DNA from: Halosolutus halophilus
GTDB taxonomy: Archaea; Halobacteriota; Halobacteria; Halobacteriales; Natrialbaceae
Assembly: GCF_022869805.1 (NCBI RefSeq)
Contig: NZ_CP094974.1
Span: forward strand, 1,860,001-1,924,000
Length of the DNA stretch: 64,000 nt
Direction: 5' to 3'
Shown: in pieces, positions 1 to 64,000 of the stretch
How the letters are laid out: the number at the start of each line of letters is the position of its first letter
Numbering within the stretch: position 1 is the stretch's first letter
The notes under the pieces: generated by a model
What the model was told of the DNA's origin: nothing
The model's database searches: none
Seen by the model: only the letters and a program-made list of their open reading frames with translations
Translations under genes and position numbers: made by a program

Positions 1-77
1 GGCGGCCTCCCGTCTTCCCGTGACGTGCGGTGACACTCGCCACTGTCGGGACGCGAGACACGTCCCCTCGATTCGGA

Positions 78-563
78 TCACTCCTCGAGCGAGTCGGCGT
101 ACGCGCGGTCCTCCGAACGGGCAGTCGGCTGCTCGCCGTCGAGGGTGATCAGCCAGCCGTCGATCCGCGACGGCTCTTCGAGGGCGTTCGTCAGCGTCGT
201 GCGGACGTCGAGCACGTCGACGCCGTAGTAGTCGCGCGGGATGCCCCGGAAGTACTGGCGGGCGGTTCGAAAGAGCGATCGCATGCCGTCGTCGTTCTCG
301 AAATCGACGTGCTTGTACGCGCCCGCCGCGACTTGCACCATTCCGTGAGCGAACGCGCTTTCGGTGGTTCCGCTCCCGTAGTTGTACCACTCCGACTCGA
401 AACAGTCGTGTGAGTCGTGGAACGCGCCGGAATTGTACAGACGGACGCCGTGGACCACAGCCCGCCGGAGGGTCGCGTGTTCCCAGCGGCCTTCGGACGC
501 GAGCCAGCCGGTCGGGTTCCCGGCCGGTGCGGCGACGGTCGGGTCACGGGTGTGGTCGTCCAT
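78..563 (-). CDS. DUF309 family protein
   Basis: A 161-residue acidic protein. The start is the ATG at 563, giving MDDHTRDP; the longer open frame upstream encodes basic, low-quality sequence and is not believed. The core (about residues 25-120) carries the DUF309 signature: an N-terminal helix with [19 protein letters not shown], then [16 protein letters not shown]. Conserved His, Asp and Glu residues in the first helix resemble those of the family, whose biochemical role is unknown. It is divergent from the small zinc-ribbon gene at 665. Family assignment is good; function is unknown. Confidence 0.85.
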
Positions 564-664
564 GGGCACTCTTGGGCCAGTCGACGGGTAACTCCGTTGG
601 TCCCGTCGCGGGCGAACTGTGTGCCCCGTAGCCTTATTCTGATTCGGTGCCACGCTTCGACTAG

Positions 665-793
665 ATGAAGTACCCGTACGGGCGCTGCCCGAACTGCGGG
701 GAGCGGCTCTACGCACACGTCGACGGCGGCTACCAGTGTCACAACTGTCACCAGCGGTATTCGGACGACGAACTCGACGAACCGACGGCCTGA
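665..793 (+). CDS. Tiny zinc-ribbon protein (42 aa)
   Basis: The ATG at 665 opens a 42-residue frame reading [19 protein letters not shown] and then [15 protein letters not shown]. Two CxxC knuckles (CPNC, CHNC) about 17 residues apart form a complete four-cysteine zinc ribbon, and the acidic tail fits the haloarchaeal proteome. Such micro-proteins are common in haloarchaea and mostly unstudied; nucleic-acid or protein binding is the usual guess. It is transcribed away from the DUF309 gene with about 100 bp between them. Confidence 0.7.
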
Positions 794-910
794 TGATCGA
801 TCGCCGAGCACGGCTTCCCGTGGTGATTCCGGATCGATCGGCACCGACCGATCGTCACGCCACAGAAATCGCAGAGTATTCATACGGTTCTACCCAACTG
901 TCGATTGCGT

Positions 911-993
911 GCGAGGGTAGCCAAGCGGTCAACGGCGGCGGACTCAAGATCCGCTCGTGTAGACGTTCGTGGGTTCGATTCCCTCCCCTCGCA
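911..993 (+). tRNA. tRNA-Leu (CAA anticodon)
   Basis: A class II tRNA of 83 nt. The 7-bp acceptor stem GCGAGGG (911-917) pairs with CCCTCGC (986-992), followed by discriminator A993; CCA is not encoded. The anticodon stem is 938-942 with 950-954, and the loop CTCAAGA puts the anticodon CAA at 945-947. A long variable arm (CGT/ACG stem at 956-965) marks it as Leu. The T-loop is TTCGATT at 974-980. The T-stem contains one T-T mismatch (970/984). No intron is visible. Confidence 0.95.
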
Positions 994-1221
994 TCGTACG
1001 CGGTGCGAAAGCACCGAACGAGATGCGGAAGATCAGCACGAAGCGATCTTCCCTCGCAACTTCTGACGCGACCGGATCGAGACGACGAGTCACCGGTCTG
1101 TTCTGCGACGATTCGACGCGTCCAGTTTCGATCCCGCCGTCTCGCTCGACCGTGAGCCGGATCGCACACCGAAAGGGATCGAACCGTCACATCCTTTTCA
1201 CTGGTCCACCCACGGTGCACA

Positions 1222-2031
1222 ATGAGTGACGCCGACGACGCGCGCCGGCGGACAGAGGTCGCCGTCCGCGCAGCCAGTGCCGGTTCCGAGATCGCTGCGG
1301 ACGCCTTCCGATCGGGGATCGCCGTCGAGACGAAAGACGGGAAGACCGACGTCGTCACGCAGGCCGATCGGGACGCCCAGACGACCGTCGTCGAGGTCCT
1401 CCGAGAACGGTTCCCGGAGGATCCGATCGTCGGCGAAGAAGCGGACGCGCTGAAACAGGTGCCCGATACGGGACCGGCGTGGATCGTCGATCCGATCGAC
1501 GGGACGAACAACTACGTCGACGGCGTCCGGGTGTTCGGGACGGCGGTCGCGGCGGTCGTCGACGGCGAACCGGCCGCCGGGGCGTCCGTCTTCCCCGCGC
1601 TCGACGACGCGTATCGCGTCGGGCCAGACGGCGCGTTCCGCAACGACGACCCGCTCTCGGTCAGCGATCGCACCGATCCGGAGACCGCGACCGTCTGTCC
1701 GACGTTCTGGTGGGACTACGACGAGCGCGACCAGTACGCCGCCGCCACGCGGGCGATCGTCACCCGGTTCGCCGACATGCGCCGCTTCGGCTGTGCGCAA
1801 CTCGAACTCGCGATGGTCGCCGCCGGTGCGCTCGACGGGGCCGTCACGAACCTCGTGATGAACCCGTGGGACAGCGTCGCCGGCGTCCACATGATCCGGG
1901 AGGCGGGCGGCACCGTCACCGACCTCGCGGGCGATCGCTGGCGACACGACAGCACGGGGCTGGTGGCCTCGAACGGCGAGATCCACGACGAGTTGCTGGC
2001 GGTCGCCCGCGAGGCCGCGGCCGTCGAGTAA
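1222..2031 (+). CDS. Inositol monophosphatase / archaeal FBPase family phosphatase
   Basis: 269 residues, the usual length for the family. It shows the three Mg-binding motifs of the Li-sensitive phosphatase fold in order: GEEAD (about 71-75), [10 protein letters not shown] (about 90-99) and [15 protein letters not shown] near 215. It is therefore predicted to hydrolyse a sugar phosphate such as inositol-1-phosphate or fructose-1,6-bisphosphate in the cytoplasm. Sequence alone does not separate IMPase from FBPase activity. It precedes the DUF63 gene in the same direction with a gap of about 130 bp. Confidence 0.9.
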
Positions 2032-2162
2032 TCCGACGGGTGAAGCGTGGTCCGGTCGGCCGACCCACTGCGCTCCGGAACGGCGCCGCCGCGATCATCC
2101 GTCCGCCGTCCCGCGCGTCAGAAATCGGAAACGGTAAGCGGCCCCCGTTCAGGATATCGATC

Positions 2163-3248
2163 ATGGACGAGTATATCGAGCGGTACGGGGCCGAGCGAGT
2201 CTGGGCCGCGACCGTCGTACTCCTCGCCGCCGGGGTGGCGTTCGCCGCGACAGTGTTCCCCCAGCGCGTTTACGTCGATTTCATCTGGCAGTATTACTGG
2301 GGGCCGGTCGTCGCCGACGCCCACGGCTGGGGCTGTGTCGCGTGGAACGGCGGCACGCCGGTCGAGTGTGGGCCGGCGACGACCGGACCGACCGCGTCAC
2401 CCGGCTACACGTTCGTCTCCTACGCCGGCTACATCCCGACGCTGATCCTCATGTCGATCGGGGTCATCTTCCTGATCCAGCGCCTCGAGATCGAGCGCTA
2501 CCGGGCGGGCTTTTACGGTCTGTTCCCGTTCTTCCTGTTCGGCGGCGCGCTGCGGGTCGTCGAGGACACCAACGTCGCCGCCTACCGCGCGACCGGTGAA
2601 CTCCCGATCGATCTCCCGTGGAACGGGTTCCTGATCAGTCCGCTCATCTACTTCACCGTCTTCGCCATCACGGTGCTCGCGGTGATCCTCTCCGTCAAAC
2701 TCGATCGGAACGACGTCGTCTCGGGCTACGAGTACCCGCTGTTCGCGATCGGGGGTGGGCTCCTGACGGTCACGCTCGCGTATCTCGGCTATACGGCGGC
2801 TACAGCGGAGTATGCGTCGTTCTATCCGTTGCTCCCGCTCGCCACCCTCGGCGGGGCGACGGTCGCGACGGCACTCACCTGGGTCGCGATCCAGCAGTTC
2901 GCCCCCGAACTGAATCGGGGGACGCGCTATATGGGAATCGTCGTCATCTGGGCCCACGCGGTCGACGGCGTCGCGAACGTCATCGGACTCGACTACGCGA
3001 CCTACTTCGGCCTCCCGGCGAACCTGGTGCCGAAACACCCGATCAACGCGGCGATCGTCGACGCCGCGGGCGCCGCGTGGCCGTTCCTGCTCGTCAAACT
3101 CGCCGCCGCGGTCCTCGTCGTCTGGCTGTTCAACGAGGAGTTCTTCGAGGAGAGTCCCCGCTACGCCTACCTGTTCATGATCATCGTGGTCGCGGTCGGA
3201 CTCGGCCCGGGGACCCGCGACATGCTCCGGGCCACGTTCGGCGTGTAA
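2163..3248 (+). CDS. DUF63 family membrane protein
   Basis: 361 residues starting at the ATG at 2163 ([14 protein letters not shown]). The open frame extends far upstream but only as an arginine-rich shadow of the phosphatase gene. It has about eight hydrophobic segments; the DUF63 core includes [13 protein letters not shown] (about residues 120-132) and a C-terminal part with a conserved [11 protein letters not shown] segment. DUF63 proteins are euryarchaeal integral membrane proteins of unknown function. Conserved Arg, Asp and His residues within membrane segments hint at a transport or enzymatic role (inference). Confidence 0.88.
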
Positions 3249-3363
3249 CTCCGCAATTTCCGTTCGCGTTCCGTCCTCAACGTTTCGTTCCGGATTCCCC
3301 GTTCGACCTCTGCGGTGGCGATCGTTACCGACTCCCGTTCGATCGCGATCGCGTCTGGAAGCG

Positions 3364-5490
3364 CTACAGACCCCAGACGAGGACGATGCCGATCGTCGTG
3401 ACCACCGCCAGCAGGAATTGCAGCGGTCCGCCGACCCGCAGGAAGTCGGTGAACTCGTAACCGCCGGGACCGTACACCATCAGGTTCGTCTGGTAGCCGA
3501 CCGGCGTCATGAAGGAGGTCGCGGACGCGAACATTACCGCGAGCAGGAAGGAGAACTGCGCCGCTCCAAGGGTTGCCGCGGCGTCGACGGCGACGGGGGT
3601 CATCAACACTACCGTCGCGACCGGCGTGATGACGTTCGCGAGCAGTCCCGTGACGATGTAAAACAGCAGCAGGACCCCAGCGAGCGGCAGGACGTCGTTA
3701 GTCGCGACGAGTACGTCGGCGATGAACTGTGACCCCGCAGTTGCTTCGAGGGCGACGCCGAGCGGGATCACGCCCGCGAGCAGGAAGACGATATTCCACG
3801 AAACGGCGTCGTACGCGTCGGCCGTCGACAGACAGCCGGTGACGATCATGAGGAAGACACCGGCGAATGCGGCGATGACGATCGAGACGACGTCGAACGC
3901 GGCCGCACCGACGACGCCGGCCATGATCGCGACCGCGAGCGGCGTCTTCGGGGACAGGGGTGCGACCTCGTCGATGTCCGCGGCGACCAGGCGGTCGATC
4001 GCGTCCTCGTCGATGACGACGAGGTCGTTCGACCCGGTGAAGTGATCGATCGTGGACGTGACCGTCTGGATCAGGAGCGCGTCGCCGGCGGCGAGACGGA
4101 CGTCGTTGAGATCGGTCCGGAGTAACTCGCCGTCGCGGCGGATCGCCAGCACGGTCGTCCGGTAGACCTCCCGGAGGTTGGTCTCGGAGAGTCGCTCGCC
4201 GACGAACGGCGAATCGTCGGGGACGACCGCTTTCGCGAGCCGGTCCGGACTGGAGTTCTCGTCGAACGTCTCCTCGGTTACCGATTTCCGGAGGAGCTGT
4301 CGCAGGTCCTGATTCTCGACGAAACGGTTGACCGCCTGCAGGTTGCCGTGAACCGTGAGGACGTCACCCTCGCGGATCCGCTGGTCGGTATCGACCGCGA
4401 CGAAGGTCTCGCCGCCGCGGTCGACCTGGTCTCGGTCACGATCGATCCCCTCGACACCACTGCCACCCTGGGCGGCGCCGGTCCCGCCCTGCACGGTACC
4501 ACTGCTACCGTTCTCGGTCGCGCTGCCGATCGTCTCGTCGCTACCGGCGACCCGTTCGGCCCGGTCGTCGCCACGTTCGTCCCCACCGGCGATCGGTTCG
4601 ACGTTCTCGTCCGTTTCGGAATGGGTTTCGAGGTCGCCGTCGCCGCCGTAGTGGAGCACGCGCTCCCGTTCCGTGGTCTGGGGGTCGCGGCCGCCGTTCC
4701 GCCGGAGCTGGAGGATGCGCACGTTCGCCTCGGTCCGGTCCTCGAGTTCGCCCACGGTGAGCCCGACCGGCGCCGAGTTCGCACCGACCCGAACCTGTGT
4801 GAGGTGGTCGGCCATGTCGAACTCCGTGACGAGGTCCGCATCGACCGGGATCCGTGCGGGCGTCAGCCGACGGCCGACGGTCATGAGGTACGCGAGCCCG
4901 ACGATCAGGACGACGGCCCCGAGCATCGCGAACTCGAACATGCCGATCGGGCCGCGGTCGAGGAGACTCGCGGCGAACTCGCTGGCGAGCAGGTTCGTCG
5001 ACGTGCCGACGAGCGTCAGCGTGCCGCCGAGAATCGCGGCGTAGGAGAGCGGCATGAGCAGCTTCGACGGCGAGATCCCGGTCTTCTCGGCGAGGTCCGT
5101 GATCATCGGGATGAAAATCGCGACGACCGGGGTGTTGTTGATGAACCCCGCGATCGGAGCCGTCGTGCCGATCGTCGCCGCCAGCGCACGCCGTTCGCTC
5201 CCCTTCGCGAACGTCGCGAGCGAGAGTCCGAGCCGCTGAACGAGCCCGGTCCGCTGGATTCCGGCACTGAGCATGTACATGGCGACGATCGTTATCGTCG
5301 CCGTGTTGGCGAACCCCGAGATGGCCATCCGGTGACTGACGCCCGTCACCGGTTCCAGCGCCGCCAGCGAGACGATAATTCCGATCGCGGTCACGTCGTT
5401 CGGGATGAGTTCCGAGACGAACAAGACGAGCGCGACGGCGATGATCCCAAAGACGACCAGTGCCCCCGTCGAGAGTTCCGGTCCGATCAT
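3364..5490 (-). CDS. SLC13/DASS-type anion permease with RCK_C domains
   Basis: 708 residues. The N-terminal membrane half (about 1-205) holds AGFINNTPVVAIFIPM and GTSTNLLAS, typical of the DASS/CitT-type permease. A cytosolic segment (about 220-490) has two TrkA_C/RCK_C-like ligand-binding domains, and the C-terminal membrane half (about 510-708) contains NVITPVATVVLM and SFMTPVGYQTNLMV. It likely moves an anion such as sulfate, phosphate or a dicarboxylate. A low-complexity acidic, Gly/Ser-rich insertion of roughly 95 residues (about 266-362) splits the first RCK_C domain, making the protein longer than the roughly 600 residues usual for the family. The substrate is not predictable. Confidence 0.9.
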   Translation of the reverse strand: MIGPELSTGALVVFGIIAVALVLFVSELIPNDVTAIGIIVSLAALEPVTGVSHRMAISGFANTATITIVAMYMLSAGIQRTGLVQRLGLSLATFAKGSERRALAATIGTTAPIAGFINNTPVVAIFIPMITDLAEKTGISPSKLLMPLSYAAILGGTLTLVGTSTNLLASEFAASLLDRGPIGMFEFAMLGAVVLIVGLAYLMTVGRRLTPARIPVDADLVTEFDMADHLTQVRVGANSAPVGLTVGELEDRTEANVRILQLRRNGGRDPQTTERERVLHYGGDGDLETHSETDENVEPIAGGDERGDDRAERVAGSDETIGSATENGSSGTVQGGTGAAQGGSGVEGIDRDRDQVDRGGETFVAVDTDQRIREGDVLTVHGNLQAVNRFVENQDLRQLLRKSVTEETFDENSSPDRLAKAVVPDDSPFVGERLSETNLREVYRTTVLAIRRDGELLRTDLNDVRLAAGDALLIQTVTSTIDHFTGSNDLVVIDEDAIDRLVAADIDEVAPLSPKTPLAVAIMAGVVGAAAFDVVSIVIAAFAGVFLMIVTGCLSTADAYDAVSWNIVFLLAGVIPLGVALEATAGSQFIADVLVATNDVLPLAGVLLLFYIVTGLLANVITPVATVVLMTPVAVDAAATLGAAQFSFLLAVMFASATSFMTPVGYQTNLMVYGPGGYEFTDFLRVGGPLQFLLAVVTTIGIVLVWGL

Positions 5491-5847
5491 CGGTGAGTTA
5501 TCAGTTGTGTGATGAAGGCGTGCTGAGGCGTCGTGGTCGCTGGCCGACGGTGCGGTAGATCCGAGGAGACAACAGGCCGGATCACGATCGACTCGATCGA
5601 CAGTCGCCCCTCACGAGTCGACACGTCGGTACGCCTGGCACGGATAGCGCGGACACACGTCACCCTCTTCGGAATCTCACAAAGTGTTATCGGTTCACCT
5701 GATCACCAGTTATCCCGTCGGGTAGCGCCGGCCGCGGAGAACGCCGTTCCAGCCCCGTCCTGCAGCGGGGCTCCGAGCGCCGACGGTGGGACGGGTTCGC
5801 TCCCCGGTTCGGGAACGCATATACAACCGGGACGACTACCGCCGGGT
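5491..5847. other. Intergenic, no gene seen
   Basis: A 357-bp spacer between the divergent SLC13 permease and nop5 genes. Open frames crossing it on both strands are compositional shadows with basic, repetitive translations. It should hold both promoters, but no clear TATA element could be chosen. Confidence 0.6.
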
Positions 5848-6717
5848 ATGACCGACGGAACCGATCCCGCGGAGGCGGGCTGGTTCGTGGACGTGGAGCC
5901 GGGTGATCTCGAGGGCGCGGGCGAGGCGATCGCCGGCGGTACGGCGGAACAGCCCCGGGACTGGCCGGGATTCGCCGTCGACGCCGGCTACGCCGATTCG
6001 GAGACGGAGTACTACGATCGCCTCCACGAGGCGACGGTGGCCGCGACCCGATCGGCCGTCGAGGCCGACGAACGGGCGGACGACCGGCAACTCGTCCACG
6101 CGGTCCGGGCGATGGACGACTGCACCCGAACGGCGAACGAACTCGCCGAGCGACTCGCCGAGTGGGCCGGCACGATCGATCCCGACGCGGGCACCGGGAT
6201 CGAGTACGCCCGCGAACTGGCCGGTCGTGAGACCGACCTGGAGGGGGACCCGGGCCGGGTTCGATCGCTGGCCGAGCGCGTCGCCGACCTCGCCGACGAG
6301 GGCGACGACCTGCGGAAGTTCGTCGAGCGCCAGACGCCGACCGTCGCGCCGAACCTCGCCGCGCTCGCGGGGCCGGTGCTTGCGGCGCGGCTGATCTCGC
6401 TGGCCGGCGGCCTCGAGGAACTGGCGAAGAAACCCAGCGGCACGGTCCAGGTCCTGGGGGCCGAGGACGCGCTGTTCGCACACCTCCGGGGCCACGCCCC
6501 CTCGCCCAAGCACGGGATCATCTACACCCACGACGCGGTCAGGGGAACGCACCCCGAGAACAGGGGCTCGGCCGCACGAGCGGTCGCGGGCAAACTCGCG
6601 ATCGCGGCCCGGATCGACCACTACTCGGGGGAGCGAAACTCCGAACTCGAGGCCGAACTGGCCGATCGGATCGAGACGATTCAGGCACGGACGACGGGGG
6701 AGGAGGACGATGACTGA
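5848..6717 (+). CDS. nop5: NOP5/NOP56 family C/D-box sRNP core protein
   Basis: 289 residues from the ATG at 5848. The C-terminal Nop domain is clear: NLAALAGPVLAARLISLAGG (about 172-191), then a segment ending in GHAPSPKHGIIYTH and HPENRGSAARAVAGKLAIAA, which contact L7Ae and the guide RNA. The middle is a coiled-coil region. The protein scaffolds the box C/D RNP that directs 2'-O-methylation of rRNA and tRNA. It overlaps the fibrillarin gene by 8 bp, the classical archaeal nop5-fibrillarin operon, so the two subunits are probably translationally coupled. Confidence 0.95.
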   Translation: MTDGTDPAEAGWFVDVEPGDLEGAGEAIAGGTAEQPRDWPGFAVDAGYADSETEYYDRLHEATVAATRSAVEADERADDRQLVHAVRAMDDCTRTANELAERLAEWAGTIDPDAGTGIEYARELAGRETDLEGDPGRVRSLAERVADLADEGDDLRKFVERQTPTVAPNLAALAGPVLAARLISLAGGLEELAKKPSGTVQVLGAEDALFAHLRGHAPSPKHGIIYTHDAVRGTHPENRGSAARAVAGKLAIAARIDHYSGERNSELEAELADRIETIQARTTGEEDDD

Positions 6718-7348
6718 GCCGACGCTTCCGGCCGGCGTCGAACGCCGCGAGTTCGACGGGACGACCCGGCTCGCGACCCGCGGCGAGTCGGTCTACGGCG
6801 AACCGACGGAGGGCGAGTGGCGAGCGTGGGACCCGCACCGATCGAAACTCGGGGCGATGCTCGAACTCGGCATGGATACCGGACTCGCGGGCGGCGAGAC
6901 GGTGCTGTATCTCGGGGCAGCCAGCGGAACGACGGTGAGCCACGTCGCCGACTTCGCCGGTCCGGCCTACGCCGTCGAATTCGCCGCGCGACCGGCGCGG
7001 GATCTGCTCGAGGCCGCCGAGAGTCGACCGCGACTGTTCCCGCTGCTGAAAGACGCCCGGAAACCCGAGACCTACGCTCACGTCGTCGAGTCGGACGTGG
7101 ACGTGATCGTCCAGGACGTCGCGACGCGGGGTCAGGCCCGCGTGGCGCTCGAGAATGCGCGATTCCTGACCGACGACGGCCGATTGCTCCTCGCGGTCAA
7201 GGCGCGCAGCGAAGACGTGACCCGCGATCCCGACGACGTCTTCGCCGACGTCCGTGCGGAACTCGCGGACGGCTACGAACTCCTCGAGGACCGACGGTTA
7301 GACCAGTACCACACCGATCACCTCGGGATCGTCGCCCGTCCCCGGTGA
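6710..7348 (+). CDS. flpA: Fibrillarin, rRNA/tRNA 2'-O-methyltransferase
   Basis: 212 residues. The SAM-binding motif LYLGAASGTTVSHVADF lies at about 65-81, followed by VYAVEF-type and LKDARKPETY segments, then DVIVQDVATRGQ for the catalytic Asp. It has the normal archaeal fibrillarin length. It methylates ribose 2'-OH at sites chosen by box C/D guide RNAs. It overlaps the end of nop5 and ends with LDQYHTDHLGIVARPR, close to the family C-terminus. Confidence 0.96.
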   Translation: MTEPTLPAGVERREFDGTTRLATRGESVYGEPTEGEWRAWDPHRSKLGAMLELGMDTGLAGGETVLYLGAASGTTVSHVADFAGPAYAVEFAARPARDLLEAAESRPRLFPLLKDARKPETYAHVVESDVDVIVQDVATRGQARVALENARFLTDDGRLLLAVKARSEDVTRDPDDVFADVRAELADGYELLEDRRLDQYHTDHLGIVARPR

Positions 7349-7375
7349 CCTCGTACGCGGCCGATCGACTGCCCG

Positions 7376-7900
7376 CTACCGGCCGCGGACGGCGTCGTAG
7401 AACGACTCCGCGAGCCGCGGAAACGTCAGCGCCGACCCGATCGCGACGACCGCGGCGACGACGAGCGAGAGGGGGGCGATACCGGCCGCGTTCGCGACGG
7501 CCACGCCGCCGAAGACGGCGACGGCCAGCACGAAGTTGTAGTAGACGACTCGCAGGACGAGCAACGACGGCGTGATCGACACCCAGCCGAGCGTGTCGGT
7601 CGCGAGAGGGGCGATCCAGCCGCCGCGGATCGCCGTCCCGACGACGACCATCGACGTCCACGCGACGAGGCCGGCAGCGGTCGCGTCGTAGGGACCGGTT
7701 CCGGGTGCTGCAACGAGCGCGAACAACACGGGCAGCGACGGAATCGAAACGTCGCCGAACACGGTACTGCAGTCGTGAAGGAACCGTCCGAACCCGCTCT
7801 TCTCGACGGTCGCGAGGCTGCCGTACCCGTACCAGGTCCGGCGCGTGGTACTGTACGCGGGCTCCGTTTGCCGGGCCGGATTGCTCCGATCGCGGTTCAC
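7376..7900 (-). CDS. Hypothetical membrane protein
   Basis: A membrane protein with about five hydrophobic helices in its C-terminal 120 residues. The open frame reaches 8113, but that would place its start beyond the promoter and start codon of the divergent acyl-CoA synthetase. The GTG at 7900 gives VNRDRSNPARQTEP and a 174-residue protein whose polar N-terminus runs into SGFGRFLHDCSTVFGD before the first helix; I prefer it but the start is uncertain. No family was recognised. It is convergent with fibrillarin. Confidence 0.6.
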   Translation of the reverse strand: MNRDRSNPARQTEPAYSTTRRTWYGYGSLATVEKSGFGRFLHDCSTVFGDVSIPSLPVLFALVAAPGTGPYDATAAGLVAWTSMVVVGTAIRGGWIAPLATDTLGWVSITPSLLVLRVVYYNFVLAVAVFGGVAVANAAGIAPLSLVVAAVVAIGSALTFPRLAESFYDAVRGR

Positions 7901-8073
7901 GGCCGTCGCTACGCGCTCGATCGTGATAACCGTCGACGGTACCTCGATCGTGATCTGGTACGCAGCCTGGTACTCGCCGAGTCCCCTCCCGCACTCGACC
8001 GGGACGCTACCCGGACCATCCTCTCCACGGGGAATCCGCTTCAGATCCGATCGGCTCGTAAATATCGAGTAAC

Positions 8074-8081
8074 GATATATA
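8074..8081 (+). promoter_or_regulatory. Probable TATA box of the acyl-CoA synthetase gene
   Basis: GATATATA in an otherwise GC-rich region, about 30 bp before the ATG at 8107. That spacing implies a very short leader or a leaderless transcript, as is usual in haloarchaea. Confidence 0.5.
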
Positions 8082-8106
8082 CGCCTCCCTCGAATCGTGG
8101 AGACAT

Positions 8107-9690
8107 ATGTCAACTCATGTCACGATCGGTGACACGCTAGAACAGACGGTCGATCGGTACCCCGACCGCGACGCGATCGTCTATCCGCGAAAGGACCAGC
8201 GCTTCACCTACGCGGAGTTCGACGAGCGGGTGAATCGGCTGGCGAACGCGATGCTGGACGCCGGCATCGAGAAGGGCGATCGGGTCGCGACCGTCCTGCA
8301 CAACGGCTCGGAGATCGCACTCACCGTATACGCGTGTGCGAAGATCGGTGCGGTGTTCACGCCGCTGAACTTCCGTCTGCCGGCCGGCGAGATCGAGTAC
8401 ATCGTCGACGACGCCGCGGCCGAGATGCTGATCTTCGAACCGGAGACGCGCGAGGCCGTCGAGGGTGCTCGCCCCGCGCTCGAAACCGTCGAGCACTACG
8501 TCGCGATCGACGACGCCCCGGAGTACGCGCTGGATTTCTACGACCTCCTCGAGTCCGGGGACGGCGAGTCCCCGTCGGTGATCGTCGACGAAGACGACGT
8601 CTACGCCTTCATTTACACGTCGGGGACGACTGGCCGCCCGAAGGGCGTGGTTCACGAACACCGGGACATGGTGGATCACAACCTGCTGTGTATCGCCGAG
8701 ATGAACGTCACGCGGGACGACGTCGGCCTGTCGATCATGCCGCTGTACCACTGCGCCGAACTGCACTGCTGTCTGTTGCCGCGGGTCCACCGCGGCGCGA
8801 CGAACGTCGTCCACCACGAGTTCGATCCGCAGGCGGCACTCGAGGCGATCGAGGAACGCGACGTGACGCTCCTGTTCGCCGCGCCGACGGCCTGGAACGG
8901 GCTGTCGCTGACCGCCGCCGAGGGTGACGTCGACGTCTCCGCACTCCGACTGGGACTGTACGGCGCGGCCCCGATGCCGGCGCAGGTGCTCGAGAACTGT
9001 CGCGAGCACCTCTGCGAGGACTACCTCCAGGCCTACGGGATGACCGAAATCGGTCCCGCCGGCGTGTTCCAGCGCCCGGAGGATCAACTCTCGAAACAGG
9101 GCTGTGCGGGCCTGCCAGCGCTCAACCACGAACTGCGCGTCGTCGAACCGGACGCGGAGCCGGATCGGGAGGTCGAACGCGGAGAGATCGGGGAGATCCT
9201 GATCGCCGGTCCGTGTACGATGCGCGAGTACTGGAACCGGCCGGAGGCGACCGCGCGGTCCCTGCGCGAGGCGGACGGCACGACCTGGTACTACACCGGC
9301 GACCTCGGCTACCGCGACGACGACGGCTACCTCTACGTCGTCGATCGGAAAGACGACATGATCGTCTCCGGGGGCGAGAACGTCTATCCGGCGGAAGTCG
9401 AGGACGTCCTGTTCTCCCACGACGGCGTCGAAGAGGCGGCCGTTCTCGGCGAACCCGACGAGGAGTGGGGCGAACTGGTCGTCGCGTACGTCGTCGCCGA
9501 CGAGGGCGTCTCCGCGGACGAACTGGACGAGTTCGCGGTCGAGAGCGATCAGCTCGCCGATTTCAAGCGTCCGAGGCGATACTACTTCGTCGACGAACTG
9601 CCGAAGAACCCCAGCGGCAAGATCCAGAAGTTCAAACTCAGGGAGGACGAGGCGGACGTCGAACCCGAGGCCGAGTCCATCACGTCCTGA
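8107..9690 (+). CDS. Acyl-CoA synthetase (AMP-forming)
   Basis: 527 residues, full length for the ANL superfamily. The P-loop motif YTSGTTGRPKGVVHEH is at about 171-186, the A5 motif YGMTEIGP near 312, the A7 motif YYTGDLGYRDDDGYLYVVDR near 397, and the terminal catalytic Lys motif NPSGKIQKFKLRE near 500. It activates a carboxylic acid, probably medium or long chain, to an acyl-adenylate and then the CoA thioester. Neighbouring genes do not reveal the substrate. Confidence 0.93.
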   Translation: MSTHVTIGDTLEQTVDRYPDRDAIVYPRKDQRFTYAEFDERVNRLANAMLDAGIEKGDRVATVLHNGSEIALTVYACAKIGAVFTPLNFRLPAGEIEYIVDDAAAEMLIFEPETREAVEGARPALETVEHYVAIDDAPEYALDFYDLLESGDGESPSVIVDEDDVYAFIYTSGTTGRPKGVVHEHRDMVDHNLLCIAEMNVTRDDVGLSIMPLYHCAELHCCLLPRVHRGATNVVHHEFDPQAALEAIEERDVTLLFAAPTAWNGLSLTAAEGDVDVSALRLGLYGAAPMPAQVLENCREHLCEDYLQAYGMTEIGPAGVFQRPEDQLSKQGCAGLPALNHELRVVEPDAEPDREVERGEIGEILIAGPCTMREYWNRPEATARSLREADGTTWYYTGDLGYRDDDGYLYVVDRKDDMIVSGGENVYPAEVEDVLFSHDGVEEAAVLGEPDEEWGELVVAYVVADEGVSADELDEFAVESDQLADFKRPRRYYFVDELPKNPSGKIQKFKLREDEADVEPEAESITS

Positions 9691-9837
9691 TCGATACTCG
9701 GGGCTGGTGTGACTCGATCTTCGGCGCGGAGCCGCTCGAAAGACTCGGCGTCGGAGCGCACTGGCTCAGTGAGTACCCGTCTCAAAAATGAAATCTAGCG
9801 TTCAGCGTCGCCGCCAGGCGACGGTCAGCAGTAGATA

Positions 9838-10032
9838 TTAGTTGCGGACGACGTTCGTCGCGCGTGGACCCTTGGGGGCCTGTTCGATGTCGAATTCGAT
9901 CTCCGTGCCTTCTTCGAGGTCCGGGCCGCCGACGTCTTCCATGTGGAAGAATACGTCCTCGTCCGCGTCGTCCGTCGAAATGAAACCGTAGCCGCCTGTG
10001 TCGTTGAAGAAATCAACGTTACCGTTTGCCAT
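9838..10032 (-). CDS. cspA: Cold-shock domain protein
   Basis: 64 residues from the ATG at 10032. It carries RNP1-like GGYGFISTDD and RNP2-like EDVFFHMEDV motifs of the OB-fold cold-shock domain, followed by GTEIEFDIEQAPKGPRATNV. It is a single-stranded nucleic-acid-binding protein, probably an RNA chaperone, typical in size for haloarchaea. The longer open frame to 10239 is not supported. Confidence 0.95.
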   Translation of the reverse strand: MANGNVDFFNDTGGYGFISTDDADEDVFFHMEDVGGPDLEEGTEIEFDIEQAPKGPRATNVVRN

Positions 10033-10288
10033 TACGAACAAACGTAGGGTCAGAACGCGGATAACCCTTGCGAGGGTCGTGGTACCACGACGGTCGTCGC
10101 GTACGAATGCGGAACGTGACGACGCGATCGACGACTCGTCGGGCGATCGGGCGTGCAGCGGCGGTCGGTGGCGACGATAGCGGACGTCGACGTCCCAGCA
10201 GCGGTACCGTGACCGCCCTCGCCACCGATTCCGGTGCATCGGACCGACTCCAAACCGTATTTACTGTCGGGGCCGAAAGCACCCAACG

Positions 10289-11371
10289 ATGGAACGCGGC
10301 TCGCGGGACTCGTTCACGCGGATGGGTACGCTCGGGATCGAAGAGGAGTGTTTCGTCGTCGACGAGCGCGGTCGACCCACGAGTGGGACGGACGAACTCG
10401 TCTACGAGCACGACCCGCCCGAGATCCTCGCGGATCGACTCGACCACGAACTCTTCAAGTTCGTCATCGAGACGCAGACGCCCCTGATCGAGGATCCCGA
10501 CGACGCCCGCGAGTCGTTGCGGTCGGTCCGCGAGGCACTGGTCGATCACGCCGCGGCTCACGACTTTCGGATCGCCGCGGCCGGCCTGCACCCGCTCGCG
10601 AAGTGGCGCGAACTCGAACACGCGGAGAAGCCCCGCTACCGATCGCAACTCGATCGGATCCAGTACCCGCAACACCGTAACACGACGGCCGGGGTCCACG
10701 TCCACGTCGGCGTCGACGACGCGGACAAGGCGGTCTGGATCGCCAACGAACTGCGCTGGTACGTCCCGATCATGCTCGCCCTGTCGGCCAACTCGCCGTT
10801 CTGGAACGGGTTCGACACCGGCCTCCAGTCCGCCCGCGCGAAGATCTTCGAGGGCCTCCCGAACACGGGGATGCCGACTCACTTCGAGGACTTCGACGCG
10901 TTCGATCGGTTCGAGCGCCGGATGTTAGAGACCGGCGCGATCGAGGACCGGGGCGAACTCTGGTACGACGTCCGCCCGCACACGGCCCACGGAACGGTCG
11001 AGTTGCGGACGCCGGACGGACAGGCCGACCCGGACGTCGTGCTGGCGTTCGTCGAGTACGCCCACGCGCTCGTGGAGGCGCTCGCGGCGGCCTACGAGGA
11101 CGGCACGAGCGGCCGCCGCCACCGCCGGGAACTCTTGGACGAGAACAAGTGGCGCGCGATCCGGCACGGCCACGACGCGACGTTCATCGATCGGGACCTC
11201 GAGGGAACCGTCGACCTGGGCGAACTCGTCGATCGCGAGTGCGAGCGACTGGGGATCGACGGGATCAAACGCGTCTACGAGCGCGAGAGCGGAGCGAGTC
11301 GACAGCGCCGCCTGCTCGAGGAAGATGGCCCGGACGCGCTGTGTGAGTCGCTGTTTCTGCAGCCCTCGTAA
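10289..11371 (+). CDS. gshA: Glutamate-cysteine ligase (haloarchaeal GshA)
   Basis: 360 residues. The N-terminus has [14 protein letters not shown], the glutamate-binding GCS2 signature, and [16 protein letters not shown] lies near 130. [19 protein letters not shown] (about 230) closes the active site. Haloarchaea make gamma-glutamylcysteine rather than glutathione as their main low-molecular-weight thiol, and this ATP-dependent ligase makes it from glutamate and cysteine. The ATG is at 10289, and the gene stands alone between cspA and an HTH regulator. Confidence 0.93.
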
Positions 11372-11429
11372 CCGCCGTGCCCGCAAAGGTTTAACTCCGC
11401 AGGAAACTTTGTCCCTCACGAGAGGTCAC

Positions 11430-12125
11430 ATGGCTCCAGACGACACCGACGCGGACCGACTGGACGAGGGGGATCGAGACGATCTCGACGATCGGTCGGC
11501 CACGGAGATCGACGCCGACGAGGCCGGCGACGAGACTGAGGGTGTTCGGATACAGGCGATCGAAGAGGTGGATCAGCGGATCGTCGACCTGCTCTCGTGG
11601 ATCCTGGACACGGAGACCCGGGCCAAGATCTACGTCTACCTGCTGGCCAACCCCGGCAGTACGTCCGAAGAGGTGGCCAAGGGAACGGGGCTCTACCCGA
11701 GTACCGTCCGCGAAGCGCTCGCGGAACTCCACGACGAAGAGCGGGTCAGCCGCGAGAAACGCGCGAGCGAGGGCGCGGGGAACAACCCCTACGAGTACAC
11801 GGCGATCCAGCCCAGCGACCTGGTCGGCGGCGTCGTCGACCAGGTCCAGCAGGAACTGAACACAATCTTCACGCTCGATCGGGTCATCGATCGCGACGAG
11901 GACGGCGAACCGGCGCTCGAGGAGTCGGTCGAACCGGTGACGATTACGGTCGACGACACGGCACCGACGATCGGCGGTGGCGTCGACGAAGAAGACGGGG
12001 CGGATAGCGAACGAGAGTCGGATACAGCGGTCGAATACGACGCCGACGAGGAATCCGAGAGGGTCGAACCGATCGACCCGGAGGAGTCGGCCGCCGACGA
12101 ACCCGACGCCGACGGCGATAACTGA
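11430..12125 (+). CDS. Winged-helix transcription regulator
   Basis: 231 residues from the ATG at 11430. An acidic 45-residue N-terminal tail precedes a winged HTH (about 55-115): RAKIYVYLLANPGSTSEEVA, then GLYPSTVREALAELHDEERV, and a wing with the sequence NNPYEYTAIQPSDL. The C-terminal third is almost entirely acidic low complexity. It is probably a MarR/TrmB-type DNA-binding regulator; the target is unknown. A T-rich stretch at about 11388-11393 lies about 37 bp upstream as a possible TATA element. It converges with the M24 gene after 4 bp. Confidence 0.85.
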   Translation: MAPDDTDADRLDEGDRDDLDDRSATEIDADEAGDETEGVRIQAIEEVDQRIVDLLSWILDTETRAKIYVYLLANPGSTSEEVAKGTGLYPSTVREALAELHDEERVSREKRASEGAGNNPYEYTAIQPSDLVGGVVDQVQQELNTIFTLDRVIDRDEDGEPALEESVEPVTITVDDTAPTIGGGVDEEDGADSERESDTAVEYDADEESERVEPIDPEESAADEPDADGDN

Positions 12126-12129
12126 CCGG

Positions 12130-13227
12130 TTAGTCGTCCAGTCCGAGCACCGCAGGCCGTTCGAGTTCGAACTCCCGATCGACGGCACGGGCCGTCGTGG
12201 TGGGCCAGTTGCCCGTCGTCGTCAGTACGTCTACCTCGTCGTCGGTCACGAGCGCGGTGTCCTCGCTTTTCGCTCCCTCGACCGTCGGGTTCCACGCGTA
12301 TGCCATCGGCGTCTCGACTGCCGCGTCGTGGCCAGGGGTCGCGATCCACTCCCGGCCGGCGAAGCCGGCGGCCCCGCCCTGATGGTGATTCTCCCACTCG
12401 CCGTCGTAGCCGAGCGCGTCGTACGCGTCCTGGATCGCCTCGAAGACGTCGCCGGCGGTGCCGCCGGCCACGGCGGCCGCCTGCGTCGCCGCGAGGGCCG
12501 TCGTCTCGACTCGGGCGGCGGTCGTGTGTCGATCCTCCAGCCACGTCGGCGGATCGAACGCGACGCTCCGGGTACAACTGGCGTGGAGTCCGGCGCGTTC
12601 CGCAGTGACGGAGACGAGACAGTAGCCGCCGAGTTCGGCGTTCGTCGGGGTGTAGTGGCGGTACCGCTGTACGCGGTCCTCGCCGCCGACGAGCACGACG
12701 GGGGCCTCGACGTCCCGGGCCGAGAGCGCGACCCGCAGGGCCGACGCGATCTCGTGTTCGGTGTCCTCGGCGCGCAGTTCCCGGCAGACCGACTCGACGG
12801 CTGCGGCCGTCTCCCGACAGAGATCGCGGTAGCGCTCCCGATCGCGCTCGGTCAGCGGCTGGCGCAGCGACGTCGGATCGACCCGATCGAATCCGGGGAC
12901 GTCGACGTCCGCCGCTGCACGTTCGTCGGATCCGACGCGTGCGGCGATCGCCTCGCCGAGCGACGAAGCGTGCCACGAGAACTGTTCGACGGTCGGATCC
13001 TCGAGATCCGGGAGTTCTTCGGCGGCGATCCGATCGGCCTCGATGTTGTTCGTCACGATGCGGACGTCCTCGCCGTCGTAGCCGACGGCCGCGACGCCGG
13101 CGTCGGTCTCCCGATCGACGACGTTGGTCCCGCCCGTCAGCCACGCAAACGAGTTCGGTCGCGCGAACCAGACCGAATCGAGATCCTGGCTGTCGAGATA
13201 CGCCGCGAGTCGCTCGCGTTTGCTCAT
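12130..13227 (-). CDS. M24 (pita-bread) family protein lacking most metal ligands
   Basis: 365 residues from the ATG at 13227 (MSKRERLAAYLD). The N-terminal creatinase/prolidase-like domain (about 1-120) is followed by an M24 pita-bread domain (about 135-355). The catalytic His segment ENHHQGGAAGF and the final Glu in KSEDTALVT are kept. The first metal Asp pair is replaced, with GLHASCTRS where DxTR is expected, and the usual EP of the fourth ligand reads NP (AYAWNPTVEG). It may be a metal-independent, creatinase-like hydrolase or a non-enzymatic relative. Fold assignment is firm; activity is not. Confidence 0.85.
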   Translation of the reverse strand: MSKRERLAAYLDSQDLDSVWFARPNSFAWLTGGTNVVDRETDAGVAAVGYDGEDVRIVTNNIEADRIAAEELPDLEDPTVEQFSWHASSLGEAIAARVGSDERAAADVDVPGFDRVDPTSLRQPLTERDRERYRDLCRETAAAVESVCRELRAEDTEHEIASALRVALSARDVEAPVVLVGGEDRVQRYRHYTPTNAELGGYCLVSVTAERAGLHASCTRSVAFDPPTWLEDRHTTAARVETTALAATQAAAVAGGTAGDVFEAIQDAYDALGYDGEWENHHQGGAAGFAGREWIATPGHDAAVETPMAYAWNPTVEGAKSEDTALVTDDEVDVLTTTGNWPTTTARAVDREFELERPAVLGLDD

Positions 13228-13449
13228 GCGGGATGCTGGCGTGGCCGACTCTTGAATCCGACGAACGCCGAGTCGTCGCCGGCGGTGACCGGTTGGTCGT
13301 CGCGGTCGCGTCGGCGGTGGCGAACCGATCGCCGCACCCCGTCTACGGGTTCTCCCGGTCGCTGGACGGACGGTGTGGCGATTCCTGCGCCGTAAGAACG
13401 ACTCGGGGAACCTAAGTACGGCTGGACCTAATCCCCCGCCAGAACGCCC

Positions 13450-14334
13450 GTGTCGACCGACAATCGCACCTCTCGTCCCGAAGTTCGATCGCTGATCGCC
13501 CGGTTCGGCTTTCCCCACCTGCTCGCGACGACGCTCGCCCTGGTCGCGGCGACGATTCTGCTCGGCATCGCGGCCAAAGCGACCGGATCGGGACTGGCCT
13601 GTGAGGCGAACTGGCCCCGGTGTGACGGCGGCCCGTTCAACCTGTTCCCGGCCACGCTCCCGAGTTTCTACGAGTGGATCCACCGCTTCGTCGCCATGTT
13701 CGCGGGGTTCGCGATCGTCGGCTCGGCCGTCGCCGCGTGGCGATCGGCAGCCGTCGACAGGCGCGTCGCGTCGCTGGTCGTCCTCGGAATGGTGTTGACG
13801 CCGATCCAGGTGTACCTCGGCCGCGAAACCGTTTTCCAGTACCAGATGGAGATCCTGTCGCTGCACTTCTGGACGGCCGTACTGATCTTCTCGACGTACG
13901 TCACCGCAACCGTCCTCGTCTGGAAGTCGAAGCTCACCGCCACGCACGTGACCGTTGCGCTCGGGATCGGCCTCGTCGCGCTGCCGCTGCACGTCGCGCT
14001 CAGCCCGACCGATCTCGGCGTCGTGACGGACTATTCGCCGACGATCCAGCTGGTACAGTACGGCGTGACGCTCGCGTTGCTCGCGTCGGTCATCGTCGCC
14101 ACGATGGTCGGGCGGTGGCGACTCGACGACGGCCGACTGATCGGACTCCTGGGTGGCTCGATCGTGCTGGCGTACACCGTCTCCTACCTCGGTCGCCGGT
14201 CCCTGATGACGTTCAGTCCCGCGCTCGATGGGCTCTATCTCGTCGTCGCGCTCGCTCTCTCCGTCGTCTTCGTCGTCGGAATCTGGCGCAGTCGGGCCGC
14301 CGGAGAGCGATCGCGGGACGCCCTCTCGACGTAG
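13450..14334 (+). CDS. ctaA: Heme A synthase (COX15/CtaA family)
   Basis: 294 residues from a GTG at 13450. It has about eight transmembrane helices; KATGSGLACEANWPRCDG after helix 1 and WIHRFVAMFAGF carry the conserved Cys pair and heme-ligand His, and HFWTAV and PLHVALS give further His residues. It oxidises heme O to heme A for terminal oxidases. It is divergent from the M24 gene. No cytochrome oxidase genes are seen in this window. Confidence 0.9.
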   Translation: MSTDNRTSRPEVRSLIARFGFPHLLATTLALVAATILLGIAAKATGSGLACEANWPRCDGGPFNLFPATLPSFYEWIHRFVAMFAGFAIVGSAVAAWRSAAVDRRVASLVVLGMVLTPIQVYLGRETVFQYQMEILSLHFWTAVLIFSTYVTATVLVWKSKLTATHVTVALGIGLVALPLHVALSPTDLGVVTDYSPTIQLVQYGVTLALLASVIVATMVGRWRLDDGRLIGLLGGSIVLAYTVSYLGRRSLMTFSPALDGLYLVVALALSVVFVVGIWRSRAAGERSRDALST

Positions 14335-14383
14335 TCCCATCGCCGACGATCGACCGTCCGCGCTGTTCTCGAACGCACCGTGT

Positions 14384-14875
14384 TCAGCCGACCATCGCCA
14401 CGATCGTCGCCGCCACGAGGGCGGCGCCGATGCCGATGGCGAACAGCGCGTAGTTGGCGATCGGGTTCGCGGCCCGCGCCACGTCGAAGGAGTAGCGTCG
14501 ACGCGAGAGCGGCCAGAACGGCCGAATCCCCATCGGCGTCAGCGCGTCCGCGAGGAGGTGTGAGGCGATCGAGAGCGTTCCCACGAGGAACGCGAAGGCG
14601 ACGAAGCCGACGTCGACGATCGGTGACGACGACGCCACCAGCACCGACGTCGCTGCAGCCAGGCCGGCGCCAACGAGAAACGCGAACAGCACCGTGTGTG
14701 TGGGACCACGGTGCTCGATCAGCGGGGCCCGGTGATCCAGATCGGGGACCGTCGACAGGGAGACACAGACCAGTGCGCCGACGACTGCGGCCGCCTCGTA
14801 GCCGGCGACGGCGACGGCGGCACCGAGGGGGGCGTAGGCGAACAGGGCAGCGCCGTAGTGGCCGACCTGATACAT
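14384..14875 (-). CDS. YdjM/DUF457-type membrane-bound metal-dependent hydrolase
   Basis: 163 residues with four or five membrane helices. The family motif appears as an early MYQVGHYGAALFAYAPLG, then STVPDLDHRAPLIEHRGPTHT with conserved Asp and His residues, and SHLLADALTPMGIRPFWP later. These His/Asp clusters are those thought to bind metal in the family; the substrate is unknown. It is convergent with ctaA. Confidence 0.88.
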   Translation of the reverse strand: MYQVGHYGAALFAYAPLGAAVAVAGYEAAAVVGALVCVSLSTVPDLDHRAPLIEHRGPTHTVLFAFLVGAGLAAATSVLVASSSPIVDVGFVAFAFLVGTLSIASHLLADALTPMGIRPFWPLSRRRYSFDVARAANPIANYALFAIGIGAALVAATIVAMVG

Positions 14876-15009
14876 GTGCGACAGGAAACATCACACCGGA
14901 ACATAAATCCACCGCACCGTATCTGCTGGGATCGGCACCCGTGGTCTGAGAACTCCCTGCACCGGTCTCGATCGCTACACATTTTCCACCAGCGATCGAA
15001 CGGACGGGT

Positions 15010-15417
15010 ATGCGAACGAGCCTCAACGTTCCCGAAGCGATGCTGGCCGAGTTCGATCGGACCTGGCAGTCGGAAGGGCTGGACTCGCGCTCGCGAGCAC
15101 TCAGGGAGGCGATCCAGGAGTACGTCGAGTCCCACCACCGACTCGAGCAAGCACGCGGGACGGTCGCCGCGACCGTCGTCTTCGACTACGTTCACGACGA
15201 GATTATCGAGGATCTCCACGAGATCCAGCACGCGTTCCAGTCCGAAATCGACACGACGGCTCACGTCCACCACGGCGATTGGTGTCTCGAAGCGATCTTC
15301 TGTCACGGCTCCGCGGCCGAGATCCGGGCGCTCGTCTACCGACTGAAGGATTTCGACGCCGTTGGCCGCGTCTCGGTCACGCTACTCCGCGACGACACCC
15401 CGTCGATCGACGTCTGA
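15010..15417 (+). CDS. nikR: NikR-type nickel-responsive regulator
   Basis: 135 residues. The N-terminal ribbon-helix-helix (about 1-45, MRTSLNVPEAMLAEFD) is followed by an ACT-like nickel-sensing domain. The ligand set is present: His in DYVHDEIIEDLHEIQH, HVHHGDW and the Cys of CLEAIFCHG. When nickel-loaded it should repress nickel uptake genes; none are in this window, so it acts in trans. The length matches the family. Confidence 0.92.
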   Translation: MRTSLNVPEAMLAEFDRTWQSEGLDSRSRALREAIQEYVESHHRLEQARGTVAATVVFDYVHDEIIEDLHEIQHAFQSEIDTTAHVHHGDWCLEAIFCHGSAAEIRALVYRLKDFDAVGRVSVTLLRDDTPSIDV

Positions 15418-15638
15418 GCTCCCTCGAACCCCGGTCCGTCGGAACTCTCACAGTATATAAACGACTTCGATATCCAACCGGCTGATTCTTGTAAGTAGGA
15501 CGGAATAATCAGGTAGCATCCAATGCTTCGTCGTGTGCGACGTGGACCAGTACTACCGCTACTACCGCTATCAGGTGTCGGATCGATCGCGACGGCTGCT
15601 CGCTCGCAGGGGCTCGGAATCGGGAGGGAGAAGCGGCA

Positions 15639-16343
15639 ATGAGCGTTATCGCGACGATCGCGGTTTCGACGGACGAGTTTCCACTCGGTGCCCTGTTCGA
15701 CGTGGCGACCGACGCGACCGTGACGGTGGAGACGACGGTGCCCGCGAGAGAAGGTGCCGTTCCGTACTTTTGGGTTCCGGTCGGCGTCACGAATTCGGTC
15801 GTCGAGGTGTTCGAGAGCGACTCGAACGTCGCCGACGCGGCTCTTGTCGATGAAACCGACAGTCACGTTCTCGTGAAGGTGACGTGGACGGATCAGGTCA
15901 ACGGCGTGCTCCAGTCGATCCGGGAGAGCAACGCGCTCGTGACCAGTGCCGTCGGCACCGCCGATCGGTGGACCTTCCGCCTCCGGTTTCCGTCCTACGA
16001 GGGACTTTCGGCGTTCTACTCGCGGTGTATCGACTGGGGAATCTCGATCGAACTGATCCAGTTACACGAGGCTGTTAGCCCGAACAGCGACCACCGGTTC
16101 GGACTCACTGCCGCACAGCGAGAACTCGTCGTCGGCGCGTACGAGGCGGGCTACTTCGAGGTACCGCGAAAGACCACGCTCGTCGACCTCGCCGATCGGT
16201 TCGGTATCTCCGACTCGGCCGTCTCGCAACGACTGCGTCGCGGTCTCGCCGCACTCGTCGAATCTACGCTGACGGTCGATCCGGAGTCGTCCACCCACGG
16301 CGTCACCGGCATCGGAACCGACCCGGATCCCGGCGAGGAGTGA
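15639..16343 (+). CDS. Bacterio-opsin activator-type HTH_10 regulator
   Basis: 234 residues. The N-terminal about 150 residues resemble the sensor-like half seen in many haloarchaeal HTH_10 proteins. The C-terminal HTH_10 domain (about 155-215) reads LTAAQRELVVGAYEAGYFEV, then LADRFGISDSAVSQRLRRGL. It is a one-component transcription regulator with unknown ligand and target. The ATG at 15639 follows a purine-rich segment. Confidence 0.9.
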   Translation: MSVIATIAVSTDEFPLGALFDVATDATVTVETTVPAREGAVPYFWVPVGVTNSVVEVFESDSNVADAALVDETDSHVLVKVTWTDQVNGVLQSIRESNALVTSAVGTADRWTFRLRFPSYEGLSAFYSRCIDWGISIELIQLHEAVSPNSDHRFGLTAAQRELVVGAYEAGYFEVPRKTTLVDLADRFGISDSAVSQRLRRGLAALVESTLTVDPESSTHGVTGIGTDPDPGEE

Positions 16344-16439
16344 CGCTGAGACGTTTCGCGGCCGACGAGCGTGAGGTCGTGCTCCACATCCCCGACCGCG
16401 ACCGCGGCGGTTTTAGGTCGCGACGGCTTTCCCACCACT

Positions 16440-17072
16440 GTGCAAAACGTCACCGACAGGACGAGCAATCCGTTCGGCATGCGGCCACCGTTCGATCGAA
16501 GCGATCCCGGCGATCGAACCGCCGTCTTCGGCTACGGTGACGCCAACGCTGACTTCCACGTGATCGGCGATCATCCGGGAGTCCACGGCGGTGCGTCGAC
16601 GGGCGTGCCGTTCACGGGGAGCGACTCGGGACGAGCCGTCCAGGACGTCTGTCGCGAGGTCGGTTTCGCGAGCGGTCCGGCGGTACGTCCCGACCTGGAG
16701 AACTGCTTCTGGAGCTACGTTCACATGTGCTGTCTCCCGGGAGGGCGCCCGCCGACCGAGGCGGAGTACGCCGATTGCGAACGGTACTTCGACGCCGAAC
16801 TGCGAGCGATCAACGCCCACGTACTCCTGCCCGTCGGCGAACGGGCGACCGATCACGTGCTCCGAGCGTACACGACCCAGCGTGACAGACTGGAGCTGGA
16901 CATGGCCTCGCTGCACGCCACCGAAATCCGCGGCCGCGGGTTCATGGTCGTTCCGATCAGGGAGCCGACGGACTGGGTGGATAGCGACCGCGATCGACTC
17001 GTCTCGCGACTCGAAGCGATCCTCGGGCGGGATTACAGGCAGACGAAAGGCGTCGCGACGACGGTCGGCTAG
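16440..17072 (+). CDS. Uracil-DNA glycosylase superfamily protein
   Basis: 210 residues starting from GTG at 16440 (VQNVTDRTSNPFGMRPPF). The core FGYGDANADFHVIGDHPGVHGG corresponds to the uracil-binding GE(A)PG-type loop, with the acidic/His residues GDHPG in place of the canonical motif, and ENCFWSYVHMCCLPGGRPP follows as in Fe-S family UDGs. The late HATEIRGRGFMVVPIREPTDW segment holds the position of the HPS-type motif but is diverged. It could be a repair glycosylase or a non-glycosylase member. An alternative ATG lies 13 codons downstream. Confidence 0.8.
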   Translation: MQNVTDRTSNPFGMRPPFDRSDPGDRTAVFGYGDANADFHVIGDHPGVHGGASTGVPFTGSDSGRAVQDVCREVGFASGPAVRPDLENCFWSYVHMCCLPGGRPPTEAEYADCERYFDAELRAINAHVLLPVGERATDHVLRAYTTQRDRLELDMASLHATEIRGRGFMVVPIREPTDWVDSDRDRLVSRLEAILGRDYRQTKGVATTVG

Positions 17073-17079
17073 GGACCGT

Positions 17080-18330
17080 TCAGCGGCCGAACCGTTTCCT
17101 GATCGACGCCCGGAGCGGCAGTCCGAGCGCACCGATCAGCGGGACGAACACGAACGCGGCGAACTCCGCCGGCAGCGAAGAGACCTCCGCCGCGCCGAGG
17201 GCGAACCCGATAGCCGGTCCCAGGACCGACAGCACGTAGAAGTACGACGGCGACCAGCCGGGTAGCTGTCGAGTCCGGTAGACGATCACGCCGAAGAGCA
17301 CCGGCATGAGAGCCGCTCCGGCGAGCAAGGGCCCGCCGAGCAGCGTCGTCGTCACGCCGATCGCGAGCGCGACGACGATCGTCTCGTCGATCGTGACCGG
17401 CCCCCACGTGTCCCGTCGCCAGACCACCCTGACCAGACCGACGACTGCGAGGGCGGCGGCGACGCCGACGAGCACGCCCTGCCACTGGATCGCCGGGAGC
17501 GGTGATCCCACGAATTCGACCCCGGTGACGAACTCGATCGGCGGCTGGATCCCGTACCGCTGGGACGTGACGGCCTCCCGGAGTGCGGCCGGATCGGGCC
17601 CGATCGCGGTCAGGTCGGCCCACAGCAGGCCCAGTGCGTCGACGTTCGCACGACCGTAGTGACCGAGTCCGACGACGTAGGTGAGCACGGACAGCCAGAT
17701 CAGGGGCCACGCGAAGTTCTGGCGCTGCCACCAGTTGACGAGCGGGTTGTCGGCGACCCAGCCGAGTGCCGTCTCGGTCGCCGATCCGGTTCTGCCGGCG
17801 GTTCCGCGGGCCGTCCCACCGTCGGTCGATCCCGCGCCGCGACTCCCCGTCGCAGTCCCGTCGTTCGTTGCAGTCGTGCCAGCGGTCCCGGTCGTCGACG
17901 TTTCGGCACCGCTCGTCGACGACCCCGAGCCGGTACTGGTACTCGAACCGGTGCCGTCCCGCGATCGGGTCCGTTTCGACGCTCCCGCCGATCCGGTCGC
18001 CGATCCCGTCGTTGCTGTCGGCCCCGTCGATCCGGTGTCGGTCGACGCTTCCGACGTCGAGTCGCCGCTCCGCCAGACGTCGGGCGACGGCAACCCGCTC
18101 GTTCGCTTCGCGACGTAGTTTTCGTGACCGAGCCGATCGTAGGCCTGGCGCTCGACCGGGTCGCCGAGGATGTCGTAGGCCGTCTTGATTGCGGTGAACT
18201 GTGCCTGTGCCCGGATGTCGTCGTTCCGGTCCGGGTGATAGACGCGGACTTTCTCGCGGTAGGCCTCCTTGATTTCGTCCTGGGGGGCGTCGGATGGAAC
18301 CTCGAGAAGGTCGTAGAAATCCTCAGTCAT
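17080..18330 (-). CDS. DnaJ-domain membrane protein
   Basis: 416 residues. The J domain (about 1-68) is intact, with VYHPDRNDD carrying HPD and YDILGDPVERQAYDRLGHE at the end. A linker of about 100 residues of almost only Ser, Thr, Gly and Ala (about 90-195) leads to a membrane part with about six hydrophobic helices (about 215-405). The domain order suggests a co-chaperone recruiting Hsp70 to the membrane (inference). It is convergent with the UDG-like gene and lies downstream of dinB in the same direction. Confidence 0.88.
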   Translation of the reverse strand: MTEDFYDLLEVPSDAPQDEIKEAYREKVRVYHPDRNDDIRAQAQFTAIKTAYDILGDPVERQAYDRLGHENYVAKRTSGLPSPDVWRSGDSTSEASTDTGSTGPTATTGSATGSAGASKRTRSRDGTGSSTSTGSGSSTSGAETSTTGTAGTTATNDGTATGSRGAGSTDGGTARGTAGRTGSATETALGWVADNPLVNWWQRQNFAWPLIWLSVLTYVVGLGHYGRANVDALGLLWADLTAIGPDPAALREAVTSQRYGIQPPIEFVTGVEFVGSPLPAIQWQGVLVGVAAALAVVGLVRVVWRRDTWGPVTIDETIVVALAIGVTTTLLGGPLLAGAALMPVLFGVIVYRTRQLPGWSPSYFYVLSVLGPAIGFALGAAEVSSLPAEFAAFVFVPLIGALGLPLRASIRKRFGR

Positions 18331-18470
18331 GTGAGAGTCGGGGGCCAGTGTCGCATTGTATGTTCTTCACGCGGGGTTATATGTCCGCTGGATTTCGGTT
18401 CAGTTGAACTGGGGTATGGAGGTAATTGGGTATTTCGGCCGAACGCGCAGCGAGCGCTCGTCTGCCGGTC

Positions 18471-19769
18471 CTACGAAAAGTCCGTCAGCGACGATTGGCC
18501 TGCGGATCGGTCCGGAGATCGATCGCGATCGTCCGCCGCCGATCCGCTTGCCTTCGACCCGTCCGCATCCCCTTCGGCGGGGCCGTCGGCGGTGGTCCCG
18601 TCCCACCCGTCGAGACTGGCCTGATCGGCCCCCGAGAATTCGAGGTTCGCTACCCGGACTCCCAGTTTGCGGACCGGCTCGTCCTCGAACTCGGCGAAGA
18701 GGTCCCGGGCGATCCGATCGACGAGGGCCGGTTCGTCGACCGGGCCGGGAAGCGATCGCTCGCGCGTGTTGACGTCGTACGGCGGCGTGACCGCCTTGAC
18801 GCCGATCGTCCGGTAGAGCGCGCCTTCCCGTTGGGCTCGATCGGCGACGGCCGCCGCCAGCGTCTCGATCAGGTCGTACTTCGGCCCGGGGTCGGTGACG
18901 GGTTCGGCGAAGGCCGACTCCCGCGAGAAACTCTTCGGGTCCCCCTTCGGTTCGACCCGCCGATCGTCCTCGCCGCGGGCCCGGTCGTAGAGTTCGCGGC
19001 CTCGCTCCCCGAATCGATCGACGAGCGGGTCGGGATCGGCGGCCGCGACGTCGCCCGCCGTCTCGAGGCCCATCTCCCGGAGTTCGCGGGCCGTGACGGG
19101 GCCGACGCCGTGTAGCAGGTCGACCTCGAGCGGCGCGAGGAACGCCCGGAGGTCCCCGGGTTCGACGACGGTGAGGCCGTCGGGCTTGTCGAAGTCGCTG
19201 GCGATCTTGGCCGCGCTCATCGTCGGCGCGACGCCGACGCTGACGACGACGCCGACCTCCCGGCGGATCCGGTCCTTGACGTGGCGGGCGAACCCGTCCG
19301 CGACCTCCCACGCCGTCCGCTCCGTGACGTCGAGGTACGCCTCGTCGATGCTGACTTCCCGGACCACGTCGGCACAGTCGTGGAGGATGTCCTGGACCTC
19401 GGCCGCGATCGACTCGTAGTAGTCCATGTCGACGGGCCGGTAGTGACCGGTTTCTTCGCGATCGAGTTCCGGATCGTGGTCCTCGGCGTCGGGGTCGAGG
19501 GCGGCGCGTCTCGGCAACCGCTCGAGGGCGGTCGAGATCGCCTGCGCGCTCTCGACGCCGAACTCGCGGGCCTCGTAGCTCGCGGTCGCGACGGCCCCGA
19601 CGATCTCGCCGGGTTCGTACCCCATGCCGACGACGACCGGTTCGCCCCGCAGTTCGGGTTCGCGAAGCCGTTCGCAGGCCGCGTAGAAACAGTCCGCGTC
19701 GACGTGACAGACGATCCGCTCCTCGTCGTCGTCTTCCTCGACGCCCGGAAGTCGCGGCTCATCGGCCAT
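18471..19769 (-). CDS. dinB: DNA polymerase IV (Y family)
   Basis: 432 residues. Catalytic carboxylates are in IVCHVDADCFYAACE (about 19-33) and EVSIDEAYLDVTERT (about 135-149); SVGVAPTMSAAKIASDFDKPDG marks the thumb region. A central acidic insertion (DPDAEDHDPELDREETGH) sits in the finger/palm region. The C-terminus ends QSSLTDFS, a PCNA-interacting (PIP-box) peptide. It performs translesion DNA synthesis. Confidence 0.95.
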   Translation of the reverse strand: MADEPRLPGVEEDDDEERIVCHVDADCFYAACERLREPELRGEPVVVGMGYEPGEIVGAVATASYEAREFGVESAQAISTALERLPRRAALDPDAEDHDPELDREETGHYRPVDMDYYESIAAEVQDILHDCADVVREVSIDEAYLDVTERTAWEVADGFARHVKDRIRREVGVVVSVGVAPTMSAAKIASDFDKPDGLTVVEPGDLRAFLAPLEVDLLHGVGPVTARELREMGLETAGDVAAADPDPLVDRFGERGRELYDRARGEDDRRVEPKGDPKSFSRESAFAEPVTDPGPKYDLIETLAAAVADRAQREGALYRTIGVKAVTPPYDVNTRERSLPGPVDEPALVDRIARDLFAEFEDEPVRKLGVRVANLEFSGADQASLDGWDGTTADGPAEGDADGSKASGSAADDRDRSPDRSAGQSSLTDFS

Positions 19770-19853
19770 TCGGTATTCGATCGGTTCGACCGAATCGTTG
19801 TGAACGTTGCGCCCCTGCGATCGAGGGGCCGCTCGGGAACGACCGGGCGGGCG

Positions 19854-20177
19854 TCAGTTGTAGCCGCGCCAGCGGTGGCCACACTCGGTACACTTGAAAA
19901 AGCGCGTCGGTGGCTCGTCGGCCGAAGCCGTCTGTTTGAGGGTGTACCACGCCTCCTGAGTGCCGCACTCGTCACAGACCACGTCCGTCGCCTTCGGCTT
20001 CCCCTCGAAGTTTGCATCCTCCGAGGACTCGATCACGTCGTCGTCGGTCTGTGACTCGGTCGTGACGAACTCGTCCTCGCGATCGCGATCGCGCTCCGTC
20101 GCTGCGCCGCAGTTCGTACAGACCATGTCGTCGCCCTCCGCTTTCATCATCGAACCGCAGTCGTCGCAGAATTGCAT
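19854..20177 (-). CDS. tfs: Transcription factor S (TFIIS/RPB9-like)
   Basis: 107 residues from the ATG at 20177. The N-terminal zinc ribbon (MQFCDDCGSMM plus CTNCG) and a C-terminal TFIIS-type ribbon (VVCDECGTQEAWY, then FFKCTECGHRWRGYN) are separated by an acidic linker. The acidic DE in the ASADEPPTRFF hairpin is the residue pair that stimulates RNA cleavage by stalled RNA polymerase. It is an elongation and proofreading factor. Confidence 0.94.
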   Translation of the reverse strand: MQFCDDCGSMMKAEGDDMVCTNCGAATERDRDREDEFVTTESQTDDDVIESSEDANFEGKPKATDVVCDECGTQEAWYTLKQTASADEPPTRFFKCTECGHRWRGYN

Positions 20178-20224
20178 AACCGTGGGTACGTACTCGTCCC
20201 GCAAAAAGACTCCACTGGCGCGGT

Positions 20225-20271
20225 CACCGACAGTCGGTGTCCGCCCGATCGCACGTCTGCTATGCGATCGG
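20225..20271. terminator. Two adjacent hairpins downstream of the Tm-1-like operon
   Basis: CACCGAC/TCGGTG (20225-20239) and CCGATCGCA/TGCGATCGG (arms 20245-20253 and 20263-20271, 9-nt loop) lie immediately beyond the stop of the Tm-1-like gene, which reads leftward into them. There is no strong U-tract, so terminator function is inference. Arms nearly identical to the second hairpin recur at 23231-23257. Confidence 0.45.
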
Positions 20272-20296
20272 CGATGACCCGGTTCGATAGCGACGG

Positions 20297-21532
20297 CTAC
20301 CGACCGTCGCTCGCGGGGCCCCGCCCGGCGTCTCGCATGTACTCGTCGAGCGTTTCCGCGAGCGTCTCTGCGAAGGGTTCGTCGTTGATGTCGGTCTCCA
20401 GTTCGATCCGTTCGACGTCGTCGTCGAGCGTCGATCGCAGCGCATCGAACAGTGCTGCGTCAGCGTCGGGATCGTGGAAGTCTTCGCCCTCGACGTCGAT
20501 CGCCGAGACGCCTCCGAGGGGAAGGGCGAGCGCGGTCGGCCCGGTCGCGGCGTTGAGTTTCTCGGCGATGATCGCTCCCAGTTCGGCGTTCTCCTCGGGC
20601 GTCGTCCGCATGAGCGTCACCTGCGGATTGTGGACGTGGAACTGCCGCCCCTCGAACTCCTCGGGGACCGACTCGCGCGGACCGAAGTTGACCATGTCGA
20701 GCGCGCCCGTCGAGACGACCTGCGGGATGCCCTCGTCGCCGGCCGCCTCGAGCCGATCCGGGCCGGCGTTGAGGACGCCCCCGACCAGTTCGTCGGCCCA
20801 CTCGGTCGTCGTGACGTCGAGCACGCCGTCGATGACACCCTCCTCGACGAGCGACTCCATCGCGCGACCGCCCGTGCCGGTCGCGTGGAAGACGATCGTC
20901 TCGTACCCCTTCTCCTCGAGGTTCTCGCGGGCCGTCTGCACGCAGGGCGTCGTGACACCGAACATCGTGATGCCGATCGTCGGTCGGTCTTCGACGTCGA
21001 CGTCGGGATCGTTCGTGACCATCCCGACCATCGCCAGGGCGGCGTTGGCGATGACCTGCCGCGAGAGCTGGTTCAACCCCTCGATGTCCGCGACCGAGTA
21101 GAGCATCATGACGTCCCGGGACCCGACGTAGGGCTCCGTATCGCCGGACGCCATCGTCGAAACCATGAGTTTGGGAACGCCGACCGGCAACGCCCGCATC
21201 GCCGTCGTCGCGATCGAAGTATTACCCGACCCGCCGAGTCCGAGGACGCCGTCGAGGATCCCCTCGTCGTGTAACTGCTGGGCGATTTCGGCCGCACCGT
21301 CGCCCATCGCCGCCATCGCCTCGCCGCGATCGGCCTCGTTTCGCAACCCCTCGAGCGTCGTTCCGGCTGCCTCGGCGACCGCGCTCGCGGACGTCTCGGG
21401 TTCGAACGGTGGCTCGCCCACGACGCCGGTGTCGACGACGTGGACGTCCACGCCCTGGGCTTCGATGACGTCCCTGGCGAAGCCGATCTCCTCGCCTTTC
21501 GTGTCCAGCGTGCCGACGATGACGACGCTCAT
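20297..21532 (-). CDS. Tm-1-like / UPF0261 ATP-binding protein
   Basis: 411 residues. It begins MSVVIVGTLDTKGEEIGFARD, the hallmark of the UPF0261 (Tm-1 N-terminal) family, followed by LGLGGSGNTSIATTAMRALP and MFGVTTPCVQTAREN motifs of its two Rossmann-like halves. In tomato, Tm-1 binds a viral helicase, but the bacterial and archaeal role is unknown. It is the last gene of a three-gene operon and overlaps the cupin gene by 4 bp (ATGA), indicating coupled translation. Confidence 0.9.
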   Translation of the reverse strand: MSVVIVGTLDTKGEEIGFARDVIEAQGVDVHVVDTGVVGEPPFEPETSASAVAEAAGTTLEGLRNEADRGEAMAAMGDGAAEIAQQLHDEGILDGVLGLGGSGNTSIATTAMRALPVGVPKLMVSTMASGDTEPYVGSRDVMMLYSVADIEGLNQLSRQVIANAALAMVGMVTNDPDVDVEDRPTIGITMFGVTTPCVQTARENLEEKGYETIVFHATGTGGRAMESLVEEGVIDGVLDVTTTEWADELVGGVLNAGPDRLEAAGDEGIPQVVSTGALDMVNFGPRESVPEEFEGRQFHVHNPQVTLMRTTPEENAELGAIIAEKLNAATGPTALALPLGGVSAIDVEGEDFHDPDADAALFDALRSTLDDDVERIELETDINDEPFAETLAETLDEYMRDAGRGPASDGR

Positions 21533-21969
21533 TGGTCGGTACCCCTTTCGACGACGGATTCTTCGGTCGGCAGTTCGCCGGCGGGGACGACCTCACACTC
21601 CGGGAGGTCCCGCAACACGTCTTCCGGCCCGGGCGGTGCGTACACGGCCAGGAGGAGCAACGGCTCCCAGCCGGTGTTGACGGTCCCGTGTTCGACCCCC
21701 TCCGGAACGAACACCATCTCGCCGGCCGTGATCTCGCGCGTCTCGTCCGCGACTTCCTGTTCGCCCTCTCCGCGAAGGACGTAGAGGATCTCGTCGCTCT
21801 CGGGGTGGGTGTGTCGTTCGTGACCCTTTCCCGGTTCGAGTTTCACGACGCCCGCGCTGAAGCGGTCGCCGCCGGTGACCGCGGGGGTACTCAACCACTT
21901 GAGCACGCCCCAGTCGAACACCTGGCTCTCGACGTCGTCGGGTTCGACGAAGTACTGTGTCTCCGACAT
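21529..21969 (-). CDS. Cupin-domain protein
   Basis: 146 residues from the ATG at 21969. The cupin motif 1 GHERHTHPESDEILYVLRGEGE and motif 2 PEGVEHGTVNTG supply three His and one Glu for metal binding in a single-domain beta barrel. It sits between the PEP-hydrolase-like gene (2-bp gap) and the Tm-1-like gene (4-bp overlap), so it probably serves the same unknown pathway, as an isomerase, dioxygenase or sensor. Confidence 0.88.
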   Translation of the reverse strand: MSETQYFVEPDDVESQVFDWGVLKWLSTPAVTGGDRFSAGVVKLEPGKGHERHTHPESDEILYVLRGEGEQEVADETREITAGEMVFVPEGVEHGTVNTGWEPLLLLAVYAPPGPEDVLRDLPECEVVPAGELPTEESVVERGTDQ

Positions 21970-21971
21970 GG

Positions 21972-22805
21972 TCAGAACTCGATCGCTTTGAATTCGCGGG
22001 CCTGGTTCTCGATCGCGTCCTCGGTCGGAAGGCGTTCGAGGCTGGACGCGCCGAAGAACCCGACGACGCCCTCCGTATTGTTCAGGACGTATTCGGCGTC
22101 GTCGGGCCACGCGATCGGGCCACCGTGACAGATCACCAGCACGTCCTCGTCGACGTCCGTGGCCGCGTCGTGGTGGGCCTGCACTCGCTCGGCGGCCGTC
22201 TCCAGGTCGAGCGCCGTTTCGGCACCGATGTCGCCCGAAGTCGTCAGACCCATGTGCGAAACGATCACGTCGGCACCGGCTTCGGCCATCTCGCGGGCCT
22301 GGTCCTCGCTGAAGACGTACGGGCACGTCAGCATGCCCTGTTCGGACGCCTCCCGGATCATGTCGACCTCCTTGTCGTACCCCATGCCCGTCTCCTCGAT
22401 GTTCTGCCGGAACTGACTGTCCTCGTCGATGAGTCCGACCGTCGGGAAGTTCTGGACCCCCGAGAATCCGCGCCGCCTGAGATCCTCGATGAAGACGTCC
22501 ATCTGCCTGAACGGATCGGTTCCGTTGACGCCCGCGAGGACGGGCGTGTCCTCCACGACCGGCAACACCTGCCGGCCCATGTCGAGAACGATCTCGTTGG
22601 CGTCGCCGTACGGAAGCAGGCCGGCCAGCGAGCCACGGCCGTTCATCCGGTAGCGTCCGGAGTTGTAGATGATCAGCAGGTCGACGTCGCCGCGCTCTGC
22701 GAACTTCGCCGACATCCCCGTTCCCGCGCCGGCGCCGACGATCGGCTCCCCGCTCGATACGGTTTCGCGCAGCCGCGTCAGCGATTCCTCGTGTGTGAAT
22801 GACAT
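21972..22805 (-). CDS. PEP-hydrolase family TIM-barrel protein (Tm-1 C-terminal-like)
   Basis: 277 residues. The barrel begins GEPIVGAGAGTGMSAKFAE, continues LLIIYNSGRYRMNGRGSLAG and GVNGTDPFRQMDVFIEDL, and ends VLVICHGGPIAWPDDA and GFFGASSLERLPTE. These are the motifs of the phosphoenolpyruvate hydrolase-like family that pairs with UPF0261 proteins, fused in plant Tm-1 and adjacent here. It is the first gene of the operon, under an AT-rich promoter. Confidence 0.88.
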   Translation of the reverse strand: MSFTHEESLTRLRETVSSGEPIVGAGAGTGMSAKFAERGDVDLLIIYNSGRYRMNGRGSLAGLLPYGDANEIVLDMGRQVLPVVEDTPVLAGVNGTDPFRQMDVFIEDLRRRGFSGVQNFPTVGLIDEDSQFRQNIEETGMGYDKEVDMIREASEQGMLTCPYVFSEDQAREMAEAGADVIVSHMGLTTSGDIGAETALDLETAAERVQAHHDAATDVDEDVLVICHGGPIAWPDDAEYVLNNTEGVVGFFGASSLERLPTEDAIENQAREFKAIEF

Positions 22806-22844
22806 ACGCTAACGTGTGCGGACCACTTCCTGTCTATTCAAAAT

Positions 22845-22865
22845 TCCTATAAGTATTCTTATATG
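22845..22865 (-). promoter_or_regulatory. AT-rich promoter of the three-gene operon
   Basis: Read on the minus strand the segment contains CATATAAG and CTTATAGG, partly palindromic, about 41-60 bp upstream of the ATG at 22805. It is the only AT-rich stretch before the operon and a good TATA candidate. Confidence 0.5.
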
Positions 22866-22894
22866 TTTGGGCTGACACGGCTGCAGCGGCGCCG

Positions 22895-23173
22895 TTACCC
22901 GCCGGGTCGTCTGAACGTGTAGGTCACGTCGTCGACGTCGATCGTGAGCGCTCCCGTGTCGTGGTCCACCACGAGGTCGACCGCCCCGTCCTGCTCGAAG
23001 TCGTGGAGCGGCATCCCCGTGCTGACGCGTCCGTTCCGCGTCACCTCGACGCGTGCGGATCCGAAGTCGATCAGAATCCGATCGTCTCCGGCGGTCACGT
23101 CCCCGGTCTCGCCGAACCGGCGCAGTTCGTCGCTGACCGTTTCCCAGTCGGTGATCTGGATGCGTTTTGCCAT
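22895..23173 (-). CDS. Small conserved-looking haloarchaeal protein (92 aa)
   Basis: 92 residues: MAKRIQITDWETVSDELRRF, then alternating beta-strand-like segments (RILIDFGSARVEVTRNGRVS, AVDLVVDHDTGALTIDVDDV) ending TYTFRRPGG. It has the composition of a genuine haloarchaeal cytoplasmic protein, predicted as a small all-beta fold. No family was recognised. It lies upstream of the PEP-hydrolase operon in the same direction, but the promoter in between suggests separate transcription. Confidence 0.7.
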   Translation of the reverse strand: MAKRIQITDWETVSDELRRFGETGDVTAGDDRILIDFGSARVEVTRNGRVSTGMPLHDFEQDGAVDLVVDHDTGALTIDVDDVTYTFRRPGG

Positions 23174-23230
23174 ACGTCGGTATACGGCCGCCGAGTACTA
23201 CTATCGTAGCCACTGAACGTCGGAGCATAC

Positions 23231-23257
23231 CCGATCGCACGGCGGCTGTGCGATCGG
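23231..23257. repeat. Hairpin with arms shared with 20245-20271
   Basis: CCGATCGCAC (23231-23240) and GTGCGATCGG (23248-23257) are perfect inverted arms with a 7-nt loop, lying upstream of the 92-residue gene. Nine of the ten arm bases match the hairpin downstream of the Tm-1-like operon. Confidence 0.55.
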
Positions 23258-23498
23258 CGCGGAAACAGTTTCAGTTGTTACGATAGCGCCTGGACGAGCC
23301 GGCGTCGTTCTTCCCCGTCGACGATCGGGACCGGATGGATTCACCGGAACAACTGGCCGACGCTCGTTATATCCACGTTCGGACGAACCAACCTCGCAGT
23401 AGGTAGTAACACGACTTTTTCATTCAGACTGTGGCGGAACTCGCGGTCAGTACGGGCCGAGCAGTTACCGATCTCGCCAGTAGCTGTCAAGAATCACG

Positions 23499-23570
23499 CG
23501 CTGAATACAGAGCATCAATGCAGCACGACGACTCCGTTTGTTTCATACCGAAATCAGTGAACTATCTGCT
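23499..23570 (+). repeat. Dispersed repeat copy 1 (variant)
   Basis: It begins CGCTGAATACAGAGC, has AGCACGAC at about 23522-23529, then a CGTTTGTTTCAT block. The same two blocks recur at 24383-24460. The flanking 23258-23582 holds no gene that I can support. Confidence 0.6.
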
Positions 23571-23582
23571 CACGACACGTGC

Positions 23583-23816
23583 TTACTGGAACGAATTATA
23601 GAAATCTGCATTTTCCTCATCTTGAAGAACCATATTTGTATGAGTTTTATAGATTGGAATCTTTTGATCCGCAATTGCAATCTCTCTTTCAATTAATTTC
23701 CGTGAGTTCTTTTCAAATTTGATTCTCTGCACCTCACTTGGTCCACTGTCAGCGATTGTTGAACGACTTTTTTGTTGATCAATACGGGACAAGCTACCTG
23801 CTACTGCAATGCGCAT
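23583..23816 (-). CDS. Doubtful small ORF (77 aa)
   Basis: An AT-rich frame from the ATG at 23816, with a lysine-rich, less acidic product (KFEKNSRKLIEREIAIADQK). Composition is unlike the core genome and could reflect transferred DNA or a remnant. It abuts the uspA start on the opposite strand. No family was recognised, and it may not be a gene. Confidence 0.3.
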   Translation of the reverse strand: MRIAVAGSLSRIDQQKSRSTIADSGPSEVQRIKFEKNSRKLIEREIAIADQKIPIYKTHTNMVLQDEENADFYNSFQ

Positions 23817-23846
23817 CGCTTTCGAATCCGTTCCACAATGGGGCCT

Positions 23847-24260
23847 ATGGTTCGACACGTACTCGTTCCAGTTGAGGACTCTGAGTCCTCATACAATGCA
23901 CTTGAGTACGCAGTCTCAGAATACCCTGATGCCCAGATAACAGCGCTCGAAGTCTCTGATCCGATAGATCTACTCAAAAGTGATCAGGTAGACAATATAT
24001 TCGAAAGTTCTGATCAACATGAGAAAGACCTCCGTCTACAACGCGTCAGAAACAGAGCAATTGAGCAGGGAACTCACTTATCAGGAGATCGCACCACTGG
24101 TGAGGTGATCGGCGAAATTCTAAACTACGCAGCAGAGCATGATGTGGATCATATTGTTGTAGGAGTGAGTGAACGTTCAGGGACACGTTGGTTTTTCTCG
24201 GAAAATATGACGGACAAACTTTCTCGAAAGGCGTCAATTCCAGTCACTATTATTCAATAG
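23847..24260 (+). CDS. Universal stress protein (UspA domain)
   Basis: 137 residues from the ATG at 23847 (MVRHVLVPVEDSESSYNALE). The fold signature includes the initial VLVPVEDSE and HDVDHIVVGVSERSGTRWFF, close to the ATP-binding G2xG9xGS loop, although the classical GSxS is not exact. It ends ASIPVTIIQ. The upstream ATG at 23838 is an alternative start. It has lower GC than the core, like the surrounding repeat-rich pocket. Confidence 0.88.
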   Translation: MVRHVLVPVEDSESSYNALEYAVSEYPDAQITALEVSDPIDLLKSDQVDNIFESSDQHEKDLRLQRVRNRAIEQGTHLSGDRTTGEVIGEILNYAAEHDVDHIVVGVSERSGTRWFFSENMTDKLSRKASIPVTIIQ

Positions 24261-24272
24261 CCTCAAGATTGC

Positions 24273-24347
24273 CTGTACTGACCGATCACCGTCTCTCGTA
24301 GATCGACCCTCACCTCACGCCACATTCGCGCTCTGTATCTCTCACGC
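24273..24347 (-). repeat. Dispersed repeat copy 2 (full length, reverse)
   Basis: It begins CTGTACTGACCGATCACC and ends with GCCACATTCGCGCTCTGTAT. It is the reverse complement of the copy at 58473-58546, with both ends clearly matching and a more variable centre. Confidence 0.75.
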
Positions 24348-24382
24348 TTCGTTCAACTTATCCTGTTCCCGTCAGAAAATGC

Positions 24383-24460
24383 GTGCAAGATACAGAGGAT
24401 GAGTTTAGCACGACAGCTTCGTTTGTTTCATCCCGAAGTCAATGAATCAGCTGTGCAGTG
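24383..24460 (+). repeat. Dispersed repeat copy 3 (variant like copy 1)
   Basis: GTGCAAGATACAGAGGATG followed by TTAGCACGAC, then CGTTTGTTTCATCCCGAAG. It matches copy 1 over both blocks, including the CGTTTGTTTCAT segment not present in the full-length type. Confidence 0.6.
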
Positions 24461-24497
24461 GATATGCGAACCTACTACAGAGTAGCAGAGTCCTCGG

Positions 24498-24902
24498 TTA
24501 GCCTTGTTCACCACTAATGAACCGGTACGTCACCGCAAGGGAGGCGGGGAGAACAAGTGCCGCCGCCAACAGCCAAGCCCATATTGGGATGAGCGGACCA
24601 CCTGTCATCTCTACAAGTCCGCCGACTACACCAACAATCGTCAGACCAAAGATTGTAGTGGCTGTGACCATCGCCGGTCGAAGATTTCCCGTCCGGTAGG
24701 AGTAGATACCCGTGACGGCCACCGCCAGACCGAGCACTGCCGCAATGACTTGCATGAGGCGAACCGCGAAAGTGATAGGCCCGCCGTCCCCGGGCGAGGG
24801 AATAAGGAGAAATGGGGCGATAGCAACCAGAATCCCCATAACGACCACGGGAAGGGCGCGATGGTCACCCGTTGACAGGAACCGTTTTACATGACGCTCC
24901 AT
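24498..24902 (-). CDS. Small hypothetical membrane protein
   Basis: 134 residues with four hydrophobic helices (about 17-34, 44-67, 79-98 and 107-127) and a polar N-terminus MERHVKRFLSTGDHRALP. The spacing is even and the loops are short. No family was recognised. Repeat copies flank it on both sides. Confidence 0.7.
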   Translation of the reverse strand: MERHVKRFLSTGDHRALPVVVMGILVAIAPFLLIPSPGDGGPITFAVRLMQVIAAVLGLAVAVTGIYSYRTGNLRPAMVTATTIFGLTIVGVVGGLVEMTGGPLIPIWAWLLAAALVLPASLAVTYRFISGEQG

Positions 24903-24960
24903 ATGTGATTCAACTATGATTCTCGGTAAATGTCTTGTCCCCTTCCATTAAATGGACACT

Positions 24961-25031
24961 CTGTACTGAGCGATCACCACCGTCGCAAATCGAGCCATAT
25001 CTCGTGCTGCATTCGCGCTGTGTATTCATCA
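24961..25031 (-). repeat. Dispersed repeat copy 4 (full length, reverse)
   Basis: It begins CTGTACTGAGCGATCACC and ends GCATTCGCGCTGTGTATTCA, matching the reverse complement of 58473-58546 at both ends. Confidence 0.75.
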
Positions 25032-25148
25032 CGACGCCTAAAACCTATCACCGACCGAGGATTTCAAGGTAGCTTGCGCCATATCATGATAGACGCCGAG
25101 CGTATACAACGGGCTAATAATGTCTGAATTGTACATCCCTATCAACTG

Positions 25149-25622
25149 ATGACAGATGCGGTCATCCGGGGAGCGACCGTGGCTGATGCCGAAGCACTCG
25201 CGGCGGTGTACCGGAGTGCGTATTCAGAAAACCAGCGATTAGGCTTCCCGACGAAAGCTGCATCCGCAACGTCGGAAACGGTAGAAGAATGGGTTGAGGA
25301 CAGCAGGCTATTCGTTGCCCAATTGCACGACGAGATCGTCGGAGGAGTTCGCTTGGAGGTCACCAACGATGATAGAGTAAAACTCAGTCGACTCGCGGTA
25401 CACGAGGAGTGGAAGGGTGAAGGAATCGGCAGTGAACTGTTAGACCATGCAGAAACGGAAGTCCGGGAGTGGGGTCACTCAACAGTCTGGCTAACGACGC
25501 CGGAAGAGCATCCGTATCTACCTGATCTCTATCGAAACCGTGGGTACGAGAAGACTGCACCATATCCACTCGAGTATCGAGAGTACGACGAAATCGTGAT
25601 GGAAAAACGAGTTCGATATTGA
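25149..25622 (+). CDS. GNAT family N-acetyltransferase
   Basis: 157 residues. A GNAT fold: VIRGATVADAEALAAVY at the start, then VKLSRLAVHEEWKGEGIGSE (about 77-96), where the motif A acetyl-CoA loop appears as EWKGEGIGSELL, and a C-terminal LYRNRGYEKT typical of motif B. The substrate is unknown. It has lower GC than the core and lies at the edge of the repeat-rich pocket. Confidence 0.9.
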   Translation: MTDAVIRGATVADAEALAAVYRSAYSENQRLGFPTKAASATSETVEEWVEDSRLFVAQLHDEIVGGVRLEVTNDDRVKLSRLAVHEEWKGEGIGSELLDHAETEVREWGHSTVWLTTPEEHPYLPDLYRNRGYEKTAPYPLEYREYDEIVMEKRVRY

Positions 25623-25841
25623 ACAATCTTGCTACTTCTTCGCAAAGCGTTGACGGTCATTGATACTTGTTACAGACGCGCTAGATGTTCAGCACGGCGT
25701 ACTGAAAATCATCTGAACCCGATACAAACTTCGGCGCTCAGTTCGCAGTCGGACTTCCCGGATCGAGCGGCGCAGTTTCAGTCACTGTTCTGAATAGCGA
25801 AATCGTGTTCCCGACTACTGCCAGGATCGCGACCACCGTCG

Positions 25842-26831
25842 CTATTCTGGTGCCGGATCACTCTCGCCGATCTGCGCACCGTCGATCGCTGCGCGTGCGA
25901 GGAACACGTCCCCGTCGAGTCCCCGATCGGCGAGGGCATCTCTCGCCGCGCCGGCGGCTTCGTCGGCGTGTGCCGCGTCGGTGACGCCGTAGACGACCGG
26001 CCCCCACGAGGACTGGCCGACGCCGGTCAGGACGGGACAGGCATCGAGGGCCTCGACGAGTTCGCCCGCGGGCGGCCGGAAGACGCCGCCCTGGGCGTCG
26101 GCGTACCACGCGCCGTTCTTGCGACCGATCTCGGCGATCGCCTCGCCGAACGCCTCGAGGCGGCCCTCGGCGGCGGCCGGGAGCAGTGTCCGGGTGACGA
26201 CGCCAGCGATCTCGTCGGCGATCGCGGGATCGGCGCGCTCGACGACGGCTCGCATGCTCGCGTCTTCCGACTCGCCGCTGCGGCCCGGATCGGCGTCGGG
26301 GACGACGACGAGGAACCGCCACTCGAGGGGGAGTTCGTGGCGGGAAACGACCGGTGGAACCGTCCAGTCCCCCTCTGCGGGCGGTTCCGTCGTGAATCGG
26401 TTCGTCGGGTGGCCGGCGTCGACGACGAAGCCGCCGCCCTCGAACGTCGCGACGCCGACGCCGCTGCGGCCGCCGCGGCCCATCGCCGGTGCGCGCTCGC
26501 GGATCCGGGGCTCGCGACCGTGGGCCCGTCCCGTCGCCGCGAGGACCGACAGGGCGAGCTGAGTACCGCTTCCCAGACCCACGTGGCGGGGCAGGCGCTC
26601 CTCGATCCCGATCGCGACGCCGGGGACGTCCAGAACGTCCACGGCTCGCCGGGCGTACTCTCGAACGAGAGGGTCGTCGGTCCGGACGCCGGACGCGGGT
26701 TCGGCGGTGACGGTCACCCGCGGCTCCGCGAGACCGACACCGATCCCGCCGTAGAGACGCTCGCGAGCGAGCGAAAGGTTCTGGAACCCGACGTGGAGGC
26801 GCGCTCCCGCGCTCACCGTGACCGTCCCCAT
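25842..26831 (-). CDS. Beta-RFAP synthase-like GHMP family protein
   Basis: 329 residues from the ATG at 26831 (MGTVTVSAGARLHVGFQNLS). GARLHVGF and the GHMP glycine loop LPRHVGLGSGTQLALSVLAA (about 84-103) match beta-ribofuranosylaminobenzene-5'-phosphate synthase, as do AMGRGGRSGVGVATFEGGGF and GVGQSSWGPVVYG. In methanogens the enzyme starts the tetrahydromethanopterin pathway from p-aminobenzoate and PRPP; its haloarchaeal role, probably a related pterin cofactor, is unproven. It is divergent from the COG0523 GTPase. Confidence 0.85.
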   Translation of the reverse strand: MGTVTVSAGARLHVGFQNLSLARERLYGGIGVGLAEPRVTVTAEPASGVRTDDPLVREYARRAVDVLDVPGVAIGIEERLPRHVGLGSGTQLALSVLAATGRAHGREPRIRERAPAMGRGGRSGVGVATFEGGGFVVDAGHPTNRFTTEPPAEGDWTVPPVVSRHELPLEWRFLVVVPDADPGRSGESEDASMRAVVERADPAIADEIAGVVTRTLLPAAAEGRLEAFGEAIAEIGRKNGAWYADAQGGVFRPPAGELVEALDACPVLTGVGQSSWGPVVYGVTDAAHADEAAGAARDALADRGLDGDVFLARAAIDGAQIGESDPAPE

Positions 26832-27042
26832 ATTCTGTCGACGGGTAGGTGAGCCCCCCGGAAGGGGGTTTCGACGCTGGCAATCACTGGCGGGAGTGGG
26901 GCTTCCGACCGCGGTGGCAGCGACTGGCTGGCGTGGCGAACCCACCGATCGGCGCGATTATACCGCTCGCGGCGAGCGACTCGGCGGGTGAATGGCCGAC
27001 CCAATCGTTTACTATCACTGCGGTGGTCAGGGCTGGTACCAA

Positions 27043-28227
27043 ATGGCACGAAACACCGATCGAATTCCGGTTACCGTGGTCAGCGGGTATCTCGGAGCCG
27101 GCAAGACGACGCTCGTCAATCACGTCCTGTCGAATCCGGGTGGACGCGAGGTCGCCGTCATCGTCAACGACATGGGCGAAGTGAACGTCGACGCGGACCT
27201 GATCGCCCGCGAAAACGAGGACGACGGCATCGTCGATCTCTCGAACGGCTGTATCTGCTGTCGGCTACAGGGAGATCTACTCGAGGAAGCCCGACGGCTC
27301 GCGCAGGAACGGGAGTTCGAGTATCTGCTCGTCGAATCCTCCGGGATCAGCGAACCGATCCCCGTGGCCCAGGTGTTCACCGAGGGAACCGACGCGAGCG
27401 AGATCGATCCGACCGAACTGTTTCGGCTCGATACCATGGCGACCGTACTGGACACGTACGGGTTCTGGAAGGAGTTCGACGCCGGCGAAACCCTCCCGGA
27501 TCACGCCCAACCCGACGACGAGCGACCGCTCAGCGAGGTACTCGTCGAGGGGATCGAGTTCTGTGACGTCCTCCTCCTGAACAAGACCGACATGGTCCCC
27601 GAGGACGTCCTCGAGGAGATCGAAACCGTCGTCGCGCAGCTCCAGCCGCGGGCAGAGCGCGTTCGAACCACGTACGCCGAGGTCGACCCCGGACTGGTCC
27701 TCGATACCGGCCGGTTCGACTTCGAGGCGGTCCAGCAGTCTCAGGGGTGGAAGCGACACCTGCGCGGTGACGACCACGGACACGGGCACGGGAGCGAGGC
27801 AGCGGATCAGGGACACGACCACGAGAGTGGAGCCCAGGACACGGCCGAGAGCCGACAGCAAGCGGCGAAGAGCGCCGCCGAGATTCACGGCGTCTCGTCG
27901 TTCGTGTTCCGCTCGTCGCGGCCGTTCGACCCGCACCAGTTCGCGGAGTGGCTCGAGACGTGGGACGGATCGATCGTTCGCGCCAAGGGCGTCTGTCACG
28001 TCGCCGGTCGCGACGACGTCATCGGCCTCAGCCAGGCCGGTCCGTCGGTGCAGGCGGGCCCGATCGGCGAGTGGGGACCGAATGACGAGCGACGGACGCA
28101 ACTGGTGTTCATCGGACGGGAAATGGACGAAGACCGGATCGGGACCGAACTCGAGGCCTGCCTGCACGACGGCGACGGAACAGCGTCTCCGAGTCCCGGG
28201 AGCGCCGCCGATCCGTTTCCGCTATAG
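27043..28227 (+). CDS. COG0523 (CobW/ZNG1-type) metal chaperone GTPase
   Basis: 394 residues from the ATG at 27043 (MARNTDRIPVTVVSGYLGAG). The Walker A motif SGYLGAGKTTLVNH is followed by the metal motif NGCICCRLQGD, ESSGISEP and the NKTD base motif LLNKTDMV. A His-rich loop (DDHGHGHGSEAADQGHDHES, about 245-264) probably stores or passes metal. The C-terminal CobW_C domain begins SSFVFRSSRPFDPHQF. It is a GTP-driven zinc, cobalt or nickel insertase; the metal is not certain. A tiny Cys/His protein is encoded convergently 3 bp downstream. Confidence 0.92.
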   Translation: MARNTDRIPVTVVSGYLGAGKTTLVNHVLSNPGGREVAVIVNDMGEVNVDADLIARENEDDGIVDLSNGCICCRLQGDLLEEARRLAQEREFEYLLVESSGISEPIPVAQVFTEGTDASEIDPTELFRLDTMATVLDTYGFWKEFDAGETLPDHAQPDDERPLSEVLVEGIEFCDVLLLNKTDMVPEDVLEEIETVVAQLQPRAERVRTTYAEVDPGLVLDTGRFDFEAVQQSQGWKRHLRGDDHGHGHGSEAADQGHDHESGAQDTAESRQQAAKSAAEIHGVSSFVFRSSRPFDPHQFAEWLETWDGSIVRAKGVCHVAGRDDVIGLSQAGPSVQAGPIGEWGPNDERRTQLVFIGREMDEDRIGTELEACLHDGDGTASPSPGSAADPFPL

Positions 28228-28230
28228 ACC

Positions 28231-28413
28231 CTACAGTTCGAGTTCGTCGCGGAGATCGTCCCAGGACTCGTGAAAGCCGTGGTTCGATTGGGTCGTCGAC
28301 TGGGGGAGCGTCGACTGGTAGACCTCGTCGTACTCGAGGAGTTGCCCCCAGCCGTCGTGAAAGGAGTAGTTACAGTACTGGCACATGCACGCGCCTAGGC
28401 CGTGGTGTGCCAT
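28231..28413 (-). CDS. Tiny Cys/His protein (60 aa)
   Basis: 60 residues: MAHHGLGACMCQYCNYSFHDGW, then an acidic tail ending WDDLRDELEL. The N-terminus concentrates three Cys and three His, enough for a metal site. It ends 3 bp from the stop of the COG0523 GTPase, so a role in metal handling is possible but inferred only from position. Composition supports a real gene. Confidence 0.6.
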   Translation of the reverse strand: MAHHGLGACMCQYCNYSFHDGWGQLLEYDEVYQSTLPQSTTQSNHGFHESWDDLRDELEL

Positions 28414-28482
28414 ATTCGTTTCTCAACCGATCGACCGACGAGACAGAAGACAGATAACGACTCGATCGGAAGCCGACACCGT

Positions 28483-28644
28483 ATGGATCGAACCGGCGGG
28501 TACGTTCGAGACCCGGACGAGACGGTCGAGCGCGGCTGCGAGCACTGCGACTGGTACGCGGTCGACGGCTCGTATCCGGCGCTGATCAAGCGGTACCAGG
28601 ACCACCTTCGCGACGAGCATCCCACGGCCTGGCTCCGGAGCTAA
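28483..28644 (+). CDS. Tiny zinc-finger protein (53 aa)
   Basis: 53 residues from the ATG at 28483: MDRTGGYVRDPDETVERGCE, then CDWYAVDGSYPALIKRY and QDHLRDEHPTAWLRS. The CxxC pair (CEHC) and a downstream HxxxxH (HLRDEH) form a C2H2-type site about 25 residues apart. It is divergent from the 60-residue Cys/His protein. Confidence 0.65.
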   Translation: MDRTGGYVRDPDETVERGCEHCDWYAVDGSYPALIKRYQDHLRDEHPTAWLRS

Positions 28645-28717
28645 CCCGGTGTCTCGACTCGCACGACGGCTGTGACCGGGCAAAAATAGCGCCGCCAGCC
28701 GACCGCGAACCGGTCGG

Positions 28718-29884
28718 TCAGGGCTCGAGCAGCACTTTGGTGACGCCTTCCTCCCGTTCGTCGAACTTTTCGTACATCTCGGGCGCTTCCTCCAGGTCCA
28801 CGCGGTGAGAGACGACCCAGCTCGGATCGGCACGTCCCTCGATGATCATGTCCCGCAGTTGGCGGTTGTACTGCTTGACGTTACACTGGCCGGTGCCGAA
28901 CTTGTGGCCCTTCTCGAAGAGTTTCCCGAAGTCGATGCCGAGTCGGCCCTGGGCTGCCATCTCGTCGGGGGCACCCGGGTCGGAGGGGACGTACAGCCCC
29001 GGAACGCCGATTTCGCCGGTCGGACGGACCGTCTGGATCAACTGGTTGAGCACGACGGCCGGGTTCTCCCGGGCGGGATCGTACGCGTCGTCGCCCGGAT
29101 CCGTCTCGGGATCGATCGCCTGGTAGCCGACCGCGTCGACCCCCTTGTCGACCTCGTCCCCGTGTTCCTCGACGATCTGCTCGACGGGGTCGCCCTCCTC
29201 GAAGTTGATCGCGTGCGCGTCACAGTGATCTTCTGCGAGTTCGAGTCTGCTCGGGACACGATCGACGACGTAGATCTCCGAGGCACCCTGGATTTTCGCG
29301 CTGTAGGCGGCCATCAGCCCGACCGGTCCGCCCCCGTAGATCGCGATCGACTCGCCGGGGTTCAGGTTCGCCAGCCGCGTCCCGTGCCACCCCGTCGGGA
29401 AGATGTCCGCGAGCAACGAGAACGCGTCCTCGTGTTCGTCGCCCTCGGGGAGTTTGAGCGCGTTGAAGTCGGCGTAGGGGACGCGGAGTTTCTCGGCCTG
29501 GCCGCCCTTGTACGGCCCCATCGCGACGTAGCCGTACGCGCCGCCGGCGAAGCCGGGGTTGACGTTGGTACAGAACCCCGTATAGCCGTCCTCACAGTTC
29601 TGGCAGAAGCCACAGGCGACGTTGAACGGCATGACGACGCGATCGCCCTCCTCGAGCGTGGTGACCGCGTCACCGACCTCGCTGATGATTCCCATGTTCT
29701 CGTGTCCGAAGACGATGCCCGGGTCCGCGGCGGTTCGGCCCTCGTACATGTGAAGATCCGAACCGCAGATGGCCGTCGTCGTGATGTCGACGAGGACGTC
29801 GTTCGGATGCTGGATCTCTGGTTCGTCTACTTCTTCGACTGCCACGTCGTGCGGCCCTTTGTATACGACAGCGTTCATTGACAT
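28718..29884 (-). CDS. Zinc-dependent dehydrogenase, formaldehyde dehydrogenase (glutathione-independent) type
   Basis: 388 residues. The catalytic zinc site is AICGSDLH (about 38-45) with FGHENMG. The structural zinc has four Cys in ACGFCQNCEDGYTGFC, and the NAD-binding Rossmann motif is AIYGGGPVGLMAAYSAKIQG (about 181-200). A long C-terminal insertion (YQAIDPETDPGDDAYDPARE) and PGLYVPSDPGAPDE are typical of the Pseudomonas-type FdhA group. It oxidises formaldehyde or a similar aldehyde with NAD. Confidence 0.9.
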   Translation of the reverse strand: MSMNAVVYKGPHDVAVEEVDEPEIQHPNDVLVDITTTAICGSDLHMYEGRTAADPGIVFGHENMGIISEVGDAVTTLEEGDRVVMPFNVACGFCQNCEDGYTGFCTNVNPGFAGGAYGYVAMGPYKGGQAEKLRVPYADFNALKLPEGDEHEDAFSLLADIFPTGWHGTRLANLNPGESIAIYGGGPVGLMAAYSAKIQGASEIYVVDRVPSRLELAEDHCDAHAINFEEGDPVEQIVEEHGDEVDKGVDAVGYQAIDPETDPGDDAYDPARENPAVVLNQLIQTVRPTGEIGVPGLYVPSDPGAPDEMAAQGRLGIDFGKLFEKGHKFGTGQCNVKQYNRQLRDMIIEGRADPSWVVSHRVDLEEAPEMYEKFDEREEGVTKVLLEP

Positions 29885-30129
29885 TAGTTATCTCACCACT
29901 GGGACGCACCACGATCGGTACTGTAAACCTTCTTGTGAACCACAACCGGGAGATTGCCAATAATTCTCATCACCCGTCGTGAGAGTGCGCCGGGCGAGCA
30001 TGCGGTTCCTCGACGGGAATCTCGCATCGGGTGTGCGGTATCTGTCCGCGATCCCGTACGGTGGATCGATCGAGCGCGATAGCGACGCCACCACATACAC
30101 TGACGGATCGTCACGCTAGAGGAACGCGT

Positions 30130-30888
30130 ATGGATCTCACGCGAGCCCTCGCCGCGGACGCTGGCCTGACCTGCGTCGTCGGCGCGGGGGGCAAGAAGTC
30201 GACGCTGTACGAACTCGCCGATCGACTCGATCGGGCGGTGCTCACGGCGACCGTCCGCATTCCGATCTTCGACCGGAAGGTCGCGTCGGTACTGGTGACG
30301 GACGATCCAGTAGGAGCGCTGGCGGCCCGTCGGGGGGAGGACGAGGAGCAGGAGTGGCCGCTCGGACTGGTCGCCGATCGGGAGGGAGACAGATACGTCG
30401 GCTACGACCCGCCGATCGTCGACGAAATCGCGGCCGCGGACGCCCCGGAGCACGTCCTGGTCAAGGCCGACGGGGCGAGAACGCGGTTTCTGAAGGCACC
30501 CGGCGACCACGAACCGCAACTGCCCGCCGGCGTCGATACGGTCCTCGCGCTCGCCAGCGTCCACGCCGTCGGCGAACCGCTCGACGAGCGCGTCGTCCAC
30601 CGGCCCGATCGCGTCGCCGGGGTCACCGGTCGATCGCCGGGCGAGCCGATCGAACCGACGGACGTCGCGACGATCCTGACGAGCCCCGACGGCGGTCTGA
30701 AGGACGTGCCCGACGACGCTACGTACGTGCCGGTCCTCAACATGGTCGACGACGACGAGGACCTGGCCGTCGCCCGCGAGGTCGGTCGGCGCGTCCTCGA
30801 TCGGAGCGAGGAGACTCACGGCCGCGTCTCGCGGGTCGCGTTGACGAGCATGATCGCGGACGAGCCACTGGTAGCGGTCCTCGAGTGA
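30130..30888 (+). CDS. yqeC: YqeC family protein (molybdenum/selenium hydroxylase accessory)
   Basis: 252 residues from the ATG at 30130. It opens LTCVVGAGGKKSTLYELADR, a nucleotide-binding loop characteristic of YqeC, and then VLVKADGARTRFLKAPGDHE. YqeC is linked by context in bacteria to selenium-dependent molybdenum hydroxylases and Mo-cofactor maturation. Next to it in the same direction, 66 bp away, is the MobA-type gene, which supports a cofactor role. No hydroxylase gene is seen here. Confidence 0.85.
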   Translation: MDLTRALAADAGLTCVVGAGGKKSTLYELADRLDRAVLTATVRIPIFDRKVASVLVTDDPVGALAARRGEDEEQEWPLGLVADREGDRYVGYDPPIVDEIAAADAPEHVLVKADGARTRFLKAPGDHEPQLPAGVDTVLALASVHAVGEPLDERVVHRPDRVAGVTGRSPGEPIEPTDVATILTSPDGGLKDVPDDATYVPVLNMVDDDEDLAVAREVGRRVLDRSEETHGRVSRVALTSMIADEPLVAVLE

Positions 30889-30954
30889 TCCCGGGAGAAA
30901 CTCGACTCCGAATCGATCGCGAGCCCGGCTCTTATAGGCCGGGTCCGTCTACCA

Positions 30955-31599
30955 ATGCACATGGGGGTCACTAGCAACAGTACCGGTTCACTCGGGGGCG
31001 TCGTCCTCGCGGGCGGCTACTCGACCCGTTTCGGTGCGAGCGACAAGGCGGTCGCCGACCTCGCCGGCACCCCGATGATCCGGCGCGTCGTCGATCGACT
31101 CGCGGCGGTGGCGGACGATATCGTCGTCAACTGTCGCGACGAGCAGATCGACCCGATCCGGGACGCGCTGGCGGACTGTGACACCGAAATCCGGTACGCG
31201 ACGGATCCCGTCCCCGATCGGGGGCCGCTCGCCGGCATCCAGGTCGGTCTCGAGGCCGTCGACCGAGAGTACGCGGCGGTCGTGGCCTGTGACATGCCGT
31301 TCGTCGACCCCGATCTGCTCGCGTACCTGGCCGATCGGGCTGACGGTCACGACGGGGCGGTCGTCCAGCTCGAGGCAGGCTGGTACCAGACGACGCAGGC
31401 GGTCTATCGGGCGGACGCGATGGCGGCCGCTTGCGAGGCGGCACTCGGCTCGGAGGACACGCGCATCGTGGCAGCACTCGATCGAATCGACGTCGTCACC
31501 GTCGACGAGTCCGAACTCGACGCGATCGACCCGGCCACGTTCGAGAGTATCGACACCCAGGAGGCGCTCGCGGAGGCCGAACGGCGATTCGACGAGTAG
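30955..31599 (+). CDS. mobA: MobA-like molybdenum cofactor guanylyltransferase
   Basis: 214 residues from the ATG at 30955, with an alternative ATG two codons later. The nucleotidyltransferase motif GVVLAGGYSTRFGASDKAVA is close to the N-terminus, then DRGPLAGIQVGLE and VVACDMPFVDPDL for metal and nucleotide binding. It transfers GMP (or CMP) to molybdopterin. It lies downstream of yqeC, probably in the same transcript. Confidence 0.88.
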   Translation: MHMGVTSNSTGSLGGVVLAGGYSTRFGASDKAVADLAGTPMIRRVVDRLAAVADDIVVNCRDEQIDPIRDALADCDTEIRYATDPVPDRGPLAGIQVGLEAVDREYAAVVACDMPFVDPDLLAYLADRADGHDGAVVQLEAGWYQTTQAVYRADAMAAACEAALGSEDTRIVAALDRIDVVTVDESELDAIDPATFESIDTQEALAEAERRFDE

Positions 31600-31633
31600 C
31601 GTTCGTTTCTCGATCGGACGCGGCGATCGGGCG

Positions 31634-33373
31634 TTACCGGTCCTGCCTGACGCCGGGGTTCGTCACGGCCCCGTTGGCAGCAGAGTCGAACGTCTGGCCG
31701 TACTTCGCCAGCACGCCGCTCGTGTAGGTGGGTTCTGGGTCGTCACGATCCTCGATGCGGCGCTCGATCTCCTCGTCGGAGAGGTCCACGGACAGCTCGA
31801 GTGCGTCGATGTCGATCGTGACGGTGTCGCCGTCACGGAGCGCGGCGATCGGTCCGCCGACGGCGGCTTCCGGTGCGACGTGGCCGATCGAGAACCCGCG
31901 CGTGGCACCGGAGAACCGGCCGTCGGTGAACAGCGCGACGTCCTCGGCGTGGCCCTGCCCCGCGACGGCGGAGGTGACGCCGAGCATCTCGCGCATCCCC
32001 GGGCCGCCCCGGGGCCCCTCGTTGCGGATGCAGATGACGTCGCCCGATTCGACGTGGCCCTCCTGGACGTACCGCATCGCGTTTTCCTCCTCTTCGAAGA
32101 CCCGGACGGGCCCCTCGTGATGGAGGTGGTCCTCGCCGGTGATCTTGATGACCGCTCCCTCGGGTGCGAGATTGCCCGTCAGGATGCGGATGGCACCGCG
32201 CTCGTGGATCGGGTCGTCGACGGTCTCGAGGAAGTCCGCGTCGAGGTCGGCGATCCGCGCCGGGTCGACGCGCTCGATAGCCTCGGCCATCGTCTCCCCG
32301 GTGACGGTCAGCGCGTCGCCGTGCAGGAGATCGGCCTCGAGGAGTTCGCGCAGGACGACCGGGACGCCGCCGACCTCGTGGAGGTCGTTCATAACGCGCT
32401 CGCCGCCGGGCTGGAGGTCGGCGATCTTCGGCGTGCGGGCGCTGATCTCGTTGAAGTCCTGGACGTCGAGGTCGATGCCGGCCTCTGCGGCCATCGCCAG
32501 CAGGTGGAGCACGGCGTTGGTCGATCCGCCGACCGCGACCTGCAGGGAGATGGCGTTCTCGAAGGATTCCCGGGAGAGGAAGTCCGAGGGGCTGCGCTGG
32601 TCCTGGACGGCCCGGACGGCGAGGTCGCCGCTCTCGCGGGCGACCTCGTACCGGTCCTCGTCCTCCGCGGGCGGGGACGAGGAGCCGAGCGGCGCGAATC
32701 CGATCGTCTCGGAGATCGAGGCCATCGTGTTGGCGGTGAACATCCCGCCGCAGGAGCCGGCACCCGGGCAGGCGTTGCGCTCCATCTCGTCGAGTTCGTC
32801 CTCGGACATCTCGCCCTCGGCGACGGCGCCGACCCCCTCGAAGACGTTCTGGATGGTGATCTCGCGGCCTTCGTGCTCGCCGGGCATGATCGACCCGCCG
32901 TAGAGGAAGACGCTTGGGAGGTCCGTCCGGATGGCGGCCATCATCATCCCCGGCATGTTCTTGTCACAGCCGCCGATCGTCACGAGGCCGTCCATGCGCT
33001 CGCCGAACGCGACGAGTTCGACGGAGTCGGCGATGACCTCCCGCGAGATGAGCGAGGCTTTCATCCCCTCGGTCCCCATCGAGATGGCGTCCGAGATGGT
33101 GATGGTGCCGAACTCGATCGGCATCCCGCCGGCCTCGTCGATGCCGTCGTAGGCGGACTGGGCCACGTCGTCCAGGTGGACGTTACAGGGCGTGATGTCG
33201 GCGGCGGGGTTGGCGACGCCGATCATCGGCGAGGAGAGGTCCTCGTCGTCGTACCCCATCGCGCGGAACATGGCCCGGTGGGGCGCTCGTTCGACCCCCT
33301 CCGTGACCTCGTTGCTCGGCAATTCCTCGGGTTTGCCCTCCTCGGGCGAACGCTCTTTGGGTCGTTGACTCAT
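31634..33373 (-). CDS. ilvD: Dihydroxy-acid dehydratase
   Basis: 579 residues from the ATG at 33373 ([13 protein letters not shown]). The Fe-S cluster cysteines are in [12 protein letters not shown] and [18 protein letters not shown]. Other IlvD/Edd signatures are [14 protein letters not shown] and [19 protein letters not shown]. It dehydrates dihydroxy-isovalerate and dihydroxy-methylvalerate in valine and isoleucine synthesis. Length and motifs are complete. Confidence 0.96.
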
Positions 33374-33778
33374 ACCCTGAGGCAGGGAACCTCGGCGCTT
33401 AAAGGCCCCGGATACCGATACCGGCCCCGTCAAGCCGGCTGCGAACACATTCGGCCGGTCTACTCGCCTCACTTCGTCGCCGTTCGATCGGGAGCGGAAA
33501 TCGATGGTCCCGAACGACCTTCGGCCAGGTCGAGTCGGGATTCGAGTTCACGGCCCCTTCGACTCGGCGGCGAACGACGTTGGCCTTCGATTCGGCGACG
33601 AACAGACCGATACCCGATGTGACCGAGCGCACCGTCACCGACCGCCGGTCTTCACCAGCGTCGGCCGCCCTCGACCGCAGTTGTAATGTAACTCAAAAAT
33701 TCGACGTCAGCGGGACCTTTCGCTATCTTGCAGGAAACTTTCCGTGGCTGGCCACGGAGTCCTAGGGGACCACCATCT
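33374..33778. other. Intergenic, no gene seen
   Basis: 405 bp between ilvD (leftward) and the tiny protein at 33779. It contains the ilvD promoter region and a short perfect palindrome, GTGGCTGGCCAC, near 33743-33754. Open frames here look like composition artefacts. Confidence 0.6.
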
Positions 33779-33934
33779 ATGTACAAATATTGTCTCGAGT
33801 GTGACTGGAAAATCAGTTCTGACGAGGGGTACACGGAACGGGAGGTCTCGAAGAAAGCGATCGAGCACTTCGTCGAGACGGGGCACACGGTCGACTCGCT
33901 GCGGCTTCCGCCGCCGGTAATCCAGGAAAACTGA
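33779..33934 (+). CDS. Tiny CxxC protein (51 aa)
   Basis: 51 residues from the ATG at 33779: MYKYCLECDWKISSDEGYTE, then EVSKKAIEHFVETGHTVDSL. One CxxC (CLEC) near the start and two His about 30 residues on (EHFVETGH) suggest a small zinc-finger fold related in plan to the protein at 28483. No family name is assigned. Confidence 0.65.
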   Translation: MYKYCLECDWKISSDEGYTEREVSKKAIEHFVETGHTVDSLRLPPPVIQEN

Positions 33935-34015
33935 CGTTCGCGACGGCGATCGGACCCGTCTACGCTCCGCCTGGGCCTCGTCTCTCTTCAGGGGACGCGA
34001 TCGAGGCGAGGGAGA

Positions 34016-35224
34016 TCACTCGCCGCCGGCGAACCCGTCGAGTTCGGAGAGGTCGAACTCTCGACCGATCTCGAACGACTCGGCCTCGAAGTCGGCGTCG
34101 ATTTCGACGATCGATTCCTCGCCGATCACGTCGACGAGGATCGCCTCGTCGTCGGGGGTGACGCCGGCGAAGTGCGAACCGGCGCCGGTGTCGAGTTGCG
34201 CCACGATCTCGAGGTCGGCGACGGACACGATCCGGGTCGAGGCGCCGCTCGTACTCGGGATCGCCGCGTAGCGGAACTCGGAGTCGAAGTCGATCGTGTG
34301 CGGGGTGTCAACCTCGCTGTCACCGAGAGCGCGTTCGGCCGCGATGTCGAGGTCGCCGTCACCCGTCGGTTCGAGGACGTACAGGGTCGCCGTGCCCTGA
34401 TCGATCGCCCACAGTTCGTAATCGCCGTCGTCGCCGGGGACGAGTCCGATCCCGTGGAAGTCGCTGGCGTCGGTGCCCTCGTCCGGCTGGACCGTCGTGC
34501 GGCGCTCGCGTTCCTGGACGTCGACGATCGCGACGCCGGGTTCGTCACCACTGATCGCGTGGGTCGCCGATTGCGGATTTGGACCGCGGGTCGTGACGTA
34601 CGCGTACCTGCCGTCCGGCGAGATCACCATGCTGTCGGGAGAGGGACCGACGGAGTCGATCTCCGCGACGATCTCGTCGGTTTCGGTGTCGATCACGATC
34701 GCGTCGTCGGTGCCGCGGTTGACCATCCACAGTTCCTCGGCGGCGGGGGTGAACGCGACGCCGTGGGCGTCTGCGCCGGTGCTATCCCCGCTCGCGAGTT
34801 GTTCGTGCGTTTCGGTATCGTACACCCACCACTCGCCGGCCGGCTCGGTTTCGTCGGTGTCCGCGACGCCGCCGTTGAGGTACAACTTGTTCTTCTCGGG
34901 GTGAGCGATCGCACCGTAGTTTGCGGGGACGTCCGGGAACGCGGCTTCGATCTCGAAGGACTCGACGTCGACCACCAGGAAGCCGGCGTCGCTGTAGCCT
35001 GGGCCGAGCGTCACGTAGGCGTACCGGCCGTCCTCGACGTAATCGTGACTGATCGGACTGACACTGCCGACGCCCATGCCGGTGGCGTCACTGCCCCCGT
35101 CGTCGGCGTCCTCGTCGTCGGCGTCCTCGTTGTGCTCGTCTCCGTCGCTGCCCAGACAGCCTGTGAGTGCGATCGTCCCGGCAGTGGCCTGCAGAACGCG
35201 CCGGCGAGGTGGTCGTTGCGTCAC
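34016..35224 (-). CDS. Secreted YVTN-type beta-propeller lipoprotein
   Basis: 402 residues. The N-terminus MTQRPPRRRVLQATAGTIAL followed by TGCLG is a twin-arginine signal with a lipobox Cys near 23, then an acidic linker (about 30-45). The remainder is a beta-propeller with repeats such as VVDVESFEIEAAFPDVPANY, VIDTETDEIVAEIDS and ISPDGRYAYVTTRGPN. It is anchored outside the cell; a binding role is unknown. It is divergent from the Tat protein at 35484. Confidence 0.85.
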   Translation of the reverse strand: MTQRPPRRRVLQATAGTIALTGCLGSDGDEHNEDADDEDADDGGSDATGMGVGSVSPISHDYVEDGRYAYVTLGPGYSDAGFLVVDVESFEIEAAFPDVPANYGAIAHPEKNKLYLNGGVADTDETEPAGEWWVYDTETHEQLASGDSTGADAHGVAFTPAAEELWMVNRGTDDAIVIDTETDEIVAEIDSVGPSPDSMVISPDGRYAYVTTRGPNPQSATHAISGDEPGVAIVDVQERERRTTVQPDEGTDASDFHGIGLVPGDDGDYELWAIDQGTATLYVLEPTGDGDLDIAAERALGDSEVDTPHTIDFDSEFRYAAIPSTSGASTRIVSVADLEIVAQLDTGAGSHFAGVTPDDEAILVDVIGEESIVEIDADFEAESFEIGREFDLSELDGFAGGE

Positions 35225-35483
35225 GTCCGATCGGTGGCCGCCGGCCGATCAAAACAGCTTCGCAATGTGGGAGACGGCGTGTACTGTGTGAGAGGACGGC
35301 GAGTACTGACTCGCTGCGCTCGCTCCGGACGCGTTGCGATTTCGCCCGTACTGCGGTGAACGGGTGACGGACACGATCGAGGATACTGCGATTTCGGCGG
35401 CTATTACGCCGAAGATACGGTCGGTTTCGGCGCCGATCACCGGGTATAATTGATCGTGGCCCGTGAGTACGAGTACGACTACG

Positions 35484-36617
35484 ATGAAGCGGCGACGAGT
35501 TCTGTCCACCGGAGCGGCGGTCGGTCCCCTGGCCTGTTGGGCCGGGTGTCTCGGTGGCGGTGACGACGACGCACCCGACGGCGAGGAGCAACGAGACGAC
35601 GATCGCGGGTTCGCTGCGATGCCCCGCGTCGACGATCCGCCGAACGCGGTCTACTTGCCCTCCCACCGCGACGGGAGGCTGGCGCTGGAGGCTGTGACGG
35701 CCGGCGACTTCGCCGTCTCTCCGATGCTGTCGATTCCGCACTTCTTCTGGACCTGGCCGGGTCCCGAGAAAGTCGACCCGCCGTCGGGTGACAGCGTTCA
35801 CCTGATGGTATCCGTCCGGGATCCCGAGACCGGAATGGTGCTCCCCGTCGACGCCGGTGCGACGATCGAGGTGAAGAAGGACGGGCAGGTCGTCTCCCAG
35901 CCGAGCCCGTGGACGATGCTCTCGCAGGAAATGGGGTTTCATCTCGGCGATAACTACGCGATCGACGGCAACGGGACGTACACGGCGACCGTCTCGCTCG
36001 GGCCGATCCTCGACGTCCGCCTGACCGGCGCGTTCGAGGGCCGGTTCGACGAGCGGGCGACGGCGACGATCGAGTTCGAAATCGACGACGAGCGGCGTCA
36101 GGAACTCGTCGACCGGAGCGAGTACTTCGACGAGGACCGCTGGGGCGATCGGGAGGCGGTGCCGCCGACGGGTTCCGGCCACGACGGCCACGAGATGCCC
36201 TACTCGTCCCTGCCACCGGCCGAGGATCTGCCGGGTGAATCCCTCGGCGAACCGATCCACGACGACGGCGTCTACGTGACGACGCTGCTACCCCCTGGCT
36301 CGCGGTTCGTCGACGGTGACGAGCGCTATCTCGCCGTCTCGCCCCGCACGCCGTACAACGACTGCGTCCTGCCCCTGCAGTCCCTGTCGATGCGTCTCGA
36401 GCGCGACGGGGAACTGATCGTCGATCCGGATCTCACGGCGACCCTCGATCACGAACTGGCCTTTCATTACGGGGCGCCGATCGCGGAGCCCCAGTCGGGG
36501 GACGAACTCGTCATCTCGATAGACGCGCCGCCGCAGGTCGCCCGCCACCAGGGGTACGAAACGGCCTTCCGGACGACGGGCGAACTGGTGATCGAACTCG
36601 ACGGGGAGGTGGACTAG
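35484..36617 (+). CDS. Tat lipoprotein, P34/Tp34-like iron-transport family (tentative)
   Basis: 377 residues from the ATG at 35484 (MKRRRVLSTGAAVGPLACWA), with a twin-arginine signal and a lipobox (WAGC). The mature part has two beta-rich halves, one with SQEMGFHLGDNYAIDGNGTY, the other with YLAVSPRTPYNDCVLPLQSL and ALDHELAFHYG-like text. The LGDNYAIDGNGTYTATVSLGP segment recalls P34/Tp34 periplasmic iron proteins, a tentative match. It is followed 2 bp later by the cohesin-like protein, so the two are probably co-expressed. Confidence 0.7.
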   Translation: MKRRRVLSTGAAVGPLACWAGCLGGGDDDAPDGEEQRDDDRGFAAMPRVDDPPNAVYLPSHRDGRLALEAVTAGDFAVSPMLSIPHFFWTWPGPEKVDPPSGDSVHLMVSVRDPETGMVLPVDAGATIEVKKDGQVVSQPSPWTMLSQEMGFHLGDNYAIDGNGTYTATVSLGPILDVRLTGAFEGRFDERATATIEFEIDDERRQELVDRSEYFDEDRWGDREAVPPTGSGHDGHEMPYSSLPPAEDLPGESLGEPIHDDGVYVTTLLPPGSRFVDGDERYLAVSPRTPYNDCVLPLQSLSMRLERDGELIVDPDLTATLDHELAFHYGAPIAEPQSGDELVISIDAPPQVARHQGYETAFRTTGELVIELDGEVD

Positions 36618-36619
36618 CA

Positions 36620-37261
36620 GTGCGACGCGCGGCACGCGCCCTCGCGATCGTTCTCGTCGTGGTCACGACCGTCGCGACCGTCGGGTTGGCCGGGATCGGG
36701 AGTGCCAGCGACAGCGCGACGATCCTGGAAGTCGAACCGGAAGCGGCCCAGGCCCCGCCGGGTGAGACGATTCACGTCGCGATTCGGCTGTACAACGACG
36801 GGGGCTACGGCGGCGTCGGCGTCGAACGGGTCGCGTTCGGGATCGAGTACGATAGCGACGTCCTGACGCTCGACGCGATCGCCCGCGGTCCCTGGCTGGA
36901 ACAGGGCAACGAGACGGAGATCGTCACCGAGGTCGAGGCCGACGAGGCGGCCGGCTACGCCTTCGTCGACCAGTACCGCGACCCTGCGGCGGGCGGCGCG
37001 GCCGGCAACGATCGCGCGGCGACGATCACGTTCACCGTCGCCGAGGACGCCGACGGTGCTACCTCCCCGGTGAACGTCACGGACGTCGAGACCGAGTTGA
37101 CCACCGACTGGCCACAGACCGCGTTCACCCACAACGGCAGCGTCTCCGTCGCGGCGGACGGGGACGTCGTCGACGGCGATTCGATCCCCGGCCTCGGCGT
37201 CGTCGCCGCCGTCGCGGCCCTCGTCGCCCTCGCATCGATCGGGGCGTTCCGGACCGTTTGA
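36620..37261 (+). CDS. Cohesin-like secreted protein with C-terminal membrane anchor
   Basis: 213 residues from GTG at 36620. A signal peptide (RALAIVLVVVTTVATVGLAG) leads to a cohesin-like beta sandwich (about 33-175), with VEPEAAQAPPGETIHVAIRL and FGIEYDSDVLTLDAI. The C-terminus is SIPGLGVVAAVAALVALAS followed by FRTV, resembling the PGF-CTERM archaeosortase signal, with a basic end. It is a cell-surface protein, possibly a binding partner of the upstream lipoprotein. Confidence 0.72.
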   Translation: MRRAARALAIVLVVVTTVATVGLAGIGSASDSATILEVEPEAAQAPPGETIHVAIRLYNDGGYGGVGVERVAFGIEYDSDVLTLDAIARGPWLEQGNETEIVTEVEADEAAGYAFVDQYRDPAAGGAAGNDRAATITFTVAEDADGATSPVNVTDVETELTTDWPQTAFTHNGSVSVAADGDVVDGDSIPGLGVVAAVAALVALASIGAFRTV

Positions 37262-37318
37262 GACCGCCGCTCGCGTGAGTCAGTTCCGTTCTCGAACCGG
37301 ACGAGCCGATCGGTCGTC

Positions 37319-37750
37319 CTATCCGCGCCGCTCGAGAATTCGGTCGATGATCAGCCTCGTCGACAGCAGTTCGTCCTCCTCGCTCGGTTCGCGTGCGCCC
37401 GCGCGATCGACGGTACAGTCGATGCCGCGCCGATCGAGTTCGGCCTCGATCGCGTCGGCGTCGTGGTGCTGGTCGTGGCCCAGCGCGATCACGTCGGGAT
37501 CGATCTCCTCGATCGGGACGAAGATGTCCTCCTCGTGGCCGAGGATCGCCTCGTCGACCGCTTCGAGCGCGTCGACGACGTCCCGGCGCTGTGTCGCCGG
37601 ACAGATCGGAGCCTCCTTGTGGTCGACGTTGGTCGTCCGGGCGACGATGACGATCAGTTCGTCGCCCATCGCCGCGGCCTCCTCGAGGTAGTGGACGTGG
37701 CCGGGGTGGAGAATGTCGAAGGTACCCTGAGCGATCACCGTCCGCGTCAT
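37319..37750 (-). CDS. ribL: FAD synthase (archaeal RibL cytidylyltransferase)
   Basis: 143 residues. The nucleotidyltransferase motif [18 protein letters not shown] is near the N-terminus and [10 protein letters not shown]-like text ([16 protein letters not shown]) near the C-terminus; ALGHDQHHD is in between. Archaeal RibL transfers AMP to FMN to give FAD. The family is short, matching this length. Confidence 0.92.
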
Positions 37751-37802
37751 GTTGGCGTCCCTCCCGCCGTCCCGTGGTCGTGTGGGCCGTGCATTCTCGG
37801 TG

Positions 37803-38300
37803 TCATCCTCGCAGTTCCTCGTCGATGTCCGCCTGCGTGAAATCGAAGAACTCCTCGGTGTCGGGGAGGTCGACGTCGAGCACGTGCAGATTCGTCGGCT
37901 GTCCCTGCGAGTCGAAGGCTTTCCAGTCGGTCCATCGGTAGGGCGCGCCGATGATAACGTGGACGCTGCCCCGCCCGAACGTTTCGAGGTCCGCGCTGCT
38001 CGGTCGGATGACCCCGTTCGGGTGCGAGTGGATGCTCCCGAGCGCCTTCACGTCGTTCGGAATCTGGCTCGTCTTGACGGTCGCGCTCACGCTGTTCGAC
38101 TCGGTCCCCGGCACCACGAGAATATCCGTGATGACGAGGCCGTCCCGATCGAGTCCCAGTCGGTCCGCCTCGGTTCCCCGGAGAAAGCCCATGTACTCGT
38201 CGGGATGAGTGGCCTCCGAGGACTCGAGGGCGAACTCGAGCGTCTCCTCGGCGATGCCGAGGATTTCGTTCGAGCGAAACAGCGCGTCGAGCAGCCCCAT
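37803..38300 (-). CDS. JAMM/MPN+ metalloprotease (desampylase-like)
   Basis: 165 residues. The JAMM zinc motif is [17 protein letters not shown] (HxHx7SxxD) near 93, with the general-base Glu in [10 protein letters not shown] near 34. In Haloferax, JAMM proteases of this kind remove ubiquitin-like SAMP modifiers; a similar role is inferred here. It follows ribL in order on the same strand. Confidence 0.9.
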
Positions 38301-38397
38301 GTCCCTACCTGTGGGCTTGCCGTTGCTAAACGTTCCGAAAGGGACCCCGTCGATCGGAGGTTCGATCGATCACCCTGCGGCCCCTCGATCGGCCCGG

Positions 38398-38802
38398 TTA
38401 GCTCTCGGCGTCGTCTTTTCGGACGATGCCGTCGAAAGTACCGTACAGCACGTCCTCGTCGTCCGCGTTGGTGCAGACGGCGGAACACTTCACCTCGTAG
38501 TGGCGATCGGTCTCGGTGACGGCGTCGACGACCATCCGGCAGGCGATCGTGTCGCCCGTCCGGACCGGTCTTCGGAACTCGAACTCCATGCTGCGAGCGA
38601 TGTAGCTCATGTCGCCGCCGATCTTCGTCGGTAACGTGGCCGTGAGCAGCCCCTGGACGATCAGCCGGCCCTCCTCGTCCGGTTCCGTGTGGATGGCCTG
38701 CTGGTCGCCCGAGAGGTCGCCGAAGTCGCGGACCTCTTCGCGGCCGAACGTCCGCTCGTAGGTGTACTCGTCACCTTCCGCGGGCGGGGATGAGATGGGC
38801 AT
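38398..38802 (-). CDS. MaoC-like hot-dog dehydratase
   Basis: 134 residues from the ATG at 38802 (MPISSPPAEGDEYTYERTFG). The hot-dog fold hydratase core is FGDLSGDQQAIHTEP, where the Asp and His correspond to the R-hydratase active site (D-x4-H), and PVRTGDTIACRMVVDAV. It probably hydrates an enoyl-CoA. The longer frame upstream overlaps the RecJ promoter and is rejected. Confidence 0.85.
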   Translation of the reverse strand: MPISSPPAEGDEYTYERTFGREEVRDFGDLSGDQQAIHTEPDEEGRLIVQGLLTATLPTKIGGDMSYIARSMEFEFRRPVRTGDTIACRMVVDAVTETDRHYEVKCSAVCTNADDEDVLYGTFDGIVRKDDAES

Positions 38803-38974
38803 GCAGGAAGCGTTTCGCCGGTCGATCTTGTAACTGGCGTGCGACGGACTCGCAAGATCTGGGCGGTCCGTCGCAATTCGATCGGCATCCCGCCCTGCCG
38901 GAAATCCGGACCGATCGAACGCTCGTCGCTTCTTGACAAGGGTTATACGCGACCGTCTCAAATTACGGGCCAAG

Positions 38975-40879
38975 ATGACACCCACGCCCGCCGGGAACGC
39001 CGGCGCAGACGACGGGGATTCCGTCGTCTACGATCTCGCTGCAGAGTGTACTGCAGAGGACGTCGAACAGGACACGCCTTATCTCGCCGAAATCAACGGT
39101 ATCGTCGATTACGGCGTCTTCGTCGACCTCTCGGAGTCCGTCTCCGGGCTCGTTCACGAGTCCGTTCTCGAAGGAACCTTCGCCGTCGGCGACGAACTCG
39201 TCGTCGAACTCGAAAGCGTTCGCGACAACGGCGACATGGCGTTCGAACCGGCAGACGTCGAGGAGTACACCCTCCAGAACGTCTCCCACGACTACGCCCT
39301 GACCGGGACCGATCGACTCGAGGCCAACGTCGGCGACCAGATCCACCTCGAAGGGGAGGTCGTGCAGGTCAAACAGACCGGCGGCCCGACGGTCTTCCAC
39401 GTCGCCGACGAGTACGGCGTCGTTCCGTGTGCCGCGTTCGAGGAGGCGGGCGTCCGTGCCTACCCGCGAGTCGAGGTCGGCGACGTCGTTCGCGTCACCG
39501 GCACCCCGGAACACCGCGAGAACTCCCTGCAGATCGAGGTCGACGGCCTCTCGAAACTCGACGGCGAGGACGCCGAGGAAGCCCGCGAACGGCTCGAGAC
39601 GGCCCTCGAATCCCGCGCCGAGCCCCACGACGTCGAACCGCTGATCGACTGGCCGGCGTTCGAGAAGCTCCGGCCCGATCTCCGCGAGGTCGCGAAACTG
39701 CTCCGCCAGACGGTCCTCGAGGGCCGCCCGATCCGCGTGCGCCATCACGCCGACGGCGACGGCATGTGCGCGGCCGTCCCGGTCCAGATCGCCCTCAAGC
39801 GGTTCATCGCCGACGTCCACGAGGACGACGACGCGCCGCGTCACCTCATCAAGCGCCTGCCCGCGAAGGCGCCGTTCTACGAGATGGAGGACGCGACGCG
39901 GGACCTGAACTTCGCCCTGGAGGACCGCGAGAAACACGGCCAGCAACTCCCGCTCTTGCTCATGCTGGACAACGGCTCGACGGCCGAGGACGTCCCGGCC
40001 TACGAGACGCTGGCCCACTACGACATCCCGATCGCCGTCGTCGACCACCACCACCCAGACCCCGACGCGGTGGGCGACCTGCTCGACGCACACGTCAACC
40101 CGTACCTCCACGACGAGGACTACCGGATCACGACGGGGATGCTCTGTGTCGAACTCGCGCGGATGATCTACCCCGACCTGACCAACGAACTCCGTCACGT
40201 CCCCGCCGTCGCCGGACTCGCGGACCGATCGAAGGCCGACGCGATGGACGACTACCTCCAACTCGCCGCCGACGAGGGGTACGACGAGGACCGCCTCAAG
40301 GACGTCAGCGAGGCGCTCGACTACGCCGCGTTCTGGCTGCGGTACAACTCCGGCGACCAGTTGATCGAGGACCTGCTCCAGATCGACAACGGCGACGCCG
40401 AGCGCCACCGCGAACTCGTCTCGTTTTTCGCCTCCCGGGCCCGCGAGGAGGTCGACGAGCAACTCGACGCCGCGATGGCTCACCTCGAACACGAGGACCT
40501 CGACAACGGCGCGCACCTCTACCGGATCGACGTCGAGAACTACGCCCACCGCTTTACCTACCCCGCGCCGGGCAAGACCACGGGCGAAATTCACGATCGC
40601 AAGATCGAGGAAACCGGCGATCCGGTGATCACGGTCGGATACGGTCCCGACTTCGCCGTTCTCCGCAGCGACGGCGTTCGGCTCGACATCCCGCAGATGG
40701 TCTCGGAACTCGAGGAGGAGGTCCCCGGCGGCGGCGTCTCCGGCGGTGGCCACCTCGTCGTCGGTTCGATCAAGTTCGTCAAGGGCAAACGCGAGAAAGT
40801 GATCGACGCCCTCGTGGAGAAAATGGCCGAAGCGGACATCGACGAGGAACTCTCGAGTGCTGCCCCGATCGACGACTGA
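38975..40879 (+). CDS. RecJ-like DHH phosphoesterase with S1/OB domains
   Basis: 634 residues from the ATG at 38975. The N-terminal S1 domain (about 40-95, GIVDYGVFVDLSESVSGLVH) is followed by an OB domain (about 115-205) and a DHH nuclease core (about 250-634), with RHHADGDGMCAAVP, IAVVDHHHPDPDAVGDLLD and a C-terminal DHHA1 substrate motif GGGVSGGGHLVVGSIKF. It is a single-strand nuclease of the archaeal RecJ/GAN type, acting in replication or repair. A TATA-like GGTTATACGC lies at 38941-38950. Confidence 0.9.
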   Translation: MTPTPAGNAGADDGDSVVYDLAAECTAEDVEQDTPYLAEINGIVDYGVFVDLSESVSGLVHESVLEGTFAVGDELVVELESVRDNGDMAFEPADVEEYTLQNVSHDYALTGTDRLEANVGDQIHLEGEVVQVKQTGGPTVFHVADEYGVVPCAAFEEAGVRAYPRVEVGDVVRVTGTPEHRENSLQIEVDGLSKLDGEDAEEARERLETALESRAEPHDVEPLIDWPAFEKLRPDLREVAKLLRQTVLEGRPIRVRHHADGDGMCAAVPVQIALKRFIADVHEDDDAPRHLIKRLPAKAPFYEMEDATRDLNFALEDREKHGQQLPLLLMLDNGSTAEDVPAYETLAHYDIPIAVVDHHHPDPDAVGDLLDAHVNPYLHDEDYRITTGMLCVELARMIYPDLTNELRHVPAVAGLADRSKADAMDDYLQLAADEGYDEDRLKDVSEALDYAAFWLRYNSGDQLIEDLLQIDNGDAERHRELVSFFASRAREEVDEQLDAAMAHLEHEDLDNGAHLYRIDVENYAHRFTYPAPGKTTGEIHDRKIEETGDPVITVGYGPDFAVLRSDGVRLDIPQMVSELEEEVPGGGVSGGGHLVVGSIKFVKGKREKVIDALVEKMAEADIDEELSSAAPIDD

Positions 40880-41023
40880 CCGTCGCCGATCGACCGCCGA
40901 TCGGCCGCGCAGTGTCGGCTCACCGCATCCGGATCGACCGCCGGAAGGGAGTTCGAGTCGGGATCGGTACGAACGAGTCGCGACCGACGGTCCTCGACGC
41001 CAGCGTCTCCGTCCCTGTTGACC

Positions 41024-41518
41024 ATGATCGATCGACGCGACAGTACCGATCCGGCGACCGTCGTCCTCGTTTCGTCGTCGTCGGACCTGATTCGGCTCAC
41101 GAGGGAGTTCGCCGCGGACGACGGCTCCATCGAACTCCACGCTGTTTCGGATACTGACACCGCCCTCGCGTTCCTCGATCGACGCGACTCGTACGTCGGC
41201 GCCCCGCGCGCCAGTCTCGTGCTCCTCGACGTCAGGGAGGGCGTAGACGGGACCGAGTTTCTCGAGGCGATCGTCGACGAGCCGACGCTCGCGCAGATTC
41301 CCGTGCTCGTCCTCGGGGAGCCATCGCAGCGCCAGTCCGACTCGAACGCGGGAGCGGGATCTACGGGAACCGGCGTGAGCCAGTACTACGATCGCCACGC
41401 GAACGCGTTCGTTCCCGTGCCGCCCGACAGTGAGGAGGTCGCCGACGTACTGCGCCGGATCGCGATGTTCTGGACGGCGACGGCGCGGCTTCCGAACCGG
41501 GACGATCGCCGCCGCTAG
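41024..41518 (+). CDS. Degenerate response-regulator receiver domain protein
   Basis: 164 residues starting from the ATG at 41024. The receiver fold is visible: ATVVLVSSSSDLIRLTREF at beta 1, the phospho-Asp segment SLVLLDVREGVDGTEFLEAI, and a late ADVLRRIAMFWTATARLPN helix. The acidic pair expected after beta 1 reads SS, and the conserved Lys position near AFVPVPPDSEE is lost. It may act without phosphorylation. It overlaps the next convergent gene by 4 bp. Confidence 0.78.
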   Translation: MIDRRDSTDPATVVLVSSSSDLIRLTREFAADDGSIELHAVSDTDTALAFLDRRDSYVGAPRASLVLLDVREGVDGTEFLEAIVDEPTLAQIPVLVLGEPSQRQSDSNAGAGSTGTGVSQYYDRHANAFVPVPPDSEEVADVLRRIAMFWTATARLPNRDDRRR

Positions 41519-41838
41519 AACTGGTAGCGTCGCTCGTCGTCCATCGCCGGGTACTGGTCCGCACCGGTCATCTCCTCGAAGGTCATCCCGGAGAGATACT
41601 CGTCGTAGGTGACGTCGTAGGCCGATCGCAACTGGAAGTCGAGTTTGCCGCTGTCGACGGTCGTCTGGAACAGCAGGTGGATCGCCCGGCGGACGAGTTC
41701 GTCGGTGTCTTCGGGGTCGAGTGCGGCTTCGAGGAGGGCGAGTTCGTTGCGCGTCTCCCGATCGAGAGCGACGGGTCGCTCCTCATCGATGCCGGCGTAC
41801 GATTGCTCTACGTCCTCGGTGAGATCGTCGAGGCTCAT
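41515..41838 (-). CDS. Hypothetical acidic helical protein
   Basis: 107 residues from the ATG at 41838 (MSLDDLTEDVEQSYAGIDEE). It is predicted mostly helical: RETRNELALLEAALDPEDTD, then a DELVRRAIHLLFQTTVDSG helix and EYLSGMTFEEMTGADQYPA. No family was recognised. It lies divergently next to mutY. Confidence 0.72.
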   Translation of the reverse strand: MSLDDLTEDVEQSYAGIDEERPVALDRETRNELALLEAALDPEDTDELVRRAIHLLFQTTVDSGKLDFQLRSAYDVTYDEYLSGMTFEEMTGADQYPAMDDERRYQF

Positions 41839-41976
41839 ACGGAAGCGGAATCGAGCCGATCGGATAGCCTTTTCGTGGTCGCGGCGGAACCGACGGCCCG
41901 ATCGGTACCGATCCGGATGCGATCGGGTCGCCTCGCGATCAGTACACGTAAGCCCGGCCACTCGCTAGCACGATCG

Positions 41977-42930
41977 ATGAGCGACGCCGAGTCAGATGGG
42001 GACGCGGACACCGACGCGGGTCCGGAGTGGGACCTCCCCGACGATCTGGCCGCAGTCCGCGAGGCCCTGATCGAGTGGTACGAGGCCGACCACCGCACGT
42101 TCCCGTGGCGGGAGACCGACGACCCCTACGAGATCCTCGTCAGCGAGGTGATGAGCCAGCAGACCCAGCTCGATCGGGTCGTCGAAGCCTGGGAGGAATT
42201 CCTCGATCGGTGGCCGACGACCGCCGACCTCGCGGCGGCCGATCGGGCCGACGTCGTCGGCTTCTGGACGGGCCACAGTCTCGGCTACAACAACCGGGCG
42301 AAGTACCTCCACGAAGCGGCCACCCAAGTGGAAACGGAGTACGACGGGGAGTTCCCGGAGACGCCGGCGGGACTCCAGGACCTGATGGGTGTGGGTCCCT
42401 ACACCGCGAACGCGGTGGCGAGTTTCGCGTTCGACAACGGCGACGCCGTCGTCGACACGAACGTCAAGCGGGTCGCGTACCGGGCCTTCGACGTGCCGGA
42501 CGACGATGCGGCCTTCGAGGCGGCTGCGAACGAACTCCTGCCCGACGGCGAGTCCCGCGTCTGGAACAACGCGATCATGGAACTCGGCGGCGTGGCCTGT
42601 ACGCAGACGCCGCGTTGCGACGAGGTCGGCTGTCCGTGGCGCGAGTGGTGCAGCGCCTACGGGACCGGCGACTTCACCGCGCCCGACGTTCCCACCCAGC
42701 CGAGTTTCGAGGGGAGCCGCCGCCAGTTCCGCGGGCGCGTGATCGCCGCGCTGCGGGAGTACGACGAACTCGCGATCGACACGCTCGGCCACCGTATCCG
42801 CGTCGACTACGCACCCGAGGGCGAGTACGGCCGGGAGTGGCTTCTCGGCCTGCTCGAGGACCTCGTGGACGACGGACTGGTCGACGTGAACCGATCGGGC
42901 GACGAGCCTATCGCCCGATTACGTCGATAA
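41977..42930 (+). CDS. mutY: A/G-specific adenine DNA glycosylase
   Basis: 317 residues from the ATG at 41977. The catalytic Glu is in ILVSEVMSQQTQLDRVVEAW (about 50-69), the HhH motif in LMGVGPYTANAVASFAF with the Asp in AVVDTNVKRVAYR. The iron-sulfur loop CTQTPRCDEVGCPWREWC has Cys spacing C-x5-C-x4-C-x5-C rather than the C-x6-C-x2-C-x5-C usual in MutY. It removes adenine opposite 8-oxoguanine. A NUDIX-like C-terminal domain is absent; a short C-terminal part reads RVIAALREYDELAIDTLGH. Confidence 0.92.
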   Translation: MSDAESDGDADTDAGPEWDLPDDLAAVREALIEWYEADHRTFPWRETDDPYEILVSEVMSQQTQLDRVVEAWEEFLDRWPTTADLAAADRADVVGFWTGHSLGYNNRAKYLHEAATQVETEYDGEFPETPAGLQDLMGVGPYTANAVASFAFDNGDAVVDTNVKRVAYRAFDVPDDDAAFEAAANELLPDGESRVWNNAIMELGGVACTQTPRCDEVGCPWREWCSAYGTGDFTAPDVPTQPSFEGSRRQFRGRVIAALREYDELAIDTLGHRIRVDYAPEGEYGREWLLGLLEDLVDDGLVDVNRSGDEPIARLRR

Positions 42931-43069
42931 CGGGTTCGCAGGTTCCGCGGGGGCTGATCGAACGACGCCTCCTATCTGGTCCCGATGGAGCTCCGTCCGG
43001 TCGGACGCTCGTTCTGCAGATTTGATTCGATGACGTACATTTATCCGCGTCAGTCACGAACACCTACAT

Positions 43070-43312
43070 ATGTTCGAACGCGTAACACACGCGCTGAACC
43101 GGGCCCGCTACGCAGCGACCGGTGCGGCGATCGGGGCCTTCGTCGGAGGATTGATCAGTCGAAACGGCGCGAGCACGGGTGCGGCGATCGGCGCTCTCGT
43201 CGGCGCGACGATCGGCGAGAAGCGAAGCGACGTCGACGCCGCCGTCGAGCGACTCGGTGATCTGAACGAAACGGGCCTGCGCTCCGGTTCGAAGTCGGAC
43301 GCGCAGGATTGA
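43070..43312 (+). CDS. Small glycine-zipper membrane protein (80 aa)
   Basis: 80 residues with a glycine-zipper helical hairpin (about 17-49): TGAAIGAFVGGLI, then TGAAIGALVGATIGEKRSD. The repeat of Gly and Ala every three to four residues allows tight helix packing in a membrane. It has no recognised family. Confidence 0.7.
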   Translation: MFERVTHALNRARYAATGAAIGAFVGGLISRNGASTGAAIGALVGATIGEKRSDVDAAVERLGDLNETGLRSGSKSDAQD

Positions 43313-43620
43313 ATCGTACTCGCCGTCCCGCCGTTTTCGTCGCCGACTCGAATCCGAACCGTCAAATTCAGGAGTCGACTGGCGGGGACCATGGAGGTTC
43401 TTGTCCGACTGGTCGCGCTCCTCGTCGTGCCGTTGCTCGGAACGGGGCTGAGGCGACAGCGTCCGTACCTGCTCCTTTCCGATCGCCAAAGTCTCGCTTC
43501 CCGCCGATCGATATTGGTCACGTCCGACTGCCGACTGTCGACTGCCGTCGAACAAGTTAGCGAGGTATACGTATTATATTACAGTAGTTTTAAATGACGT
43601 AACAAGAAATGGAGTCGTGT
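43313..43620 (+). promoter_or_regulatory. Gene-free spacer with promoter of the 918-aa protein
   Basis: No gene is supported in this 308-bp spacer. AT-rich elements TATTATATT (43572-43580) and TTTTAAAT (43588-43595) precede the ATG at 43621. The second lies about 26-33 bp before it, which fits a leaderless transcript starting at that ATG and supports 43621 over the ATG at 43609. Confidence 0.55.
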
Positions 43621-46377
43621 ATGCAACGACGCGAAGTGCTCCTCGGAAGCGGTACCGTCGCCGCCGTGTCCCTCCTCGGCTACGCCAACGCAGCGTCGAC
43701 CGACGATACCGCTGCCGACGAGGACGGAGGTGGGACGGCAGCGCCGTCCGACCTCGACACCGTCCTCGAACTGGTCCCCGCGGAATCAGCCCTCGACGCG
43801 AGTTATCAGCGACTCCACTACGCCTCGGTCGAGGAGGTGGACGAAAACGAACTCGACCACGAGACCCGGCGCGTCCTGGACGATCTGGATGCGATCGAGT
43901 CGGACTCGGTATCCACGGTCAGTTCGGTACACGGCGAGAACGGGACACTCAGTATCAGTGCCATGACCGGGTCGTTCGACCGACCCGAGGCTGGCGACGC
44001 CACGGGCGAGGACGGCGACTGGCGAATCGCCGAACTTGACGACGGCGACGCGATCGCGGCCACGGACGATCGACTGGTGGTCGTCACCGCAGAGGACCCC
44101 ACCGGGATCGCCGAGACGGCCGCCGAGGTCGCCCGCGGCGATACCGAGTCTGTCCTGAAGAGCCCCGAAAACACCGAACCGACGTTCGAACGGCTCGAGT
44201 CCTCGGAGTACGTGATTTTCCTTCCGAACCTGGAGGACTTCGACCACCTCGAGTTCGGCGACGACGTCGAGTCGATCGGGGTCGGCTTCGAGCAGCCGCG
44301 GACGCGTACGGCGTCCTCGGGGACGAGAGAAACCGAGTTCGTCCTCGGGCTCGCCCCGGACGCCGACGTCGACGACGACTGGATCGTAGAGCGCCTCGAA
44401 CGGGTCGAACCGGGCGAGTTCGTCGAGACGTCGATCGATCGAACCGACGGCTTCGTCCACGTCGAGGCCGTCGTCGACCTGCCGCCTGAGCGGGACCGTG
44501 ACGCCGCACCCGACGCGCGGGTTCGCGCCCACCCAGTGGCCGACGAGGGTATCGTGACGTTCGAACACCTCGATGGCGAGTCGATCGACACCGACGAACT
44601 CGAGGTGTGGCTCGACGGCGAACTCGCGGACGCGCAACTCGCCGACGAGTACGACGCCTTCGTGGAGGGAGATACCTTCGAACTCGAGACGGGGCCGATC
44701 GCCGACGTCGGACTGCGCTGGTTCGACGAGGCCGAGGACGTCTACTACTACTACGATACGGCCCTCGTCGGCGGCGACTCGTTCGAGGTGAGCTACGACG
44801 GCGACGACACGGTCGAGATCACCTACGTCGGCGACCGCGACGTCGATCCGGATCGTCTCAGGCTGGTTCACCGGACTAACGACGGTTCGTCCGCCCCCGA
44901 ACGGACGGGGATCGACGACGTGTCGGGATCGCTCACGGCCGGCGAGACGATCACGGTCGAAGACGTCACGCTCGGCGATCGCGTCTCCCTCCAGCTGGCG
45001 GCACCGGCCAACCCGAACCGCGGACAGCGGCCGCTCGCTCGCTACCACGTTCGACCGCCCCGACTGCACCTCCGCAGTCGCGGCGAGGGCGTCGTCGCGC
45101 GATACTACGATCGCCAGGACCGCGCCGCCGAGGAGTTCCGCGTGCTGGTCGAAGACGACCCGGGCGACGTCCAGTTCGCCGACGTCACAGACACCCTCTC
45201 GGAGGGCGACGAGATCGAACTCGGTGACTTCCCACACGGCACCAGCGTCGCCGTGGAGTGGCTCGAACCGGACGATCCCGTCGTCGTCGCGGAGACCGTC
45301 GTGCGCCCCTCCGCCCACATCCAACTCGCCTACGACGACGCCGAAGGGACGGTCACCGCCGAGCACGTGGACGGCGACCCGATCGCAGCCGACGACCTCG
45401 AACTCCGGTTCGACGGCCAGCCGGCCGACGACCAGCCAGCCGACGAGTACGAGACGTTCGAACCGGGCGACGAACTCGCGTCCGACGTGCAGCCGTTCAC
45501 GTCGATCGAACTCGTCTGGGACGGTGGCGAGGACGTCGAGCACGGTCTCGGTCGCGCCATCGCCGGTCGGGAGTCGATCGAGGCCAGCTACGATCCCGAC
45601 GCGGCCGAGGTCGAACTCGTTTACACGGGCGAACAGCCCGCAGACCCGGACGGACTCGTGATCGACCACGACCACGAGGCCCGGTCGGGCGACGGCGACG
45701 CCCTGTTCGCAGCCGAATACGAGACCCTGTCCCAGGGCGACGGGATCGTCGTCGAAGACGTCGCTCCCGAGGACCGGATCACCGTCATGCTTGTCCAGGA
45801 CGGGGAGAACCACGTCTCTCATCGGTCGATCTTCCACTTCACCCCCGAGCCGAGATGGGCCTTCTCCTTCGACGAGCGGGAGAACGGCCTCGTCGCCATC
45901 TATCGCGAGCGGACCGATCGTGACGCCGACCACTTCGAAATCCTCGTCGACGGCGACGACGCCGACGTGCAGCCGTCGGATCGACACGAGACGCTGTCGA
46001 TGGGCGACGAGATCGTCCTCGGCGAGTTCGATGCCGGTACCGAACTCACCATCGAGTGGACCGTCCCCGACGAGCCACGGGAAGTGACCGACCACGTCGT
46101 CCTCCCCGACGCCGAGTTCGACTTCGACCACCGGCCGGACGACGGAACGGTCGTGGTCGAACACGCTGGCGGCGACGAAATCGCTGCCGAGAATCTGGGC
46201 GTGGTCGTCGAACCGACCCGGTCCGAACCGACTGGCTGGGACGACCACGAGACGGTCACGGAGGGCGATCGCACGACGGTCACCATCGAGGAGACCGAAC
46301 GCGGTCGCGGGGCGACGGTCGTTGCCGTCGTGTTCCAAGAGCACAGAGCGATCGCCCACGAACGAATCGACGACTGA
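43621..46377 (+). CDS. Large secreted protein made of repeated beta domains
   Basis: 918 residues from the ATG at 43621 (MQRREVLLGSGTVAAVSLLG), a twin-arginine signal with AlaAsnAla near the cleavage site. Residues about 40-290 form a unique N-terminal part. After about residue 298 there are seven beta-rich domains of about 85-95 residues. Domains 1, 4 and 7 share TVT/EH-type text with DGD.IAADDLE; 2 matches 5 and 3 matches 6, so the real unit is three domains (about 266 residues). Domain 4 contains VDGDPIAADDLELRFDG and domain 7 contains HAGGDEIAAENLGVVVE, the latter like C-terminal domains of haloarchaeal pilin-type proteins (tentative). It is probably a surface or adhesive protein. Confidence 0.78.
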   Translation: MQRREVLLGSGTVAAVSLLGYANAASTDDTAADEDGGGTAAPSDLDTVLELVPAESALDASYQRLHYASVEEVDENELDHETRRVLDDLDAIESDSVSTVSSVHGENGTLSISAMTGSFDRPEAGDATGEDGDWRIAELDDGDAIAATDDRLVVVTAEDPTGIAETAAEVARGDTESVLKSPENTEPTFERLESSEYVIFLPNLEDFDHLEFGDDVESIGVGFEQPRTRTASSGTRETEFVLGLAPDADVDDDWIVERLERVEPGEFVETSIDRTDGFVHVEAVVDLPPERDRDAAPDARVRAHPVADEGIVTFEHLDGESIDTDELEVWLDGELADAQLADEYDAFVEGDTFELETGPIADVGLRWFDEAEDVYYYYDTALVGGDSFEVSYDGDDTVEITYVGDRDVDPDRLRLVHRTNDGSSAPERTGIDDVSGSLTAGETITVEDVTLGDRVSLQLAAPANPNRGQRPLARYHVRPPRLHLRSRGEGVVARYYDRQDRAAEEFRVLVEDDPGDVQFADVTDTLSEGDEIELGDFPHGTSVAVEWLEPDDPVVVAETVVRPSAHIQLAYDDAEGTVTAEHVDGDPIAADDLELRFDGQPADDQPADEYETFEPGDELASDVQPFTSIELVWDGGEDVEHGLGRAIAGRESIEASYDPDAAEVELVYTGEQPADPDGLVIDHDHEARSGDGDALFAAEYETLSQGDGIVVEDVAPEDRITVMLVQDGENHVSHRSIFHFTPEPRWAFSFDERENGLVAIYRERTDRDADHFEILVDGDDADVQPSDRHETLSMGDEIVLGEFDAGTELTIEWTVPDEPREVTDHVVLPDAEFDFDHRPDDGTVVVEHAGGDEIAAENLGVVVEPTRSEPTGWDDHETVTEGDRTTVTIEETERGRGATVVAVVFQEHRAIAHERIDD

Positions 46378-46401
46378 TCGCGTCCGCCGGTCGATCGGCC
46401 C

Positions 46402-47373
46402 CTACAGGAGCAGGAAGCCGACGATCGAGACGGCGATGAAGACGGCTTTCAGGCCGACGTTGACGGCGATCACCTTCGTCCCGAACTCCGCGCCCCAGAT
46501 GCCGTACTGGAACGGGATCGATCGCTTGACCGTGCCGATCGTCAGCGAGACCAGACTCCCGACCAGCAGCGTGACGACTGCCTCCTCGGGGGTGAAGACG
46601 TCGCCGATCATGGGTGCGATCGCGATCGCACCGCTGGTCGGATCGACGGTCGACACGAGGACCACGGGCACCGCAGCGCCCGGGAGGCCGACCAGCGCCG
46701 TGATCGGTTCGGCGATCCCGGTCATGGCTTCGAGGTCGACGTACTCGAGACCGACGAAGACGAACGAGTAGATCACCGCCAGCCGCGGCACGATCGAGCG
46801 GAGGCGGTCGCCGGTCTTGGCGGCGGCGTGGCGGACCCTCTCGCGGTGGGATCGGGGACCGTCGTCGCCGCCTCCGTCGGGGGCGTCGGGATCGATCGCA
46901 CCGCCGTGGTACTCGTAGCCGCGCAGGAGGACGGCCCCGGCGACCAGACCGACGATCGTGATCGCAAGCGAGATGCCGGCGCGCACACCGACGTACAGAA
47001 GCCCGACCCGGAGGCCGAGAATGGGAACGAGGACGGGGCCGTAGTAGGTGAAGATGTGCTGGAGGAAGCCGAAGAACGTGTTGACGACCACGGCGATCAG
47101 CGTCGCCCGGTCGTCCAGCAGGCCCGACTCGCGAAACTCCGCGAGCATGCCGTACCCCGCGGTGACCGAGACGGTGTTGGTGATGACCGCCGCCCCGACC
47201 TCCTCGGGGAGGTTCGCGGGGTCGGTGAGGTAGCGACCTGCGCGAGCGACGACGTCGACGAGTCCGTACGCGACCGCGAGGTTCGCGAGACCGACGCCGG
47301 CACCGATCAGGAGCGTGATGGTTGCGATCCGCGGGAAGGCCTCGGATAGCAGAACCGAGACGATCGACGGCAC
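46402..47373 (-). CDS. Nucleoside recognition (Gate) domain membrane protein
   Basis: 323 residues with about eight hydrophobic helices. It has two Gate halves: NLPEEVGAAVITNTVSVTAG (about 53-72), whose internal Asn is typical, and STVDPTSGAIAIAPMIGDVF (about 241-260). An acidic Gly/Asp loop (DPDAPDGGGDDGPRSH) separates them. It is a family of putative transporters or export proteins related to spore maturation protein A/B; the substrate is unknown. Confidence 0.85.
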   Translation of the reverse strand: MPSIVSVLLSEAFPRIATITLLIGAGVGLANLAVAYGLVDVVARAGRYLTDPANLPEEVGAAVITNTVSVTAGYGMLAEFRESGLLDDRATLIAVVVNTFFGFLQHIFTYYGPVLVPILGLRVGLLYVGVRAGISLAITIVGLVAGAVLLRGYEYHGGAIDPDAPDGGGDDGPRSHRERVRHAAAKTGDRLRSIVPRLAVIYSFVFVGLEYVDLEAMTGIAEPITALVGLPGAAVPVVLVSTVDPTSGAIAIAPMIGDVFTPEEAVVTLLVGSLVSLTIGTVKRSIPFQYGIWGAEFGTKVIAVNVGLKAVFIAVSIVGFLLL

Positions 47374-47494
47374 ACTGCCCGGTTCGAAGTCCGACAGGAA
47401 ATGGTCGTCGGATCGGGCAATCGAGTCGCAGGAGACCTATCACGCCGCGTTGATCTCGGGTACATATTTCCCGATCCCGTTCGTTACACCAGCC

Positions 47495-48082
47495 ATGACC
47501 GACATCCACGTCGTCGCTATCAGCGGGAGTCTCCGCGAAACGAGTTACACCAGACGGGCCCTCGAACGGGTCCTCGCCGCGGCCGATCGGGCCGGTGCCA
47601 GTACCGAACTGCTCGACCTCCGGGAGTTCGAGTTGCCGCTGTTCGACGCTGACGTCGACAGGGACGACGCCGGCGACGCGGACGACCTCGCCAGACGGGT
47701 GCGGGAGGCGGACGCCATCGTACTCGGCACGCCGATGTACCACGGCTCCTACTCCTCCCCGCTGAAGACCGCCCTCGATTACTGTGGCTTCGACGAGTTC
47801 GCGGACAAGACCGTCGGGCTGTTGGCAGTGTCTGGTGGTGCGTTCCCCGTGACGGCCCTGGATCACCTGCGATCGGTCTGTCGGGCGCTCAACGCGTGGG
47901 TGATCCCCCACGAGGCGGCGATTCCGAACGCGAGCGCGGCCATCGAGGACGGCGAGTTCGTCGACCCGAAACTCGAGGAACGGGTCGCGACGCTCGGCCG
48001 GCGTGCGGTCCAGTACGCGACCATCGAACCGGACCCGGGATCGTTCGAGAGCGACCAGAACGTGGGCGCGGAGGGCAAGTGA
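47495..48082 (+). CDS. NADPH-dependent FMN reductase family flavoprotein
   Basis: 195 residues from the ATG at 47495. The flavin phosphate loop is SGSLRETSYTRRALERVL (about 10-27), and TPMYHGSYSSPLKTALDY near 83 contacts the isoalloxazine ring. It belongs to the NADPH-dependent FMN reductase or azoreductase type and transfers electrons from NAD(P)H to FMN or quinones. The C-terminal PDPGSFESDQNVGAEGK tail is disordered. Confidence 0.9.
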   Translation: MTDIHVVAISGSLRETSYTRRALERVLAAADRAGASTELLDLREFELPLFDADVDRDDAGDADDLARRVREADAIVLGTPMYHGSYSSPLKTALDYCGFDEFADKTVGLLAVSGGAFPVTALDHLRSVCRALNAWVIPHEAAIPNASAAIEDGEFVDPKLEERVATLGRRAVQYATIEPDPGSFESDQNVGAEGK

Positions 48083-48727
48083 TCAGGGGTTCAGCAGTCG
48101 CTGGAACCGGTGCTGGTGGGCCAGAAACGAGAACATGACGAAGACGAACACGCCGAGGTGGAGCGCGTCGATCCAGACGACGAAGGAGGTGACACCGAGC
48201 GAGAGCGCCGGCGAGGTCGCCGTCCACTCGACGAACCACACGGACACCAGCAGGGTCGCCGCCCCGGCGGCCAGCAACAGCGCCGGTCCGATCGGCATCT
48301 CGGCGATCTGGGAAGTGATCCGGCAGCGGAAGACGCGACGTTCGACGATGAACTGTGCGGCCAGAATCCAGACGAGGACGACCGTCGCGACGACGAGACC
48401 GGGGACCCCGTCGATCAGTTCCGCCACCCAGAGCCAGACGACCCAGCCGGCGGTCAGCAACAGTGCCGCTCCCAGCCGTCGTGGCTGGAGGAGATCGCCG
48501 TCCTCGCTTACCGTCACCCCGAAGACGCCGGCCCTGAGCAACGAGCCACAGAAGAGAATTCCGAGGCCGGCGAGCGCCGTCGCGGCCGTCCGAGGGCCGA
48601 CGACGAGGCCGAACCAGAGCCCGACGGCGAGGGTCTCGACCGCCGTCGCCGAGAGCGCCGCGGTCACACCGACGACCCGACGTCGGGTCGTGCGACCGAG
48701 CACCTCCGGCTGACGGATAACGCTCAT
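48083..48727 (-). CDS. Hypothetical membrane protein
   Basis: 214 residues with six hydrophobic helices, spaced in three pairs (about 20-60, 85-125 and 145-200). A polar basic N-terminus MSVIRQPEVLGRTTRRR faces the cytoplasm. Conserved-looking details are few. It is directly convergent with the FMN reductase, no gap between stops. No family was recognised. Confidence 0.72.
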   Translation of the reverse strand: MSVIRQPEVLGRTTRRRVVGVTAALSATAVETLAVGLWFGLVVGPRTAATALAGLGILFCGSLLRAGVFGVTVSEDGDLLQPRRLGAALLLTAGWVVWLWVAELIDGVPGLVVATVVLVWILAAQFIVERRVFRCRITSQIAEMPIGPALLLAAGAATLLVSVWFVEWTATSPALSLGVTSFVVWIDALHLGVFVFVMFSFLAHQHRFQRLLNP

Positions 48728-49132
48728 ACCAGCATGCTCTGTAGCGACCCGTTTCGTTATGCGAGCCTTTCCGACCGTCCGGTTCGTGAGACGACGGATA
48801 CGGCTCCCTGCCGGGGCTTTCTCCGATCGAAATCGCGGGTTTACTCGCGAGTGGTGGGCGATAACCGGCGATAGCGGAGCTGAAACGGCTGCTAAGGATC
48901 GTCCCGATGAGAGGCCAGAAAACCCCCACGAGATCGGCAGGATCGCGTTTGAGCGCCGTCCGATCGGCAGCGGGTGTCTCGAACCAGGAGGGAAACCGCG
49001 GAATCGGCCGACGGAGGTGGCGCGTCCGTTTCCGAACGGGAGTCGGTAGTCGGCGCGTAACGCACGGCCGGTCGGCTCGATCGATCGAAACGGTGAACAG
49101 AATTATGTACGGTGGTGTGGTCGTCCCGAATT
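48728..49132. other. Intergenic, no gene seen
   Basis: 405 bp upstream of both the membrane protein (leftward) and the 192-residue protein (rightward). No repeat, hairpin or tRNA stands out; open frames are Arg-rich shadows. Confidence 0.55.
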
Positions 49133-49711
49133 ATGCCCGAGACGGAAGGACAGGACAGGACGTTGTACGAGCTCGTCGTGAAGGAAGCGGTCGAAAAAGG
49201 GATGGACACGCCGCTTCGGGACTCGATTCTCGAGGGTGTCGAAGAATCCGGCAGCCAGCCGTCGGGAGGGCGGAGACTGCCGCTCGCGGGGGCACTGCTC
49301 GGCCTGGGAGCAGCCGTCGGGTTCCTGGCGGGACGACAGTCGACCGAACTCGAGGAGATGCCGCTGGAGGACGTACAGGAACCGGAAATCATCGAGGACG
49401 TCGTGGAAGACGTCGCCGGCGAGTCCGAAGAAGAGGGGATGCTGGAGACGGAGGCCGAATCCGAAACCGGGGAGTCGTCCTCACGGCTCCCCCGAATCAT
49501 CCTCGCGCTGGGGGTGATCGCCGGTGCCGTGCTCCTCCGGCGTCGACTCGGCGGCGGCGAGGAGGAGGAGTGGGAGCCGATCGAGGAGTTCGAACCGGCG
49601 ACCAGCGCCGGGATGGACGAAGAGGAGACGGACGGCGAGGACGAAGAAGCCGAAGCGAGCGGTGACGAAGAGACCGGCGAAGAGGCGACGGGCGAAGAAG
49701 AAGAGGAGTAA
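49133..49711 (+). CDS. Acidic membrane protein, hypothetical
   Basis: 192 residues from the ATG at 49133 (MPETEGQDRTLYELVVKEAV). Two short hydrophobic segments: LPLAGALLGLGAAVGFLAG (about 49-67) and IILALGVIAGAVLLRRRLGG (about 122-141). Three acidic segments separate them, and the C-terminus is a run dominated by Glu, Asp, Gly and Thr. It is probably a small membrane-anchored protein with both ends highly charged. No family was recognised. Confidence 0.7.
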   Translation: MPETEGQDRTLYELVVKEAVEKGMDTPLRDSILEGVEESGSQPSGGRRLPLAGALLGLGAAVGFLAGRQSTELEEMPLEDVQEPEIIEDVVEDVAGESEEEGMLETEAESETGESSSRLPRIILALGVIAGAVLLRRRLGGGEEEEWEPIEEFEPATSAGMDEEETDGEDEEAEASGDEETGEEATGEEEEE

Positions 49712-49938
49712 GACCGACGATCGCGAGGGCGGGACCGGACGACGGGTGCCGGACGACGGGTGGTCACGCGCGTGTACCGTATTACGGTCCCCGTCGATAC
49801 TTTTCGCGTACTACGACCCCATCGATACCTTTCGTGCACTATCGACCCCGACGATAACTGTGGACTGCCGTCGCGAGAACGATCGGATCCTGGTCGACAT
49901 CACGACTACTAAGAGGGCCACGCCGACACTGTGACCCA

Positions 49939-50997
49939 ATGGAGACGACTCACCGCGTGTTCGTCGGTGACGCCCGGGACCTGTCGGCGGTCGCCGACGA
50001 CGCCGTCGAACTCGTCGTCACCTCGCCGCCGTACCCGATGATCGAGATGTGGGACGACCTCTTTACCGACCTCGATCCGGCCATCGGCGACGCGCTCGCG
50101 GCCGGCGACGGCCGGGGAGCGTTCGAGGCGATGCACGCCCAACTCGATCGGGTCTGGGACGAACTCGAGCGCGTGCTCGTCGACGGTGGGATCGCGTGTA
50201 TCAACGTCGGGGACGCGACCCGATCGGTCGACGGGAGTTTCCGGGTGTATCCGAACCACGCCCGGATCCTCGAGGCGTTCGAGTCGCGGGGGTTCGACCC
50301 GTTACCGGACGTCCTCTGGCGCAAGCCGGCAAACAGCGCCGCGAAGTTCATGGGGAGCGGCACGCTCCCGCCCAACGCCTACGTCACGCTCGAACACGAG
50401 TACGTGCTCGTCTTCCGGAACGGCGGCGACAGCCGCGAGTTCGAACCGCGGGCCGATCGGCGGTACGAGGCGGCCTTCTTCTGGGAGGAGCGCAACCGCT
50501 GGTTCTCGGACGTCTGGACCGACGTGCGCGGCGAACTCCAGACGCTCGAGGGCGACGCCGTCGACGACGACCTCCGCGAGCGATCGGCGGCGTACCCGCT
50601 CGAGATCCCCTACCGCCTGATCTGTATGTACTCGGCCTACGGCGACACCGTCCTCGACCCCTTCTGGGGGACCGGGACGACGTCACTGGCCGCGATGTGT
50701 GCCGGTCGACACTCGGTCGGGTACGAACTCGAACCGGCGTTCCGCGAGGTATTCGACGACCGGGTCGCCGAGGTGCCGACGCTCTCGCGATCGATCGGCC
50801 GAGCGCGGCTCGATCGCCATCGGGAGTTCGTCGCCGAGCGCCGCGCCGACGGGAAGGCTCTCTCATACGAGGCCGAGCACTACGACACCGGCGTCGTCAC
50901 GAAGATGGAACGGGGGCTCCGCTTCCGCGAGGTGACGGCGGTCGATCCGATCGAGGAGGGGTACCGGGCCGAACACGAGCCGCTGTCGATCGAGTGA
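49939..50997 (+). CDS. DNA methyltransferase, SPPY type (N4-cytosine, probably CTAG)
   Basis: 352 residues. Motif IV is LVVTSPPYPMIEMWDD (about 25-40), then SAM-binding motif I VLDPFWGTGTTSLAAM (about 238-253): a beta-group order with the catalytic motif first. SPPY is the form usually seen in N4-cytosine methylases. It is like the solitary haloarchaeal CTAG methylase seen in Haloferax, so that specificity is inferred. No restriction enzyme gene is adjacent. It precedes the gamma-glutamyltransferase gene. Confidence 0.85.
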   Translation: METTHRVFVGDARDLSAVADDAVELVVTSPPYPMIEMWDDLFTDLDPAIGDALAAGDGRGAFEAMHAQLDRVWDELERVLVDGGIACINVGDATRSVDGSFRVYPNHARILEAFESRGFDPLPDVLWRKPANSAAKFMGSGTLPPNAYVTLEHEYVLVFRNGGDSREFEPRADRRYEAAFFWEERNRWFSDVWTDVRGELQTLEGDAVDDDLRERSAAYPLEIPYRLICMYSAYGDTVLDPFWGTGTTSLAAMCAGRHSVGYELEPAFREVFDDRVAEVPTLSRSIGRARLDRHREFVAERRADGKALSYEAEHYDTGVVTKMERGLRFREVTAVDPIEEGYRAEHEPLSIE

Positions 50998-51077
50998 TCC
51001 GCCGAACGGGTCGGCCGACGGACACGATCTGGCCGGGAACCACAGGGTTATGATCCGCGGGTCACAGCAACGTGTGC

Positions 51078-52739
51078 ATGAACGTCGATCTCGATCGCTT
51101 CGACTCGCGACGATCGACCGTCTACGCCAACCGCGGGATGGTCGCGACGAGCCAGCCGCTCGCAGCGGAAGCGGGCGTATCGATCCTCCGGGAGGGCGGA
51201 AACGCCTTCGACGCCGCGGTGGCGACGGCGGCGGCGCTCAACGTCGTCGAACCGACCTCGACCGGGCTGGGCGGCGACGTCTTCGCGCTCTACCGGACCG
51301 CCGACGGCGAGGTGGGTGCGATGCGCTCGTGTGGCTCCGCGCCGGCCGACGCGTCGATCGAGACCGTGACGCAGGCGCTCGAGGGGACGGACGACCTCGA
51401 ACGCTACTATCCGGCGTCGCGAGGATACGCCGTCGACGGAGACGCGAGCGGCGACGACCTCGAGATGCCGTTTCTCGGCCCCCACGCGGTGACGGTCCCC
51501 GGGACGGCCCGCGGCTGGGAGGCGACGGTCAAGGAACTCGGCCGGAAGACGCTCGGCGAGGTGCTCCAGCCGGCGATCCGCTACGCGACCGAGGGGTATC
51601 CCGTCTCCCCGGTGATCGCGTACTACTGGCAGGGTGCCGAGGACCTCTTCCGAGACGGGCATGCCCGCGAGGCGTACCTCTTCGACGGCGAGAGCCCGGA
51701 CCCGGGCCAGACCGTGACCCTGCCCCGACTCGGCGAATCCATGCAGCAGATCGCCGACGAGGGCGCGGACGCGTTCTACGAGGGGTCGATCGCGGACGCG
51801 ATCGTCGAGGAGATCCAGTCCGCGGGCGGGTTCATGACGCACGACGACCTCGCGGACTTCGAACCCGAGTTCATCGAACCCGTCAGCACCACCTACAGCG
51901 GAGCGGAAGTGTACGAACTCCCGCCGAACAACCAGGGCCTGATCGCACTCGAGGCGCTGAACGTCGCCGAGGAGATCGGTGCGGGCGAGCACGACTACGA
52001 CTCGCCCGATCGGGTACACGCCTTCGCGGAGGCGACGAAACTCGCGTTCGTCGACGGCCACCACTACGTCACGGATCCCGAGTACGAGGCGATCCCGCCG
52101 CTTGCGGACAAATCGTACGCGCGCGAGCGGGCACGGGCGATCGGCGAGACGCCCATCCAGGACCCCGCGGTCGGCGTGCCGAACGCGAACGCCGAGGATT
52201 CGGACACGGTCTTGCTCACTGTCGGCGACGAGGAGGGGAACCTCGTCTCCTACATCAATTCCCGCTTCGCCGGTTTCGGGAGCGGACTCGTCGCCGGCGA
52301 GACGGGGATCGCGCTCCAGAACCGCGGCGCGTCGTTCTCGCTCGACCCTGCCCACCCCAACAGCCTCGAACCGGGCAAACGGCCGTTCCACACCCTGGTC
52401 CCTGCGATCGCGAAACTCGACGAGGACGACTGGATGGCCTTCGGTGTCATGGGCGGGTACATGCAACCGCAAGGGCACGTCCAGGTGCTCTCGAACATCG
52501 TCGATTACGGGATGGACCCGCAGGCGGCACTCGACGCGCCACGCTGGCGGTACCGCGAGGACGGGACGCTCGGCGTCGAGGAACGGCTCCCGAACGCCGC
52601 GAAACTGGCCCGACGGGGCCACGACGTCTCCGTCCTCCCGCCGGTCATGTTCGGCGGCGCGCAACTGGTCCGCCGCCGGGGTGACACTCTCGCCGGCGCG
52701 ACCGAACCGCGTAAGGACGGCAACCCGATCGGGTACTGA
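51078..52739 (+). CDS. Gamma-glutamyltransferase family protein
   Basis: 553 residues from the ATG at 51078 (an in-frame GTG at 51072 is an alternative). It has REGGNAFDAAVATAAALNVV, TSTGLGGDVFALYRT, GPHAVTVPGTARGWEATVKE, and the self-processing segment DSDTVLLTVGDEEGNLVSY with the putative nucleophile Thr near 377. Late GGYMQPQGHVQVLSNIVDYG matches the small-subunit end. Gamma-glutamyltransferases process as a precursor into two subunits. In haloarchaea gamma-glutamylcysteine could be its substrate (inference). Confidence 0.92.
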   Translation: MNVDLDRFDSRRSTVYANRGMVATSQPLAAEAGVSILREGGNAFDAAVATAAALNVVEPTSTGLGGDVFALYRTADGEVGAMRSCGSAPADASIETVTQALEGTDDLERYYPASRGYAVDGDASGDDLEMPFLGPHAVTVPGTARGWEATVKELGRKTLGEVLQPAIRYATEGYPVSPVIAYYWQGAEDLFRDGHAREAYLFDGESPDPGQTVTLPRLGESMQQIADEGADAFYEGSIADAIVEEIQSAGGFMTHDDLADFEPEFIEPVSTTYSGAEVYELPPNNQGLIALEALNVAEEIGAGEHDYDSPDRVHAFAEATKLAFVDGHHYVTDPEYEAIPPLADKSYARERARAIGETPIQDPAVGVPNANAEDSDTVLLTVGDEEGNLVSYINSRFAGFGSGLVAGETGIALQNRGASFSLDPAHPNSLEPGKRPFHTLVPAIAKLDEDDWMAFGVMGGYMQPQGHVQVLSNIVDYGMDPQAALDAPRWRYREDGTLGVEERLPNAAKLARRGHDVSVLPPVMFGGAQLVRRRGDTLAGATEPRKDGNPIGY

Positions 52740-52810
52740 CAGGCAGACGACCGGTCAGAGAGGCTGAATATCGACGCGAGGTTTTTACGTGCACCGCTCT
52801 CAGCGGAGAT

Positions 52811-55800
52811 ATGAACAGCGGTCTCGCGAGTCCGGAGCCGATCCCGGTGCGAGTACTCGTCGTCGGCTCGTCAGACTGGGGCCAGCGGGTTTCGACGGCG
52901 TTCGAGGACGACGAGATCACGATCACGATCAGTGGGCCGGTCGCGGACGTCGACGACGCCGAACTCGCGTCCGCAGATTGCGTCCTCACGGACGATCGGG
53001 CCGTGCTCTCGGCCGTCGAATCGAAACCGGTGCTCTTCGTCGTCGAGTCCGACGCCGATCGTGACGTCGGCGGACTCCTCGACGACGATGCCACCGACGT
53101 GATCCCGGAGGCGACGATCGACGACCCGCCATTGCTCGCCCATCGACTCAGACAGACCATCCAGTTCCACTCGACGCGAGCGGCGGTCGAGCGACGCGAG
53201 GAGTGGTTCCGCGCACTGATCGAACGATCGTCGGATCTGCTCACCGTCCTCTCGGAGTCGGGTCAGGTGACGTACGTCAGCCCGTCGGTGGAGCGCGTCG
53301 TCGGCGCCGAACCGACCGAACTGCTCGGCAACCACGTGATCGACTCCGTCCACCCCGACGACAGGGCTGACGTCGTCCAGACGTTCGACGCGGTCTGTGA
53401 CGACGATCTCGGCACGACGCGGACCGTCGAGTACCGGTACCTGGACGACGACGACACCTGGGGCATCTACGAGGCCGTGCTGACGAACCGACTCGACGAC
53501 CCCGTCGTCGGGGGCGTGATCGCCTCGATACGCGACGTGACGCAGTTCCACCGGGTCCAGCAGGAACTCGGCGAGTCGTTCGAACGGGTGACGGACGCGT
53601 TCTTCGCTCTGGACACCGAGTTCCGCTTTACGTACGTCAACGATCGAGCGGGGGAACTGCTCGACTTCGAGCCCGGAGACCTGCTCGGCCGGGAGTTCCT
53701 CGAGGTGTTCCCCGGCATGCAGGAGACGGAGTTCGAGCGCCAGTCGCTCGAGGCGATGGACGAGCAGGAGCCCCGGACGCTCGAGCGATACTACGACCCC
53801 TACGACATGTGGATCGAGGCGCGGATCTACCCCTCTCGATCGGGAATTTCGGTCTACTTCCGCGACGTTACCGACCGCGTCGAACGCAAGCGTGAACTGG
53901 CCGAGCGGACCGAACGGTTACAGGTGCTCGTCGAGAACGCCCCGATCATCCTCTACGTGCTCGACGACGACGGCACGTTTACGCTCTCGGAGGGGCGCGG
54001 CCTCGAGAACATCGGTATCGAGCCAGGCGAGGTGATCGGCAACTCGGTCTTCGAGGTGTTCGACAACTACCCGGACGTCTGCGACGACGCGAGACGCGCC
54101 CTCAACGGCGAGTCGGTCCACCGCCAGCGGCGGATCCGCGACCGCGTCTTCGAGAGCTGGTACCGACCGATCACCCGAGAGGGGACGATCGATCGGGTCA
54201 TCGGCGTTGCCGTCGACGTCACCGAACGAGTCCAGTACCAGGAGGCGCTGAACGCCCTCCACGAGGCGACCACGCATCTCCTGGCCGTCGAATCCAAACA
54301 GGCCGCGTGTGAGTACATCGTCGACGTCGCGACCGACGTTCTCGACCTCGACAGCGTCGTCTACCGGTTCGACGAGCAGCACAACGAACTCGTTCCGGCG
54401 GCGTACTCGGCGGAGTTCGAGTCGGCGATCGGGTCACCACCTCGTCTCGGACCCGACGGGGGGTCGGCGTGGCAGACGTTCGTCGACGGCACACCGACCG
54501 TCTTCGACGACGTGGACGCCTCCGAACAGTGGTTCGACGCGTCGGCCGTCCGGAGCGGCCTCTACGTACCGCTGGGTGAACACGGCGTGCTCGTCGCCCT
54601 CTCGCCCGAGTCGAACGAGTACGACGAGGAAACCGTCGAACTCGCGGAACTGTTCGCGACGACGGCCGAGGCTGCGCTCGACCGGATCGGCCGGACTCGA
54701 CGGCTCCACGATCACGAGCGCGAACTCAAGCAGCAGAACATCCACCTCGAGCGACTGAACCACGCCAACCAGGTCCGGCAGGACATCGAACAGCTCCTGT
54801 TGATGGCCGACTCCCGGACCGAGATCGAGGAGGGAATCTGCGACAGACTGGTCGATCTCGAGTCGTGCTCGATGGCCTGGATCGGCGAACCCGATCCGAG
54901 CGGGAATCAGATCCGTTCCCGAACGGTATCCGGGCTCGATCGGGGCTATCTCGACTCGGTTGCAGTGACGACCGTCGAGGACACTGCCGCCGAACCCGCC
55001 GGCCGGACCGCACGAAGCCGTACGCCGACCCACGTCGAAAACGTCGCCGACGCGGTCCGAGACGGTGCCTGGCGTGCCGATGCCCTCTCTCGGAACTTCC
55101 AGTCGGTGTACGCCGTCCCGCTCGTCTACGACGACTTCCTCTACGGCGTCCTCACGATCTACGGCGAGGATCGGGACGTCTTCGACGAGACGCTTCGCTC
55201 GACGCTCGCGGAACTCGGGGAGACCATCGCGTACACGATCGACGCGGTCAAGCGCAAGAACGCCCTGGTGGACGACGATCGCACGGAGGTCGAACTGGAA
55301 CTCGACCGCGAGTCCACGCTGTGTCGACTCGCGACTCGACTCGACGCGCGGCTGACGTTCGAGGGGGCGACGTCGCGAGAAGACGGCTCGACGATCGTGT
55401 TCGTTTCGGTCGACCGGTCGATCGACGGCGCCGACCTCGACGGATCGGCGGCCGACGTCGACGGGATCGAGCACGCGTCGATCATCGCGGATATCGAAGC
55501 GCAGACGCTGGTGCAACTCCAGTTCACCGGATCGTTCCTCGGATCGATCGTCGACGCACACGGTGCCACGTTGCGGGCCTTCACGACCGACGGGACGACC
55601 GCCCGGGCGGTCATCGACGTCCCGGACGCGATCGAGATCCGTGAGGTGCTGTCGGACATCGAACGCCACGGGATCCCCGCGTCGATGGTCGCCCGTCGCG
55701 AACAGCCGACGGCCGAAGACACGTCGCTCGACGCACGGAGCCGAAATGCCCTGCTCGAGACGCTCACCGATCGGCAACGAGAAGTCGTCCAGACCGCCTT

Positions 55801-55960
55801 CCACGGCGGATTTTTCGAGTGGCCACGGGAGACGACCGGCGAGGAGATCGCCGAATCGCTCGACATTTCGGCCCCGGCGTTTCACAAACACGTCCGGTCC
55901 GTCGAGGGGAAACTCTTTACCGCGCTGTTCGACAGCACGACCGCGGTCCCTGACGGTTAA
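52811..55960 (+). CDS. Multi-sensor bacterio-opsin-activator-like regulator (PAS/GAF/HTH_10)
   Basis: 1049 residues. Domain order by inspection: a receiver-like N-terminal part (about 13-115, without clear phospho-Asp features), PAS 1 (about 131-245), PAS 2 (about 255-370), PAS 3 (about 375-475), GAF 1 (about 485-625), GAF 2 (about 650-790), a BAT-type linker (about 820-960) and a C-terminal HTH_10 (about 985-1040: LTDRQREVVQTAFHGGFFEW, IAESLDISAPAFHKHVRSVE). No kinase domain is present, so it is one-component. It probably senses light, redox or small ligands and switches genes on or off. HalOD1 follows it. Confidence 0.9.
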   Translation: MNSGLASPEPIPVRVLVVGSSDWGQRVSTAFEDDEITITISGPVADVDDAELASADCVLTDDRAVLSAVESKPVLFVVESDADRDVGGLLDDDATDVIPEATIDDPPLLAHRLRQTIQFHSTRAAVERREEWFRALIERSSDLLTVLSESGQVTYVSPSVERVVGAEPTELLGNHVIDSVHPDDRADVVQTFDAVCDDDLGTTRTVEYRYLDDDDTWGIYEAVLTNRLDDPVVGGVIASIRDVTQFHRVQQELGESFERVTDAFFALDTEFRFTYVNDRAGELLDFEPGDLLGREFLEVFPGMQETEFERQSLEAMDEQEPRTLERYYDPYDMWIEARIYPSRSGISVYFRDVTDRVERKRELAERTERLQVLVENAPIILYVLDDDGTFTLSEGRGLENIGIEPGEVIGNSVFEVFDNYPDVCDDARRALNGESVHRQRRIRDRVFESWYRPITREGTIDRVIGVAVDVTERVQYQEALNALHEATTHLLAVESKQAACEYIVDVATDVLDLDSVVYRFDEQHNELVPAAYSAEFESAIGSPPRLGPDGGSAWQTFVDGTPTVFDDVDASEQWFDASAVRSGLYVPLGEHGVLVALSPESNEYDEETVELAELFATTAEAALDRIGRTRRLHDHERELKQQNIHLERLNHANQVRQDIEQLLLMADSRTEIEEGICDRLVDLESCSMAWIGEPDPSGNQIRSRTVSGLDRGYLDSVAVTTVEDTAAEPAGRTARSRTPTHVENVADAVRDGAWRADALSRNFQSVYAVPLVYDDFLYGVLTIYGEDRDVFDETLRSTLAELGETIAYTIDAVKRKNALVDDDRTEVELELDRESTLCRLATRLDARLTFEGATSREDGSTIVFVSVDRSIDGADLDGSAADVDGIEHASIIADIEAQTLVQLQFTGSFLGSIVDAHGATLRAFTTDGTTARAVIDVPDAIEIREVLSDIERHGIPASMVARREQPTAEDTSLDARSRNALLETLTDRQREVVQTAFHGGFFEWPRETTGEEIAESLDISAPAFHKHVRSVEGKLFTALFDSTTAVPDG

Positions 55961-56067
55961 TTGATTAACCTCAGACCGAAACGCAGCCTATACAGTTAAC
56001 GGTTAGCCTCTTTGCACCGAGTCGCAAACAGGGCGAATGTCTTCCAGCGTATGGGGGTACCTATCCA

Positions 56068-56367
56068 ATGACCGAAATGACTTCACGATCGCCGTCGGTA
56101 TCGACTGAGGAGCCGTACACCGTACAGTACGATCGACTCGACGACGAACCACTCAGCGTCGCCGTGGCTGACGCCGTCGCGGCGTTCTGTAACGACGACG
56201 TCACCGCGCTCGATCCGCTTCACTACTCGATCAACGCCGACGCACTCGAGCGCCTCTTCGAGCCGCGGGCGGACGGACTCCGATCCGGGGGGTCGGTGAC
56301 TTTCGAATACAACGATTGTCTGGTAACCGTCGATTCTGACGGCGAAATCAGAGTCGAATCCGCGTAA
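56068..56367 (+). CDS. HalOD1 output-domain protein
   Basis: 99 residues from the ATG at 56068. A single HalOD1 domain (about 20-98): VQYDRLDDEPLSVAVADAVA, then LDPLHYSINADALERLFEP and VTFEYNDCLVTVDSDGEIRV. HalOD1 is a haloarchaea-specific signalling output domain of unknown mechanism. It follows the large HTH_10 regulator by about 107 bp in the same direction, with a candidate TATA-like segment TATACAG at about 55990-55996. Confidence 0.85.
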   Translation: MTEMTSRSPSVSTEEPYTVQYDRLDDEPLSVAVADAVAAFCNDDVTALDPLHYSINADALERLFEPRADGLRSGGSVTFEYNDCLVTVDSDGEIRVESA

Positions 56368-56460
56368 CACGCGACTTCCGTTTCTGTTTCTCGATATTCG
56401 CGCGATAAACCAGTGGTGTATAAACACATTATATTGTAATTATCCACCACCCGGAATCTC

Positions 56461-56467
56461 TATATAG
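56461..56467 (+). promoter_or_regulatory. TATA box of the 35-aa ORF
   Basis: TATATAG sits 26-32 bp before the ATG at 56493, the spacing of a leaderless haloarchaeal promoter. Confidence 0.5.
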
Positions 56468-56492
56468 GGTGCTCATGTACGAGACGTAATCC

Positions 56493-56600
56493 ATGCCTGA
56501 ACAACACACGCAGACAATGAAAGACGTTAGCCACACCCCACCGGTCGGGAACTCCGTCACCAACGTGTGGTACCGCGGCCACGAATTCCACGACGAGTAA
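56493..56600 (+). CDS. Possible micro-protein (35 aa)
   Basis: A 35-residue frame: MPEQHTQTMKDVSHTPPVGN, then SVTNVWYRGHEFHDE. It is His-rich and ends acidic. A good TATA box at the right distance supports expression, but no relatives are known to me. Its end overlaps the open frame of the ATPase fragment on the other strand, though not the recognisable part of that fragment. Confidence 0.4.
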   Translation: MPEQHTQTMKDVSHTPPVGNSVTNVWYRGHEFHDE

Positions 56601-56802
56601 CTGCCCGAAGTCGGCTCACCGACGGTCGATCGACGGTTTTCTTCGTGAGGTGGGTCTTGCCAACGCCACTTGGGCCCGAGATGAGTGCATCCGTGTCGCG
56701 GGAGTCGGTCGTGAATCGTCGGAGAAGCTGCTCGATCTCGTCCTCTCGATGGAGCAGATTGGGTGTCGTGAGTCTTAAATTGTGAGAAGGAAGCGGATTA
56801 TT
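56557..56802 (-). pseudogene. Fragment of an AAA+ ATPase (Orc1/Cdc6-like)
   Basis: Minus-strand frame reading LHREDEIEQLLRRFTTD, then DALISGPSGVGKTHLTKK (Walker A). The layout of hReDEIE..L with a P-loop 27 residues on is that of Orc1/Cdc6 replication initiators and related mobile-element ATPases. There is no start codon (in-frame stops at 56803-56808) and the similarity ends straight after the P-loop, so only about 55 recognisable residues remain. It is evidence for a former gene, possibly a plasmid replication gene. Confidence 0.6.
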
Positions 56803-56828
56803 CTACTATCTCTGATGAACTTCGAGCC

Positions 56829-56866
56829 GTACTGAATACAAAGCGCATATTAGTTACGAGATCGGT
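56829..56866 (+). repeat. Dispersed repeat copy 5 (partial)
   Basis: GTACTGAATACAAAGCGC matches the left end of the repeat; the remainder is diverged. It lies between the ATPase fragment and the kinase-like pseudogene. Confidence 0.55.
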
Positions 56867-56970
56867 GTCGAACCACTACGTACAGCGAGGGTACGTAGTA
56901 CTGGGTCACACTCCGACGTTGGAGGAAGGGCTATGCGTGTCCGACGCGAACTTCCATCGGTTCTCATCGA

Positions 56971-57617
56971 ATGCCACAGCTAGCACGCACGATTGCCATC
57001 TTGGGCCGGATGGGAGCGGGAAAACCACCCAGGCAAAACTCCTTACAGAGCGCCTGCAAGCGACCGGCTACGACGCGCAGTACGTTCACGCGCTGTACTA
57101 TCTTTCTGATAACATCCCCTATGCAAACCGGCTCCGGAGACACCTCGGCCCACGGAAAACGCGTCCCCAAGAGCCGGAACATGGCTCACTCTACCTCGTT
57201 CGACGGGTACTGTTCGGGCTCGTTAGTTTTTGGTTCGCGCTGCTCACAATTGGGATGATTTCCGTCCAGGTTCGCAACAAGAGGCAAGTCGTGGTGTTTG
57301 ACCGGTACTACCACCAGTTCTTCTATGACGTGTACGGGTCGGCAAGTATCCCGCTTTCACATCTCCTTCCCCGACCGTGGCGGATGATTTACTTGGATGC
57401 TGACCTCACCACGGTCCAGACACGGATGGACACTGTTGATCAAGCGGTCGATGGGCAGTACTATGCCACCGTCATTGACATGTACGACGAATGTGCAACA
57501 CCTGGGTGGCTATCCTTCCGTGCAGAACTACCGATTGCAACGCTTCACGAGCAAATCTTCCAGGCAATCTGGGATCGATCGAGACCAGATCGTCTCACAA
57601 CAGCGGCGATCAGATAA
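56971..57617 (+). pseudogene. Thymidylate kinase-like gene, frameshifted in the P-loop
   Basis: The start ATG at 56971 gives MPQLARTIAIL, the natural N-terminus, but then runs on as GRMGAGKPP. One frame over, from about 57000, the sequence reads GPDGSGKTTQAKLLTERLQA and continues as a full nucleoside-monophosphate kinase-like protein of about 205 residues (QVVVFDRYYHQFFYDVYGSA, then RPWRMIYLDADLTTVQTRMD). A single missing base before TTGGG explains the break. An upstream ATG at 56865 in the second frame would give an unlikely 51-residue N-terminus. It is either a recent pseudogene or a sequencing error. Confidence 0.7.
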
Positions 57618-57632
57618 GACCAATTCTCTTCC

Positions 57633-57884
57633 GTGGGAAACTGTTGGTCGACGAGGGGAGAAAACGTCGGTATATTGCTTGACGAGATCGATAAAGACTA
57701 TACTGACATCCCAAAGGTCATGGCCTATGTTGTTAAACCACATGACCGTCTTGAAGACGTCATCTCTGTCTGGGACGAGTTTTTCGACTCCCCTTACCCC
57801 TGTCATACGTTAATCGGGGTCGACCAACTGGCTCTCGAAGGACTCCTCATCGAGATCGACGTAGAGGTCCCACTTGAAGAATAG
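57633..57884 (+). pseudogene. RidA (YjgF) C-terminal fragment
   Basis: The frame ENVGILLDEIDKDYTDIPKV, AYVVKPHDRLEDVISVWDEF and SPYPCHTLIGVDQLALEG, ending LLIEIDVEVPLEE, is the C-terminal two-thirds of a RidA-type enamine deaminase. The N-terminal strand and the first motif of the family are missing, and upstream DNA does not supply them in any frame. The listed GTG start at 57633 is arbitrary. Confidence 0.65.
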
Positions 57885-57928
57885 AACAAATCGGCCTGAT
57901 TGAACTAATTTCCTATATATTCAGTACC

Positions 57929-57966
57929 CGTACTGCATATAGAGCGCGGATTCATTGCAGTACTTC
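57929..57966 (+). repeat. Dispersed repeat copy 6 (partial)
   Basis: CGTACTGCATATAGAGCGCG resembles the left end of the repeat with two mismatches in the TGAATACA core. It sits between the RidA fragment and the GYD protein. Confidence 0.45.
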
Positions 57967-58098
57967 TCTCAATGGTCGGTGAAATCCGTCCTTGGTAACC
58001 ATTAACATACTGGGTCACGAATTGGGAGAGGCGTTCCTCATGTAGAGAGGTGGAATCGACGTGCGTGTTGTATGGAACGCGAACGGGAGCACACAACA

Positions 58099-58395
58099 AT
58101 GCCAACCTACATCGTCCTGTTCAAGAAAACCGAAGAAGGGCGGAAGATAACGGCTGAGGACGCACGGCAACGACGAGCGAAGGGGATAGAGATCAACGAA
58201 GAGTACGGGACGGAGATACGAGGTCTCTATTATGGACTCGGCGAATACGAGATGGTCGCGATTGTTGACGCGCCTGATAGTGAAACTGTGGCGAAAGTCC
58301 AACTCGCCTACGAGCGAGAGGGCCTCGCCCGCACAGAGGCGTTTGAGGTGTTCGAGCCAGACGAGTGGGACGCAATCCTCGAAGACGCACTCTAA
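58099..58395 (+). CDS. GYD-domain protein
   Basis: 98 residues from the ATG at 58099 (MPTYIVLFKKTEEGRKITAE). The frame carries YYGLGEYEMVAIVDAPDSET, the GYD family signature (G-x-Y-D or GEYE), and ends in TEAFEVFEPDEWDAILEDAL. GYD domains are small ferredoxin-like alpha-beta proteins of unknown function. The upstream ATG at 58072 is not preferred. Confidence 0.85.
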   Translation: MPTYIVLFKKTEEGRKITAEDARQRRAKGIEINEEYGTEIRGLYYGLGEYEMVAIVDAPDSETVAKVQLAYEREGLARTEAFEVFEPDEWDAILEDAL

Positions 58396-58423
58396 AGAGT
58401 AGCGGCCCTACTGACTATATCCT

Positions 58424-58546
58424 CCGTATTCAGCACGCTACTTGTGACAATGTTGGTAGAGATCACTGAACCGTTGCTGAATACACAGCGCGAATGTGGC
58501 ACGAGCTGAAGGTCAATCTGCGGAGGACGGTGATCGGTCAGTACAG
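58424..58546 (+). repeat. Dispersed repeat copy 7, full length with inverted partner
   Basis: The full 74-bp copy is 58473-58546, from GTTGCTGAATACACAGCGCG to GGTGATCGGTCAGTACAG. An inverted left-end fragment GTATTCAGCACGCT lies at 58426-58439, about 34 bp away. The same paired layout occurs at 60597-60655. This copy is the best reference for the family. Confidence 0.75.
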
Positions 58547-58637
58547 ATGATGTACTGGCCGAAGTTGGCGCTGAATATCACTATACAAACAGCTGACAGA
58601 AGCAGACTTATATGTTATCTCATCTAATTTTGGATAC

Positions 58638-58901
58638 ATGGTTCCCGATATTGAAACGGACGGTGGAACGACTGAGACAAATCGAGATGAACATGTGGGT
58701 GTGCCACAGAGTGCTGTCAGAAACGGGGTACTCGACGCTATCGGAACCATTGCCCTCCTTGGATTCTCTCTTTTAGCCCTCTTCATTGGTGTGAGAGGAT
58801 TCTTTGTCGATTCCTCAATGGCTATCAGCGGGACATTCATTGTTATCTCATGTCTGCTGGCCGCAGCAGCATTTAATCTCATCCCGCCATTCCGGAATTA
58901 G
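58638..58901 (+). CDS. Small membrane protein (87 aa)
   Basis: 87 residues with a polar N-terminus MVPDIETDGGTTETNRDEHV and two hydrophobic helices (about 34-55 and 61-81: AIGTIALLGFSLLALFIGV; MAISGTFIVISCLLAAAAF). It has no recognised family. GC content is low, as in the surrounding island. Confidence 0.65.
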   Translation: MVPDIETDGGTTETNRDEHVGVPQSAVRNGVLDAIGTIALLGFSLLALFIGVRGFFVDSSMAISGTFIVISCLLAAAAFNLIPPFRN

Positions 58902-59032
58902 TCCATGACGTTACAATAGAATTCAGTGATATTCCAAGCGGTCAGTTCGCATATCTATGTAACAACTGCTTCAGACAAAATTATATCTGGAGAATCAGAT
59001 TCCAACAGAGCCAAATTAGACGATTTTTCTGG

Positions 59033-60256
59033 CTATTCGGTGGTAGTGTCGCCGACACCATCCTCAGTCCCACTCCCAGATCTGACTGTGTCTAGTTCCT
59101 CGATCCGCCGCGTCGCCGACGGGATCATCAGCAACCGTCCGAACGGGCCTCGAGACGGTGGCTCGACGTCCGCTTCGAGCAACCATTCAAGCGCCTCTCG
59201 AACGTGCTTCGGTGACGTCGTATCGGCAGCGATTCGGTCGGCTTCGAACACTAACCGACGCCCGATCGTGAGTCGCCCAATAATAAAACCTGTTGTGACC
59301 GCTACGAGCACTACGAATTGTCCGACTGAAGATCCATATGGAAGCACGCCAACGGCGATTGCGGGTATTCCAAGGGTTAACGCGGTGACAATCGCCAGCA
59401 GCGTGGTCACGTCAAACTCGCGAACGTGTCGCTGTTCCATGCCCGCGAGCACTGCTAGGAGAGCACGATATGTCTCTTTGGACGCCTCTTCGTGTAATTT
59501 TCCGGTCACGAACAACCAACGATAGCTGGGCGGGCCGCGAACGGAGGCAGCGTGATAATTGAACGGAACTCGTGGATTGAGTTTGTACGCTGCTCGGGGA
59601 ACGAGTTCGATTCGGTTGACGGATAGACCGACGTTTTCGACGACGTCGCCGAGACGAGTAGATCCGTCCATTGGCACCGACCGTTCCGTGAGGCGGTACC
59701 AGAGTGGAGTGCCGGCGTACCAACAGACGCCATACAGTACGAGCAGCACGAGACCAGCCGCGAACTGTGCGCCATACGGCGAAAGAACGCCAGTGAGAGA
59801 CGACGAAAGAACGACGGTAGTGAGCGCGGAAAGTACGAACAATCCGCTCAAAACCGTTGCGACTCGAACGACATATTCAACTGCATTTCGTCGAGAAACG
59901 TCTGGATCCATTCCCGCAGACGTATAGGGGAATACACCAAGATACGCGCCAACGATCGGGACGATCGCGCCAGCGAGTGTTGGCAACCATGCGAGAAACT
60001 CAGCACCGGGATACGCTCCAACACCGACGACCGAAAGCACACGGCGGGTATCTTCTAGACTTCCAGTTCCAAGCAAACTTGCTATCGTTATCACCCACGC
60101 GATAACGGCGCCCGTGACAAACGACGCGAGAAGAATACGGTTCGTCTCCTGTGACGAGTCATTCACACGAGTAACGTATCGGGCCCACACTCGGAACGTA
60201 ACGAATTCCAGGAGGGTTATCCCGAACAGAGTGACAAATGGTTCAATCATAGTCAA
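59033..60256 (-). CDS. M48-fold membrane protein with altered HExxH
   Basis: 407 residues. Four helices (about 5-25, 40-65, 80-105 and 130-190) precede an M48-like stretch: WLFVTGKLHEEASKETYRAL then LAVLAGMEQRHVREFD, where the zinc motif HExxH is replaced by MEQRH. The third-ligand region VFEADRIAADTTSPKHVREA keeps its Glu. Two further helices lie between. It is likely a former HtpX/M48-type peptidase that is inactive or altered. It has lower GC than the core. Confidence 0.7.
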   Translation of the reverse strand: MTMIEPFVTLFGITLLEFVTFRVWARYVTRVNDSSQETNRILLASFVTGAVIAWVITIASLLGTGSLEDTRRVLSVVGVGAYPGAEFLAWLPTLAGAIVPIVGAYLGVFPYTSAGMDPDVSRRNAVEYVVRVATVLSGLFVLSALTTVVLSSSLTGVLSPYGAQFAAGLVLLVLYGVCWYAGTPLWYRLTERSVPMDGSTRLGDVVENVGLSVNRIELVPRAAYKLNPRVPFNYHAASVRGPPSYRWLFVTGKLHEEASKETYRALLAVLAGMEQRHVREFDVTTLLAIVTALTLGIPAIAVGVLPYGSSVGQFVVLVAVTTGFIIGRLTIGRRLVFEADRIAADTTSPKHVREALEWLLEADVEPPSRGPFGRLLMIPSATRRIEELDTVRSGSGTEDGVGDTTTE

Positions 60257-60284
60257 TCAGTTATCACATATCTGTAGCAGATGG

Positions 60285-60452
60285 TTATAAGCTGGATGAG
60301 AGCGCTGAACCGACGACAATTGTTCCGATAAGCAGGAAGATGATACTGAGACAGAATCCATTCGCGTTTTGTGGGGGGATAGAGAAAACCAGCATCCAGA
60401 TGTCGATCAATGTCGTTTGAACTCCGAGCAAAGCCTGTTTTATTACAGTCAT
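60285..60452 (-). CDS. Possible small membrane protein (55 aa)
   Basis: From the ATG at 60452: MTVIKQALLGVQTTLIDIWM, then LVFSIPPQNANGFCLSIIFL and LIGTIVVGSALSSSL, two membrane helices around a polar turn. It looks like a real two-helix protein, although the longer frames reaching 60548 and 60591 are not trusted. It lies on the same strand as the M48-like gene, 29 bp upstream of it. Confidence 0.5.
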   Translation of the reverse strand: MTVIKQALLGVQTTLIDIWMLVFSIPPQNANGFCLSIIFLLIGTIVVGSALSSSL

Positions 60453-60596
60453 ATATCGGTGTGGAAGCGAATGTGTTAAAAGTTTGTTTATCATACTCCG
60501 CAGACGTATATTGGCAATATTCGCAAGTATACTGAGCGGATGGTTCACCGATTTCAGAGTGAAACAAACGAGGCTGCCCTGCTGAGCTCATGCTCT

Positions 60597-60663
60597 GTAT
60601 TCAGCACGCTGTTCTTGACAGCACTTCGGTAGTTCGATCAGGTCTTGCTGAATACAGGGCGCA
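60597..60663 (+). repeat. Dispersed repeat copy 8, interrupted by the IS
   Basis: Inverted left end GTATTCAGCAC (60597-60607) and TTGCTGAATAC (60645-60655), followed by AGGGCGCA (60656-60663). The continuation AAATCGGC appears after the IS at 61607, so one repeat copy was split by the insertion. Confidence 0.65.
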
Positions 60664-61598
60664 GGCCGTGTTTAGACGCTAGTAATATTGCCTCTATGTC
60701 GGGAATTCTAGGAAATGAAGCGAGCACAGGTGGATGTGCACTCCAAACTGGCCCGCTTCACCGAACGATGCGTCGAATTGTCTCAAAAAGCTGTCGGAAG
60801 CGGTTCGAAAGAACCTCTCAGCAAAGGAAAGGGTGGCTACGCTGATTGGGTGATCGTAGCGATCCATGGTCTTCGGGAATACCTCGATCACTCCTACCGA
60901 CGGTTGCTAGACGTTCTTCGAGAAATGCCAGCTATTGTCGCCAAACTCGGCCTTTCACCGGATGAGTTGCCGGACTTCACCACCGTTTGTGTTCGAAAAC
61001 AGGATCTCAAGATGCCCGTCTGGCGGATGCTGCTGCAGCTGTCGGCGGAACTATTCGATACCGGAGAGGTACAAGCAATCGACTCAACCAGCATCGCTCA
61101 TCGCTCGTCCAGCCACAACTACGCAAAGCGCGTCAAAGGAACGTTTGAGTCGGTTAAAACCACTATTCTCGTAGACTGTTCTACGCGAGCTATTCTCGAC
61201 GTACACTGCTCAATGAACCTACCACATGACACGCAGATTGCGTGGCAAGTCCTGAAAAGAAACCTCAGCAACGTGGAAACCGTCGTCGCCGACAAAGGGT
61301 TTGATTGGGATGAACTCCGGCAGATGCTGCGAAACGAGGGAATTAGACCGGTGATCAAGCATCGTGAGTTCTACTCGCTCGATGCCACACACAATGCTCG
61401 GATTGATGATGAAACCTACCATCAACGGTCTATCGCAGAATCGATGTTTTTCGCGTTACGCAAGCGATTCGGTTCAACACTTAAGGCAAGAACGTGGTTC
61501 GGACAGTTCCGCGAACTCGTCCTTAAGGCCGCCGTCAGAAACATCGAACAATCGCTCAGGGCCTAACTCAAATGATTTCGACCATCTAAACAAGACCC
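60664..61598 (+). mobile_element. IS5-like insertion sequence with 8-bp target duplication
   Basis: About 935 bp. The left end reads GGCCGTGTTTAGA and the right end, on the minus strand, GGGTCTTGTTTAGA, so the terminal inverted repeats share GG..C.TGTTTAGA with mismatches. The flanks carry an identical 8-bp AGGGCGCA directly on each side (60656-60663 and 61599-61606). An 8-bp duplication fits the ISH1 group of the IS5 family. One transposase gene (60715-61566) fills it, and it looks intact. Confidence 0.85.
60715..61566 (+). CDS. IS5-family DDE transposase
   Basis: 283 residues. The DDE residues are in EVQAIDSTSIAHRSSS (D), VETVVADKGFDWDELRQM (D) and HQRSIAESMFFALRKRFGST (E). It has the usual IS5 pattern with YxxR[S]xxE in the last motif (YHQRSIAE). 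No frameshift or stop interrupts it, so the element may still be active. GC is lower than the host core. Confidence 0.92.
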   Translation: MKRAQVDVHSKLARFTERCVELSQKAVGSGSKEPLSKGKGGYADWVIVAIHGLREYLDHSYRRLLDVLREMPAIVAKLGLSPDELPDFTTVCVRKQDLKMPVWRMLLQLSAELFDTGEVQAIDSTSIAHRSSSHNYAKRVKGTFESVKTTILVDCSTRAILDVHCSMNLPHDTQIAWQVLKRNLSNVETVVADKGFDWDELRQMLRNEGIRPVIKHREFYSLDATHNARIDDETYHQRSIAESMFFALRKRFGSTLKARTWFGQFRELVLKAAVRNIEQSLRA

Positions 61599-61606
61599 AG
61601 GGCGCA
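61599..61606. repeat. Right copy of the IS target duplication
   Basis: AGGGCGCA, identical to 60656-60663. Joining the two flanks gives an uninterrupted repeat copy reading TGCTGAATACAGGGCGCAAA. Confidence 0.8.
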
Positions 61607-61761
61607 AATCGGCTACCAGCTTTTACTCGTCTGGAAATCAGAACGATACATTCAAGGCATGTATTCAATAAATCAGCAGTCGGGTCAGCCCTCATTCTGC
61701 ATGTGTCGAGTCTATTGAAGGACTCAAGAAGGTTATTAGCGAAGTTCTACGAACACGAACT

Positions 61762-61974
61762 ATGACCCAAAATGTATCCGGTGAAGACACCTCAGATACG
61801 AGTCGAAAGCGAGCGACTCTGCTATTTCTCGTAGGAGTTCCCCTTCTTGTGTATGGGAGCGCTCAATGGTTTGGATATGCCCCTTCGCCACCGTGGTTCG
61901 TTTACGCCCTAGCCGGCGTTGGTCTGTTTGTCTGGGGAGTCCATCAGTTCCAGTACGAGCAGAAACAGCGCTAA
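61762..61974 (+). CDS. Small membrane protein (70 aa)
   Basis: 70 residues with a polar N-terminus MTQNVSGEDTSDTSRKRATL, then two helices (LLFLVGVPLLVYGSAQWFGY; WFVYALAGVGLFVWGVHQF) and a basic end. No family was recognised. It lies right of the IS, in the same orientation. Confidence 0.6.
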   Translation: MTQNVSGEDTSDTSRKRATLLFLVGVPLLVYGSAQWFGYAPSPPWFVYALAGVGLFVWGVHQFQYEQKQR

Positions 61975-62099
61975 TTGCTGGATGTTGGGTGCAGTTCCGT
62001 GACCACTATTGGCTGGAAATTGACAGACTCGGCGTGATGGATGTATCCTCTGAGTCGGTCACCCCGCTCCTGACAGAAGCCGAGTAGTTGGAACAACCT

Positions 62100-62170
62100 G
62101 TGCTGAACTCAACGCGCGAATGTGGCACGATTGAGGATTTCAATAGAGCTAAAATGCCTGTATTGACTGC
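62100..62170 (+). repeat. Dispersed repeat copy 9
   Basis: GTGCTGAACTCAACGCGCGA, ATGTGGCACGA in the left half and CTGTATTGACTG at the right end, a diverged full-length copy. It lies in the 61975-62247 spacer, which holds no supported gene. Confidence 0.6.
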
Positions 62171-62247
62171 TGCTCCACGATTACCTGTCCAACTTTTCTC
62201 CACTTCTCGGACACACAGAATCCACGCTAAGTACAGATGCGTATCAG

Positions 62248-63429
62248 TCAGCGAAGCAGTGAGAGTCCCGAGGAGGATCCCTCCCGGATCACGAACCCTT
62301 CCTTGACCGGGACGACCCCATCGATCGTCCCGAGGTGGTGCTCCGCACGCGACCAGGTGGTTCGCTCCTCGCCTGTCGATCGGTCGTAGACGCTGACCCC
62401 GTCGTTTGTCCGACCGAACGCGACCCAGTCGTCGCCGACCACCGGACGGCCGGTGACGATGCCGGTATCGACGGCCCAGCGGATCTCGCCCGTGGTCGCG
62501 TCGAGAGCCACGCTCGTGGTCCCAGTACCGGCGGGAACGAATACCTCGTCTCCAGCCACCGCAAGTCCGGAGTCGACTTTGCTGACACCAGAAAGCGAGC
62601 GGGACCAGTACACCTCTCCGGTTCTGGCGTCGATAGCAGAGGCTGTCCCACGGTAGTCGGCGACCCAGACCATTCCGTTGAGGACTGAGGCGGACCCAAC
62701 GAACTCACCCGAGATGCGCCAGCGCTCCTCGCCGTTCAGGTCGTACGCAAAGATACCGCTGATCTGTGAGTCACTTCGAGTCGTGTAGACGCCATCGTCG
62801 TCAAGGGCCAGCGTCCCGCCGGCACCCTCGAGCCACTGGACCGTTCCGGTACGGATGTCGACGGCGGCGGGACTGAATCCAGCGACGTAGATGGTGTCGT
62901 CGAGAGCCGCGGCAGTGGCATCGTTGCGGTGGTGACTTACGGCGTCAGCTCGCCAGTACCGTTCGCCCGATGCACGGTCAAGGGCGGCCAGTTGGTTCAT
63001 TCCTGGGGCGAAGACGGCCCCGCAGGCGAGCACCGGTACGGCAGTGATGCCGTTGTCGAGGTCGCGATCCCAGATCGGCCCGTTCATCGGCGCGTCGAGG
63101 TCAACCGCGACGAGTCCACCGGTCACGGGGATATACGCTGTTCCATCCGCGACCACAGGGAGAGTCGAGGCATGTTGCTGCTGACCATCGTCACGGGCGG
63201 CGGCGAGCAGGTCCACAGCGGCGGCGTCGGGTGCTGGCGGAGCGGTGTCAGCCCGACCGGTGCGTCCGGGATCACCACCGGCGGTCGGCCACGTTCCAGT
63301 TGGATTGTCACAAGGGTCTTCGATCGGGGTATAGCCCACAAGTTCGCGGCGAATCCGACCGACACAGCCGGCCGTTCCGACGGAGGCAGCAGTACCGATA
63401 GCCGACAGGAGGGCTCTCCGTGAGGGCAT
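62248..63429 (-). CDS. PQQ-type beta-propeller Tat lipoprotein
   Basis: 393 residues. The signal MPSRRALLSAIGTAASVGTA has twin Arg and a lipobox Cys (AGCVG, near 22). The mature part has repeated blades of the PQQ-like type: LVAVDLDAPMNGPIWDRDL, AALDRASGERYWRADAV, AVDIRTGTVQWLEGAGG, AYDLNGEERWRISGEF, AIDARTGEVYWSRSLSG, ALDATTGEIRWAVDTG and VYDRSTGEERTTWSRAE. It is a cell-surface propeller, probably a protein scaffold or carrier, without obvious PQQ ligands. GC is back to core level here, marking the end of the low-GC island. Confidence 0.88.
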   Translation of the reverse strand: MPSRRALLSAIGTAASVGTAGCVGRIRRELVGYTPIEDPCDNPTGTWPTAGGDPGRTGRADTAPPAPDAAAVDLLAAARDDGQQQHASTLPVVADGTAYIPVTGGLVAVDLDAPMNGPIWDRDLDNGITAVPVLACGAVFAPGMNQLAALDRASGERYWRADAVSHHRNDATAAALDDTIYVAGFSPAAVDIRTGTVQWLEGAGGTLALDDDGVYTTRSDSQISGIFAYDLNGEERWRISGEFVGSASVLNGMVWVADYRGTASAIDARTGEVYWSRSLSGVSKVDSGLAVAGDEVFVPAGTGTTSVALDATTGEIRWAVDTGIVTGRPVVGDDWVAFGRTNDGVSVYDRSTGEERTTWSRAEHHLGTIDGVVPVKEGFVIREGSSSGLSLLR

Positions 63430-63625
63430 CGAATTACGGTGTCCTCGACAGCAAAAAGAACCTTCCGAACGAGCGTAACGTCGGGTTGAATATAGGCGAT
63501 GAGAGTGTCAGAGAAGTCTCCTTACGGTGGTGATTACACTCACGTCTATGGTGAATGGGCCGACAAGTTGGTACACGAACCTAACATAGCGGCTTCTATC
63601 AACTTCCGATAATGTTGTTAAAGTA

Positions 63626-63698
63626 GTGCTGAATACGGAGCGCGAATGTAGCACGTCACAGTGACGAGATCAGGGATAGCTCGATTTGCTCAGTACAG
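63626..63698 (+). repeat. Dispersed repeat copy 10 (full length)
   Basis: GTGCTGAATACGGAGCGCGA, ATGTAGCACG at left and TTGCTCAGTACAG at right, 73 bp. It lies in the 63430-63727 spacer between the PQQ-type lipoprotein and the partial membrane protein, where no gene is seen. Confidence 0.75.
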
Positions 63699-63727
63699 AA
63701 CAGTAGCGGACTGGTCAACACGAGAAA

Positions 63728-64000
63728 TCAGGACTGTCGATCACTGTATTCCGACTGCTCGGTAGTTGCTTGTTCAGCTGGGAATATCTCTGTGTCAGGT
63801 GCGTTGAATGGACTGTCTGGTCCAGTAAGCCACGCAGAGAGGTAGACAACACAGGCGGCGATGACAGCCATCGGCAGCTGGACGGTAAAAACACCATAGA
63901 CAACCGTAACAGCGATCGTAGCCCGAGTGAGCGTATGACGTTCGGCATTGCCGTAGTACACCAGTGCCGCGACAACGAACGCTGAAAGCGTGAACCTCGC
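63728..64000 (-). CDS. Membrane protein, cut by the window end
   Basis: The minus-strand frame stays open to the last base: ARFTLSAFVVAALVYYGNAE, then RATIAVTVVYGVFTVQLPMA and VIAACVVYLSAWLTG, ending in a polar tail TEQSEYSDRQS. At least two or three helices are visible, and the N-terminus lies beyond 64000. A GTG at 63961 is inside the continuing frame and is not taken as the start. Confidence 0.6.
   Translation of the reverse strand, partial: ARFTLSAFVVAALVYYGNAERHTLTRATIAVTVVYGVFTVQLPMAVIAACVVYLSAWLTGPDSPFNAPDTEIFPAEQATTEQSEYSDRQS

Follow-up and report, generated by a model that had tools for sequence, protein, structure and literature searches.

Archaeal type IV pilins, such as that of the Haloferax volcanii pilus (8fj5), are small subunits with a single beta head (Pfam Pilin_N, PF07790) and are packed mainly by an N-terminal helix. 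Tandem beta-sandwich beads are found in the Ig/Fn3 arrays of fibronectin and titin, and titin too carries super-repeats. TP0453 of Treponema pallidum (3k8g-3k8j) is a membrane-associated lipoprotein, and proteins of its kind are characterized by insertion into membranes through amphipathic helices. The S-layer glycoprotein of haloarchaea has Ig-like domains (PMC8640222), and haloarchaeal Tat lipoproteins offer a further system for comparison (PMC2945643). In the window, a 64,000-nt stretch of the Halosolutus halophilus genome, we analyzed a gene whose product (P0001) shares features with all of these. As an array of beta domains the protein is ordinary in kind, but it is unusual in its parts and history. 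A literature search on its family found nothing. The parts of the locus are as follows.

43391..43464, +: 5' remnant of a transporter-like gene (76-bp match to the intact gene of same-genus genome G002, 82.9%, E 1e-15; synteny)
43621-46377, +: P0001 gene, an open frame of 918 residues
43621..43692, +: Tat-type signal peptide MQRREVLLGSGTVAAVSLLGYANA (orthologue alignment; Tyr21 in place of the lipobox Cys)
43693..43746, +: low-confidence acidic linker, residues 25-42 (pLDDT <50 for residues 1-42; no alignment column <0.6 bits)
43747..44478, +: N-terminal alpha/beta domain, residues 43-286, with a TP0453-like fold (AlphaFold2 and fold search)
44479..44514, +: linker LPPERDRDAAPD between the N domain and domain 1 (constant length of 12; mean entropy 0.54 bits)
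44515..44772, +: domain 1, type A, cassette I (profiles, structure prediction, Pilin_N)
44773..45054, +: domain 2, type B, cassette I (profiles, structure prediction)
45055..45300, +: domain 3, type C, cassette I (profiles, structure prediction)
45301..45564, +: domain 4, type A, cassette II (structure matched best to that of the H. volcanii pilin)
45565..45846, +: domain 5, type B, cassette II (profiles, structure prediction)
45847..46098, +: domain 6, type C, cassette II (profiles, structure prediction)
46099..46377, +: domain 7, type E, C-terminal cap, with the stop codon (Pilin_N match; 8fj5 profile match)

There is a second in-frame ATG at 43609; orthologue starts align with 43621. A TATA-like element, TTTTAAAT, lies about 30 bases upstream of the ATG at 43621, a position that would be compatible with a leaderless transcript.

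Comparing the protein with itself, we found the strongest diagonal at +266, with a total BLOSUM62 score of 302 (mean 0.85 per pair, residues 297-918); the maximum in shuffled controls was 9 in 500 shuffles and 7 in 500 block shuffles. The diagonal at +532 ranked second. In-register identity was 40% between domains 1 and 4, 37% between 2 and 5, and 45% between 3 and 6, versus 18-33% for the remaining pairs. In a domain-versus-domain comparison of profiles built from 22 orthologues, the same three pairs gave E values of 7e-24, 3e-26 and 3e-32, respectively; domain 7 matched domains 1 and 4 at 1e-12 to 9e-14, other pairs mostly fell between 1e-7 and 3e-14, and 3-7 and 6-7 were weakest (about 1e-3). 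These results bear out the 266-residue super-repeat proposed in a first-pass annotation, which had named self-alignment as a check. The domain starts given there (44512, 45310 and 46111, i.e. residues 298, 564 and 831) lie within about 2 residues of predicted first strands. That annotation had also grouped domains 1, 4 and 7; the 1-4 pair stands, whereas domain 7 pairs with the two only distantly (29-32% identity). The repeat is old, because the third codon positions of cassettes I and II agree at only 45% in an ungapped comparison. Direct DNA repeats within the gene are short and for the most part out of register.

AlphaFold2, run with 22 orthologues, predicted seven high-confidence beta domains and one alpha/beta domain rather than a single non-repetitive fold (mean pLDDT 82.5; the pTM of 0.50 means confident domains but low confidence in how they are placed relative to each other). 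The junctions between domains are short, vary little in length and in several cases contain a conserved proline. In the family alignment, LPPERDRDAAPD is the best-conserved stretch of the protein (0.54 bits, versus 1.2-1.8 elsewhere), conservation among the folded parts is lowest in the N domain, and domain 7, at the free end of the array, is among the less conserved domains.

All seven beta domains share one fold, that of the beta head of archaeal type IV pilins. The likeness to pilins had been assigned to domains 1, 4 and 7; it holds for these but was drawn too narrowly, since domains 2, 3, 5 and 6 have the same fold, and the three domain types are not unrelated folds. The closest PDB structure is 8fj5_A (Z 11.3, rmsd 2.4 over 90 residues, model positions 560-650), and 8fj5 was also matched by sequence profile (E 3.4e-8, profile positions 829-904). 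Pfam Pilin_N matches were found in 22/22 orthologues. In P0001 they lie in mid-protein and begin at model positions 32-38 of 78, whereas four true Pilin_N pilins encoded in the same genome match from position 1. The seven beads are thus pilin heads without the stem. As the Pilin_N match positions show, the protein has neither a class III signal peptide nor a hydrophobic N-terminal helix; it carries a Tat signal instead. We therefore rejected P0001 as a true pilin. With seven heads in a chain of 918 residues, it also differs from the small single-head subunits of PF07790. In Foldseek searches at the level of the array, the model resembled Fn3/Ig chains, single domains giving only middling Z scores. 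Among 22 members, Pfam detected no Fn3 family and one weak bacterial-Ig match (Big_8, E 0.018, in a single member). By sequence the domains resemble pilin heads, and we read the model's likeness to Fn3/Ig arrays as probably one of shared shape.

The N-terminal part had been called unique. Predicted alone (AlphaFold2 pLDDT 87.3, pTM 0.84), it has a fold relative in TP0453 (3k8g; Z 12.1, 203 residues, rmsd 4.5), the next fold being RseB at Z 6.6. Foldseek also matched the domain to TP0453 (E 1.4e-8, TM about 0.5), and part-matches weaker than TP0453 were obtained with RseB/MucB and LprG. The likeness lies in the fold and is not shown by sequence: identity is about 13% (10-14% in structure alignments), and profile A3 searched against PDB sequences gave no TP0453 match. 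Unlike TP0453, the protein is without the lipobox Cys and bears a beta-domain array. To our knowledge, a TP0453-like domain has not been reported in archaea. Judged by the modelled fold, a place at the membrane surface, or a role in sensing it, is most likely for the N domain. A profile match to beta-ketothiolase (E 0.001) was set aside, there being no thiolase among the fold-search matches listed; an NCBIfam match to SseB (E 0.047, 12.8 bits against a cut-off of 295) was regarded as chance.

Full-length seven-domain orthologues (36-58% identity) are present in Natrialba, Natrinema, Halobiforma, Halopiger, Natronococcus, Halovivax, Natrarchaeobius, Salinarchaeum and many Halorubrum. At least about 25 of the 293 genomes of the order have a full-length copy, one of them split into two frames; this count is a lower bound, with three candidates scored per genome. 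Broken-looking copies were seen in L079 (G292:C1:1277540-1280427, family f5), a seven-domain gene split in two frames, and in L084 (G290:C42), where 199 C-terminal residues are left, in a genome from the same family as the window.

By domain profiles, relatives show four layouts: N-ABC-ABC-E, N-ABC-E (L009, L010, L085-L087 and a second group in Natrialbaceae), N-AB-CCC-E (L014, L090-L093) and N-E (L020, L099). A concatenated-cassette tree was built without the long-branched L078 and without L011, both of which disturbed the quick tree. Cassette I formed one group at 99/99 and cassette II one group at 88/69, for which the simplest reading is a single duplication before the seven-domain lineages split. 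The tree and the existence of unduplicated N-ABC-E relatives thus support the earlier proposal that a three-domain cassette was duplicated. A four-domain group, 4a, stood beside cassette I with weak support, and a tree with cassettes I and II as sisters was not rejected (AU p 0.38), so that N-ABC-E may be ancestral or a later loss. Copy number, proposed for comparison among strains, proved not to be a fast strain-level trait: seven domains are fixed across genera, although the entire gene may be present or absent. In the N-AB-CCC-E members, triplication of a single domain represents a second duplication mode of the family.

The signal peptide RREVLLGSGTVAAVSLLGYANA has a twin arginine and an uncharged h-region. 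The RR pair is conserved in nearly all family members with a known start, and Pfam TAT_signal matched only 2/22 members. The designation as a Tat protein therefore holds, with export itself being predicted. Many members share the lipobox with haloarchaeal Tat lipoproteins, the Cys being present in L035, L036, L041, L009, L085-L087 and others and in many four-domain relatives. In contrast, P0001 and its close relatives have Tyr in this column (Tyr21 in P0001), and Halorubrum members have Val or Phe. In alignment A2, residue 21 changes from Cys to Tyr, Ile, Val, Phe and others with the Tat signal retained, a pattern that suggests repeated loss (or gain) of lipid anchoring within one family. No C-terminal anchor was found in P0001 or most close relatives. 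Being without both anchors, these proteins may be released rather than held at the membrane; members without the lipobox Cys would be cut by signal peptidase I and may be free in the envelope.

In G002, of the same genus, gene order is alike, but P0001 is absent and the interval encodes instead a membrane protein of 302 residues, by sequence seemingly an auxin-efflux-carrier-type transporter. A similar transporter-like gene occupies the site in G001. The remnant of such a gene adjoins P0001 on its upstream side, and no second copy was found in the genome. From the remnant and the synteny with G002 and G001, it appears that this site has seen an exchange between P0001 and the transporter-like gene within the genus. 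The MutY gene adjoining P0001 is shared with Natrialba and Halobiforma, and the order MutY - gene - membrane protein - methylase occurs only in Natrialba, Halobiforma and Halopiger. Neighbourhood comparison found no functional operon or conserved gene partner for P0001. A small glycine-zipper-like frame (MFERVTHALNRARYAATGAAIGAFVGGLISRNGASTGAAIGALVGATIGEKR..., about 43071-43312, +) is kept in G002 beside MutY. Elsewhere in the window, G+C drops from about 66% to 50-60% at 22001-26000 and 56001-64000, segments that are possibly mobile or foreign DNA.

The explanation we favor, giving it an even chance of being right, is that P0001 is a Tat-exported envelope protein with its N domain at the membrane and its pilin-head array serving as a spacer or binding rod. 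Architecture, folds, the single old duplication, the Tat-type signal and the relatives were computed; from them we infer export, contact of the N domain with the membrane, the shape of a rod and whatever part the protein may have in binding or adhesion. The protein would be exported folded via Tat, and the N domain would then contact the membrane. The seven heads would project from it as a stiff spacer or a binding rod, into or through the space below the S-layer. A beta-sandwich bead measures about 3.5-4 nm, and the chain of seven, if extended, would reach about 25 nm. An ancestor N-A-B-C-E would have duplicated its A-B-C block once to give N-ABC-ABC-E before the present genera split, and the two blocks would have diverged afterwards in fixed register. 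Against this explanation stand the missing lipobox Cys and C-terminal anchor in the protein and most close relatives, the pTM of 0.50, a TP0453 likeness confined to the fold, and the lack of any conserved gene neighbour hinting at a process.

The missing lipid anchor, together with the standing of the protein as a lone exported one, would suit a diffusible partner of pili, whose heads bind or decorate type IV pili or block assembly by head-to-head contacts outside the filament core. The heads are real pilin heads and true pilins are encoded in the same genome; nevertheless we consider such a role quite unlikely, as the N-terminal helix is absent and pilus genes were not found near the gene. 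An adhesin or extracellular-matrix protein whose array mediates cell-surface or cell-cell attachment, in line with the surface or adhesive role suggested in the first-pass annotation, is also unlikely. Ig/Fn3-like domain arrays, which the model matches, are common in adhesins, and the gene is patchily present between sister species, but the protein has neither an anchor nor a ligand-binding motif that we could find, and the free end of its array, domain 7, is among the less conserved domains.

The N domain might instead bind lipid, so that the protein would handle lipids or glycolipids in the pseudo-periplasm and the array would be only a spacer to the S-layer. The TP0453 fold, the weaker part-matches to RseB/MucB and LprG, and the high conservation of the linker after the N domain point this way. 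Such a function nonetheless appears distinctly improbable, since the N domain is conserved less than any other folded part and a common fold is no proof of function.

Returning to the envelope rod, we put forward only tentatively, as somewhat doubtful, the wider idea that haloarchaea removed the pilin head from pili and made it into a non-pilus envelope rod through successive duplications of domains and cassettes (1, 4, 6 and 7 heads), mounted on a membrane-sensing TP0453-like domain, as a structural system of the pseudo-periplasm. The findings indicate that pilin heads serve as a modular building block outside pili, and that living species still hold relatives at several stages of domain duplication. 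They also provide annotation for a group of proteins registered in Pfam only through stray Pilin_N matches, and make P0001 a candidate component of the poorly known zone that separates the archaeal membrane from the S-layer.

Follow-up and report, generated by a model that had tools for sequence, protein, structure and literature searches.

A membrane protein gene in the window, by which we mean the whole 64,000-nucleotide stretch of DNA analyzed here, probably belongs to a clade-wide group of M48 pseudopeptidases: polytopic proteins in which the active site was lost once, the fold was kept, and selection continues to act. For the window protein itself, alignments point both to M48 ancestry and to loss of the complete site, and such a protein presumably neither holds catalytic zinc nor cleaves substrates. 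The open reading frame (ORF) is intact, with 405 codons and zero stops, and the ATG at 60250 is more likely to be the start than the TTG at 60256. The gene is present in a single copy in its source genome (5.06 Mb, single contig), which also carries five canonical M48 genes (L031-L035). The gene and its parts are as follows.

59033..60250, minus strand: putative M48-derived membrane pseudopeptidase gene, 405 amino acids from the ATG at 60250.
59033-60256, minus strand: longer ORF of the same gene, TTG start at 60256, 407 amino acids.
59696..60250, minus strand: N-terminal membrane part, residues 1-185, with about five or six hydrophobic segments by hydropathy.
59495..59542, minus strand: VRGPPSYRWLFVTGKL, the M48-domain strand region by alignment; G239 is found in 81/81 inactive members.
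59438..59452, minus strand: VLAGM, residues 267-271, at the HExxH position in alignments (H to V, E to L, H to M).
59426..59440, minus strand: MEQRH, the motif of the first-pass annotation; its first residue is the last of the true motif position, and its His falls on a non-ligand position.
59261..59410, minus strand: hydrophobic segments by hydropathy, residues ∼281-330, after the former HExxH helix and before the former ExxxD.
59237..59257, minus strand: RLVFEAD, residues 332-338; V334 replaces the third-ligand Glu, and D338 is retained.
59105..59128, minus strand: MIPSATRR, residues 375-382, the counterpart of the M48 C-terminal HPxxxxRI; R382 is found in 81/81 inactive members.

The family keeps membrane segments both ahead of the M48 domain and in the stretch from the former HExxH to the former ExxxD. 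The active members L016 and L108 have N-terminal hydrophobic segments arranged similarly to those of the window protein, as well as hydrophobic segments at the same place between HExxH and ExxxD, as judged by hydropathy.

The M48 relationship, already proposed in the first-pass annotation, becomes visible at the family level. Searched alone against Pfam, NCBIfam, and PDB sequences, the window protein gave zero M48 matches; its best Pfam row was DUF4231, under the cutoff of that model, it did not match the PF02517 profile (type II CAAX protease Rce1/CPBP), and a PADLOC search with it returned nothing useful. By contrast, 27 homologues aligned with the source genome's five canonical M48 proteins at an hhalign E value of 1.1e-14, and the PDB match of the family profile was Ste24p (4il3; hmmsearch E value of 2.9e-6). 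The window protein together with its closest homologue, L002, aligned over the full length with the active clade (hhalign E value of 6.5e-21), and a profile of this active sister clade scored the window protein at 85 bits in hmmsearch. PF01435 was matched by 7 of the 27 members at E values up to 1. A single-sequence query matched 121 of the 392 genomes searched in the order (E ≤ 1e-3); the 27-row family profile had matches in 238 of the 392 at E ≤ 1e-6, a count that takes in active relatives and some canonical M48 proteins (L168 looks like one). The named homologues of the window protein are haloarchaeal, and no relatives were found among viral contigs, phages, and plasmids. We therefore consider it confirmed, as far as sequence comparison goes, that the window protein is related to M48 by homology recognizable at the family level.

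The position of the former active site differs from that first assumed. The ORF at 59033-60256 does contain both MEQRH and FEADRIAA, which had been taken to mean that the first His had become Met, costing one ligand, while the second His and the third-ligand Glu were kept. In alignments with canonical M48 proteins from the source genome, with Ste24p, and with active relatives, however, HExxH falls on V267, L268, A, G, and M271, so that MEQRH sits four residues downstream, and both of these assignments prove wrong. In place of H, E, H, and E, the window protein has V, L, M, and V; one hmmsearch alignment against the active clade instead gives V, L, gap, and V, with a one-residue gap rather than Met at the second His. 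Even in this gapped alignment, Val and Leu occupy the first-His and catalytic-Glu positions, and the His of MEQRH pairs with the final His of HEFGHVAGRH in the active clade, which is not a ligand. The Glu of FEAD (E336) corresponds to the variable residue before AD, and the ligand position is V334. A shift of four residues thus means that all ligands were lost, not one: VLAGM stands where M48 requires the HExxH zinc motif, the third-ligand Glu of the ExxxD segment is absent, and D338, the Asp of the AD pair, is the sole residue of the motif set kept in the active-site region. The closest homologue (43% identity) has V, A, K, and V at the four site positions and KDETR where the window protein has MEQRH; the His of MEQRH is therefore not kept there.

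To place this loss in the family, we compared members collected as automatically returned search hits plus 60 hand-picked regions, a subset of all matches. The 128 hit ORFs were reduced to 98 by dropping identical-sequence repeats and to 95 by removing 3 fragments; 14 of these retain all four residues and 81 do not (55 keep none, 26 keep one). Thirty-eight additional loci (39 ORFs), of truncated form or lower score, comprised 10 active members, 27 inactive members, and 2 without the region. Combined, 132 members have the region: 24 retain all four residues, and the other 108 retain one at most; since members were hand-picked from hits, these fractions are not population estimates. All five canonical M48 proteins of the source genome retain the four residues. 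The site loss is thus common to the window protein, its closest homologue, and 108/132 members on a single branch, which supports the pseudoprotease reading put forward earlier.

Among the 108 inactive members, none has His at either zinc position. At the second-His position, 93 of them carry Arg, Lys, or Gln (67/81 in the main set and 26/27 in the additional loci); 42 retain Glu at the catalytic position (19/81 and 23/27), and 107 keep the Asp (81/81 and 26/27), the exception being L169, which has Phe there, perhaps by misalignment. At the third-ligand position, Glu persists in 7/81 and 0/27, and 59/81 have Val, Ile, or Leu. These counts suggest that the former site is still constrained in the inactive branch. 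As to whether the Met is conserved in a clade, the loss is shared, whereas Met itself occurs at the second-His position in 1/81 members, against 67/81 with Arg, Lys, or Gln; what is conserved is therefore the loss and not the Met.

Phylogenies point to one event. In a careful tree of 63 hand-picked rows, inferred with the motif columns excluded, the 44 inactive rows form one side of a branch (support, 92/93; 94% of bootstrap trees), and the other side holds 14 active family rows and the five canonical M48 proteins. A quick tree of 97 rows, from which 3 of the 95 members were left out, gave the same active/inactive split with support of 94; in this tree long branches were flagged. Two of the active sisters (L159 and L160) come from genomes that belong to the phylum but lie outside the order. 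Thus, a single loss, at the root of the large haloarchaeal branch sampled here, appears to account for the missing site. Pairwise dN/dS values were 0.215 to 0.520 in 14 close inactive pairs and 0.185 to 0.364 in 3 active pairs, suggesting that close inactive relatives are under selection of moderate strength against amino acid change.

Seven inactive members (L022, L029, L087, L088, L094, L095, and L096) form a subclade that keeps only the third-ligand Glu and has Arg at the first-His position. The 97-row tree needs 2 changes for this Glu-only label, and retention and regain are both possible. The active L159 and L160 (genomes G496 and G488), from the same phylum and outside the order, have frames of 527 and 529 amino acids.

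Modeling gave support for the M48 fold in the domain of an inactive relative. The predicted M48 domain of Halosimplex L037 (204 residues; pLDDT of 73.6; pTM of 0.69) had nine Foldseek matches at E ≤ 0.001, all of them ZMPSTE24/Ste24p, with E values from 2.6e-5 (ZMPSTE24) to 7.6e-4. In VIA, ZMPSTE24/Ste24p scored Z values of 12.6 and 12.1, and HtpX and another M48 protein scored 8.2, in a range (under about 13) that can be common for helical bundles; M48 rows nonetheless head the VIA list, in agreement with the sequence evidence. A full-length model of the window protein was poor (pLDDT of 55.7), with no M48 match and no match at all at E ≤ 0.001.

The gene in the window is diverged and relatively AT rich, and it sits in an island. 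Its GC3 is 0.56, compared with 0.84 to 0.85 in two long window ORFs, and in a single-sequence search it is 43% identical to one relative and about 36% or less to the others. A transposase gene (60715-61566; PF01609) lies ∼0.46 kb away. D257/D258 and R385, which most relatives retain, are missing. None of the conserved neighbors seen in relatives is present around the window copy, and in a synteny comparison with the locus of the closest homologue, the gene itself was the sole common element. In a single-sequence search of two other genomes of the genus, one had a different subfamily only and the other had no homologue.

The main rival to a maintained pseudopeptidase is decay of the window copy, which would then be an imported family member losing its function in an insertion sequence-rich island. 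The missing D257/D258 and R385, the divergence, the low GC3, the adjacent transposase gene, and the absent neighbors mean that this copy could be drifting, and dispersed repeats on both sides, its status as the only copy in the genome, and the patchy occurrence among genus mates fit the same picture. We nevertheless hold decay to be unlikely: 405 codons run without a stop, G239, A266, D338, and R382 are retained, and the loss of the site predates the window copy, being common to the closest homologue and the whole branch. Membership in a large haloarchaeal inactive branch suggests instead that the protein has a non-cutting job and is not a broken gene.

Two further alternatives would leave a metal site or an enzymatic one. 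The first adopts the register first proposed and supposes a metal site built on H275 and the FEAD Glu, with Met or other ligands in place of the first His. MEQRH and FEAD do exist in the sequence, but the canonical M48, Ste24p, and active-clade alignments all set HExxH on VLAGM (one of them within one residue), and the closest homologue, with KDETR, does not keep the His; the idea is already contradicted by these alignments and is by far the least probable of those weighed here. It is also improbable, if less extremely so, that the branch is still enzymatic with a rebuilt site of Arg/Lys and Asp, often with the catalytic Glu or a Gln kept. The site is indeed nonrandom, as the Arg/Lys/Gln (93/108), catalytic Glu (42/108), and Asp (107/108) counts attest. 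Yet no one replacement pattern runs throughout the branch, and the V, L, M, and V of the window protein represent none of it; we know of no Arg/Lys-Asp-type chemistry in the M48 family. The pseudopeptidase reading has points against it as well, namely the catalytic Glu kept by those 42 inactive members, the third-ligand Glu kept by 7, and dN/dS values of 0.2 to 0.5, which indicate only moderate constraint.

If the window protein is a maintained pseudopeptidase, its membrane cavity and the cleft of the former active site might still hold substrates, for example, unfolded or membrane-embedded segments. On that basis, we tentatively propose that it could serve as a non-cutting adaptor, a substrate trap, or a regulator of other membrane proteases. 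Most relatives have Arg, Lys, or Gln at the second-His position, near an Asp that nearly all members retain, as if a salt bridge had replaced the metal; the window protein carries Met there. A more speculative extension, which we regard as doubtful, is that the vacated zinc site was remodeled so that an Arg/Lys-Asp pair takes over the metal's structural role, yielding a widespread haloarchaeal substrate-holding membrane factor encoded in an old housekeeping gene cluster and, in some lineages, beside an Rce1-like protease.

In relatives, the hisG-deaminase-ahcY arrangement is an old chromosomal place for inactive members. L040, L098, and L107 show the arrangement hisG < gene > SAH/MTA-type deaminase > F13 > ahcY, with neighbor genes called by a simple composition rule, so that gene sizes may be wrong. 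L037 has the hisG/deaminase/F13 order without ahcY, which the gene caller did not find; L130 is without F13; and at L039, hisG is displaced, and hisG and TBP are in another order. At L089, L093, and L097, TBP, DUF7473, and an Rce1-like protease gene precede the family gene, and a glycerol-1-phosphate dehydrogenase adjoins the genes of the Glu-only subclade. Taken together, these neighbors (hisG, deaminase, ahcY, TBP, DUF7473, Rce1-like, and the dehydrogenase) indicate no clear common pathway.

Among known systems, Ste24p/ZMPSTE24 (M48; CAAX prenyl protease 1) provides the best PDB sequence match for the family profile (4il3) and the best fold matches for the L037 domain model, and it likewise has hydrophobic segments flanking the position of the HExxH helix. 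Unlike the window family, these proteins keep HExxH and the third-ligand Glu, and identity in the fold matches is 12 to 17%. The HtpX-like M48 proteins of the source genome share the M48-domain homology and the order of strand, HExxH helix, hydrophobic part, ExxxD, and HPxxxxRI, but the front membrane part of the window family is different and longer, and its site is lost. The active sisters (such as L016, L108-L109, L111-L116, and L159-L165) are homologous over the full length, with the same N-terminal membrane part; they differ in an intact HExxH...E and in their neighbors, a polyketide_cyc2-like protein and TrkA.

Inactive members of protease families often prove to be regulators. A parallel is offered by iRhoms, the pseudoproteases among rhomboids, which also combine clade-wide loss of the active site with a retained membrane protease fold; their fold is different, and their role has been shown by experiment, whereas the window family is known from sequence. 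Inactive homologues within M48 are known in principle; no description of the inactive haloarchaeal branch was found in searches of open-access literature, which covers few subscription journals. Two reviews of haloarchaeal membrane proteases list, in excerpts, HtpX and CAAX-type proteases (PMC9263693, PMC4343526), and the inactive M48 branch is absent from these excerpts. A large inactive branch with living active sisters would provide a clean natural case of an M48 membrane fold without cutting. As 7 of the 27 members match PF01435 (at E values up to 1), inactive members may carry an M48 metalloprotease annotation.

Inactive and active members co-occur in some genomes, e.g., G055, G184, G047, and G164; strict pairing of one inactive with one active member per genome was considered and dropped, as many genomes have one match only. 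The genome of the closest homologue (G041) was taken as Halorussus amylolyticus because its member L036 is identical in protein sequence to L039 from that species. L132-L150 and L174-L177, from family f5 of the order, match the profile only in the C-terminal part, from about position 113 to 157 onward, as though their N-terminal membrane part had been lost or had diverged beyond recognition; their site reads A, E, R, and Q in 23/23.

We also noted several features of the DNA around the gene. The transposase stretch (60690-61580) has 13 matches in its own genome, six of which (itself included) are 91 to 100% identical and nearly full length. A dispersed hairpin-like repeat of ∼110 nucleotides at window positions 58396-58520 (GTATTCAGCA ... 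TGCTGAATAC) has related stretches at 60573-60662 and 62095-62130. It has 35 matches in its own genome at E ≤ 1e-3, many of them in clusters near 0.81 to 0.89, 1.09, 1.88 to 1.93, 3.01, 3.71, and 4.94 to 4.95 Mb. At 56865-57813, overlapping frames resemble, by eye, a broken nucleotide kinase, with Gly-Ser-Gly-Lys-Thr in one frame.
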